A stretch of DNA of 64,000 nucleotides from Norana najaformis. Taxonomy: Eukaryota; Annelida; Clitellata; Crassiclitellata; Hormogastridae. The notes below the pieces were generated by a model. That model did not search any database. It had not been told where the DNA came from and saw only the letters and a list, made by a program, of their open reading frames with translations. The stretch covers positions 14,488,802 through 14,552,801 of the forward strand of contig OZ029928.1 in the NCBI GenBank assembly GCA_964023275.1, given 5' to 3'. A program made the translations under genes and the position numbers. This document shows positions 1 to 64,000 of this stretch, piece by piece (within the stretch, counting starts at the first letter, position 1; each line of letters opens with the position of its first letter).

Positions 1-107
1 AAGTTCACTACTTGAAACTCTTTGTAATCTTATTACAATATCATAAGAAAATCGTACGCGTAAATTTTAAAATGTTCACTACATTCCATAATTAACAAAA
101 TTCTTAC

Positions 108-1817
108 TTTTGAGTCAGCACAGCCACTCAGGCCCAGTTCCTGTATGACCTCTTCGACCTTTGCCTTCTTAGCGCTGTGGGCGATGCCTGACGACAGACG
201 CAGATTGGCAGAAAACATGAAATTCTCACGCACTGTCAGCGTTCCCATGACTACGTCATCCTGCACAACATATCCCGTCATGCACTTGAAGTTCTTTGGC
301 TGACGTCTGCCATCCACCAACACTGAACCTGACAGTCCAAACGGCTCCTTACGCCCGGCCAGAACATCCAACAACCTAGTTCAGCCCCACACAAAAATAA
401 ACTAAAATTAATTAGAATCTCTGTATATCTCTAAGCTACTATATTATATAAAAAAAGTAAGAATATAATACAATAACATAGAAGACATATACAAGATATA
501 GGTATATAGTAAATATAATTATATACATGAATTAAGTATTAAATTCTCATGTCAGATCAAATGAAAAATTCTGTTTGTCATGAGAATAAAAGTTGGAGGA
601 ACAAAAGAAGTTGCTCTGTTAGATCAGAACAACCAAACAATCTTGCAAAAACATTAACTATTTTGCTATCATATAGCTGATACAATTATTTTCTAAACAA
701 TTTGAAACTACCATGTTTCTCATTTTTATTTCTGCAATTAATTAGCGCCACTATATCTAATGACTACGTAACAATCAACGGCGTTGAGCAACTGAGTGTG
801 AAGGACTTGCTCAAGGTCTTTACACAGTAACCATCTGAGGGGAGACTCAAACCTGGACTCTCAGCATTATAAGCCGAGCGCTAAGTAAATAAGTAAGTAA
901 GTAAGTAAGACATTTGTTAACACGCCACGTGTCCATTGGTTGAGCGAGGAATCGTAGGCGTGTGCTTCCTAGCTATTTTGCTATCATATATATGATACAA
1001 TTATTTTCTAAACAATTTGAAACAACCAAGTTTCTCATTATTATTTCTGCAATTAATTAGCGTCACTCAATGTAATGACTATGCATCGTGTAGCGCTCTA
1101 ACCAGTTGGCTACTATGTCACACAATATTCAATATTAAATATTGAAACCTAATGCACTCTAAACTTTTATGTTTTCAACAAACTGCCACATATTGCATCA
1201 AACGGTCAGCTTTGCATTTTCCTGCCAAAATTAGAGTGCTAAAACATTAATGACCAGAATATTCAGGTTAAAATAAATTTTAAAAAGTGCAGAACTCTTG
1301 GAACAAAAGCAGAAAACAATGCTTACGATGTTTTTCCACCACCTGTAGGACCAAGTATTGCATTCATACCCTGTTTGAAGATTCCACTGCAAATAACAAC
1401 AATGTTCCGGTAAGGTAAGATAGGGTAAGATATGGTAAAGTAAGTAAGGTAACAAATACAAAGGAAAATACAAAGGAAAAGTGCAGTAGTGGTATTATGA
1501 CAATGACAACAGAGAATTAACATTCAGTTAAACCAAGGTAAGGTAAAGTAAGGTAAGATAAGTTAAGGTAAGATGCAGTGGTATTAATGGTCTTATGGAT
1601 ATCTTTAGAAAGACAATCACAACATAGAATTAGTACTTTGGATCCTTGCAACAGTTGAAACCTAAACACTCCTAAAAGCATTTATGAGTCCAGAGTTCAT
1701 CAGACTACCCAATAAATTATCCAACCACTTGTAACTCAAGAAGAATTCATAATAAAACTATAAATGAGTTATGTATCTATAAGCACCAAGTGGTTATATT
1801 GGTAATTATGCCTTCTC

Positions 1818-1848
<31 letters not shown>

Positions 1849-2725
1849 GTCTGTCTCTCTCTGCCTCTCTCCTGAGAGTCTCTCTCTCTCTCTCACACAC
1901 ATGCACATACAATTTAAATACAATTTCAGTGATTACACAATCTCAACGTTTATGCATGTTTTCACACACACATGTAAATACAATCTGAGTGGCTGGAGAC
2001 ATGCCCAACACATTAGCTTTCAGATTGGCAGCTCCAACATAACAGTAAATTTATTCCACATACCTGTATAGCATGCTTTTTTAAACAACACTTCAGAGCC
2101 TCTTACAATGTCCTAAAATCTAACCCTAGAGCGATAATCTTGACCTGATATCTGCATGCACAAAGTTGGAAACTTTGACTCATGACATTTACTGATCATG
2201 CTCTAATACTGCCTTTCATCTCAACAGGGTCAACGTCAGAACGAAGTTGGACAGTGCTTCTGTGACGCAGCTAAAAGTCACTCTCTTACCGTAAACACAG
2301 ATAATTAAGAATTAAATTCTCTTAACAGATCAAAAGAAAGATTGCAGGAGGTGAAGTGTTGGTGAGTTCGTATGATAGGTCAGATAACTGGGGTAATTCT
2401 GGCGGGAGTTTATTCCATGGGGTGGAGCAGCTAGGTAACATATTTCAAAAAGACGGACTGACCACAGCAAAGCTTCACTGCTGGACTGCGGAAGTATCAT
2501 AATAAAAAACACTTTGAAAAATAAATTAAGTGCAGAAATGCATAATAACACTGCATAATAGAGAAACTGTGCTCACTTCATGTCATACAGAATCTCCTTC
2601 GACACAGTGCCGCACTTTTTTCCGGGTGCTTTCACCTGCACAGTGTAGTGCACATGATGGAAGGTGATAGTCGAGCCGGGTGTCGTGGCCGTGCTTCGCT
2701 GCATTTCTTTGCCAGCTTCTGTTTT
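108..2725 (-). CDS. ABCG2: ABCG2-like ABC half-transporter, N-terminal part (partial; runs off left edge)
   Basis: Three phase-compatible exons are visible: 2577-2725, 1327-1386 and 108-375. The spliced product reads through a start-proximal stretch, KEILYDMNGIFKQGMNAILG, the Walker A motif GPTGGGKTS, then LLDVLAGRK and GYVVQDDVVMGTLTVRE with the conserved Q-loop glutamine, ending at ADSK. ABCG (white/BCRP) proteins are half-transporters with the nucleotide-binding domain first and six membrane helices after it; they dimerise in the plasma or internal membrane and export lipids or xenobiotics. The Q-loop block is closest to what I know of ABCG2. The signature motif, Walker B and the membrane domain lie beyond base 1. 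The first exon is open upstream of its internal ATG (KTEAGKE before MQRST), so the true start may be there or in an unseen upstream exon. Acceptors and donors are canonical (ag/gt). Family assignment is firm; the exact paralogue is less sure. Confidence 0.88.
735..885 (-). repeat. SINE family A, tRNA-derived, in ABCG2 intron
   Basis: This copy shares with five other sites in the window a block containing ctgcaattaattagcgcc, ggcgttgagcaactg, acagtaaccatct and a gagactcaaacctgg box. Read on the minus strand it resembles a tRNA with a B box followed by a body, and a (GTAA)n tail follows at 885-910. It is diverged at the B box. Confidence 0.6.
1035..1120 (-). repeat. SINE family A, fragment
   Basis: A truncated copy joins the ttatttctgcaattaattag end directly to the gctctaaccagttggctac end of the family, lacking the middle. 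The A-box end (tagccaactgg on the minus strand) is present. Confidence 0.5.
1408..1575 (+). repeat. GGTAA-rich pentanucleotide microsatellite in ABCG2 intron
   Basis: Two runs (about 1408-1455 and 1530-1575) of ggtaa/ggtaag units lie close to the acceptor side of the Walker A exon. They resemble tails of SINE-like elements seen elsewhere in the window (for example about 59975-60105). Confidence 0.65.
1813..1905 (+). repeat. CT-rich microsatellite (tctctctgtctg type)
   Basis: A pyrimidine-rich run of tctc and tgtc units is interrupted by a short ctgagag stretch. It is intronic in the ABCG2-like gene. Confidence 0.8.
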
Positions 2726-4339
2726 CTGTAAAAAGGCTAATGCTTCTGACCGTTACCTGCGTTTTTGATGCGATTCTTCGAGTTCAAGACTTGGACTTAA
2801 ACCTGTAAAAAGAATCAGTGAAACAAACTCAGCCAAATTTGTCTTCTTACCTCTTCAACAATCCAAGGATCAAACACAACCACAGTGTTATTTTTAAGGT
2901 TGTTTAAAGAGTATGTAGTTAAAGTTCAGTTATACATGGCTACGGCTGTATTCCCTGAGACCATACAGTCATAGGAACTAGTTCTCCAGTAAAAAGTCAA
3001 TGTATCAGCCACAGTGCAACTCCTTTATTCCTTGGTATTTTAATAAGACTTTTCAAAATATGAGTAACCTTTCAAAGGCAGTGGATTGTTAACAGAACCT
3101 CTCAAAGTCACTGTCGTCCAAACAGACACATGGCACATATTGAACAACCGACATTTCCAAAATGCAGGCAAAAACATAGTCACATAATATTATGTTACTG
3201 TGCAATGCAGAAACCTTTTTTGTCAATCGTATTTGCCATACAAATGCTTCCACGAGAGTTTGTCACAGTCCACTGCATAAGGTCTGCCTCATGGCAAATC
3301 TTAATTGTGTTTCAATGTGTCATTTCATACAAATGCTGTACTGACATCTCAGGACAACAATGGCAAAGGCATCTCATGACAGTAACCCCAATGATGTCTT
3401 TTAACTAATAATTCCAACCAGTCCAGTTCCTTTGGCCCTGCTGGCCTCTAACTTAGCACTCACATTCTAGAAATATATATCTAAAATATATGGCACTTCA
3501 CAAGCAACCACTTAACTACACAACAATGCATTATTTAAAAAATTTACTAAATCTCACAAGAATACCAGTCAATTTTTTGATCAACGGGTTGGTTGGCAAT
3601 CAAATTACTCATGAATGCAAATAGTTAGCACTAATTCCAATGTATTATAACACAGTCTTTACACGTTTATTCTAAAACGACACTAATATTCGGGAATGGT
3701 TTACTGATAAATATTACAATTATTTATTTACTAACACAGTATTAGAAAACTGAGACGTAAAATGCGAATTTACGGTCCACTGATTAACTAAATCAATATT
3801 TCAACTCGGTTAGTTTTTGCAATTTCACTTAATCAGTAGTAACAACGATTGAAATAGGTATTCCTTGTGTTTTACTATGGCCCTACAGAAGTTCAGACAG
3901 CGTACGAAGTCATTCGACCACGATTCTTTGATGAAACGCTAAGATTCGTTTTTACATCGCTCGGCAGCCCAGGTTTCATCATAGTAGGGCAGGTGGCAAT
4001 CAATGTACCAATTATTTATTTACGCAACAAATCGACTCACCTCAACGCCGACAGTAATACCCGCTAACAGAACATCTAGTTAGATTATGTCAGCAGAAAA
4101 TGAAACAAATGCACCTACGAAATCCATCAATTGTGTATGCCAGTAACTATAAACTCCATACATGTGGAGGTATCCAGGTTTTATAGGTCACAGATATCGT
4201 TATATAAACCGCAGAGAGCTTGCGTGAGTTGGTATCTCACGCCATCCGACCAAACCCCTGCAGTTATAGCCTGTTATATAAGATGTAAATAAGTAAGTAA
4301 TCTTTAACTAGAGTGACAAACGTCCACGGCATACATAGA

Positions 4340-4500
4340 AATACAATACAAAATATAAATGTAAATGTATAGGTTTTATATAGCGACCGTATGGACTCGA
4401 CCCTGCTCGTTTTCAATGAATTTATCGGCTGAGATCCTTCACCACCGCTGCCCGTTTGAATGGGCGCCAAGCCATTTAAGGTTTTCGTGCACAAACCGAG
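4340..4500 (-). repeat. SINE family B copy
   Basis: The reverse complement shows gtgaaggatctcagccgata, agcagggtcgagtccatac, ggtcgctatataaaacctat and a catttacattt tail. The same block recurs on the plus strand at 27575, 37730, 49430 and 62320. Confidence 0.65.
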
Positions 4501-4679
4501 CTAGTACTACATACAAGCTCTAAATGAAAGTACGAACGAATGATTTGCTCGTTTTGTAATCTACTTTACGTTTCTAGACCTTTTCCCACTAGGCAGGTCC
4601 ATGCATATACACAGACAATCAAACAAACATACAGACGGTTATAATACATAAAACTCTGTGCATAAAAGATTACATAAAT

Positions 4680-4825
4680 ACATGTATCCATGCATACAAT
4701 TACACATACATATTCACATGCATCCTTACATACATACATATGTACATACGTGCATACATACCTACATACATACACGCGTACATACATACACATACATACA
4801 CATACATACATATATACATACACCT
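4680..4825 (+). repeat. (CATA)n tetranucleotide microsatellite
   Basis: The tract is made of catacata/tacata units. It produces long open frames rich in His, Thr and Tyr on both strands, which are artefacts of the simple repeat. Confidence 0.85.
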
Positions 4826-6084
4826 TAGTTTGCTTGCGACATTGCATCCTTTTAACCAAAAATATATACATTATCACTGCTCATTAAATTTCTTAAAACT
4901 TCAAAAAACATTTGAGCTTGAATTCTTCTGCGTACTTGATTGATTCTTTTCATAAAAATGGTGTTTTTTTAAATTAAGGAGATGGGCGGACGTCAGAACA
5001 TCCCTTTACATTCGCTAGGTGGCATGCCAGTCTCACGAACTGTCCATTAAGACAGCTTTGAATGATCCAATTGTATTCGCTTGATGGCGATGGTGAATCT
5101 TAGTGCCCATAAAATCAAAATCTGTTTTGTTGTGACTTTTACGCTCCACGTGTTTTTCACAGTTTCGACAAATTTAATCGAAAATAAGACTCGATACGGA
5201 CTTCCGGTTTACGGAAAACATCCACCGCCGTCAGCAATCAAGTAATCCTAGATTTTATTGTAAGACGTTCAATGCTGGCACGATACATTGACCGACTATT
5301 AAAGCTATGTCTAACCTCGACGGCGAACAAGGCGAACTGTCTTGTCGAGAAAGACTTTAAAAATATGACGTTTTCAACAGTTTCGATAGTTGCGTTGTAA
5401 CTTGGTGAAACTGTATGGGGCAATGTGTTTTTTGGCTCTGTGGCTCAGAAATAACTGAGACAATTAGAAAAAAATTGGCGAAGTTACGTACGTCCATTAT
5501 CTCCCCACTGTACATCACAGACATTAACGTTAATATTCATTATGTGTTTGATGTATATCCCCCGGTGGCCATACATGATTTGGTCACATGGCTAGGTCAC
5601 ATGACTTGGTGACTCTGAAAGTGGGAATGACCACTGCGCTTAAGTTTGAACCGTAGATTATTATTCTCTTCATGTATGATTTCTATGAATGACTTCTCTT
5701 TAGGTTGAAGTCATTACGTCATTTCCGTATGGTTTGGTTAAGGTAGACAATCGCACGGGGTATATTAAACTTAATGATATTCGGAGAGTTAGTGATAACT
5801 ATCTAGTTGTATAGATATTGTGAATAACAGGGTTGGTGTTAAGAGTAGTACCGATATTTACCGTTTTCGCTACTGTCGCGTGTCATAATTGTCTACTACG
5901 CGATGCAAGTTGTTTCTGCACCAAGTGCGATTTAGCCGGGCCGAGCACACGGAGGCTGGCGTGGTAAACACCGGGTCGTTGTCGTGTGCGGGTGACGAAG
6001 AGGATTTTAAACAAGTGTTCCGATCGTTGAAAAGTTTCTTTATGAGTATGTCAGTTATTAGACAGGCGTAACTTGGTCTAAGAA

Positions 6085-9000
6085 ATGCGTGGTAACGTTC
6101 TGTCAACGACCGAGCTGAAGAGGCTGGCCGAACATAAATACAGCGCCCATGGCACGTCGTTTCTGGAGCCCCTTATGCAACCATTTTGGCGATGGGTTGT
6201 CGAATTGTTGCCTCTGTGGTGGGCCCCGAATGCTATCACGTTGGCTGGGCTGATTGTCAACGCTGTCACGGCCTTTGTTCTTATGCTGTTCAGCCCAGAC
6301 GCCAAAGGAGAGGTAGATCGATTTTTTCCTTACCGGCTTTCTATAGGTCGTGCTGTGAAACAGTGGAAGCCACTGTATGGATTTAAATTCAAATTTATTG
6401 TAATGTAACGGTGTCATTGTTGTCAGAGTAAAGGAAATGACAGATAAGTGCAGGTGTATTTGATCACGTTTGTGTGCTTCTGAATATTCACGTTTGCAGA
6501 ATTTATAAACACAGAGAGGATGAGAATTGTCGATACTTTATTAACGCAAAGCACGTTCGTCAGATAACTTCTACTGCGCATTTATGGCTATGTACATGGC
6601 CCAGTTTATAGCGTAGTCAGCTTAGCACAAAATAATTTTAAACCCAAATTGAAACGTTAGGTATGTGTTAAGGAGCTGTGTAAAACAATTTGATAACATC
6701 CAGTTAGGGCCAGGAAATGTACAATAAAACGTGTCATAAGGAGGAGTTTTGTTCTAGATGCATTTGGTCTCGTCTTTTAAGTAAAGTAAAGTAAAGTATC
6801 CCATATCCCACAAGTGAGATGTAGGGGAGGCATTCATCTCTTTTTCTTGGCCCCTAACCAGCAATGGACGAATTCCAATGTCCTGGACATGGGGCCAGTG
6901 CATCACAGGACTTGCCATTTACTTCCCCACTTATGCTGGTACCAAATTCTTCTGCTTGGTGACAGAGGCACGTTGTGCACAAACAACTTGCCCAGGGTCA
7001 TTACACGGAGTTGAATCCGCAACCACATGATCACTGACCATAGTGTGTCTCTTCAACTTCACGTAATCTAGTTTTTAGTGGTTTGGTTTTTTAGCCGCCC
7101 GGATGGAGTTTTGTCTTGTGTGCGCTTGGCCTCTTCATTTATCAGACCCTCGATGCCATTGATGGAAAGCAAGCGAGACGAACCAACAGCAGTTCGCCTC
7201 TTGGCGAGCTTTTCGATCACGGGTGTGACTCAGTGTCTGTGGGTTGGTAATTCATTTACGTTCGGTAATTCATTTACGTTCTTAAAGTTGCTTCTTATTG
7301 TGCAACCTTTCTTTTAAGGGATAGTGCCTGAATGCTGATGATGGGCCTAACATTCTGAATTTGATGAGTGAACTGCCAGCATACATTTAACTCCCGCCTA
7401 TAATCGAATGTAATCTAATGACTTCTATGGTGCTGTAACCGGCATAATTTTTTGGGCATTGGGTATTGATTGACATGATACTATGAGTAATACATTCCAT
7501 CTGTTAATTTGGCTGAACAAACATTCTCTTCGTTAGTCCAGACTCACTTGTTCCAATTAACTGGGTGGCCACGTTTACTGCACTTTTGAGAGGTTCTTAA
7601 AATGTGCTATATAAAAGATTAGATGCATACGTATATGTGCATGCATTAATTAACATAATGATGAGCTTCTTTGTATCCCCATTCAGTGATCGCTTTAATG
7701 TACTAACCGGATATACGGTTACAGCGTACATCGTCTCTAGTACTTTGCAAGATGTTCCCAACACAAAAGAAAATATGTTCTCTTCTTCGTGTTGCACATA
7801 AGCAGGTAACAGCTAGTCACCATGCTTGAGAGGTTCTGAAAGGCGCTATATTAATGACCAGATGTATACCTACCTTCGTACACACTTGCAGTGAATGTGT
7901 TGAATATGATAACCTTACGAAAGTGATTTAAATGTATTTCTGTGTGTTTTTTGTTTTAGTCTTGGTGATCATCAGTCTGTGCATCACGCTTCAGCTTGGC
8001 TTCAATCCCGATCTCATGTACTTTGAGTGCTTTATGGCGATGTTTATCTTCTACGCAGCCCACTGGCAGACGTACTGCTCAGGCACGCTGAAGTTCGGCT
8101 AGTGAGTAATTCTGCAAATCTCTTTTTTTCAGGTTATGCTGTTAGCATCTTTGTCATTGCTGTCATCAGTTACATTACTTTACTATATTGCCATAACATT
8201 ATCATTTTTATCAAATTGAGATCATGATTGTCATAATCAAGGATTCATTTTTTCCTCAGAATCTGTTGTTGGACGTTTGTTTCTTTTGGAGGCTTTTTCG
8301 CTGACATCTTGTTGCAGGTAGAGCAACAAGATGTTGGCATCAGACAAATAAACCTCATGAAGAGTCAACCAACGCAATCAATGCTTGCATACATACTTAC
8401 ATGCATGCATACTTGCAGAATCAGAATTTATCTTTTTCCGTATAATCTGATCTAATCTAATCTGATGACTTCTATAGCTCCATTGTCATAACGCCCAAGG
8501 CTTCAATCGATGGTCGCTTCAAGTCAAAATCACAATCCAAAATGATAGTCCGTTGGAGAAGCCAGGTTGAATTTCGATAGATCAGAGAAACCAAAAGCGG
8601 GGCTACGGTGGATAAACGAGTTGAAAGAGATGTATCTTTAACTTAGACCTGAGTGCTTATGATCGCAGGCATAATTTTTTGGGTATGGGGTACCTCTACC
8701 CCTTCTGATCTCTCTGTGCATTTCAATGGAATGGTGTTTTGTTTGATAGCGTTGATGTAACCGAAGGCCAGTGGAGTATCATCGCGATGTTCCTAGTGAC
8801 TGCTTACTTTGGTCCCTCATTCTGGTCGTCCAGGGTAAGTCAACTGCTGACTTTACAGTGATTTTATCACTACTAGGTTGCCCTTCATCCATGCATCCAA
8901 AGATTCAGTTATGAAGACATTACAGAAACTGGAAATAACTTCTCAAGGTGATGAAAGTTAGGACTGGTTGATGGTGCCAGTCGATTGAATTTAGAAAACG

Positions 9001-12000
9001 TCAATAATTCTTGTGATGCCGCAATCTAGACAGTTAGAAGGTGGAGAACAAGGCAGCAGTAGCACATGCAGTATTGCAGACATAACAAGAAAAAAGTCCA
9101 TGCATGATAGAATGATAGAGTAAAAAACTGGGCTTGTGTGGCATCGCAAGTGAGAATAACAAACGAGTCATTATTATTATTATTTCTGCATTTATTAAGC
9201 GCCACTATCTAATGACTAGCCTCATTTGATGGCGTTGAGGAATTGTGCATCATGGTCCTCAAACAGTAACCATCTCAGGGGGGGCTCGAACTCATGCTTT
9301 CCATTTTACAAGCTGAGCGCTCTATGCAATCGGCAACCATGCCCAACAGTCGCAGTTGCTTTAGGTGAAAGGAATAGAACGTGTTTTATTAGGAATATGA
9401 GTCTAGTGCCAGTTTGCAGCTGATGGTGTTCCGCTTACTGTTGGTGATGTTATTAAAATGATTTCTTTCAGGTTCCATTTCTCGGTTTTCAGCTGAAGCT
9501 TTTGCCTGTGTTGGTCGGAGTGGTTGGTGCCCTCGTTGCAGCCCAGTCGTACTTTAGGGTGATCTTCATCCAAGGCGGAGTCGGCCGAAATGGCTCAACG
9601 GTTGCCGTTAGTACAATTTACAGCTTTTCTGTTGCAAATATGTTCATGTTTAAGTCCGTAGGCTCACTGCTTGCAGTACTGTGTTCCCGCAGTTGGTGTT
9701 ATTGCAATGTAAGTTAAGTAAAGTAATCTCATAACCCACAAGTGAGACGTAGGAAAGGCACAGATTTCCTTTTCTTTATGTACTTGAGCTGGCAATGGAT
9801 GAATCCACGGTCCTGGACACAGGGCTGCTCTGATGCTTAGTGAATTTAATGTTCCTGTGAATTAATGTTCCAGTGAATAATTGACTTGAGTTAAGGTGAT
9901 GATGATCTGTGCTTTGTTGAAGGGTACGAGCGTGTTATCACCGTTGATTCCGATTGGCTTACTCATTGCTCTTGGAGTGACGCTTTGGAAGAAGTCTGTT
10001 TTGCACATATTTGACCGCCACCCCGTTCTCTACGTTATGAGTTTCGGAATGGCTTCGTCCAAACTCACCATTAAACTAGTGGTAGGTGCAAGATTCACTC
10101 CACTAAACACGATTCTTTTAGAATTCTACACACATGTTTTGCTTCTATTTACCAAAAATGAAAGTTCTGCTGTGATTAGAAGTTGCTTACCTACTGATTG
10201 GCTGCATGTAGGTATGTGTGGGTGATAATGATATTGCGGGAGCGCCTCTGATGAGTATACTTTAAAGTGGCGCTTTATGCATTTTTTAGTACGATTACAA
10301 TTTCATTTATAATAAGTGTTTCTGTCAACCATCAGTCCTCAGAAGGATCTTTAGACTGGGTTATGTGGGTTCAGATGCTGGCCAACGCATTTCTCCAGAC
10401 CCTTGAGTGGTGTAGTAGTCGTGTGGAATCTTCTGCCCTGCTGAATAAGGTTTGCAGCATCTGGATGGAATACACCTGTAAAAAGTTTGACCATTATTAC
10501 GTAACTTACACGTAAAGGTAAACGTTTTGCTGGCTAATATTTTATGCATGTATGGATGCATTGATTTTGTGCGTGTATAGTCCATTTTACAGCATCTCAC
10601 AGGACTGTACTTGTAATTTTATTATCTTATGTTATCTTATCTTTATTATTTATAATCTTGTTACTGCAGGGTTGCTATATAACGTCTTTTTCTAAATGTA
10701 AATTAAATTTTGGATTCACATCCCTGTGTTGTTTCAAAATTTGTGTTAAAATGGGCATGCTGTAAAGGGTTGAGTACCTTCACGAGGTTTTGAAAGGCAC
10801 TATATAAATAGTCAGATAGGTACATATGCATGCATGCCATAGGTGCTCAGCTGATTTGTTTGATCTGGAACCAACTGTTAAAATGGAGTGGCGATCGTGA
10901 AAAGCTGCTGTTTCTGAGCATGGTTGACTTGGTTTCTGTGTTGGCAGGTGGCTCACATGTCCAAGAGTGAGATGGAGATTTTGGACCAGACGCTGCTTGG
11001 ACCGGGTCTGCTCTTCCTCAACCAGTATTTCGATACGTTCTTCGACGAGCATCTACTTCTCTGGGCATGCTTTGTAAGATCTCAAAATTCTATCTGTGAT
11101 GTTTAAATTGCATCATTTACATTGGAGCATGCAGCAAGGTCTTGTTTATAGCAGATATCCAGAGAAGGTCCATAGTTCAAACTCCTATCTGTTGTATTGG
11201 AAAAATTGTTACTTGGGTACATATAACATTGTCTTGCATGCAAGAGTTATCCAGGGAGGATTAATTGCTGGTGTGAGGTACTGTAGGGTAATGGGTAATA
11301 GGTAATAGGGTAATGGTCCATTATTACCAATGTATGTCTTCATCGGCTTAGTACAGCATACTTGCTGATTGACCATTAATTGATGTGTTATGCATTATGA
11401 TAACGACAACAAAAGTCATTATTCAATGGATTTCATTGTTTATCTTTCATGTGTAAAGTCTCTCATATCCCACAAGTGAGACTTTTACTTTTCTTGAGGC
11501 CCTTGAGCCGGCAATGGGCAAATGGTCCTGGACAAAGGGCCAGTGCATCGCACAACTTTCCGTTTACTTCCCAGCTTACACCACTACCAAATTTTACTGC
11601 TGGGTGACAGAGGCACGATGTACAGAAATAACTTGCCTAAGGTCGTTACACGGTGTCAAACCCACAACTGCATGATCATCGACCAAACGCATTACCAATA
11701 GACCACCATGCCACATTTCGTGTGTAGGCAGTTAGAAATCTAATGTGCGTTTCTAAATTGACACAGAACCAAAATGTTCTATTTATGGTGTTTGTTTTCC
11801 TTCCAGTTGATCTGCTCCATCGACCTTATCGTGTATGCCTACAAAGTTTGTAACGAGATGTGTTTCTTCATGAACATACACTGCTTCCGAGTAAGCCGGC
11901 CGCCATTTCGCAACATCTCTCGAACAAACCCTGCTGTTCATCAGATTGACGGCATGAACAGTTCAGGGAATTTTGGCAGCAGCGGTATTTCGAACAGCGA

Positions 12001-12094
12001 CGAGATGCATACTAGACCGTTAAAGCGAAGTCACGTCACAGCGACTGCTGAAAGGCAGCTTGCAACAACCGAACGAATAAACTCGAGAAAGTAG
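6085..12094 (+). CDS. CEPT1: Choline/ethanolamine phosphotransferase (CDP-alcohol phosphotransferase family)
   Basis: Eight exons join in phase: 6085-6312, 7095-7242, 7960-8101, 8750-8834, 9472-9606, 9923-10081, 10948-11073 and 11807-12094, giving 436 residues, close to the roughly 400 usual for the family. The enzyme transfers phosphocholine or phosphoethanolamine from the CDP-alcohol to diacylglycerol, the last Kennedy-pathway step, in ER or Golgi membranes. The catalytic signature DG(x)2AR(x)8G(x)3D(x)3D is intact at about residues 99-121 ([20 protein letters not shown] then GCD). Hydrophobic segments follow in several exons, and [11 protein letters not shown] spans the exon 6/7 junction as in vertebrate CEPT1/CHPT1. 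The start is the first ATG after an in-frame TAA. The C-terminal tail (about the last 55 residues) is hydrophilic, Ser/Arg-rich and unlike the human tail. CEPT1 and CHPT1 cannot be separated by eye. Confidence 0.93.
6785..7050 (+). repeat. Interspersed repeat family D, copy 1 (CEPT1 intron 1)
   Basis: The copy contains ccacaagtgagatgtaggg, accagcaatggacgaatt, tcctggacatggggccagtg, ggtgacagaggcacgttgtg and a final accacatgatcactgacc. The same order of blocks occurs at 11455-11715, and a truncated copy lies at 9715-9835. It looks like a short non-autonomous retroelement preceded by a (GTAAA)n tail. Confidence 0.65.
7385..7470 (+). repeat. SINE-like family F, fragment
   Basis: The fragment aatgtaatctaatgacttct with gctgtaacc and ggcataattttttgggcat resembles the copy that starts at 8440. 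Confidence 0.45.
8440..8600 (+). repeat. SINE-like family F copy (CEPT1 intron 3)
   Basis: The copy has a taatctgatctaatctaatc end followed by gatgacttctatagctcc, attgtcataacgccc, aaggcttcaatcgatggtcg and ccgttggagaagcc. Reverse-oriented copies sit at 21480, 25195, 48100 and 56670. Confidence 0.6.
9175..9345 (-). repeat. SINE family A copy (CEPT1 intron 4)
   Basis: The element carries tttctgcatttattaagcgc, gatggcgttgag, cagtaaccatctcagg, ggggctcgaactcatg and ctgagcgctctatgcaatc. On the minus strand these give a tRNA-like A-box region followed by a gagttcgagcccc B-box region. Confidence 0.65.
9715..9835 (+). repeat. Interspersed repeat family D, truncated copy (CEPT1 intron 5)
   Basis: Only the first half of the family is present: aagtaaagtaatctcataac, cccacaagtgagacgtagg, ctggcaatggatgaatcc and ggtcctggacacagggc. 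Confidence 0.6.
10230..10310 (+). repeat. SINE-like family C tail (CEPT1 intron 6)
   Basis: The sequence gggagcgcctctgatgagta, then aagtggcgctttatgcat and acgattacaattt, matches the block at 37265 and 47390. Confidence 0.55.
11455..11715 (+). repeat. Interspersed repeat family D, copy 3 (CEPT1 intron 7)
   Basis: The same ordered blocks as at 6785 are present: cccacaagtgagac, gccggcaatgggcaa, ggtcctggacaaagggcc, ggtgacagaggcacgatg and caactgcatgatcatcgacc. Confidence 0.65.
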
Positions 12095-12984
12095 TTGAAT
12101 CTGTGTCCGAGTTATCGCGTCTTACACTTGTTTTGTTTGAAACCATGCAAAGTTTTGCTTCTTTGTGAATGTTTAATTGAGTATCTCAGCGGTGCCCTTG
12201 ACTGAAACTGCTTAACTGTTAGAGAATTCTCCTGTTGACTCGTTTACTGATTCAGCCCATTCTTAGTTGGTTTGATGTTTTCTCTTTTAACTAATTGTCA
12301 GTTTTCCTCATCACTGACTAATTTGGAATCTCGATTCTTTGATAATCTGGACATGACTTAAGTTATGACCTGCCTATGCTGTAATAATTGGTTCTGATCT
12401 AGTTTTTGGGGTATGTCTGATCCATTTAAGCTGCAGTTTATTTATATGAAAATGCTGGAATCGTGAGCTTTCAGCTGTTCAAAGTTGGACCTTCACGAAT
12501 TTGGATTTGTTTGACAGTGTTTCATCCGAATCTCGATAGAAGTTCATGATGATTAAATCCTCTATTACCATAGGGTAGTATTGTTGATAACATTTATTTG
12601 GGTGACAATTATTTCTATTTGTAGTGTGATATGGTAAGCTGTTTATTGTGCTGATCAGTTTTTTGACTTGAGTTTTATGTTATTTCCGCTTTCTGTTTTC
12701 TACTTGTTTTTTTGTAACGTTTGATTTCTTGCCTGTGTGCTATTGCGTTTTCTGTACGACGAATGAAGCTGTAGTTATTTGCCATTGCTAGTTGCAGCGG
12801 AATGTTGAAATGATCCCATTGTTGTCGAGTTTTTTAAACCGGCGCTTTATAAATGCTTGCTACAGTGATGTGTGTTTAGATAATTTATCATTTAACTCTG
12901 TTGACATAATGAGTGACATAATATGTGAATGTGTTGCAAAATGTGGTGTTTAACGCCAAAGTAATTTATGCTGGTATGTATTTA

Positions 12985-13210
12985 AAACACTTTCTTCTTG
13001 ATGTGACATTTGAGGCCTAGAGGTGATTCTTCCCTTCTTCTTCTTATCCCTCTTTCTGATCCAATCCCAAGCATCACGCACTGTAGCTGCCATGCCGTCT
13101 CTCTGCCGGACTCTTGGATCTTGACGTGGAACCGAACACTTTTGCCTATCGAGTTTGATTTGACTGAGCACTGTAGAGATCTCGGGATTACGATTCTAAA
13201 TTCACATGGA
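12985..13210 (-). repeat. SINE-like family E copy
   Basis: Reading on the plus strand, the copy shows cactgtagctgccatgccgt, ctctctgccggactcttgg, atcttgacgtggaaccgaac and cttttgcctatcgagtttg. Copies in both orientations occur at 30920, 33225, 59555 and 60565. Confidence 0.65.
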
Positions 13211-14702
13211 ATTTGGACTCTGCAAGAACCTTTGCATCAGCTTTTGAGCACTGCAATGACATGACATTCCATGGTTGGACAACAGTTCAAGTGTAATGAA
13301 GTGAATCATTTGGAAAATTTAATCGTTTTTGTCTGGTAGGAAGAGTTTCAAAAATGTTTCAGTGGTTAGTCTTTCTTCCAAGCTGTGTCTGTATTTCACA
13401 GTGTTTACAATCTCCCATTTGGTGTACATAGTTTTATTATTTGTTGTGAGGAATATCAGTTTGCTCAACATGACGTGTTTCTACCATTCCCGAGCTTTTT
13501 TAAACAATTGATTTTAAGGAATAACAAACAGATTTGTACCAGTTTTGCTGATTTGTTTTAATTTAAAAATATTAGCAGTAGTTGTAAATTATTACCCAAG
13601 TTATAGTTTGGCCAAGAGTTATGGCCACTAATTTAATAAATTTTTAGTGCTACTTTGATAATTTACAATGCATAATAGGAGAAATGGGAATCAAACTCAA
13701 CATTTTGAACTTTAATCCCGCTGTTTTCTTTTATGTACCAAAGTCAAACTTGAAACTTGCATCTACAAACTGAACTGACAGAAGAACAAGCTCAAGTTGA
13801 ACAATTGTGATTTGTTTCTGTTGTACTTGAAAGAGGAAGGTATTGAGACCCATACCATCTTAAAATATGAAACATGAACTGACTCAAACCTTTAACCAAA
13901 CCCAAGAAAACTTTGGAAGTTACTATCATTTTGATGGTAACCTTTGAGTAAATATTTAAGCAAACAATGTCTCAGGTTGGTTCAGTCAGAACCCAGCAGG
14001 ACAATCCAAGGTAAGTAACCAACAGGCTACAGAGGAAACGTCTTTTGTCTTGTACAGGCCATTGTTTGTCGTGTGTCGTGAACCAAAGCTTCCCACTTTT
14101 TTACATTGATTGTGTTGGTTTGTGTACAGCATGGAGCTTCTTTTGGAAATATTTCAAAGCAGAAACAAAAATCACTATCTGGACATTAAACGGACGCTAT
14201 CTTTGGTTTAATTTTTTGGTGGTTGGGATTTCGGTTTGTTATCATTTTGTACAGACTCTCCAGCTGCAGCTACTTTTGTGAATTCAAGGCATTACGCAGT
14301 CCTGCTTATGTTTTGCTTCTGACCGTTGCTTGAACCCAATCACTAGTGCATACACTAACTTACTAACTGAATAACTAACTTACTTTCTACAAGAGGTATG
14401 GGCTTGTTTATCTATCATAAAACAGGAGATTAGTACTGAGCAAATGTCCTTGTCTGCAAAAACGTTGCAAACGATTGTGTTCGTAGTAGCTGATCTCAGT
14501 GTCTGGTTAGTCACAATATGGTTGCAGTAGTGATGCTTGACTACAGTGATGTGTGTTCAGATAATGAATGACTGGATCCCGTGTTAAGGTGTACGTCCGT
14601 TGTGATTGTTAAACAGGTGCTGGTCATTCACGACGCAAGCATCGTTACAGAAAGCAGGGGTTGACCGACGTTGAATACAAATGTTGCAGGGTTAACCAGT
14701 AA

Positions 14703-14708
14703 TTTATT
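14703..14708 (-). other. Candidate poly(A) signal of CCDC77
   Basis: AATAAA on the minus strand lies about 380 bases past the CCDC77 stop codon. It is a plausible hexamer with no further support. Confidence 0.35.
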
Positions 14709-15089
14709 GATTCTGTGAAATGAAAACATACCAACAAAGGTTTAGCTTAGACTTGTCTCTCGAAGAACCTACTTTCTGCATTTAACTGGAACTGTTTTGT
14801 GTCTTATGCCTTAAAGGCCACTGTTTAATGAGTACAGCAAGTACAGTTTTGGTACAGAGCAATCACTTAACGCTGGACATTGTCATATCAATTAATTGGC
14901 ATCATCATTTTTTAAAACTTTAAATAAATGTTTAAAATAAACTACACAGACTCCTGCTCATTTCCTAAAATGTACATCACATAGTGAAGGTAAGGGTTAA
15001 AAAATCTGACTTGCGAATAAACACAGCATTTTGCAGTGACAAGACAAATAGAGAAATGTTTTTGGTACTGTTCGGTAGTGACGTCAACA

Positions 15090-22442
<7,353 letters not shown>

Positions 22443-22629
22443 TTTTAAAATCGTGCCTTCTGAAAGTTCGGCAGTAAATAAAATACGGAATTCAATTGGC
22501 CACACGACAAAGTGCACTGTAGAGCATTAAATTAACAACGCCAGACTGGTGTCTGTGAGCAAATCTTTGTGTTTCTGCCAACTTCTGGGTTATGTGAACT
22601 TTCTGTGGGTAAAGACGAGTGTGTAAGTA

Positions 22630-22725
22630 ATAGTAATCTAATCTAATCTGAGAACTTCTAAAGCAACATGGTATTAATGCTTAGTTGATGGTCGCTAATA
22701 AGCGAAATCGTTGTGCAAGCCAAAT
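22630..22725 (+). repeat. SINE-like family F, fragment
   Basis: The end taatctaatctaatctgag is followed by aacttctaaagcaacatgg and ttagttgatggtcgc, matching the head of the 8440 copy. Confidence 0.5.
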
Positions 22726-23293
22726 TCCAGGTAGGCCTATGTACGCAGCCAAATAAGTTAAAAAATGTAGTACATTTGTTGATTTGAGATGCTTTCAGTT
22801 GGTGAAATACTTATCTAGAATAGTGTTAATTATTTGAGGCGATGAAATTTGTGACACTCGGGCGCGCTTCATTTGCGCCGTAACAAAACTTGTTTCTTAG
22901 CCAGTCTAGCCAGTTTAATCACATTTAAAGTTATAAGTTACTTAGATGATTAAAGAGTGCTATAAATAATTTAAAAGCCTGTAATTACTAAGAACTTACT
23001 GATGTAATAGCAATCTACCGCATTTTCATTCTATTGAGTTCAAACTTCACGTTTAAACGTAAAAACTTTATGCTTCGTTCAGATAATAATGTATTCCGTC
23101 GCTTCTTTGTTTCGTTTTGCATTCTTTTTTGCAAATAAGATAGTTGCTTTGAGAATATCAATTTAATTAATAGAATTTATACGATTTAAGTGAGTTGCAT
23201 TTGCATTTCCTTTTCTTTTCACTAATAGAGTTGCAAAAAGAATTACTAAAATTAGATAGCATTTACATACTTACTTACTTCTATCCTCGAGGC

Positions 23294-23307
23294 GTTGCCA
23301 TGGCAGC
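23294..23307. promoter_or_regulatory. Candidate RFX X-box in the CCDC77/CCDC146 divergent promoter
   Basis: The sequence GTTGCC-AT-GGCAGC matches the X-box form GTTGCC, short spacer, GGCAAC with a single mismatch in the right half-site. X-boxes bound by RFX factors control cilium genes across animals, and both flanking genes encode centriole/cilium coiled-coil proteins. Binding is inference. Confidence 0.55.
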
Positions 23308-23834
23308 GAAGGTGATGGCTTTCTAACCTGTGGATCTAAACGAAGTTGGATAATGGAGTTGTAAAGACTGCGTTTTTAGAAAGTTGCAGACAGCTACTGC
23401 TTTTTTCTAATCGTGCCTTACGTCAGTCAGCTAAGATTGATCGATCGCAAAGCCAAAGGTTTTTAATTATTCACGACATCTTGTAAGCTTTGCGGGGGTA
23501 CGTGTGTTCTGATCGACGGATAGTGGCCTTGCACGCGATCCGACTTAGATTATTTACGAGCGATCAGGAGGAAGTCTGGTTCCCGCTGCCTAACAGCGAC
23601 ACGAAGATGATGAGATGATGCGCAGAGTGAAGGAACTTGTATATCGATGATGTCATGGGTGTTTGAAACCCATTCTAAACTTAAGTGGAATTGCTGTGTG
23701 AGACATGGTGGCCATACATGTTTAGTTTGTAAGATATTTTGGCATAATGAATGCCGTGTTGTGCTTTTCTAGCGACAGTCGACTTAAATAATTGTTTACT
23801 CATCCAGTTGATTCATTTGCCCCATATCATCACC

Positions 23835-23960
23835 ACTTTCCTCCTCCTCCTTCTCCTCCTCCTCCTCCTCCTCCTCGTCGGAATCATCATCATCATATTC
23901 TTTTTCTTCATCGTTGTTATCCTTCACCATCATGGTCATCGTCATCATCAACAGCAGCAT
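23835..23960 (+). repeat. CTC/ATC trinucleotide-rich tract
   Basis: A run of cctcct units changes into atcatc and ttcttc units. It is simple sequence with no coding signal. Confidence 0.75.
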
Positions 23961-24172
23961 TTTAAGCTAATAATGAAGCATCCAAAGGTTTTGATTCAAA
24001 ATTATTTTAGAAATTTGCATGGTTTAGAGTACAGTGGCTCCATGTAGTGATAAGTAGCATAATAGGAGTAAAGTGATGTATTGCTATTCTTATTACTGGT
24101 AGTAAGCATCACTTTTTACGAATGCTGCAACTTGCTATCAGTTGTCAGATTAGCTGAATCAGATCCTTGTTT

Positions 24173-24335
24173 TATTAGAGTTGTTAAGAATGGATCCAGT
24201 ATGTTTTATTGGAGATATTGAGAATGGATCTACGATGTCTTGTTAGAGATGTTGAGAATGGATCCATTATGTTTTATTAGAGATGTTGAGAATGGATCCA
24301 TTGCGTTTTATTGGAGATGTTAAGATTGGATCCTG
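24173..24335 (+). repeat. 34-bp tandem repeat upstream of CCDC146
   Basis: About 4.5 copies of a unit of the form atggatccattatgttttat plus tagagatgttgaga lie head to tail 190-350 bases upstream of the CCDC146 start codon. Confidence 0.8.
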
Positions 24336-24524
24336 AAACTGTGCCAGGAGACGATTGAATTATGGGTTGCTGCATGCGTTGTCCAGTTATGGTATGCTGT
24401 TGCTGAAAAATACATTTTAATTGGCTGCATTCTAGACTTGAGTTGCCTTCATTTATTAAGGGGGATCTTTGTTTGCAATGCAGTGTTTACCCTTTAAGTC
24501 TTTGCGTTTAGGATAAGAAGTAAA

Positions 24525-26723
24525 ATGGCCGATGACAAAGATAACATGCAAGATGATAAATCAGGCTCCGATGTGGAAGATGAAAATGAAGACAAGTCTT
24601 CGGTTGGTGATATGCCCATGGAAGCGGAGTTGCTTGGCAACAAGTTGCTGAGCGATGAAGAAGAAGAAGATGACGGTGAGCACAAAGATGGAATAGATAC
24701 ATTTCAAGGCTATGGTTCGGCTCTTTCGGCTCTTCCGCCAACTGTCATGTCATTTGAGGAAAACCAGTTTGAAGTTTCTTCAAGCCCTGCCTTTCATGAA
24801 CTAGACAAAGTAAGTGCTGCTATTCATTACTTTGAGTGTTAGCCAGTTGTTTTTGCTGCTATTTGAATTTTGTATTTGAATTGCTATGTTCTAGCTCTCT
24901 CTCTAACTCTGGGGAAGGGTCAGCCAAACAGATCCTTTCTCTCCACTTATTTCTGTTTCCAGTGTCCTCCTTCTTTAGTTTGGGTGGTTTGAGGCCCTGT
25001 TGGATCACTTCCCTCCATCTCTTCCTCTGTCTTCCCTGACTGCAGTGTCCATGAATTTCTGCATTCAGAATTCCTTTTGAGGTAGCTGTTGAGTTCAATG
25101 AGTCATTGAACTGAGTTGAGTTGAATTGAAGGCCTCTGCAATGAGATCTTTTGTTTTGTTATGCTTCACCTGATCTTATTATACCTAACCTAACCCACCG
25201 TAGCCTGACTTCTGGTTTCTCTGACCTTTAGGAGTTTGACCCGGCTTCTCCAATGGTTTATGATTTTTGACTGCGTTTTGACTTGAAGCAACCATCGATT
25301 GATACCTTGGGCATTATGATAACGGCACTGTAGAAGTCTTTAGGTTAGATTAGATTAGATACACAGTCTTCTCTGTTTCAAATTTAGCTTATGTTCAGAA
25401 TCTTATAAAATCTAACAAATGCTTGATTTTGTTTACTGTCTAAATAGATCTGAACAAGTAGTTGACTGTGAATTTAAAATCTTAAATATCTGTCAGCTTT
25501 TCAGAGAAGGCCTTCTGACTGGAACACAAGTGGCTCTACTAAAATCCAAATACACAGAACTTCATGACTTAGTGAGGAGGTAAAAAACAGCTTCTTCATT
25601 TTTATATGTAAAAAAATAATTTTTGGAATTGATTTGCCTATCAGTGCTTCCATTTCTTAACAGTTATTGATAAATGTTATCACATTACTTTTGCTTTGTC
25701 TTAATGAATTAAAGAATTTACAGAATTTTTTCTAAATTGCAATGAATTGTAACATTAAAAGTACATTTTAAAAAGATTTAACATTAATAATGAGCTAGTT
25801 AGTTTTGGAGTTGGATGAGTATGTAAACATTACTGGATATAATATTTATGCAGTTGATAATTTCAAGAACCTCTAAAGAATATTGCACCGGAAAGGCTCA
25901 GTGATGCTAGTGTCCAGTTGGTGTCCAGTTGGTGTCCAGTTGGTGTCCAGTTGGTGTCCAGTTGGTGTCCAGTTGATGTCCAGTTGGTGTCCAGTTGATG
26001 TCCAGTTGGTGTCCAGTTGGTGTCCAGTTGATGTCCAGTTGGTGTCCAGTTGATGTCCAGTTGGTGTCCAGTTGATGTCCAGTGGTGTCCAGTTTACTAG
26101 AATGCCCAATCATTAGGGGAGGCTCGAACCCGTACTCTATGCATTACGGGCCAAGCACTCTGTCCAGTCGGCTACCGTGACCTACCCCGGTACATACAAG
26201 CCATGCACTCTAACCAGTCGGCTACCATGCCTCGCAATTACAGACCCAGCTACCACTTAGCTTGTAAACTTGACAGACCAGCATTTTTTCTAGTTCTTTT
26301 TTCTCATTACACCCCAGACCACACTATTAATTCGCCTCCTCCAACTTGAAATCCCGGATTTAGCACTGGCAATTATGTTTTATTTCACTCCATCAGCAAT
26401 CGTGTGAAGGAGCAAGCACTGCTTCAGCAGGCCAAAGACTATACCAATCAGCTGGAAAGGCAGAAATTGGAGCTGGACCAGGCAGAGAATTTTCCCGAGA
26501 ACTGCAACACTGAGGTGTCAAAGCTTCGGCAGCAGCTGCTTCGATGCGGAAACGAACTGAAGCAGACAGAAGAGAGATGTGAACAACTGGCCTATAACAT
26601 CCAGTGGTACACGAGAAACTCATCAGCTTTCCCTCGTATAACAGACCTCTACCAAATGATATAATTTAATTCATTTTGATACTGTTGTACTATATAATAT
26701 ACAGTATTTATGGATATACGTTG

Positions 26724-26760
<37 letters not shown>

Positions 26761-29700
26761 TACATGTTATGATATATTTATCATAACATGTAATAATCTA
26801 CCATATAATAATTCTTATTTTATTTTGATATTTATTCTGTAATGTATGTAGTGCAATATAATGTAGTTTAAAACATTAAATTACCCAGTTTAATTATAAG
26901 AAATAAATTACTGAATTTACATTTTGCATGTGTTTCTTTTCTAAAGTTTTCCTCTTGAAGCTGTGAAATAATTGTAAAAGTGTAAGTTGTGAAGCATCTA
27001 AGAAGTTTTCCTTGAACTGTTATGTGATATAATTTTAATTTGAGATATATATATCTATATAAGCTTCAGTATATATATATATAAGATTGTGATATATATA
27101 TATATATAATCTCTAATTTCTCCATACAGTGGTAGCACTAAAAAACGAAAACACGAGAAATAAGAAAAACAGCAAATTTATAAGGAGGTCATACCAGCCT
27201 GTTATTGTGTACAACTGACTGTGGCTTTATGGCCTTTTGAACTTTTTGAGTTGTTCCAGCTTCCAAACATTCTCTTACCCTAAATTCTCCTCTTTAGCAA
27301 GCTGAAGGTTCTTTTAAATAATCTTTGTAAAATTCTATTGAACATTTTTCCTACAGCTTGGAAGAAGATCGAAGACTACTAGAGAAGGAATATAACAGAA
27401 TGCCTAAACAAGGGGTGAGTGCTGTAGTACTTTTCTACCAGTAAAATGGCAGTAATACTTGTGCCTTATAACTCCACGTACCTGCTACCGTGAGGATAGC
27501 CAGGAAGGGTAGCCTGGAAGGGTAGCTGGGAAAGATAGTCAGAAAGGGTATTGGCAGCTGGGATTGGTTGCTGGCATGTCTATAGTAGCTGCCCATTCAA
27601 ATGGGCAGCATTGGTGAAGGATCTCACCCGATCAATTTGTTTGCTAAATGAGCAGGGTCAAGGCCATATGGTACCTATATAAAACCGTATACATTTACAT
27701 TTACTTTCCTATGCAAAGTAATGTTACTGTTCCACTTTTCATGTGCAGTTTTGTTCCTTGATGAATTTAGTTAGATTAATATCATTGTTTGACTACTCAT
27801 TCGTAATGAACCCATGACCCCTTACGTGCAAAGCAGGCACTAGACTGCTGAGCCACACTTGGGATATAACTACCGGTAGTAATCTACATCCTCTGACATA
27901 GGTGCAGTGATTCTTGCTCAGATTAAATGTCATCAGAACCACTTAAAACTCATGTCATGTCATACGATAGTCATGTTGTGTCATGAGATATGTCGTGTCG
28001 TGTCATGTGATGTCGTGTTTAATTTCAGGAAATAGAAAAGAAGCAGGAAGATCTAAAACAAGGAAACACGGATTTAAGAAAAGAAATTAATCAACGAAAG
28101 TCGGAGACAAAGACCCTGAAAGAAGATCTCGATAATAACAATCGCCAGATTCAGCTGCGTGAGAAAGAAATCGAAGGAATCGTGGAACAGATGCAGAGAC
28201 TCAAGGTTTTTACTACTTTACGCAGCATTTGTACTCGTAATCAGAAATTTATATAGTGGCAGTTTCTAGCCTCCCTATAGATCTGCATGTCCTTCGCATA
28301 TCTCCGATGAAAACAGCCTAACCAACGGATTAAGTAGAGCCCAACCAGTTTATTTCAGTGTGGCAGTAAGACAGTATAAGGACATGAGGAACTTGTCTAT
28401 GGAGTATTTATCATTCCTGAGGTTACAAATCAATTTCTGGAAAGGCATAAACAGATTAATCTCACGGGTAGTGTAATCATGAATATTCGATAACCTGCCA
28501 GCAGAACGACGGTCGTTCAGCTCAGCTGTCAATCAAGCCATCATCATCAGGTTTAAGTAGGATTTCACTCAATCTATTATTAATCATGCTTTTATAGTTC
28601 ACGTTTTCTTGAGTGGTTCACGATAGGATTGCAGCTTCCTGTAGAAGAGCGGTCCCATAAACCAATCGCTAGAGTCGGCCATGGATGTCAGGTGTTAACA
28701 ACTTTATTTTCACAGCCTGATCAGAATATAAGGGTCAGTCTACTCCCTCACAGCCTGAACTTCCCTCTGATAGTGTGTAGTTGATGTACTTATTTTGTAG
28801 CTGAGTTCACTATGGGAAAAAGTGAAACAGAAATCATGAAACGTCTTTTTCTGCAGCTCCCAGAACCAGAGTTTATTGGTAGAGACTTGAATTTGTATAA
28901 TTTGGCTATGTATGCTGCAATATTTAATGTAAATATTTTACTGTTTCTTTATTAAATATGCCGTGCTATGCCGATCAGTGATTCTGACAGTTTTTGCGGT
29001 GTAGCCACTAATACTTTGTGTGTCTCAGGTTTTCTACAGTAGCATTTTATGTGATGATCGTTTTTCAGTCGGATCTTGTTGCCGCAAACGCTGTTCCGAA
29101 TCAGATCTCAAAAGAATCTGACAAACTTCTTAGGCAAAAATAGTAAGTAAAGAACTGTGATTAAGCAGAAGAAAGGATACAGAACGCTATGACTATGATA
29201 ATTACACTTAATTGATTACATAATTACATAATTAATCATGAGCATCATCTATCATTTAATCATTTAATTGATTACATAATTACATAATTAACCATAAGCA
29301 TCATCTATCATTATTACACTTAATTAATTACATAATTGCATAATTAATCGTAAACATCATCTGTCATAATTACACTTCACTTTGCTGTTCATCACTATAA
29401 GTGTAAATAACACACTAGAAATGCAGTTTTGTATTGCATTGTGTATTAATGTATTGTATTGTGTCTTCAATATCATGGACTGAATTATCTTTCAACCAGT
29501 TATTACAGAAGAAGCAAATGGTACAGAATTATTAGTATTTCTGCATTTATATGGCGCCACTATCTAATGACTTGGCATCAGTTGATGATGCCGAGCAGTT
29601 GTGAGTGAAGGAGTTGCTGAAGGACCCTACACAGTAACCATCTTGGGGAGTTTCGAACCCGTACTCTCTGCGTTACAAGCCGAGCACTCTTTCCAGTAGG

Positions 29701-32700
29701 CTACCGTGCTGCACAAAATTGTCCGTGGTGCATCCAACTCTTGGCTTGAGGATGGTTGAAGACAAGACAAGACATACAGTATAAAATATGAAATGTCTAA
29801 AATTTATAAAATATATAAAATAAAAACATGTATGAAATGTTTAACCGTAAAATGCAAATAAATGTGAAATAATTACTCTGATCAGTGAAACAGACAAGAA
29901 GGTGAAGGAAGTCGATGTTGAGATAAAGCAGCTGGAGACGGAGCTTCAGAACCTGCAGTCGCGTCTGACTCTGTTGGAAGACGAGAAGAAGTTTCTCGAT
30001 CGAGATGCAAGGGAGTCTGGATTAATCCATGCGGATCGAGAGAAAAATCTCCAGATTCTGATGAAAGACTACGAATATGCAAAGAATCGAGAGACTGACC
30101 TATTAGTCGATAAGTAAGATATAGGATTTTGTCTACTATCTGAGAAGTAAGAACTTTGATGTAACAGTTGATGAGTAAGATAAAGGATATTAGCTATTAA
30201 TTGGTAAACAAGATGTACTAGTTAATTAGTACAATATTATTATTATTATGAAAACTTTTAACGTGCGCAAAGACAGAAATGCGAATCGGAGGCGCTGATA
30301 GTCAGTCACTAGGTGAAAAGAGTTAGATATCCAGATGTTTGAAAGCCAGTGAGAAATAGTGAGTTTTCAGGCGTTTCTTGAAGGAAGAAAAGGAGTTCGA
30401 GCTTTGAAGAAACATTGGTGGATGGTTCCATTCCTTTGGAGCATGGATTGTATCTGTTAGTTGATAAGTAAGATAGTGTTGTGCAGTGTGCTGCATCTTT
30501 CATAATTACATTATCTTACCTTACCTTATCTTACCTTACCTGCTTACATTACCTTACCTTTCATTACCTTGTCTAGGACGAAGTTGGACTTGAATTTGAA
30601 GCACCTCCAACTGGAGAAGGCCAACGTTCACGAGATCCATTCGAGAAAAGTCCGTGAGAAAGACCATGACCTTCGAGAGTTCAAAAAGGCGGAACTTAAG
30701 CTGAAGATTGCGCAGGATGCTTTCAGCCACTCAAAACAGACTTATGACAAGGTCAAGCAACAGGTCAGTAGGTCAAGCAACAGGTCAATAGGTCAAGCAA
30801 CTGGTCAATAGGTCAAGCAACAGGTCAGTGGAGCAACAACAATGCCTTCTGTCTCCAATCAGCACGTTTAGCTGTTTTAATTTGTTACATTTATTGTTTG
30901 GGTGAAAAATGACAACAATCCTAATCGTAATTCCGAGATTTCTACAGCGTTTAACGAAAGCCACATCACAGGGACCAGCTTATTCACAGTAGCTCAGTCA
31001 AAACAAACTCGATAGGCAAAAAGGTTCGGTTCCAGGTCAAGATCCAAAAGTCAGGCAGAGAGACTTCAGGGTAGCTGCGGTGGGTGGTGTTTGGAATTGG
31101 ATCATTGTTAGCATCCAGATCTACGTGGAAATTTAGTCATGTTGTGCAGATTTCAGATTGATGTTTTAAGGTCGACGCTTCGGCAAAATGAAGCTTCAAG
31201 ACCCCTAAATAAACCTGTGTTAGATGTGGTCAAGTTAGTTTGTAATTTTTAATGAAAGATTGCATTTTCCAACCTACATGTAGCCTGGTTACAGTTCTTC
31301 ATTTTTGAAGGCCTCAGTTCTTTACCATAAGTCATACATATGTAATAGCAGAAATGCATTATCTTTGTTTTAATGCAGAAGCTAACTGGATTAGGTAGCA
31401 TGATTGGTCACCATAGGCATAAGTGGCAGACTGGAAATGCATTGTTGCATTTTTATTCTACTGTATTGTGCTATCTTCTTATGAAAACCTCAAGCCTTGC
31501 CTGAGTGTGGCAACCATGAGAAGCTCTTTCCAGCTCAGCTGTGTAATTTCCTCAACTGCTGCCTAGTTTAGTTTATTAGATTATAAAATTAACAAGAAGT
31601 AAAAAGAAATGAAATGCTGCTTTTGGTCAACAGATGGATAGCTTACCAGATGACGACAGTGAACTGGTGAAGAAGAAAGCTGAGCTGACGAAAGAAGTTG
31701 GTCAGTTGCGCCGTGCTCTTGAAAACCAGGTAGGCAACAAAGTTTAAGTTATTAATTTCTCTTGTAATCGTAATCGTTAGCCTGAGATTTCTACAATGCC
31801 CAACGAGAGAATAATTAAACACTTGCTATTTATCTGTTCCTCTGGTTAAAAAATGTGTTATATGCTGTTTTATTTTCGTCCAGTCTGGATTGACAGCAGT
31901 GGAACAGATTAAAATCGAGCAGAGCGTGGCCGAAGAAGAACGTCTGCTTTATGAACAGAGTGACCTTCGCATCGAAGTTGTTGAACTGACCCGATTGGCA
32001 GCCATAAAGGTAGGTCAACAGAGCCTCATTTTTAATACAAGTCAAGTTTCAAGTCAGCCTTTGATGGTTTTGGAGGTTCTACAGTCAAATGTAAATTAAA
32101 TGTACATGTTTTTCTATAGCAGCCATATAGCCTTGAGCCTGCTCAATTTTTATGAATTTATTCACCACCGCTGTCAAGTGTGAGAATAGTCATGTGATAA
32201 TCATGTGAATTGTCATCACCGTGTTTGTAGGGTAAAGTTGCTGTAGTGATAATGATGTTAGTTATGTGTATGTATGTGAGAGGTTATCCTTTTGTGCTGA
32301 TATATCTTACATCAAAAATCTTTGGCAGCCGCATCACTTTGCCCATGCTTGGCCTTTAGCTAGCCAGTAATTGTCACTAATGGCACAGTGTGGGCCCAGT
32401 GAGCATGGCTGTCTAGGTTCAAAATTAGTTTCATGAATTAATGTATGTTTAATATATTTTAACATAAATGTAACAATTGTTCTAAACGATCTGCACCTTG
32501 TAATGCACTTGTCAGATGCCAAAAAACTACACATTCACTCGCATATTCAACCTTTTCTTATGCTCTGATAGAAGGTTAGGGTCGCTGTTACTCTGTTAGT
32601 TTGGCGGCTTCTTAGTGTTATATATGAAACTCCTGGTCTTTACTTTACAACTGCTATTCTGTATTTCACATATGCTAAACGTAGAGAGATGAAAGCATCC

Positions 32701-35700
32701 AGAAAGTGCGAGATCTGATGAGGGCCGAACAGAATTTTCGTGAGGCCAAGGATGAACTCAAGGCCAAACAAGTCATCATCGAAGACCACAAGAAAAAAGA
32801 CCAAGAAATGCAAATCAGGTGAATTATTAATTAATTAATCAAGTTATTGTTAAACTTTATAATGACTGTAAATGTTATTCAACAGATGGCAGTAACAGTA
32901 AAGAACTTTTTAGTCCATTTGCTAGAGGACTTGGCTGGACTCTTAGTTATGTTTCGTTCACCTGTATTAATAGTACACCAGGAACTCCTCATAACATGCT
33001 TCGTTAAGACACGAATCCTGATATAACCCAGTTGGGGTCGTAACATGCTTCGTTAAGAAACGAATCCTGATATAACCCAGTTTGGGTCATGGACCCCAAA
33101 TTTAGTTAAGCTATAGAAAATGATGTCATTGTTACGCATCTTCTTTATAAGTCAGTTCTTAATACAATTAACAAAACTCAAAACTACAAACACTTGTCTT
33201 TCATAGATCATATCCTGACTTCTTATCTCTCTTTCCGCTCCAATCCCAAACATCACCCACTGTAGCTGCCACGCTGTCTCTCTGTCTGACTTTTGGATCT
33301 TGACCCGGAACCCAACTTTTTTGCCTATCGATTTGGTTTTTATTGAGCTATGAATAAGCTGGTCCCTGTAACGTGGCTTTCGTTGGGGGCTGTATAAATC
33401 TTGAGATTATGATTACAGTGAATTTCAGGCATAATAAATGTTTCGAAACACGTCTTTAGTTTTGCGTGGTGGCCTTGTTGCTTTTCACAGACTGAAGGAG
33501 TTTGCGAAGATGTACGACGTCATTAAGAACGAGCGGAACAAGTGTGTCAGTCTCATCCAGATCAGCACTCAGAAAGCAGCCGAGATGCGTGAGAAAATCA
33601 AAATCCTCCAAAACGAAATGGAAATTCTGCGCACAACAGTTGCCCAGAAGGATCGGTAATTTTCAGTCACACTCTAGATATATGTATGTATGTATCACTA
33701 AATTTGTATAGCGCCTTTTAAGTAAATCACAAAGGTACTGCAGCATGGCTACCTAATGAACTCTAAAGACGAACGTCTTGAGACGGGCAGGAAATGTTTC
33801 CTGAACTGTTGAACAGATGGCGCCTCATAAATTTCTGCTGGCAGATCTGTGACTGAATGATGAAAATAACAAAAATAGTGACAATGATAATAATAATGTG
33901 TAGTAAAATTTAGTTCTTTCATTCATTTATTCCTTCAGAACATTTATATAGCTCCTCTTCAAAATACCTACTTATAAGTGCTCCCAGCCAAGTCCTGGCA
34001 AAAGAGGACTGTTTTGTCTTTTCTTTACTTTTTAATATTTATTCCCTTTTAGTTATTTATTATAACTTATTTGTTTAAGTGTTTACTAACATACTTGTCT
34101 AGTTTTTGCACATTTTCCTAATTATTATTTTTTGAATTAAATGAGGCTGCAGTAATAATAAAAAATAATTAGACTTCATAAAAATACCTTCATTAAAAGG
34201 CACTTTCTTTATGCTATTCTGCTGCATGCATGTGTTTTATGATGAAGTATTTTCTGTGCAATTTGTTATCCTGAAGGCAACTACAGAAACACAGACTGAA
34301 GCACTCCAACGCGATCATCGTTCGTGATAGTTTGCGCAACGAGGTCTCAAAGCAGACCCACATTCACTCAGAACTTCGCGAAAAGGATGACCAACAGCGA
34401 ATCGATATCTCGAAACTTGAGCTGCTCATAAAGCACGCAGAACAGCAGATGGTTGACCTTCGGAAGCGTTTTGAAGCGGAGTTGAAAAAGCGAGATGCCA
34501 GGTTGGTAATGTTACTCAGAAAATAGGAACTTCTTGAACTGCCATTGATTGCATTTGATTTGCTAACACTGCTGCGCTGTGCTGTGCCTTCTCAACCAGT
34601 GGCACCATCTAACTAGAGGGGTGTCATTCTAGGGAGATGGTTACTAGCAAGAAAAAGAAGAAGAAGAAGAATATGAATAAGAGGAAGAAGAAGAAGAGGA
34701 GGAGGAAGAGGAGCAGGAAGAGGAGGAAGAAGAAGAGAAAAAGAAGAAGAAGAAGAAGAAGGAGGAGGAGGAGGAGGAGAAGAAGAAGAAGAAAGAACAG
34801 CAGCAACAACAATAGCAAGAAGAACAAGAACAAGAAAATTCGTATGATGCAACAATAGAGTTCAGGCCAAAGAAGGTGGCAGTGCACATTGCTCGAAAGA
34901 TTAAATGTGACAACCAAAGGAAATCTTAAAAAGACATGTGTTGAACCTTGATTTGAGGGTGAGAGACTTTGACAATAATGATTTGAGGAGAGTGAAACTT
35001 GGCATCTTCAGGGAAGCTGATACAGGAAGTCCAGCCAACACAGAGGTGCTTCCAAGCTGGTTCCACTGCCCTTTAACCAAAGGTGCTGCATGCACATTTT
35101 GTCGAGATATGAAAACACTCTGTCAATGCAGGTTGCTGCCACCACATAAATTTATGGACGGTCCATAAAACATTGGCCAAAATTGGATGAGTCCATTAGA
35201 TTTGCAAAACTTTTTTTTGATGCACTAAAGTTGATTTATTTTTATTTTCAACAGAGGTGTACAACTGCTAAATTTGGAAGATGAACTTTGCATCTTTTAT
35301 GAAAAACTTAACATTCAAGGTACGGATTTCATAACTTCATCAACAAACCCAAACCAGTACGTGAGTAAACAAGAGAAAAATAACACAGGCAAGTTATCAA
35401 GTAAGTAAGTATCTGAGTTAGCATTTCACTGAAAAATTAATGGCTTCCTAGTACAACATACTTAGCAAACCAACAGCGGCCACAAACACTCCTAGCTTCA
35501 TAAGCTAGCTCTAAAGGTGTACTAAATACAGGTCATATGGGTCATGCAGGTGTTAATTAGCATAGCTCAAAACGCCAATAACTTTGCTTGCCTGCTCAGA
35601 AGGTTCAGCCTGCTTAAAAATGGTCCTATGGGTCATACATGTGTTAACAGAGTTCCTAATGTTGCCATGGAAGATGGGTAGAGGATGACAAATTTACTGT

Positions 35701-38700
35701 GGAAAATAAAGAAGGAAACCGAGTCAGAATCAAAACATAAACCAAAAAGACATGCAAAATGCCAGAAAAGTACATGGAAATGTGAAAAACCATTAAAATC
35801 AGAAGAATGAAAAATTAAACAACGTAATAAACAAGTTATAATTAATAGTTATTAATATTATTATGAAACAATACTTGATATTGCTTCCAAAGATAGCATT
35901 ATAATGAGTTTCCAGTGTTTTTTGATTTTGGTGCATAGAAACATAAATAACATTAAAATCAGACGAATAAAAGTCAAACAACGCAATAAACACATAATTA
36001 TGATAATTATAATTATTATTAATGTTATTATGAAATTATACTTGATACAGCTTTCAGAGATAGCATTATGATGAGTTTCCAATGTGCTTTGATTTGATGG
36101 AATGAACCTGAGGCCTAAAACGGCTGAAGAAAGACCTGAATGCATCTTGTGAATGTCACTTGTTTAGATCAGATGGTTAAAGATGGAAATGTTCAGCTTA
36201 GCGGCAAGGAGGAGGAGATACGACTGCGCAAGATTAACCTCATGGAGACGAAGCGACAGGTTGAGCTGCTGAGGAAGAATCTGCGAGACAAGCGTACCAC
36301 AGAACAGGAACTGGTGACCTTACAGATTCAGGTCTGTCATTATACGGAAGAATCCTGATGACAAGAATTTGTTTATAATCTAATCTACTAATGACTTCTG
36401 TATTTGGTTTGATCTTTTGGGTCGCCCAACAACGTATGTGGAACAGCCTTCCAGCATCTGTTCGGGAGTGTCTACGCTTTCAAAATACACCAACAATTGA
36501 CATCATCATCATCATCATCCTCTTCATCGTCATCATATCATTATCATACCATCATCATAGCATTGTATCATAATCATATTATGATCATCAGTCATCATCA
36601 TCATCATATTATAATCATCATAATCATCAGCAATTAATATTGGAAAGCACCCTACAAGTGCCTTGCTACTTAATGATGCTATATCAATTGTCATTTTTAC
36701 GATTACAATTATGAATATAATTACTGTTCTTGCCTAATCTGTTTATGATATTGCACAAATCTGTTCATGTGATCTGGTATTCTAATGTTCCAGCTTGCAC
36801 AGTGTCAGGATCGAATGATGGAACTGGAACAGCAGGTGGAGAATCCGAATGCAAAGAACAGAGCACGACTGATCGAAGGAAAAGATCCAGAACCGCTAGA
36901 ACTTCAGAAAATGATCGAAAAGGTGGGAGGGACAAGCTTTGGCAAAGGAACTGTCTAAACTCTTGAACTGGTGTTGAGTAATAGTTTCAGTTTCTTAACT
37001 TGAAATAAATCATAGAAATAATTTGTTTGAATTTCCCCACTTATGTTGCTTATGCCCACGGCAGCTTCCCCATGGATCTGCCGGTCCTTCTGGCCAGAGA
37101 TGCTGCACTAGAAAAAAGATCACTTTATCGGGGACTCAGCTGGGAGAACCTCTGTGTAGAGTTAGAGAAGGTGCACTATATAAATGCTCTGAGTGAATGA
37201 ACGAATCTTCCATGCTGCTTCCATGCTGTATTGAACTATGTCTACGATCTACTTGACCTACGTGTTCCCCAGTGTTTCTGGGTCGTTGGGCTGGGAGCGC
37301 CTCTGATGAGTATACCTTGAAGTGGCGCTTTATAAATTCTTAATTGCGATTACGATTACAACCACTGTTGGTTGAGGGTCATTCTATATGTCTTGCCTTT
37401 GTTTTTTGGCTTTGCATCTTCCTTTATTTGTTTGCTGTGTTGTGTATTCAATTATGTGTCCATCCATGCCTGCAATTCCTTGCTCAGCTGATGGACATGT
37501 GGCATGTTAACAAATGCATTACTTACTTACTTACTTACTTATTAAGCCGTTTTTCTGACTGCAGCTGGAAGAACGCCTCGCTACGAAGGAGGAACGTTCT
37601 CTGGAGCTTCAGTTTGTCTTCGAACAAATCTGTCGTCTGATTGATCGTGCGGAAGGGGAAGTTAAAGCAGGAAAGACGCACACTCTGACTGTTGCTGAGC
37701 AGGTGACAAAACACTCACTGCTGGCCTGGTTAGCTACTTCAGTATGCGCGTATGCCAAGGAAGCCTCTTTGCATGAGGATCCCCGGTTCGTGTCCCGGTC
37801 GTAGCTTACTTCAGAGATTTGAATCTCAGGCGAACATGATCTGTGCATTGGGACCTTAAATGGCTTGTAGCGATGGTGAAAGATCTCATCCAAAATGGTC
37901 GAGGTCATACAGTCGCTATAGAAAAATATGTACAGTTTACAATGTTTTACTAATATCTTTTCGGATTTACAGCTCTGCTTGTGAATGAGGAAATTGTCGT
38001 CACTTGACATGTCATGTTGTAAGGTTATTAAATAAAATGCCAATACTTTTCAGAGCTTATGATTTTAGAAGCCTTGGTGTTTAAGTTTCGCTATTTCATG
38101 TCATTGCATTTTTAATTATTGTTATTATCTTCATTAACATTTTATCCTCAGCCTCATTATTATAACTATTTTTATAATAATTGTTTTTATTTGCTCCAAG
38201 GTATGTATGCCAATACTTTTCAGATCATGATTAGCATGCTTATGATTTTAGAAGCCTTGGTGAATTTCAAAAGCTATGGCTACAAAGATATTGGCTGAGG
38301 GCATCCAAAAGTATTTTGATTGTTTATAGTTAGCTGTTTGTTTATTAGATATTTATTAGATATTTGTATAGATATTTATTGTTCAGCTGCTAAACCTGCA
38401 GAGGTTATTATTATTATGATTATTATTATTGTTATTATTGTTATTACTATTACTGTTAAGATTAGAACTGAGTAGGGAGTGACTTTTGGATTATGACTTG
38501 GCGCTGAGCTTGGCCCCGCCTGTCTCACCAATTTTCTGTTTGACTGAACACCGGTGTTGTAGCTGGCTTACACGACTTAGCTTTTTGGACGCTGAAGAAA
38601 TGTTCAGTTTGCAATTATTAGTAATTTTAACAGCAAATTGTATATGGTTTATGGTTTCAGGTGAACCAAGTGAATGCTAAACTAAAACATGTGACCCAGA

Positions 38701-41700
38701 AGCAGATGGCTTGTGTTGCGGAGTTGGCCATGCTCCAGGCCGAGTCTTTCCAGCTCCAGCAGCAGGTTCGGACGAAGGAGAATGTGCTGGAACAGTGTCA
38801 CATCCGACTCGAAAAAGGAGAAGCACCAATGGAGGAAATGGAGGCCGAGTGGTTTCAAATGGTGCGTGGTGAACAAAGACGTTTGGCTGACCGAGATTCA
38901 CTGCAAATCGTAAGTATTCCACCTCCTAAAGAACGTCATTCATTGCAAATCATAAGTATTCCACGTCCTAAAGAATGTAATTCATTGCAAATCGTAAGTA
39001 TTCCATGTCCTAAAGAACATCATTCATTGCAAATCATAAGTATTCCACGTCCTAAAGAACGTCATTCATTGCAAATCGTAAGTATTCCACGTCCTAAAGA
39101 ACGTCATTCATTGCAAATCATAAGTATTCCACGTCCTAAAGAATGTAATTCATTGCAAATCGTAAGTATTCCATGTCCTAAAGAACATCATTCATTGCAA
39201 ATCGTAAGTATTCCACGTCCTAAAGAACATCATTCATTGCAAATCATAAGTATTCCACGTCCTAAAGAATGTAATTCATTGCAAATCGTAAGTATTCCAT
39301 GTCCTAAAGAACATCATTCATTGCAAATCATAAGTATTCCACGTCCTAAAGAACGTCATTCATTGCAAATCGTAAGTATTCCACGTCCTAAAGAACGTCA
39401 TTCATTGCAAATCATAAGTATTCCACGTCCTAAAGAATGTAATTCATTGCAAATCGTAAGTATTCCATGTCCTAAAGAACATCATTCATTGCAAATCGTA
39501 AGTATTCCACGTCCTAAAGAACGTCATTCATTGCAAATCGTAAGTATTCCACGTCCTAAAGAATGTAATTCATTGCAAATCGTAAGTATTCCATGTCCTA
39601 AAGAACATCATTCATTGCAAATCGTAAGTATTCCACGTCCTAAAGAACGTCATTCATTGCAAATCGTAAGTATTCCACGTCCTAAAGAACGTCATTCATT
39701 GCAAATCGTAAGTATTCCACGTCCTAAAGAACGTCATTCATTGCAAATCGTAAGTATTCCATGTCCTAAAGAACATCATTCATTGCAAATCGTAAGTATT
39801 CCACGTCCTAAAGAACGTCATTCATTGCAAATCGTAAGTATTCCACGTCCTAAAGAATGTAATTCATTGCAAATCGTAAGTATTCCATGTCCTAAAGAAC
39901 ATCATTCATTGCAAATCATAAGTATTCCACGTCCTAAAGAACGTCATTCATTGCAAATCGTAAGTATTCCACGTCCTAAAGAACGTCATTCATTGCAAAT
40001 CGTAAGTATTCCACGTCCTAAAGAACGTCATTCATTGCAAATCGTAAGTATTCCATGTCCTAAAGAACATCATTCATTGCAAATCGTAAGTATTCCATGT
40101 CGTAAAGAACGTCATTCACTGCAGATTCGTAAGTATTCCATGTCCTAAAGAACGTCATTCATTGCAAATCGTAAGTATTCCACGTCCTAAAGAACGTCAT
40201 TCATTGCAAATCATAAGTATTCCACGTCCTAAAGAACGTCATTCATTGCAAATCATAAGTATTCCACATCCTAAAGAATGTAATTCATTGCAAATCGTAA
40301 GTATTCCATGTCCTAAAGAACATCATTCATTGCAAATCATAAGTATTCCACGTCCTAAAGAACGTCATTCATTGCAAATCGTAAGTATTCCACGTCCTAA
40401 AGAACGTCATTCATTGCAAATCATAAGTATTCCACGTCCTAAAGAATGTAATTCATTGCAAATCGTAAGTATTCCATGTCCTAAAGAACATCATTCATTG
40501 CAAATCGTAAGTATTCCACGTCCTAAAGAACGTCATTCATTGCAAATCGTAAGTATTCCACGTCCTAAAGAATGTAATTCATTGCAAATCGTAAGTATTC
40601 CATGTCCTAAAGAACATCATTCATTGCAAATCATAAGTATTCCACGTCCTAAAGAACGTCATTCATTGCAAATCGTAAGTATTCCACGTCCTAAAGAACG
40701 TCATTCATTGCAAATCGTAAGTATTCCACGTCCTAAAGAACGTCATTCATTGCAAATCGTAAGTATTCCATGTCCTAAAGAACATCATTCATTGCAAATC
40801 GTAAGTATTCCATGTCGTAAAGAACGTCATTCACTGCAGATTCGTAAGTATTCCATGTCCTAAAGAACGTCATTCATTGCAAATCGTAAGTATTCCACGT
40901 CCTAAAGAACGTCATTCATTGCAAATCGTAAGTATTCCATGTCCTAAAGAACGTCATTCATTGCAAATCATAAGTATTCCATGTCCTAAAGAACATCATT
41001 CATTGCAAATCGTAAGTATTCCACGTCCTAAAGAACGTCATTCATTGCAAATCGTAAGTATTCCATGTCCTAAAGAACGTCATTCATTGCAAATCGTAAG
41101 TATTCCATGTCCTAAAGAACGTCATTCACTGCAGATTCGTAAGTATTCCATGTCCTAAAGAACATCATTCATTGCAAATCGTAAGTATTCCACGTCCTAA
41201 AGAACGTCATTCATTGCAAATCATAAGTATTCCACGTCCTAAAGAACGTCATTCATTGCAAATCGTAAGTATTCCATGTCCTAAAGAACATCATTCATTG
41301 CAAATCATAAGTATTCCACATCCTAAAGAATGTAATTCATTGCAAATCGTAAGTATTCCATGTCCTAAAGAACATCATTCATTGCAAATCGTAAGTATTC
41401 CATGTCGTAAAGAACGTCATTCACTGCAGATTCGTAAGTATTCCATGTCCTAAAGAATGTCATTCATTGCAAATCGTAAGTATTCCATGTCCTAAAGAAC
41501 ATCATTCATTGCAAATCGTAAGTATTCCACGTCCTAAAGAACGTCATTCATTGCAAATCGTAAGTATTCCATGTCCTAAAGAACATCATTCATTGCAAAT
41601 CGTAAGTATTCCACGTCCTAAAGAATGTCATTCATTGCAAATCGTAAGTATTCCACGTCCTAAAGAACGTCATTCATTGCAAATCGTAAGTATTCCATGT

Positions 41701-42418
41701 CCTAAAGAACAAATCATAAGTATTCCACGTCCTAAAGAATGTAATTCATTGCAAATCGTAAGTATTCCATGTCCTAAAGAACATCATTCATTGCAAATCG
41801 TAAGTATTCCACGTCCTAAAGAACGTCATTCATTGCAAATCGTAAGTATTCCACGTCCTAAAGAACGTCATTCCATTAAAGAATGTAATTCATTGCAAAT
41901 CGTAAGTATTCCATGTCCTAAAGAACATCATTCATTGCAAATCGTAAGTATTCCACGTCCTAAAGAACGTCATTCATTGCAAATCGTAAATATAACACCT
42001 TCTAAAGAACGTCATTCATTGCAAATCGTAAGTATTCCACCTCCTACAGAACGTCATGCAAGCTTGCAGTGATGAATGAGTAAAGTGAACAATCAGTCCA
42101 GATGAAATTTAACTGTAATAGAAAGAACTAGGTTAAAACTAATGATAAAAGTTCAAAAGCTGTCTTTTTTGGATAGCATTTTCAGAGTGGTATTTTCCAA
42201 TGGTATGTTTATAGATGACTGAGCAGGAAGCCGTGTTCAGTCTGCCTGACGGATCAATCACCACAGCCGAGCCTCGCCCCAATGCCTACATACCAGACGA
42301 GGAGCACGAACTGCCAATACCTCGACCCTATGGCAAACACGCACCATTCAGACCATCGGAGCCTGGATCGACTATGCGACACATTCGTAAACCGATACCA
42401 AAGCCAATCGAGATTTAG
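24525..42418 (+). CDS. CCDC146: CCDC146 (MBO2 homologue), ciliary/centriolar coiled-coil protein
   Basis: Nineteen exons join in phase: 24525-24809, 25497-25579, 26397-26606, 27357-27414, 28029-28205, 29069-29142, 29886-30113, 30577-30763, 31634-31729, 31884-32009, 32685-32818, 33491-33655, 34277-34501, 35255-35319, 36168-36331, 36794-36922, 37565-37702, 38661-38909 and 42215-42418, giving 998 residues (human about 955). The N-terminus is acidic (DEEEEDDGE), the body is continuous coiled coil with [23 protein letters not shown] and IEGKDPEP, and the C-terminus carries [12 protein letters not shown] and [17 protein letters not shown], which identify the family. Chlamydomonas MBO2 affects flagellar beating, and mammalian CCDC146 is needed for sperm flagella and sits at centrioles and microtubules. 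The start follows a likely acceptor at 24511. The donor of exon 3 (tg^gtacac) is the weakest junction. Exon 18 ends exactly where the 42-bp array begins. Confidence 0.93.
24629..24641. promoter_or_regulatory. X-box-like palindrome inside CCDC146 exon 1
   Basis: GTTGCT-T-GGCAAC fits the RFX pattern GTYNCY, spacer, RGNRAC with both half-sites intact. It lies about 105 bases after the start codon and encodes residues within ELLGNKL, so it may be chance or a dual coding/regulatory site. Confidence 0.35.
24859..25098 (-). mobile_element. Relic of a non-LTR retrotransposon reverse transcriptase C-terminus (CCDC146 intron 1)
   Basis: An open minus-strand stretch encodes [16 protein letters not shown] and later NRNKWRERI, the pattern found near the C-terminus of many LINE reverse transcriptases (GRPRKRW ... 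DRxxWR). Only about 80 codons survive and no catalytic domain is present, so it is a dead fragment. Confidence 0.5.
25195..25370 (-). repeat. SINE-like family F copy with (ATTAG)n tail (CCDC146 intron 1)
   Basis: The copy shows ggcttctccaatggtttatg, tgacttgaagcaaccatcg, attgataccttgggcatt and gataacggcactgtagaag before ttagattagattagat. Confidence 0.65.
25905..26095 (+). repeat. 12-bp minisatellite (gtgtccagttgg), CCDC146 intron 2
   Basis: About 15 copies of a 12-bp unit occur, alternating between ttggtgtccag and ttgatgtccag variants. Minus-strand open frames over it are repeat artefacts. Confidence 0.9.
26105..26240 (-). repeat. SINE family A, 3' part duplicated (CCDC146 intron 2)
   Basis: The block ggggaggctcgaacccgtac, gcattacgggccaagcactc, tgtccagtcggctaccgtg is followed by a second partial tacaagccatgcactctaac, cagtcggctaccatgcc. 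The reverse complement has A-box tagccgactgg and B-box gggttcgagcc. Confidence 0.7.
26759..26794. repeat. Perfect 16-bp inverted repeat with 4-base loop
   Basis: ATTACATGTTATGATA, loop TATT, then its exact reverse complement. It follows a (TA)n tract in CCDC146 intron 3 and would form a stable cruciform or RNA hairpin. Confidence 0.8.
27575..27720 (+). repeat. SINE family B, 5'-truncated copy (CCDC146 intron 4)
   Basis: The blocks gtgaaggatctcacccgatc, gagcagggtcaaggccat and ctatataaaaccgtatacat followed by a ttacattta tail match family B. Confidence 0.65.
29195..29385 (+). repeat. Tandem AT-rich repeat of roughly 70 bp (CCDC146 intron 6)
   Basis: Three diverged copies of a unit containing taattgattacataattac, ataattaatcatgagcatc and atctatcat lie in tandem. 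Confidence 0.65.
29530..29715 (-). repeat. SINE family A, near full-length copy (CCDC146 intron 6)
   Basis: This is the clearest copy. On the minus strand it begins gcacggtagcctactggaaa, continues with gagtgctcggcttgtaac and has a gggttcgaaactcc B box, which is a tRNA-like RNA polymerase III promoter. The body then runs to the ctgcatttatatggcgccac end. Confidence 0.75.
30751..30830 (+). repeat. 4 x 20-bp tandem repeat spanning the exon 8 splice donor of CCDC146
   Basis: Four in-phase units start ggtcaagcaac and end ggtcartr. The exon end and donor caacag^gtcagt fall inside unit 1 (exon ends 30763). Units 2 and 3 carry gtcaat, and unit 4 repeats gtcagt exactly. Using a later donor would shift frame or meet an in-frame TAG at 30809-30811. 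Confidence 0.85.
30920..31120 (+). repeat. SINE-like family E copy (CCDC146 intron 8)
   Basis: The ordered blocks are taatcgtaattccgagattt, aacgaaagccacatcacagg, gaccagcttattcacag, gtcaaaacaaactcgatagg, ggttccaggtcaagatcc and gtcaggcagagagac. Confidence 0.7.
32105..32185 (-). repeat. SINE family B, fragment (CCDC146 intron 10)
   Basis: The reverse complement of ttctatagcagccatatagc, cttgagcctgctcaattttt and atgaatttattcaccaccgc corresponds to the 3' half of family B. Confidence 0.55.
33000..33105 (+). repeat. 53-bp direct duplication (CCDC146 intron 11)
   Basis: Two nearly identical consecutive copies of a segment containing acatgcttcgttaagaaac, gaatcctgatataacccagt and ttgggtc are present. 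Confidence 0.75.
33225..33420 (-). repeat. SINE-like family E copy (CCDC146 intron 11)
   Basis: In reverse orientation it shows catcacccactgtagctgcc, tttttgcctatcgatttgg, aagctggtccctgtaacgtg and tcttgagattatgattac. Confidence 0.7.
34637..34800 (+). repeat. Long polypurine (AAG/AGG) tract, CCDC146 intron 13
   Basis: About 160 bases are almost pure purine on the transcribed-sense strand, built of aag, gag and agg triplets. Lys/Arg-rich and Ser/Leu-rich open frames over it are artefacts of the triplet repeat. Confidence 0.85.
37265..37365 (+). repeat. SINE-like family C copy (CCDC146 intron 16)
   Basis: The blocks ttgggctgggagcgcctctg, gagtataccttgaagtggcg, ctttataaattcttaattgc and gattacgattaca define the family. 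Confidence 0.6.
37730..37935 (+). repeat. SINE family B, near full-length copy (CCDC146 intron 17)
   Basis: The copy runs from gtatgcgcgtatgccaagga and tgcatgaggatccccggttc (a possible B box ggttcgtgtcc) through ccttaaatggcttgtag and gatctcatccaaa to gtcatacagtcgctatag. The order matches 49430-49645. Confidence 0.7.
38035..38265 (+). repeat. Duplicated 45-55-bp segment (CCDC146 intron 17)
   Basis: The string atgccaatacttttcaga and then cttatgattttagaagcctt occurs at about 38038 and again at about 38209, about 170 bases apart, with a small insertion in the second copy. Confidence 0.65.
38910..42060 (+). repeat. 42-bp tandem array (about 75 units) built on the exon 18 splice donor of CCDC146
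   Basis: The unit is of the form gtaagtattccacgtcctaa, agaacgtcattcattgcaaatc. The first gtaagt is the real donor of exon 18 (exon ends 38909, ...ctgcaaatc). By my count there are 75 units: 58 retain GTAAGT, 16 have ATAAGT, and one has GTAAAT. In the exon's frame a unit encodes the 14 residues [14 protein letters not shown] (variants PC..EHH, PR..ECN). Four units contain one extra base (gcagattcgtaag, near 40124, 40839, 41134 and 41429), each breaking the frame and meeting a stop. Spacings between these are 715, 295 and 295 bases, that is 17, 7 and 7 units plus one. Two partial units occur near 41710 and 41873. The last unit degenerates to ctacagaacgtcatgcaagc. Confidence 0.97.
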
Positions 42419-43578
42419 ACCTCGTTACTGATCAATATATTTTTCTGAATTGCTTTTGGCATCTGCCTGTTGTTGTGTCATGTGATAGCGATCATCGTAC
42501 AAGGTTTCTGCTTCAGTTTTATGTGAACTACGGAGCTAATGTGACAAAGGCGATATTTTTTCACATTTTTGCCGCACAGTAAGTCCCTGTCAGGGAAAGT
42601 GATTTAGGGCTTCAAAGCATGAACCTACTTTTCTGAGAATTTCGTATGCATTCTTTCACAATGCGATTTTATTTACCTGATGTTGCTGTTTGTACAGTGT
42701 TCTATTTTTGAGACGGGGTGTACATTTTAGTTGCCCTTTATCCTTTAGACCCAGAGGGTTAATCATCTGTTGGATAATCCTGCTCTTTCAGTTTGTTCTT
42801 AAGCTCTAAATCCTTTGTACAGAATTCTAGGTTGAAGGATGCGTCATTTGGTTGATGGACAGTGGTTGCTGTTTTTCTATCGGGCATTGTTTCCAGAGTG
42901 GAGATATTGTTTTAACATGGCCCTTCATATAGGACCATGGACCTAGTTTTAACGTGGTCCTTCGTGTAAGGCCACGGACATTGTAGTTACATGGTCCTTC
43001 GTGTTACTGTCGAGTTCTGCACCTTAGCGAGGGGTTAGTTTTTCTCTTACAGCTTCTGACTTCTCCCACATCCTTCTTTATATTCTAATTACTTCTGTAA
43101 TGCTTTGTAATCATGCAGAAACATTAGTCAGCGGCAGAGCAAAACTTACTCGCTACCCAGCATTTTCATTTTTGACCAGTTCTTCAGTGTCCCAGAACGG
43201 CACCTGCTTTCGTTCCATGGTTATGTACATGTATGTTCATTTATGTGTTGAATATCTATTTAAAGAAATGTGTAAATATATGTGCATCCAAGCTTGACAA
43301 GAAATCAAAGTGCAGGCAGAAGTTAACTTGGAGCTTACATTGATTCCTCACCAGTATTGACTGTCGGTTGTTTCAGCTGGTTTTTATCGATAAACTTGTT
43401 ACGTATTTTTTCAGAGTAATATACAGTGCATATATACATATGTTCATTTAGCCTTAAAGTTTCTGCTGATTATGTCATGCTTTCAATCAGTAGTAGACTT
43501 TTTACAAATCAGGCAATGAATTGTTTGTTAATATCTATTTCTATGGAAAACTGAAGTATTATCATAGTTCACTGTAAC

Positions 43579-43794
43579 CAGGGCTGGATTTAAAATCGAA
43601 GTGCAGGCTATGCACGTGCGCTGGGACCAGGTGTTTTGGGGGCCGTATTCCCGCTAAAAAAGATTATTTTTGTTATAAATAGTGGTAAAGTGGGTAGCCT
43701 AGACTGGCAAATCATTCCCGAGAGCAGCTTGTATTCAGAGGGGCCTCAGGCTATGAGCACGTGTAGTGCCGCAGAAAGTCTAAATCCAGTCCTG
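43579..43794. mobile_element. hAT-type non-autonomous element (MITE)
   Basis: The element starts CAGGGCTGGATTTA and ends TAAATCCAGTCCTG, so its termini are near-perfect inverted repeats of the CAGGG..GGATTTA type common in hAT elements. It is flanked by actgtaac (43571-43578) and actgtaaa (43795-43802), an 8-bp target duplication with one mismatch, which is the hAT length. The inside (216 bp) has gggggcc and no coding capacity. Confidence 0.75.
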
Positions 43795-44709
43795 ACTGTA
43801 AAATAGGTAATCATTTGAAAGGATTTCTTTCTAGATTATTTTGTGTAAATAAGTTTAACTGTGTGTACAATTTCAGCAAATGCCAGTGATAAGCTGTTCA
43901 TGGTCTACATCCATTTTCTAAACAGTAAAACTGGCGTCATGATTCATACCACAGCATTTTGTCGCTTGAATTGTATTGCTAATAAAGGCTCACCTGTTCT
44001 CACGTCCTGATAATTAATTAATTATTAGTTAATTGGACTGTTTGGAGGGGATTTGTGCTATATAACATGCAACACAGTGCTGTTTGCGTTACGTGTGCTG
44101 CTAGCCACTCGGCAAGATGATTACGACCACTCCATTTAACCAATGTGGTATCAGTATTTGACACTACTGTTTCATGCAGTCTTGGAGTTATCATATATTT
44201 TCATTTCAGATCAAATGCATTTTGAGTGTTACTATACATATATTTTTTCAATTTTCTGCTGATTCTTTCACTTGAAAGTGAGCCTAGATGTTGAATTTTT
44301 TAAATAACTGTTGCAACGTTCCAGTTACTTAATATGTAATTATTCCAGTCAAAACTGCTATCAATCGTTGCCTTTCACGGCTGAAGTGATAGCTGAAGTG
44401 ATTAGTTTGAGAAATAAACTTTATATCAACGTTTCTGTCAGTTGATTGTTTTGGGCGCATCAAGTTTTACGTTTACAACTTCAGAGGTTACTGAAAACCT
44501 GGATGGCACTGTGGCCTACAGGCAATGAAAAATGTTCAATTTTCACATGTATGTCAGCTAGTCGTACAACTTAATTACTATGCCTCTGTGAACTTATATA
44601 ATTTATAGAGATTGCCTACTACAAAAAGAACAGCTGTGATTTGATTGTAGTTTTCTGAGCACTGTTTGTTTATTGATGAGCTTTTTGTTGTTTACTTCAT
44701 TTAGGCTAG

Positions 44710-44815
44710 CATGGAGCGCGCCTCTTATTAATTTAATTTGATTAAATTAATTTAATTATCTGATTGATTGATATTTTGAAGTGGCGCTTTACAGATTTCT
44801 GATTACAGTTACAAA
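44710..44815 (+). repeat. SINE-like family C copy, diverged
   Basis: The blocks catggagcgcgcctcttatt, gatattttgaagtggcgctt and gatttctgattacagttaca match the family, with an ATTAA-rich insertion between them. Confidence 0.5.
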
Positions 44816-45334
44816 GTACTTCACCAATCAAGCTTTCAAACACTTAACATCGAAAGACATACTCGACAAAATCCAGAAGATGTTTAGTCAAAATACGTTT
44901 CAGATCATTTTAATATCATCCTTAAAAATATGACAAAACAATGCAAAAACAATTACCTATGCAGAGCATGTTTTACTCTCTACCATGCTTGCTCATCCAG
45001 AATTTACAGAGCTCCGACCACAAAAGTCACATGACCTTTCCCCGTTTTCCAGTGTGTGGATAAAGCCAGTTGGTATAACAAAGGAAAATGATCCTCAAAG
45101 CAAACGATCCCAAAAACGATAATAATTTCTCAGTTAGTAAATGTGAAACCGAAAGTGGTAAGGTATTATGTATGAAATCATTAATTATGCATTTATGACA
45201 TGCCTTTCTGGCACCACAGGTAAAAACTGGAAAAGTCCAGATTCTTAACCAAAGACCGTTTCTTTTCTTTATAAATTATCCTCCATATGCTTTTTTCACC
45301 AAGCACAATTCTATGGATGGTTACCCCAGTACTT

Positions 45335-45420
45335 GTAATTGTAATTTAAGATTTAGAAGCACCTCTTAAGAGAATAAACGCAACAGAGGTGCTCCCGACC
45401 CGAACAAGTAAAATCATTGT
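45335..45420 (-). repeat. SINE-like family C copy
   Basis: The reverse complement of ttgtaattgtaatttaagat, agaagcacctcttaagagaa and gaggtgctcccgacccgaac corresponds to the 18440 copy. Confidence 0.55.
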
Positions 45421-45954
45421 TAAACAGTACAGTCTTCATGCACCTACGAAACCCTGAGAGGGGAACAGAGAGGAGCTCGAGTCACAGATCTCAAGATGAG
45501 ACGGTTCCCATAGGTGGAACCGACATATGCAAAGTTTCTGGACTGGGCAGTAGGAGTTCGGCAGTGAACTGACTGACTTAGTGACCTGATTACAGCATGG
45601 TTTTGATGCACCATTGGTTGAAGCCTTATGCTTTAGACATCGGCACCAGAAAGGTTGACAATTATTTATTTCCACCCAATACAAAATAACTTCCCAAGTT
45701 CGCTATCATTTATCGAGGTGCAAGTTACTAACAAACTGCCAGTCCACAATAAAGATCTCTAAAATATACAGTCCCCAAACTTGGGATTCAATCAGCCAAA
45801 TTGTTTTTATGCAGAGGCATTGTGCATTTACAGAAGTAGCTATGGAGAGCTTAACTTCAACATTCTTCAAAGAACCACAAAGATGAAACATCGTAAACTA
45901 TTAATACTGCATTGCATTTGAATTTTTATATTAAAAAAACTGATTGTTATTGTA

Positions 45955-46030
45955 ACTGTTTTAATTGTAATTTGAAATTTGTATAGCGCCTCTTCAAGAT
46001 AAAATCATCAGAGGTGCTCTCTGTGCTAAC
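45955..46030 (-). repeat. SINE-like family C copy, short
   Basis: The blocks aattgtaatttgaaatttgt, atagcgcctcttcaagat and cagaggtgctctctgtgc match the family in reverse orientation. Confidence 0.5.
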
Positions 46031-46600
46031 AATGTTAAATGTCATTAAGAACAGAACTTTCATCCATTAGTAAACATTGCTCAGATGACTAGAAGAGTCA
46101 CCAGTGGTAAGCTCGTGCACACGTGCAAAGCCCAACCAACAGGTTCCCAACTAGAGTCGAATGACGACAGCACGTTCGGAGTTTCTGAACCGTGCAGCAT
46201 TGAGGATGAGGAAATGATTGATTGACTGGCTGTTTGAAATCTAAATGCTGTGGTGTCTGAACCATATGTTTAGCTTTGACAATAGCTTTGCAAGTGCCAA
46301 GAAATCAACAACGTACGCTTCCATGTAGGCTTGTGCGAAAAGGGACGGTGCCAAAAACAGCAGTTCATGTACAAACATACACACATCAAAAGCCACTCTT
46401 CCGTCATTCATAACAACAATTTATAACATCAACAACAAAAGCATGTTTCCACTCATCACACAAGTGCCCAGAAAATGAGTTAACAGCAGTGCAGTGACAT
46501 TGCTTAGATAAAGTAAAGTCCAGTCATTATGCCCAGACGAGCCAGACACTATGGGCTGACGCAGATGAAATTGTCTTGCTGTAGGCCACAATGGTTATGC

Positions 46601-46606
46601 TTTATT
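46601..46606 (-). other. Candidate poly(A) signal of TUSC2
   Basis: AATAAA on the minus strand lies about 190 bases past the TUSC2 stop codon. Confidence 0.4.
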
Positions 46607-46795
46607 CTCAGCAGTAAATGGTTTTATAAGTGTTCTAGTCAGTTCACAACAACAGCTTAGCAGACATGAATTCTAGTCAATGAATTCTTCGTTTGCACCA
46701 CACACTGAGTTCAGCAAGTTTCGACTAAACTTTGTTCAGGTCGCACTGGGTCAAGTTTCGGAAACCACTAGATACACAGTAGCACAACAGACCAT

Positions 46796-48742
46796 TCACC
46801 GCGATCGAACCTCACAAAGAACAACTGGAAGGTCCATATTCAGTCGTGGAAACGGGAGTTCGATGTATCCCTAAACATTCAACAAACCAGCAACCAAGTA
46901 ACATTTTTCCATGTACACTTACAGCTCCATTTTGGTAACTCTCAAAGGCACTGCTTTAGCTTTAAAAGTAAATGTAAGTAAAAAAGAATTACTGCTCTGT
47001 ATGACAATTAAGTATAATAGAACAATTAAGCTAACAAAATGCAATTATTTTAATCTATTGATATTATAATTGTTCTGTAAGTATCAAACTTCCATATAAA
47101 CATAACATAAATAATATTAACAACAGAAATACTAATGCTGAAGAAGTTCACAGAATCTAAAGCTCCATGCAAAGCCCATCCTTCCCACGCCACCCAGAGT
47201 AAAGAACACAACCCATAAATGATTGACTTTTTCTTCCATCTTCATCAAAGTACACTGACCTGATTCTAGGTACCAGTTAACAGCTCTTTTGAGTAGTCAT
47301 TCTGCATAAAGTTCTAATATACTCTATATACTGCACTACTTCCAACACTGCATTTAAAACGTGCCTCTTACACCTTCTTATTTCCCAGTGCTTCTGGCCT
47401 GTTGGGCTGGGAGCGCCTCTGAGGAGTTTATCTTGAAGTGGCGCTTTATAAATTTTCGATTACATTACATTACATTACCGACAGTGACATTTATTCTGAC
47501 AAACACTTATTTGATGCTGTAAAATTACCTGTGGCGTGAGCTGTTCTCTTGGTTTTTGCTTCATTTCGGTTCCGTTTGAAGTTCTAACTTCCTCGTAAAA
47601 TTCATGGGCCAAGTCTCCATCTTCGTCAAAGTACATTGACCTGTCAAAATCGTACACAAAATAGAGAACCCAGCTAAACATGCTGACGAAGGGGAAAAGC
47701 AAACAATGAATGAATTCACTGCAGTCCTTTTGGACTATTCTTGTCCATGTGGCTCTAGCGGTCTATCACACTGCCATTTCAAGTTCTTAACGTCTCTAGA
47801 ATTCATTTATGGTCAACTTCAGATAGAGTTCATACAACTTGGCAACTTTTCAAATTGCTTCTCCAACACAGGCTGCCTCTGTCTTGTGGACTGACCTTCT
47901 GGATATTGACCTGATTGTGGCTTGGCTTTGGTGCGCCATCAGTTGATGCCTAGTGCATTAGACACTGGTGGTATAGAACTAATCTGCAGTTCATTCTTCT
48001 GAGGCACATTTAGTCTACTGAATTTTTCTTGCTCTGGTATCTGCCTCAGGCACAGCAGGTCACACACATGGCTCTGAACAGTCTTGCCACACAACTGGAC
48101 CTCAGCTGGACCCGTCCAATGGATAGTAGTAGGTTTGGAAAGCGGTTTTGCTTAGAAGCAAACATTGACTGATGCCTCGCACATTTCGATAATCGCAGAG
48201 TAGAAGTTATTAGATTTGAGTAGATTAGATTAGTAAACAGTATCTAGCCAAATAGTGGAAATAGAGTAGCAGGCCAGCAGCATATTTATCATTCATGATC
48301 ATCATTACACAAGCCCAAAAATGCCATACAAAATTTACAGAATGTCCACTGCAGTTGTCGGACCTACTGCATAGAACAGACTACCAGAAGGCATCACAAA
48401 CTCATGATTCTAAAACTATATTGCATGTACCAAAATTCGCATTTAATGTCAAATTTCAATCTGTTGAATTTTTCCCTTCTTTGGCTTTGAGTCAAGTTAC
48501 AGCAACATATGGTCTTACTGTTCTTATCAGGACATTATGCCAAATAATGTGGAATAATTAATAATTCAAGCAACATATGAAAAATAAACTGACCAATATT
48601 AGAATACTAACCCTCTTCGTTGAAACACGTATGGTGTAACTGCTGAATTTCCTGGGTCTGTTAGCGAATGCTTCGATAGATGTCGTTGATTGCGAAATGG
48701 GGAGAAGATTTTCTTTGTTACGTTTGATGCTGTCTGACCCAT
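46796..48742 (-). CDS. TUSC2: TUSC2/FUS1, small myristoylated mitochondrial-type protein
   Basis: Three exons, 48612-48742, 47529-47640 and 46796-46870, join in phase to 105 residues (human 110). The N-terminus MGQTASN fits the N-myristoylation pattern with Gly2 and Ser6. The core RRGSMYFDEDGDLAHEFYEE (spanning exon 1/2) and the end LTPQGYIELPFPRLNMDLPV plus VLCEV align with the vertebrate protein throughout. Human TUSC2 is a candidate tumour suppressor, reported to be mitochondrial and linked to calcium handling and apoptosis; what it does in invertebrates is not known to me. The third exon is only 75 bases. A diverged copy of the start of exon 2 lies at 47236-47262, between exons 2 and 3. 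The chain ends with three extra residues (RSR) compared with human. Confidence 0.93.
47236..47262 (-). repeat. Partial duplicate of TUSC2 exon 2 with its 3' splice site
   Basis: Twenty-seven bases match the acceptor end of exon 2 with two differences. Read on the minus strand it is cag^G TCA GTG TAC TTT GAT GAA GAT GG, encoding SVYFDEDG in place of SMYFDEDG. The frame stays open for about 25 more codons but diverges from the real exon. Confidence 0.6.
47390..47475 (+). repeat. SINE-like family C copy (TUSC2 intron 2)
   Basis: The blocks ccagtgcttctggcctgttg, ggctgggagcgcctctgagg and gaagtggcgctttataaatt run into a (ATTAC)n tail. Confidence 0.6.
48100..48235 (-). repeat. SINE-like family F copy (TUSC2 intron 1)
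   Basis: The order ctcagctggacccgtccaat, ttgcttagaagcaaacattg, actgatgcctcgcacattt and agaagttattagatttgag resembles the copies at 25195 and 56670. Confidence 0.5.
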
Positions 48743-49429
48743 TGTAACTGGTGACTCAATCAGTGTTTTTACATAACTAAATTTCATAACAAAAAATTTC
48801 TTAAATTTTATGCCAAACATATTACTTTCAAATCCAACGCATTTTGTGCAACATGTCGCTCAATTCGTTAGCACATCCAGTCTACATTAATATTGTAATC
48901 TGAGATGCTAAAGCTAAAGGTTAATTCTGCTTGCGTTCACCCTATTTCTAAACAATATGGCCAACCCAGACTGCGAGAGAAATTAGAGCACTTCAAGCTG
49001 CCAGAAAGACCCCAATATAAATAAGCAAGTAATCCATAAGTGGTTCCCAAAACGACATGTGCAGCACCACAAAAACTATTTGTGAGTGTCGAATTATGTT
49101 TATTCCATTTCTTAACAGAGCAGTATGTTGAAAAACCTTTGTGTTACTCTGAAATTTATTCATTTATTGACACCAATAAAGAAATTTTAAAAACGTTGTG
49201 TTAGTCTGTTACTTAACGCTTACTCGTTTATTTATTGGAAGTCTTTCCGGTAGCGTGCAGTGCTCTAATTTCTCTCGCAATCAGGGGTGACCATATTGTT
49301 TTAAAGTAGGGCTATCGCAAGTGGCTGTTTCTCGAGAATTGCCAAGTTAAAGATGACCTCGTATCTACTGGAACAATCTGAAAATAGTCAATTTCCAGAG
49401 CAAGGAAAATATTAGCACCTTGCTACATC

Positions 49430-49645
49430 GGTAAATGCTTACGCCAAGAAGCCTCTATGCGTGAGGATCCCCGGTTCGCGTCGCGATCGTGGCTTATTTC
49501 AGAGATTTAAATCTCGGGCTAGTACGGACCATACGGGGCCTTAAATGGCAGTGGAGAAGGATATCACCCGATAAATTCATTGCAAAATGAGCAGGGTCAA
49601 GGCCATACGATCGATATATAAAATCTTTACGTTTACATTTTACAT
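49430..49645 (+). repeat. SINE family B, full-length copy
   Basis: The copy runs from aatgcttacgccaagaagcc and gtgaggatccccggttcgcg through gcttatttcagagatttaaa, ggccttaaatggcagtg and atatcacccgataaattcat to agcagggtcaaggccatacg, atatataaaatc and a tttacattttacatt tail. Confidence 0.7.
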
Positions 49646-51247
49646 TCGTCTTCGAAATACAAGAAAGTCCGTGGCGTGTAAGACGAATGTGTGGTGAACC
49701 AGAGGCAGTCTGTACTCGCTGGAAGTAAACAGAAATGTTCCAAGTGAGTATTCAAGACATTCCTGTGATGGGTTGCGTTTCTGGTGAATAATGCGACGAT
49801 GATTCAGATATGAAAGACGTGATCGCTCCCTCAGGTCGTGAGTCGATCTAGAGCATTGGTCATGCCTTCGGAAACCAAGCAAATAGCTCCAAATAAGCAC
49901 TTTCGATCAGAACAAAGCGTGATTATTCAATTTGTAATTCAACCTAAACTACGTACCCTGCGGAATTTACTCTGAATCTTCGATTTTCAAAAACAAATTA
50001 CTTGCAAATAATATTTGCATTTACAGCTAACAAAATTATATTAATCACGCATGCAAAGCAAAATATGGGACACTTAAATACAATAATGTGATTCTATATA
50101 CCGTTCGTTATACCGGTTTCTAGTGCCAGGATTTTCTGCGTTCCATAACTGCTCATAGCCTAGTTCGGAGCAAAGATGTTAGTTCGGAGTATCCTCGGAG
50201 TAAAATCGTAGAACAAGAGATGGCAGTAAGATAATTGTGCGCGCTGGCAACTCTTTTTATTCAGGGACAAAACCTAAACCAAAGCATCAATCGGGTGTCA
50301 ATTTATTGCACAATACTGAGAATTTTACCAAAAACATGCTTACATTGTTCGTGTATGTCATTCATTATATTGCTGTGTGCATTGTTGTTTAAAGTGTGGG
50401 TATTTAACTCATGCTAATAAAAGAATACTTACTTACTAAAAATCTGTTGTATATGAACAATATAGAGGTAATTAATTGAGAGGCTTTATTACTCGAATAT
50501 GACCAAACGAATTCCAGAGCCGAGCTCAGGAAAAAGAATAAGAAACGCGTGAGACATATAGGCATATTTATTTAGAGCTTAGAATACATGCAAAAACATA
50601 AAACTTCAAGTTAAAATTGGTTCCTACACTGCAGAATTAGAACGACGCTAGAGGGCACTAGGTTATCTCAGATTCAAATTAAGTAAGTAATCTTTTATCA
50701 GCGCGAGACAAACGCCCACACTTTACAACAATGCATACGCAGAAATAGGCCTCTAATACAAGGTCGTGCAACAATGTCAAATACAGTCTGAAAAAGTTCA
50801 TAATACAAAGCAGCAGAAGATCAACTGATGGTAAGATCTAACACACTGGATATAATGATAATGATTAACCGAGACTATGAGATGAAGTCGCTAATTGGAG
50901 CGGTTTAAATTTGTGGGGAAAAGAATAGCTGAGCAGAAAGGAGAAACGCGGACTGGTACAGTATTATGTTCGGTTTCAGGACAAAAATTCGCTGCTTTCA
51001 GTTACACGAGATAATACCCCACAAAGCATGTAGTTTCTGTTTAACGACGCTGTATCATAACGAAGATGATTAGCGCCGTACTCCTTTATTCAGGCTTGGG
51101 ACTAGCACCTCCCAAGGACAACAAGCACAGGGCGATCTAGCCAAGAGAATAATTTTCTAACTGCGCAGAAAGTCTTGGGCGGAGAAAAATGAGTAGTGGG
51201 CGTAAATCACTTATCAAGGCCATTTACATAAATTATGGCCGGCCGCG

Positions 51248-51306
51248 ATTGGCTAGTTATTAATAGATTCGGTCGCTGATTGGTTAATTATAAGTAGATT
51301 GACGTA
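51248..51306 (+). promoter_or_regulatory. CCAAT boxes and CRE-like site upstream of the BTG gene
   Basis: Inverted CCAAT motifs (ATTGG) stand at 51248-51252 and 51279-51283, followed by TGACGTA at 51300-51306, about 360-420 bases upstream of the start codon. Vertebrate BTG genes respond rapidly to cAMP and growth signals, so a CRE here would fit, but function is inference. Confidence 0.4.
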
Positions 51307-51667
51307 GTGTTGTTGCTGGCCCCTCTGGCGATCAACGCCATTTGTGGTGGAGGTGGTACAACGTACTATGAAACAAAAACTCGTTGTCTGTTGTAGAAAA
51401 TTTTACCGTAAGTAAATCGTTTTCTATATTATTTTCTCGATAAAATTGTTCATTTGTGTTTCAGGATCAAATATTATGACAAATATTTGGTAAATTTATC
51501 GAAATTGGGTTTTTAAATTGAATTATTTGAAAGCTGACCTAAGCTATGCGACAGTGGAGGTCGGTAGTGATATACTGTTGTTTACGGCCCACTTTGTCTT
51601 TGTTCACAGATCGTCCAGGTGTCAGCGTTACTAGTTCACAAGATTCGGTCCCAAACTGCTGTTGACG

Positions 51668-52156
51668 ATGTTCAGCGAGGTGAACAGTGTCGTACACTTT
51701 GTTTCGAAGCTTTTAAGCCAGCGAAAGGTTTCGTCTGAAACTGTCGAATCCTTCAGAGAGGCGTTGCGGGGAATGCTTTGTACCCACTACGAAGACCACT
51801 GGTTCCCCGACAAGCCGTTTAAAGGAAGTGCCTATCGCTGCCTTCGCATTGTTGGAATGCAGGTCGACCCGTTGTTCACTCGAGCGGGAGACGAGGTAGG
51901 ACTTTCGAAGAACCAGCTGGTGGAGTTGTTGCCAAGAGAACTGACCATCTGGGTTGACCCCGAGGATGTATCTTACCGCATCGGGGAGGAGGGCAGCATC
52001 GGGGTTCTGTTCGACGGTACAAACAACTTCGTTACCCTCGAGCAGGAAAACTCGCGTCCACCGAAAATCAAGTCTTGTAAGGAGCAACTGATCCACTGCA
52101 TGCAGACGCCCTCGTCCCACTCAAACGCCGAAGCAATAACGGCCGTGGCCAGTTAG
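51668..52156 (+). CDS. BTG1: BTG1/BTG2-type antiproliferative protein
   Basis: One uninterrupted exon encodes 162 residues from ATG at 51668 (MFSEVNSVV), close to BTG1 (171) and BTG2 (158). Box A (YEDHWFPDKPFKGSAYRCLR) and Box B (LPRELTIWVDPEDVSYRIGE) are intact, so the CNOT7/CNOT8 deadenylase-binding APRO domain should fold. SCKEQL near the C-terminus corresponds to the SCKEEL motif after the domain in BTG1/2. These proteins recruit the CCR4-NOT complex to shorten poly(A) tails and restrain proliferation. Tob-type C-terminal extensions are absent. Vertebrate BTG1/2 coding regions have one intron and this one has none. The immediately preceding acceptor-like sequence suggests a spliced 5' UTR. 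I cannot choose between the BTG1 and BTG2 names. Confidence 0.92.
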   Translation: MFSEVNSVVHFVSKLLSQRKVSSETVESFREALRGMLCTHYEDHWFPDKPFKGSAYRCLRIVGMQVDPLFTRAGDEVGLSKNQLVELLPRELTIWVDPEDVSYRIGEEGSIGVLFDGTNNFVTLEQENSRPPKIKSCKEQLIHCMQTPSSHSNAEAITAVAS

Positions 52157-55100
52157 GGCGGCTATAGGGTGTTGACTTCTAAAATGGATCTCTACACCAT
52201 TGCAGCTAAACTGTCACAAAAACTATGGCATTGAATTGCTCCAGACAATTATTGTAGTATACAAATTCTTCAGGAAAATAACGCTTGAATATTGGAATGG
52301 AATGTTAGAATGTTTTTAGCGTTTATCAGAACTGTTTTATCTGTACCCATAAAAACTAGGACCAAGTGTTCATTTTCAGGACTGAGCCGTCATTGTGTGT
52401 GCTGTTTACCTGTCGGCATGTAGATACTGCACCGTGATCTCCGTCTTGACAGTATTGTAAGTTTTGATGAGAAGGGACGTAATGAAAAATTAACAGGGAC
52501 TGTAGCGAAAAGGGGAGGTTACTGCCATTTCTGAATTGTTGCCCCATTCTAGTGTACATAATGGACAGCTGTGAAGTTTACTTTGTCATGTTATTTGTCA
52601 GTTTTTGTGTGCTAAGCACAAGAAAATTATAATTTGAAAAATCTTGTTACGATGCATTAGCAAGGGTTCTTCGGCGTTTACATTCCGGTCATGTTGCTTT
52701 TATACAGTTTAAATGATTGGTAGTTTAGGTGGTCAATATCGGATTAATTAAAACAATGATTTGCTTAAATTTTGTCAGTGCATTGTTCTGTGTGGGTTGC
52801 AGTCTAATAACCGAATGGAACCAGTTATCTTTACTGATTGGCTGATCCTCCAAAAGGTGATTGTAAAAACTGTTTTGCAGCTTGCATGATAATCCTGGTG
52901 CTGCTTAATAGACCTGTTTCAATTTCAAAGGATAAATTTGATTAAATTGTTTTCAGGTTAAAAAGAGATAAATGTTCTTTAGGTGGCATCATTTTTCAGA
53001 TATAGTTTATTGTATGCTGTCAGTTTTGAAATTTGTTTCCGTTTTAGGTGGAGGTTAGGAAGTAGTAGTCCTTTGCTGATGCTTCAGAATTGTTCTTAGT
53101 TTAAACAGATTACACATAAATTGGAATTGTACAGGACTGCCATGTTTAGCAAAAAGAATTACTGTAAAGTAAGACAAAGCCCTGTGAAAACTAGTTCCAT
53201 AGTTCATGTGGCTCAAAAATGTTTTAGTAGAAGTGCTGTTAGCTGAAGATGAGGACACAAGGAATGCTTCTTTGTAGAATTCTGGTTGAACGCTGTGTTA
53301 AACACATTGAATGCTGATTTTGCGAGATTCTGGTTTTTTGAGTTTGGTGATCACCAGATTGTAGTTGACAATTTGCTTCTTCTGTAAGCCTTTGCACAAT
53401 GGTGGCTTGCAACGGCATAGACCGACTGGTTAATCTGTTGATTTTCCTGCAGGGAGTGCTTTGACGGGCATCAGAAACCGTTTCCAGAGTTTAGAATTTA
53501 TCAGTTTTGAATCTCAGGAATATCGTTGAGTTTGTGCCTCGTTTTTCAATTGCTGATATGATGCTTACTGAGAGAAGTAATTGTAGCCTGTTTGGTGTTA
53601 AGCGCTGTGTGGATTTTAGAATTGGTAAGTATGAAAATTTCTACTGATGGCCAATTTGTGTCTTTCCTGGTGGCTTTACCAAAAGTAATGACACTTAAAA
53701 ATTAACTTATCATTGAAGATAAACTTGCAAAAATTTATTCATTGTAAGATGTGAGGGATTTATTTATTATAAATTATTTACAAATGACTAATATAAGCAT
53801 GCATCCATTGAATATAAACTAAGGTTGACTACTGGTGGTAACGTCTCAGAGTTTGAAATTCTTGTTAACGTTGGAATTTAAATTAAGTGTTAATACTTTT
53901 GCTTGATGTGGATTTTGATTAACAGAATTTTGTTTTTACCGGCATACTAATGTTAATTTTGTTTTGTTATTAACCAGAAAATTCAGTCGGCCCAATGAAA
54001 AATATATTGATGTGTGTGCTCATTGTAAATTGTTCTGTAAAAGCATTATTTGAATTTGAGAAAGGTACTGTTTGCTGAAGCCAGCTTAAAGGCTTGTTTC
54101 AAATTAAAACGTCTAGTTTGCATTTGCAAAGCAGTTGGCTATTCACTTATTCTGTTTTAGAAACAGGTTTGAACCACGAGTATTAAATTATGTAAAACTC
54201 GTGGTTTTAACTGCTCAATATTCTTGTACTGTGAATGCATTGCGACTTCTTTCCCGATAGAGGGGAAAATTGTTACCTGAATCGATTTCATATTATGTGG
54301 CTGATTTGTTTAGACTGGCTGGCTTGGCTGTTGTACCACTTACACCATGGATTGTACAGTGTATGTAGCGGGCACCACAGCACAAGTTTAGAAATTTTTC
54401 GTTTTTGAAAGCACTTTCGTTTGTTTCGATGACTTTAAACTTGTCCAGTGCTGTGCCAAGCAGAAGCAGACCTAAGCAAATCTTTCATATCAGTTACTGT
54501 AATTGCACAAAGGCAGCATTATTCCATCCATCCATCCAGCTTATCAGGGGCTGATAGTTGCTAAACCCTTTTAGGTTCATTTTGTAAGCTATGAAAGTTT
54601 AAGGGGTTAAGCACCGACGCCTTGATTTCACTTGTCTCATGGGAGTTATGGTGTTAAAGAGTTTGACATATTTGTTTACAAGGTTAATGAAATTATTGTT
54701 CAATTTTCTGGCCACTCTGGATAGCATGAACTGTGATAAACAAATGCACTAGTCGCTTAATTTGTGCTTATGATGAGAGATAATCAGTGCCAGTAGCAAA
54801 ACTACAGAGACGCTTTGTGCTGTTGAAGCTTTCTTAGTGTATAGGTCTGCTGTAGAAGGCGTAGCTTGATTGACCGGAGTCGAGGAAGGGGGATGGAAGG
54901 GGTGGAGGGTGGCCAGGTTTGTGGTGAAAGGTTGCGGTGTGTGTAAATGTGATGTGTTTAATTTTTCATTTTGTTGTTTCTCATCAAACTCTTGCAATTT
55001 TATGACATGTTGACAGTTTTTATGAGGTTTTTAAAAAACTGCACAAAACATTCAGAACCATTTACAGGCCTGTATTTTTCTTTGGCATTTTTAAGAAAAG

Positions 55101-56179
55101 CAAAACTAATAAAAATGTCTAATGAAGCAAGTGATTGTATTGTTTTTACACGTGACCAAAATTTGTTAAATTTGGCATTCAAAAACCTACCAGTATTTGC
55201 CACCACTGACAACAAACGCTACTATATGCCATCCTATACATATGTTTAATCCAAACAATGAGATCTTACATCAATTGTCACAACCACTTGGACATAACAC
55301 CTACAAAATTTAGAGAATATTACTGTTTAGCAGAAGGCTGGCTAAGTAATTTAAAAAACAGTCTCAATCCTATAACCGTTAATCATGTTTAATTAAGAGA
55401 AGTACATGTGGTTGTCATTACTGCCTAGATATGCACGTTTCAATCGGCTGCACGTAACTAGCAGCTGCTAGTTCAGAAGTTGCTTGCAATATTGGTGGTT
55501 ATCTTCGCCCATGAATAGGCCACATATCTGATTTTCTTCTGAACAGTCACAAACATGGCAATACCAGTTACAGACATGGTATTACCAGTCACAGACATGG
55601 CAATACCAGGCACAGATATGGCAATACGAGCCTTAGACATGGCAATACGAGCCTTAGACATGGGAATACTAGTCACAGATACGGCAATACCAGTCACAGA
55701 CATGGCAATACTAGTCACAGACATGGCAATACCAGTCAGACATGACAATACTAGTCACAGACATGGCAATACCAGTCACAGACATGGCAATACCAGTCAC
55801 AGACATGGCAATACTAGTCACAGACATGGCAATACCAGTCACAGACATGGCAATACCAGTCAGACATGACAATACTAGTCACAGACATGGCAATACCAGT
55901 CACAGACATGGCAATACTAGTCACAGACATGGCAATACCAGTCACAGACATGGCAATACCAGTCAGACATGACAATACTAGTCACAGACATGGCAATACT
56001 AGTCACAGACATGGCAATACTAGTCACAGACATGGCAATACCAGTGCTCTGGAATACGTTTCATTCCCATAATCATTCAAAGGGGCATTGCACATGCTGC
56101 AAAATGGTGCAACTGTCAAATAATACTCTTATTTCAACCTGAAGCTGTTAAATCAATCTGTCATGCCTAGAATTCGTCA
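52157..56179. other. Convergent spacer: BTG 3' UTR and ITIH downstream region
   Basis: AT-rich sequence follows the BTG gene without recognised coding frames. An AU-rich-element nonamer TTATTTATT occurs at 53760-53768, which could destabilise the BTG mRNA if the 3' UTR reaches that far. The 21-bp minisatellite at 55551-56045 lies just past the ITIH stop codon. Confidence 0.4.
55551..56045. repeat. 21-bp minisatellite (acatggcaataccagtcacag) downstream of ITIH
   Basis: About 23 copies alternate between ataccagtc and atactagtc. A shortened unit (gtcagacatgac, two bases missing) recurs at about 55735, 55859 and 55962, showing block duplication. Repetitive MAIPVTD-type frames are artefacts of the 21-base period. 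Confidence 0.9.
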
Positions 56180-59100
56180 TCACTGCTGCGAGTTGCTGCT
56201 AGTTTTATGGTTTCTGTTGACAAACGATGATTTCCTGTAGTGCAGATAGGGCACAATGTAGTCCTCAGGGTTTCCTTTGATCAGCCCAGCACCGTTGTGT
56301 GGTACATGCCAGCATGGTGTCTGTGTCTTAAGGTCCATGTCGCGCCGGTCTGCAAGCGCCGCACCCACAGTTCTGTGTGACATGTGTGGCCCCAAAAACG
56401 TCAGTCGTGCTTGTAGCCTGACGTTGCTGAAGCTGGTACGAAGTTCCAAAGATGAACGAATTACTGAAGCTGCCTGGTGTGTGAACTGACCTGTTGAAGC
56501 AACGGATGAAAGTTTAAGCAACGACAATAGCACCACAAGATGCAATCAAAACTGACAAGGTAAAGAGGTGCAATATCCAGAAAGCTGCCACACGCCATAA
56601 AACTTTTCGTTTCATAAAATAGCAACTAGCATCACTTTAGCATCATTCAGCATATCAACACCATTACCATCATGGATCCTGACTGCATGGCTCTGTCCAA
56701 TGGATTGTGATTTTGGGATGCAATTTTGTCCAGAAGCAACCATCGACTGATGCCTTGTGCATTACGATAACGGCACCATAGAAGTTTCTGGATTATATTA
56801 GATTTTGAGAGGTTCCTAACAGGTGCTGTAAAAATTTTCTGATACAACTTAGGTTCTAATTAATTTGCTTTTAGCATGGCATAGGCCCATACATCACTTG
56901 GCATAAATCTCAAGCTAGGCCTATTTCACTCGTAATAATACACCAATATCTTCTTATAAGTCGCTACCTTAAAATGCAGAATTGGATGTAACACTATTGT
57001 GGACATGTATCTCCATTTAGCTCAGCTTAGAAAATAATGACAATACCACCTCTGCCTGTTATTTGTCTAGGCACGTATTCAGTGCCACTAAAATCACCAT
57101 AGCACGTATTCAGTGCCACTAAAATCACCATTTTCACATTCATCACAACAAGAAGAAGAAGAGATAACGTGCCAGACTACAAATTTGAATCACACGGTGT
57201 ACCCCACTTCTATTCGTTGTCTTCAAAATTTCACAGAATGGCATCACTCAACGTGGTCCGTGGTCCTTACCTATGAGGCCGTGAATGTGTTCTGAAAGGC
57301 CAGATTCATCTTCAACGTAGAATCCTAAGTAGCTGACTTTGTAAGGATGTGATGGCTTAACCATGTGTCGCAGAATTCGCAACACAGCAACGTTTTTCAC
57401 GGTCACCGTGATGTGTCTGCTCGACGTTATTTCAACTGATACGTATTCGGAAACATTAAATGTTGCATTCTTTTTCCAGTCGTGCAGTGCGCTGTTCAAA
57501 AGGACGTTTTCAGGATCAACCACAACTGATGTTCGGTCATACAGGATGGCAATTTTTCCCAGGTAAGTTTTTACGCTGGGAAATTCATTGGTGATGCCTT
57601 TCCCAGTGACGAGGGCATTAACTGCAAGTCCTGGAACAGAGAAAAATGAAATATCTATGAAATGAAAGTGTACTGTAATCGAAGATTTACAAGCATCCGA
57701 TAAGAACTAGCCAGAAATTTGTTTCATATTGCAAGAAGTGTTTACTATAAGCGGTCGTATGCTGGGGTCTCACAAGCACTTTCTGAAGCACTTGATGTTT
57801 CAATTTACGAGTCAGTGACATGTTGTTTTAATTGTCCATTCGGTTATCTGATCAAAACCAATTTCTAATCAAATGACTGCGAGCTTGAACACCATGTTTT
57901 TGAAGTCAAAGTTCTCTAAATTAATCTAGTTTTTTTCCACAAGGCCACTTCAAAAGTCCTGAACAGAACGCTCCCAGGCTATGAGACTAGAGTTCACAAC
58001 TTAAGAAAAGCTACTGCCCTCGATATGCAGTTATGCTGAAACGATAACAAGTCTCTTCACAGAAACAAATACTCGGAAGACTGACAAGGAGGACCTGTTG
58101 GAAAGTTACCAGCAATAAGTTTATCACGCCTTCAGCAAATTTGCTGAATATCTGTTTATAAGCAACTCAGTCTGTGTAAACAAGCAACACAATGATTTAT
58201 ACAGACTTTGCATTTATGTACTGCATAAATTTTAAGTAGTCGAGTGCAAGTTTCAGGTTAGGTTTCAATCATGTTACTGCGATGGATTGGTCACATACTG
58301 TGTGGAAATGCTCTCCTAAGGACAGTGATTGAAGGAAGGATTAAAGGAAAGACAGTTCCAGGAAGACCAAGAAATATGCTGGTGGACTGGATGATGGATA
58401 AAGAAGGAAGACGGGGCTACAAAGAAGTTAAACAAAGGGCACAGAACAGAGAAGAGTGATGTCATTGGACTCTTGGACCTGCCTAACGGCAGAACACTGA
58501 AGAAGAACTGCGATGAATAGTTAGTGGGCTGGATTTCTCTGACAGGTCTCAGGCACGTCAGGGTTGGACACAAGGCTATCACATACCCTGAATACTGTAA
58601 CAAGCTTCCAAAGGACATCAACACCACGGAGAACATCGGTACAGCTCTGACTAACCGATGGACCCAGCCAGCCACATTCACTGGGCCAATGGTTGGCCCA
58701 TATTGGCAGCAAATGGTGGCCAGCTGTGGGCTCAATGCCGACCAAATCTGTATCCGTTCGTTACATTCAAGAGTGTGCATGAATTTTGTATCAAACCAAA
58801 TTTTACTTGTAAGTTTTACATTATAATAATATTCAAGCAAGCGAACAACTAAAGTTTGCTCACAAATTCCCTTATTAGCTCTGCATGCATCGATATGACT
58901 GTTTACAATCACGCGTGATCCATGAAGTGTGTGCATGCATTACGTCATCTGTGAGACTGGATTTTCCCAGCAGTGTTGGTTTTAAGTGCTTCATAAGTGA
59001 CTTCCTGGACATTTCAACAGCTCTTAAATTTAAACGCGACGTGCCGTAAATAAAAATTATTTCAAAAGTTTCTAGATGAAATATACGATGCACGACATGC

Positions 59101-62100
59101 CTAGACAACACAGAAAAGAACAATTGAAAAAAGATGATTTAGTGCAATTTATTTATGGCAGTTATCTCCTAGAACAATTTCTTAAGAAATGGTTGGAGAG
59201 ATGTAATCGTAATCGTATGTACCAGTTTCTTTATCGTGTATCAGCTGATAAATGATCCCTGGTTGGCCGTCAACGTCGAAGCAGACTCCCTCTTTCAAGC
59301 CATCGACCATGACGAGAAAATGTGGATCGTTGTCAACTGAAGTGCACAGACAAAAATTCCATGACCAACTAGTCGACTGATTGTGCAAATGCTGTAAACA
59401 TTTAAATCTAAATCTCCAAAATTTAACAGTGACACACCAAAGACCTGCTTATTAACCGCAGCTACGTCAAATCAAGTCCACAACAGCTAGGTTGTTTGGT
59501 CAGAATCCAGGGATCATGCCAGACAACATGGTGCTATGGTGGAAATCGTTGGTAATGGTAATCGTAATCATAATCCCGAGATTACAGCGCCCAACGAAAG
59601 CCACGTCATGGGGACCAGCTTATTCACAGGCGCTCAGTCAAAACAAAATCGATAGGCAAAAGTGTTTGGTTCCAGGTCAAGATCCAAGAGTCAGGCAGAG
59701 AGACAGTGTGGGAGCTACTGTGGGTGATGTTTGGGAATTGGAGCGGAAAGATGGATAACAGGAAGAAGGGGAGTCAGGATAGGATCTGTGAAAGAGGAAT
59801 GTTTTCAGTTTTGAGTGGAAAGCCAATGCAGAAATTGCAAGCAGTGGAGAATAGGTGAGTTTGTATGATGGGTCAGATAACTGTCACAGTTCCGGGGAGG
59901 AGTTTATGGCAGGTATTGTAGGGTGCAGGAGCAGAAGCAGGATAAGACAGCTTAAAAATTTCATTAAGTTTAGTAAGGTTCAGGTAAGGTAAAGTTAGGT
60001 AGAGCTAGGTAAGGTAATGCTACATGTCTTTATCAACACTTGTAATAATTTACGTAAGCTAAGGTAAGGCAAGGTAAAAAGGTACAGTAAGGTAAGGTAA
60101 CCTATGGCTACCTGTCTCCAACAGAAGCAGAAGTTCTCTGGGGCTTGAGAGATCTTCGGGTTAAGAGTCACACAACGACTATGATCCAAGAATCGGATAT
60201 TGCCAACAACACAGCAACCTTTCCTTAGCAGTTACACGTCGTGACAATAAATTATCAACGTCACCATCGAGTTGATGTCTTTGAGCTATGCTAGCTGCTG
60301 AGAGTCTTAGAACTCACCAAAGGCTCGATGCCGGTTGGCATGGTTACCCAATTTCCTGCGGTCATGTCGCTCCTTTTTTAACAGCAGGTCCCTAGACTTG
60401 CTGTCTGCAGAAGCTGATTCTGAAACATCTTCACAAACATAACACACAGTTTAAGCGGCTATCAGATTTCTAGCTATTTGTTCACTGACGATTTTAATTC
60501 ACTTTCAGTACTGGATAGGTATAAAATATTATTATTATTTGTCAAAAACTGAAGAAATGATTAACAATTCCAAACATCACCCACTGTAGCTGCCACGCTG
60601 TCTCTCTGCTTGAATCTTGGATCTTGACCTGGAACCGAACACTTTTGCCTATCGATTTTGTTTTGACTGAGCGCCTGCGAATAAGGTGATCCCAGTGACA
60701 TGGCCTTCATTGGACGCTGTAGAAATCTTGAGATTATGATTACGATCAAGTAACAATCACAGAGAAGTGATCTTTACAATTTTCAAAGCAAACTTAGATA
60801 ATAAATAATCCAACAGAAAACAGTTGGCAAAATCCTAAACTGGAACTTTCGGACAGCACATGACTTCACAGTAAGCTATGCCATATTCCATAAGAAATTA
60901 ATATTTAACACAAATATCCCTACTTAATGCATGTATGTACACATATATGTACATATGGCACGTCAACAAATGCATTACTTACTTACTTACATTGGAACCT
61001 TGTTCCAAAAGCCGAATGAAACCTGGGTTCATATTCCTGACCACATCGTATCAGAATCCTCATTATAATAATGCAGCTCTTTGGAGGTTCTGGTGTATAT
61101 ACTGGGAAATGAAGGCTCTAAAGGAAATTGGATTACTTAATCTCTAGATCTGTGACTGCATCCCTTGAGAACACTCATACGCACCGTGTAATCTGAGAAA
61201 ATTGATCCGTAGTTTTTCTGGAGCTCTGCGGGTGGTAAGGCCAGTGCAAACTCATCAAGTGCACTTAATTAACACAGTACCCAGTGACACTGCCACTTGT
61301 TTCTTAGCTAAGATAACGTAAGTACTTAGTCGCTTCTTGTGCGATCCATTGTTGTGGGTTACAATGCTTTTGGTGAATAAAGGTTAATGCATCTATTACA
61401 TGTCTCGTTCAACAGTTCTCAGCGGCATAACATATGTCTTAAGATTAGATTAGATTAGATTACAGGCTTCATTCTGTGGCCAGAGGACAGTTTGGCTCAA
61501 ATGGAAAAACAATAGTTAACAAAACTATTGGCTTTTTCTTAAGAGTTCGTAAGCATTTCTTAATGGTTCTACTGCGTTTCCTAAGAGATCCAATGGTTAA
61601 TGGTTCCACTGCATTTCTTAAGAGTTCCACTGCACTTCTTAAAAGTTCCACTGCATTTCTTAATAGTTCCATTGCAATGCTTAACGGTTCCATTACATTT
61701 TTAATGGTTCCAGTGCATTTCTTAAGGGTAACATTGCATTTCTTAAGAGTTCCATTGCATCTCTTAATAGTTTCATTCCAATGCTTAACGGTTCCATTGC
61801 ATTTATTAATGGTTCCAGTGCATTTCTTAAGGGTTCCATTGCGTTCTTAAGAGTTCCATTGCATTTCTTAATAGTTTCATTGCAATGCTTAACGGTTCCG
61901 CATTTATTAACGGTTCCACTGCTCTAAAGATAACTTTGAAAAGTCTTACTTTCCCTACATGGATTTGAAACAACAATCCAAAGCTTTACCACTCAGCCAC
62001 CCAATCAAGAACAACAGCTGAGTTTCTGTGGGCACTGGCATCCCAGCCAAAGAAGAAAAGAAAGGCAAGTCAAAGGCACAGCACACATTAAATACTAAGA

Positions 62101-63866
62101 TATCTTTCGCCAAAAAGCCAAAACTCTTGATGTTTTTAGCCGCAGAGTAATTCTGATGTTGGAAGAAACCTGCTTTATCAGTCTGACCTGATTCTTCGGG
62201 CAGGTCTTCGTCAGGATCTGCCAGACATATCGGTCCCTTCAGCTCCTTCAGCTTACTCATGTCCATGCACATCAGTGGTGTCATTATGGAATGCTTCAAG
62301 ACAAAACAAGATAACAAAATACTAGTACGTTCCGTGCACGGGGACCTTAAATGGCATGGCGCCCATTTAAACGAAAAGCGGTGGTGAAGGATCTCACCCG
62401 ATAAATTCACTGCAAAATGAGCAGGGTCGAGGCCATACGGTCGCTATATAAAAACCTATACATTTATTTATTTATACTTCACACATTTATTTATTCATTT
62501 AAAGCACTTCTTTGCAGGAACAGTCAGGAAATCTGAATCTGAGGTGCGTATGAATTTTCTATAAGGGCCAAGATGGAGTCAAGCAACAATCAAAGTAAAA
62601 TAGTGGGTCTTGACAAATGATTTAAAAGATGTTAGCAAGTTTGCAAATGGACATCTAACGCTGAATGACCTGAGTTCCAGTTTAGGACTTGCATGTTCAT
62701 AATAACTTTCTCCAAGCGACAGTTCTTCCCGTCATGAATAATAAAGGCCAAAGTGGCTTTAGAAAGAAAAGCCATGTAGTACCAGTATTAATATCTGAAC
62801 TCTGGAAGGGACTCTGTTGGCTGGGTTCTACGTGCCTGTGAAAGTCCATCAGCGGCGACTTTTCCGAGAATTATTTGCTTATAGATTTCTTACTGTTCTT
62901 AATGAACTTTAACACCAATTAGGCTAGCACAGGCAGAACTTCTGTGAGGTACTTAAAAGGTGCTATATTACCGGTGTCTGCACACATACATAAGTACATA
63001 AAAGTACACACATACATACTTGGTACATACATAATTTTACACACTACTTAGGCTAGCATAGGCCCCACATACATAAATAAATGCATAAAAAACATATATG
63101 CATACATACGTACTATGCATCAGCTGCAAAAACAAAATCTAAGCCAGAACCAAAGTTTAGTTAATAAGTTAGAATCTAACCTGAAGTGACATCCTTCGGA
63201 CAGAAGCGACAGCCGTCGTTATGACAGTTTCGTTTATATATTCCAGCGTCTTCCGTAGTAATTTTCGGATTGTTGAATGAATCCAAGCTTTTTCGGCAAA
63301 ATTGAACCCCGCCGCTTTGTCACGCTCAGACTTTGGAATCTTAGGTCGAGTATCCAGTGACATGTATCCCTGCGTGCTGCCACCAGATACTTTGGCAGTC
63401 AGGTAACCTGTCCTCGTCTTCAAATGCCCCACAACGACAAGCTCAGAACCTGCAAAATACGCCGGGAAATCGGTTTCCGAGAGGGAAGTATCTTCTACCA
63501 CGTCGTCATATCTTACTCGGACGTTCTCTAGGAGTGGCGTCGACATCTCTGAGTAGAACAGCCTCATCTCCTCCGCGGCATGCACGGCCCGCTGTATTCG
63601 CCTTGCAAATCCACGGTTCTGCTGCGCCAGCTTTCGAAGGAACGCAAACCGCACTTCGTTGCCGAGTGCGACTGCAAAGATGGACACGCGGGCGCCATTC
63701 GCCTGCCTCACGTTCGACAGAATACGGTCGTAGTCTGTGACGCCCGTCATCGGGTTGCCGTCAGTGAGTAAGATGATCATCGATATTCGGGTGGCGAGGG
63801 GCTCTAGCTCTTCCTGTTTAACAAGGAAGTCGATCCCACGCAACAGAGCATCGTTCATGTTGGAAC
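56180..63866 (-). CDS. ITIH: Inter-alpha-trypsin inhibitor heavy chain, C-terminal two-thirds (partial; runs off right edge)
   Basis: Six exons join in phase: 63181-63866, 62188-62293, 60318-60419, 59223-59336, 57271-57630 and 56180-56490, about 560 residues. The first carries the second half of a von Willebrand A domain (MIILLTDGNPMTG, FAVALGNEVRFAFLRKL) and the helical linker. The next holds SIMTPL, which corresponds to FVTPLTS of human chains. Exon 59223-59336 has DPHF, the heavy-chain cleavage and chondroitin-sulphate linkage motif. The last two form the ITI_HC_C domain (YLGFYVEDESGLSEHIHGLI, PCWHVPHNGAGLIKG, EDYIVPYL). ITIH proteins are secreted; heavy chains are transferred to hyaluronan and stabilise extracellular matrix. 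The signal peptide, VIT domain and MIDAS motif lie beyond the right edge. The C-terminus extends about 20 polar residues past the usual end. Which ITIH paralogue is unclear. Confidence 0.93.
56670..56805 (-). repeat. SINE-like family F copy (ITIH intron 5)
   Basis: The blocks catggatcctgactgcatgg, ctctgtccaatggattgtga, ccagaagcaaccatcgactg and gataacggcaccatagaag precede a ttatattagatt tail. Confidence 0.6.
58262..58510 (+). mobile_element. Relic of a non-LTR retrotransposon reverse transcriptase C-terminus (ITIH intron 4)
   Basis: The frame encodes RWIGHIL, LLRTVIEGRIKGK, GRPRNMLVDWMMDKEGRRGY and QRAQNREE, a pattern I know from the C-termini of LINE-type reverse transcriptases. The next codon is TGA where such proteins have Trp, then CHW follows in frame, so the copy is dead. 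Confidence 0.6.
59555..59750 (+). repeat. SINE-like family E, well-preserved copy (ITIH intron 3)
   Basis: The blocks ggtaatcgtaatcataatcc, cgagattacagcgcccaacg, aaagccacgtcatggggacc, tcaaaacaaaatcgatagg, gtttggttccaggtcaagat and gtcaggcagagagacagtg give the fullest view of the family. Confidence 0.7.
59975..60105 (+). repeat. (AGGTA)n-like microsatellite
   Basis: Units aggta, aggtaa and aggtaaag are repeated with interruptions, like the tract at 1408-1575. Confidence 0.7.
60565..60755 (-). repeat. SINE-like family E copy (ITIH intron 2)
   Basis: The reverse-orientation order is caaacatcacccactgtagc, cttggatcttgacctggaac, ttgcctatcgattttgtttt and gtagaaatcttgagattatg. It lies about 810 bases from an opposite-oriented copy at 59555. 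Confidence 0.7.
61555..61925 (+). repeat. Diverged 21-24-bp tandem repeat (ITIH intron 2)
   Basis: Units of the form ttccactgcatttcttaaga or ttccattgcaatgcttaacg follow each other about 15 times with length variation. Confidence 0.75.
62320..62475 (+). repeat. SINE family B, 5'-truncated copy (ITIH intron 1 of this window)
   Basis: The blocks gtgcacggggaccttaaatg, gtggtgaaggatctcacccg, ataaattcactgcaaaatga and agcagggtcgaggccatacg end with ggtcgctatataaaaaccta and a (TTTA)n tail. It sits about 30 bases upstream, in transcript sense, of the acceptor of exon 62188-62293. Confidence 0.7.
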
Positions 63867-64000
63867 CTAAAACAATATCAGCAATAGAACAAATACTGCA
63901 CTATAACAGATAAGCAGATTGTCCTTTTACGAGTAAAATTAATAAATTATCTAAGAAATGATTATCTAGTCGTAAGAAATATTGGTTAAATACTACTAGC
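63867..64000. other. ITIH intron sequence at the right edge
   Basis: AT-rich sequence lies upstream (in transcript sense) of the acceptor at 63867, with nothing recognisable. The preceding ITIH exon is outside the window. Confidence 0.6.

Follow-up and report, generated by a model that had tools for sequence, protein, structure and literature searches.

Tandem repeats that span exon-intron boundaries have been described in lancelets as "mirages", and in the available text of two papers they are reported for Adh3, for the globins BflGb6 and BflGb9, for PGBD5 and, as cited there, for troponin C (PMC3087553, PMC3902484). Six and three repeat units were found in two haplotypes of BflGb6, the globin repeats forming homogenised clusters from which the boundaries are excluded, and RT-PCR suggested normal splicing even though many repeats hold splice signals (PMC3087553, accessible portion). 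Repeats of the mirage kind are also described in the PGBD5 paper, which refers to Adh and troponin C (PMC3902484). In human segmental duplications, exon-intron boundaries can carry variable internal tandem repeats, with on average 30-bp units and 4 copies (PMC2812944). Introns have further been reported to arise when sequence that contains AGGT is duplicated in tandem, and a repeated 24-bp segment is described for genes of fission yeasts (PMC4974935).

The stretch of DNA analysed here, a window of 64 kb that contains no N, carries such a repeat at exon 18 of a CCDC146 gene. With a probability of roughly three in four, it is best read as a mirage-type, donor-spanning and mostly neutral minisatellite in a lophotrochozoan, perhaps an annelid, of which the first donor would normally be used. 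The repeat unit spans the exon-intron boundary (12 nt of exon and 30 nt of intron), the splice signal GTAAGT recurs in 58 of 75 units, and the interior is homogenised with the edges excluded, CACCT being found in units 1, 74 and 75 only. As these three structural features of mirages are all present, the array is termed mirage-type by its anatomy. It is not termed an amphioxus mirage, because that name has been used in cephalochordates and the window belongs to the lophotrochozoans, although host group is not a structural feature. The initial annotation had called this a very unusual intron start. A lack of any near parallel does not hold, since the lancelet mirages, to go by the text available, already span exon-intron boundaries (PMC3087553, PMC3902484).

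Like the amphioxus mirages, as far as the accessible text describes them, the CCDC146 array consists of boundary-spanning tandem repeats with splice signals in many units and with edge units left out of homogenisation. It differs from them in its host, which is lophotrochozoan by the tree, in its 75 copies against the 3 and 6 of the BflGb6 haplotypes, and in its 42-nt unit, which keeps the frame for 29 copies; normal splicing is reported for the lancelets and is made likely for CCDC146 by the homolog spacing. The human boundary repeats are likewise minisatellites that alter exon/intron structure, but in the part of the paper available they are said to form novel introns, whereas the CCDC146 array lengthens an existing one (PMC2812944). 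Duplication of AGGT, in the portion accessible, also gives extra splice sites through tandem copies; in CCDC146, by contrast, no new intron arises and the common unit provides a donor and no AGGT (PMC4974935). In the literature on amphioxus and on boundary repeats generally, as covered here with few subscription papers, no other case with dozens of donor copies was found.

The gene was recognised by homology. A hand-joined protein matched CCDC146 across many animal groups (162 proteins found, the best 120 of the 162 listed), and the best match among those listed was the CCDC146-like protein of Tubulanus polymorphus, with 56% identity over 94% of the query (E 2.9e-257). A tblastn search with CCDC146 homologs (two shown) gave 19 homology blocks between 24.7 and 42.4 kb, of which block 18 begins at about 38658 and block 19 reaches 42415. 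Both the identity of the gene and the numbers 18 and 19 of its last exons, as first annotated, agree with these results. In mammals, CCDC146 is described as a centriole and microtubule-associated protein in the available text of PMC10942651. The exon list used here is the homology-based one from tblastn, a second gene model having barred array donors after the first. Several features of early gene models, namely donor 24675 and exons at 29500, 29700, 30993 and 32231, are not supported by homology and were dropped. Exons 18 and 19 together gave no match among solved structures, and Rfam gave none at gathering score for the 64-kb window.

Exon 18 (38661..38909, + strand) ends in ...RDSLQI in phase 0, and the exon part of the repeat occurs there for the first time, as a diverged copy in the last 12-14 nt. 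Exon 19 (42215..42418, + strand), the last coding exon, ends in ...KPIPKPIEI before the stop and is 78% identical to Tubulanus over 65 residues. With the first GTAAGT donor (38910..38915, + strand) used and 38909 joined to 42215, the anchor-to-anchor distance is 50 residues. The same distance could be measured in 118 of the 120 listed homologs and was 50 in 112 of them, 51 in three and 49, 46 and 12 in one each; the homolog with 12 appeared by eye to be a pattern artefact. Since the spacing is that of 112 of the 118 measurable homologs, the first donor would make the protein of the family, and the phase-0 join and the acceptor at 42215 proposed earlier are borne out by it. The same donor, 38909, was chosen by our own exon search program when array donors were allowed and exon length was limited to 600 nt. 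Three repeat peptide motifs were found in none of the 120 listed homologs, in line with the earlier claim that exons 18 and 19 match the vertebrate C-terminus without array sequence. Exon 18 alignments that ran into the array at low identity were regarded as alignment artefacts, because exon 19 aligns separately.

A tree of CCDC146 was built from the window and 42 of the 120 listed homologs. B. belcheri fell outside a group of 23 lophotrochozoan rows (100/99) that contained the window. Within this group, the window adjoined two unnamed sequences (100/99) and, with weak support (84/89), was close to Capitella. It has a long branch of its own (0.88), and 57% is the best identity. The sequence is regarded, with reserve, as annelid-like. 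An affinity to amphioxus, raised by the mirage papers, was rejected on the identities (50% for B. belcheri against 56% for Tubulanus) and on the tree.

By TRF, unit splitting and comparison of exon with unit, the minisatellite extends over 38898..42057 (+ strand). Splitting on [GAC]TAA[AG]TAT gave 75 unit starts in the assembly, a single haplotype, between 38910 and 42028, which upholds the earlier figure of about 75 copies. The recount of units opening in GTAAGT likewise returned 58, with 16 in ATAAGT and one in GTAAAT; there are consequently 59 GT-bearing donors, mostly in 42-nt steps and all before a single acceptor. The array lies where the initial annotation put it, with the small correction that the repeat does not start exactly at GTAAGT and begins 12-14 nt upstream, inside exon 18. 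Unit length is 42 nt in 68 cases, 43 nt in four, 30 nt in one and 60 nt in one, and the last unit is partial. TRF reported the 42-bp array at 38896-41873 (71.1 copies, 92% matches, score 5108), and overlapping rows carry it on to 42057. There are 18 distinct unit sequences when the last unit is cut at 42 nt, and 40 of the 75 units represent just two of them. The 43-bp units, three identical copies and one variant, lie at 40086..40128 (the first, a +1 unit that breaks the frame) and at 40801-40843, 41096-41138 and 41391-41433, all on the + strand. Each holds one acceptor-like CTGCAG, at 40119, 40834, 41129 and 41424, with GTAAGT four bases downstream and, by eye, few pyrimidines upstream. The last, partial unit runs into unique intron, and the segment 42028..42214 (+ strand) is the putative remnant of an ancestral intron of 187 nt.

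The last 14 nt of exon 18 match the common unit at 13 of 14 positions, and farther into the exon the agreement falls to 4/7 and then 0/6. At the other end, the last unit (42028) matches at 28 of 30 positions and then at 2 of 12, before unique sequence follows. Because the breakpoints of similarity fall there, the unit can be resolved into 12 nt of exon 18 end and 30 nt of intron start (12+30=42), with AT shared at the join. Unit composition and breakpoints agree with the origin suggested in the initial annotation, amplification across the junction of exon 18 and intron 18, and on the same grounds a mutational path can be proposed. Slippage between ATTCACTGCAA in the exon and a similar CATGCAA, located about 30 nt inside a short intron, would have duplicated a segment made of these 12 and 30 nt. 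Growth to 75 copies may then have proceeded by slippage or unequal exchange, in part with several units copied as a block, and would have lengthened intron 18 from about 187 to 3305 nt. Two exact internal matches, one 477 nt long at lag 715 and one 364 nt long at lag 1009, show that internal blocks were copied; the identity of unit types peaks at lags of 31, 7, 24 and 17 units (0.39, 0.38, 0.33 and 0.28). The 72 units other than 1, 74 and 75 have CACGT, CATGT or CACAT, and confinement of CACCT to edge units is expected if the ends of an array escape homogenisation.

In vitro, model pre-mRNAs with duplicated donors often splice from the donor that is closer to the acceptor, and if such a donor were used here, stop-bearing products would result. 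The array donor has a U1 pairing energy of -7.6 kcal/mol. Ten other donors of the gene were scored and, without the unsupported 24675, five were stronger and four weaker than the array donor. GTAAGT pairs alike with U1 after ATC and after TTC, the latter found in 43-bp units; ATAAGT, which lacks GT, gave -4.4 and GTAAAT -1.9. The array donor is of intermediate strength, and ATC rather than AG stands before its GTAAGT, so that site strength does not explain why the first donor should be preferred. In its accessible text, PMC8283771 stresses the exon-end G and the +5 G of donors, of which the array donor lacks the first and has the second. The literature on donor competition consulted, including the available parts of PMC8724738 and PMC8283771, contained nothing that settles the choice among many identical donors. 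The first donor is nevertheless likely to be used, judging from homology, the needs of the protein and the lancelet reports. Exon 18 with its own splicing signals would direct splicing to this donor and the array would leave with the intron, so that the gene could tolerate it.

A different reading would give the donors a function as a working ladder, with 0 to 392 residues inserted in steps of 14 between coiled coil and conserved C-terminal tail and with donors past unit 29 producing stop-bearing transcripts for decay, and hence a tunable dosage. We regard this as unlikely, even though the unit length of 42 is 3 x 14 and the common unit is stop-free in the exon 18 frame, giving 14 residues. 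The lengths of the odd-sized units (30 and 60 nt) are likewise divisible by 3, and the two contexts in which GTAAGT occurs (ATC, TTC) pair equally with U1. The array stays open in this frame, a feature overlooked in the initial annotation, over 29 units (38910..40148, + strand), until unit 29, the first of 43 bp, shifts it into a stop at 40146-40148. When each of the 59 GT donors was joined to exon 19, the C-terminus stayed intact for 22, all in units 1-29 and with between 0 and 392 residues added, and for none of the other 37, so that a protein-compatible ladder of donors is real as an option. Against its being used, the +1 unit occurs at four places, and the codon positions of the varying columns give no sign of purifying selection on the array peptide. 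Six columns vary in more than one copy among the 42-nt units, all at codon positions 1 and 2, all residue-changing and in a pattern of CpG decay; two further changes, found in the 43-nt units, would be silent in frame. The repeat motifs are moreover absent from the 120 listed homologs, and when the array peptide was used as query, none of 7997 scored candidates reached E 0.01 or better, in a database apparently without this species. It is improbable that a graded CCDC146 series exists in which the 22 compatible donors place spacers of 0-392 residues before the conserved tail, later donors lead to decay and array length acts as a heritable or somatic dial. The graded isoforms envisaged at the outset, which would be in frame for 22 GT donors and broken for 37, are possible but found no support. 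That the mature message retains the whole array as coding sequence extending exon 18, that is, as a protein repeat, is extremely unlikely: the frame is open for 29 of the 75 units but breaks at 40086-40148, before exon 19, so that the C-terminal tail conserved in homologs would be lost, and protein-level constraint shows no sign. A coding tandem repeat, in which the frame would be kept throughout, was therefore rejected on the break in unit 29 and on variation without constraint.

The variation between units consists mostly of residue-changing CpG transitions. At three CpG positions, 83 changed cells were read as such transitions, a number of copies and not of independent events. On the same count of copies, the change affects 16 of 75 units at the donor, where GT was lost, unnoticed in the initial annotation, by an apparent CpG-to-CpA change to give ATAAGT, 32 of 72 at the second position, as the three edge units never had that CpG, and 35 of 75 at the third, where one change sits in the 30-nt unit and may have been made by its deletion. 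CpG decay would thus account for most differences between units. For CpG, the observed/expected ratio reaches 1.55 in the array, against 0.64 elsewhere in the window and 0.44 in the introns of CCDC146 (as listed, three small exons being unmasked), and TpG+CpA is in excess in the window (1.26); these figures fit a presumably methylated genome and a young array. A selected role at the RNA level, by buffering of donor mutations or holding of U1 snRNP, could draw on the GTAAGT of 58 units and on the donor CpG, which is intact more often (59/75) than the others (40/72 and 40/75), although units copied in blocks are not independent. Yet 16 units are without GT, and the dozens of donors are already explained by the copying of one founding unit, which makes such a role very unlikely; for buffering and U1 tethering, as put forward in the initial annotation, no clear evidence emerged. 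It is also highly improbable that the copy number, as distinct from the existence of the array, is an assembly artefact. The identical blocks of 364-477 nt are stretches that short reads misassemble, but the 18 distinct unit sequences stand in irregular order and diverged units lie at both edges. A largely neutral minisatellite removed with intron 18 after use of the first donor is the reading we prefer.

A second donor-spanning array, absent from the initial annotation, was found in the same gene by TRF, sequence inspection and a frame test. Exon 8 (30577..30763, + strand), placed by tblastn and homolog alignment, ends in ...KVKQQ and is followed by about 4 copies of a 20-bp unit (30750..30827, + strand), the exon end and array reading ...GACAAGGTCAAGCAACAG|GTCAGTAGGTCAAGCAACAGGTCAATAGG... 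with donors after 30763, 30783, 30803 and 30823. The protein continues from the first of these only; splicing from the second or third would shift the frame and run into stops, and from the fourth a stop is reached before exon 9. A second array with a single protein-compatible donor, the first, speaks for the preferred reading of the array at exon 18. The exon 8-9 join was gap-free within 10 residues in 99 of 117 spanning homologs, with a gap in 18. A TTACC-type tandem repeat (30505-30574) forms the pyrimidine stretch of the exon 8 acceptor and ends just before the AG at 30575-30576, so that exon 8 has a repeat at both splice sites. Arrays thus repeat two of the 18 donors of CCDC146. An overlap of at least two arises by chance in 35.7% of circular shifts and in 22% of random placements, for 14 arrays hand-picked from the TRF list and 18 donor positions of which some are approximate; as this is not above random placement, no special tendency of arrays to lie at donors is claimed.

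Other minisatellites in the window lie at 18657-18875 (15 bp), 25910-26094 (11 bp), 55544-56045 (21 bp) and 61535-61922 (21/42 bp), and no exon boundary was evident by eye at these four. A BTG-family domain was found at 51635-52153 on the + strand (E 1.8e-38). Two domains on the - strand perhaps belong to one gene (57251-63897), namely a C-terminal domain of inter-alpha-trypsin inhibitor heavy chain at 57251-57706 (E 3.8e-21) and, at 63169-63897, a VWA domain (E 9.5e-09).

Most work on the competition of identical 5' splice sites for the spliceosome has used designed minigenes. CCDC146, with 59 GT donors before one acceptor, may offer a natural test of the choice among such sites, and the question it poses is whether position next to the true exon overrides site identity. 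Exon 8 would serve as an internal control, since all its donors but the first break the protein, whereas 22 choices at exon 18 keep it. The array at exon 18 further suggests that minisatellites across exon-intron boundaries are not confined to lancelets.
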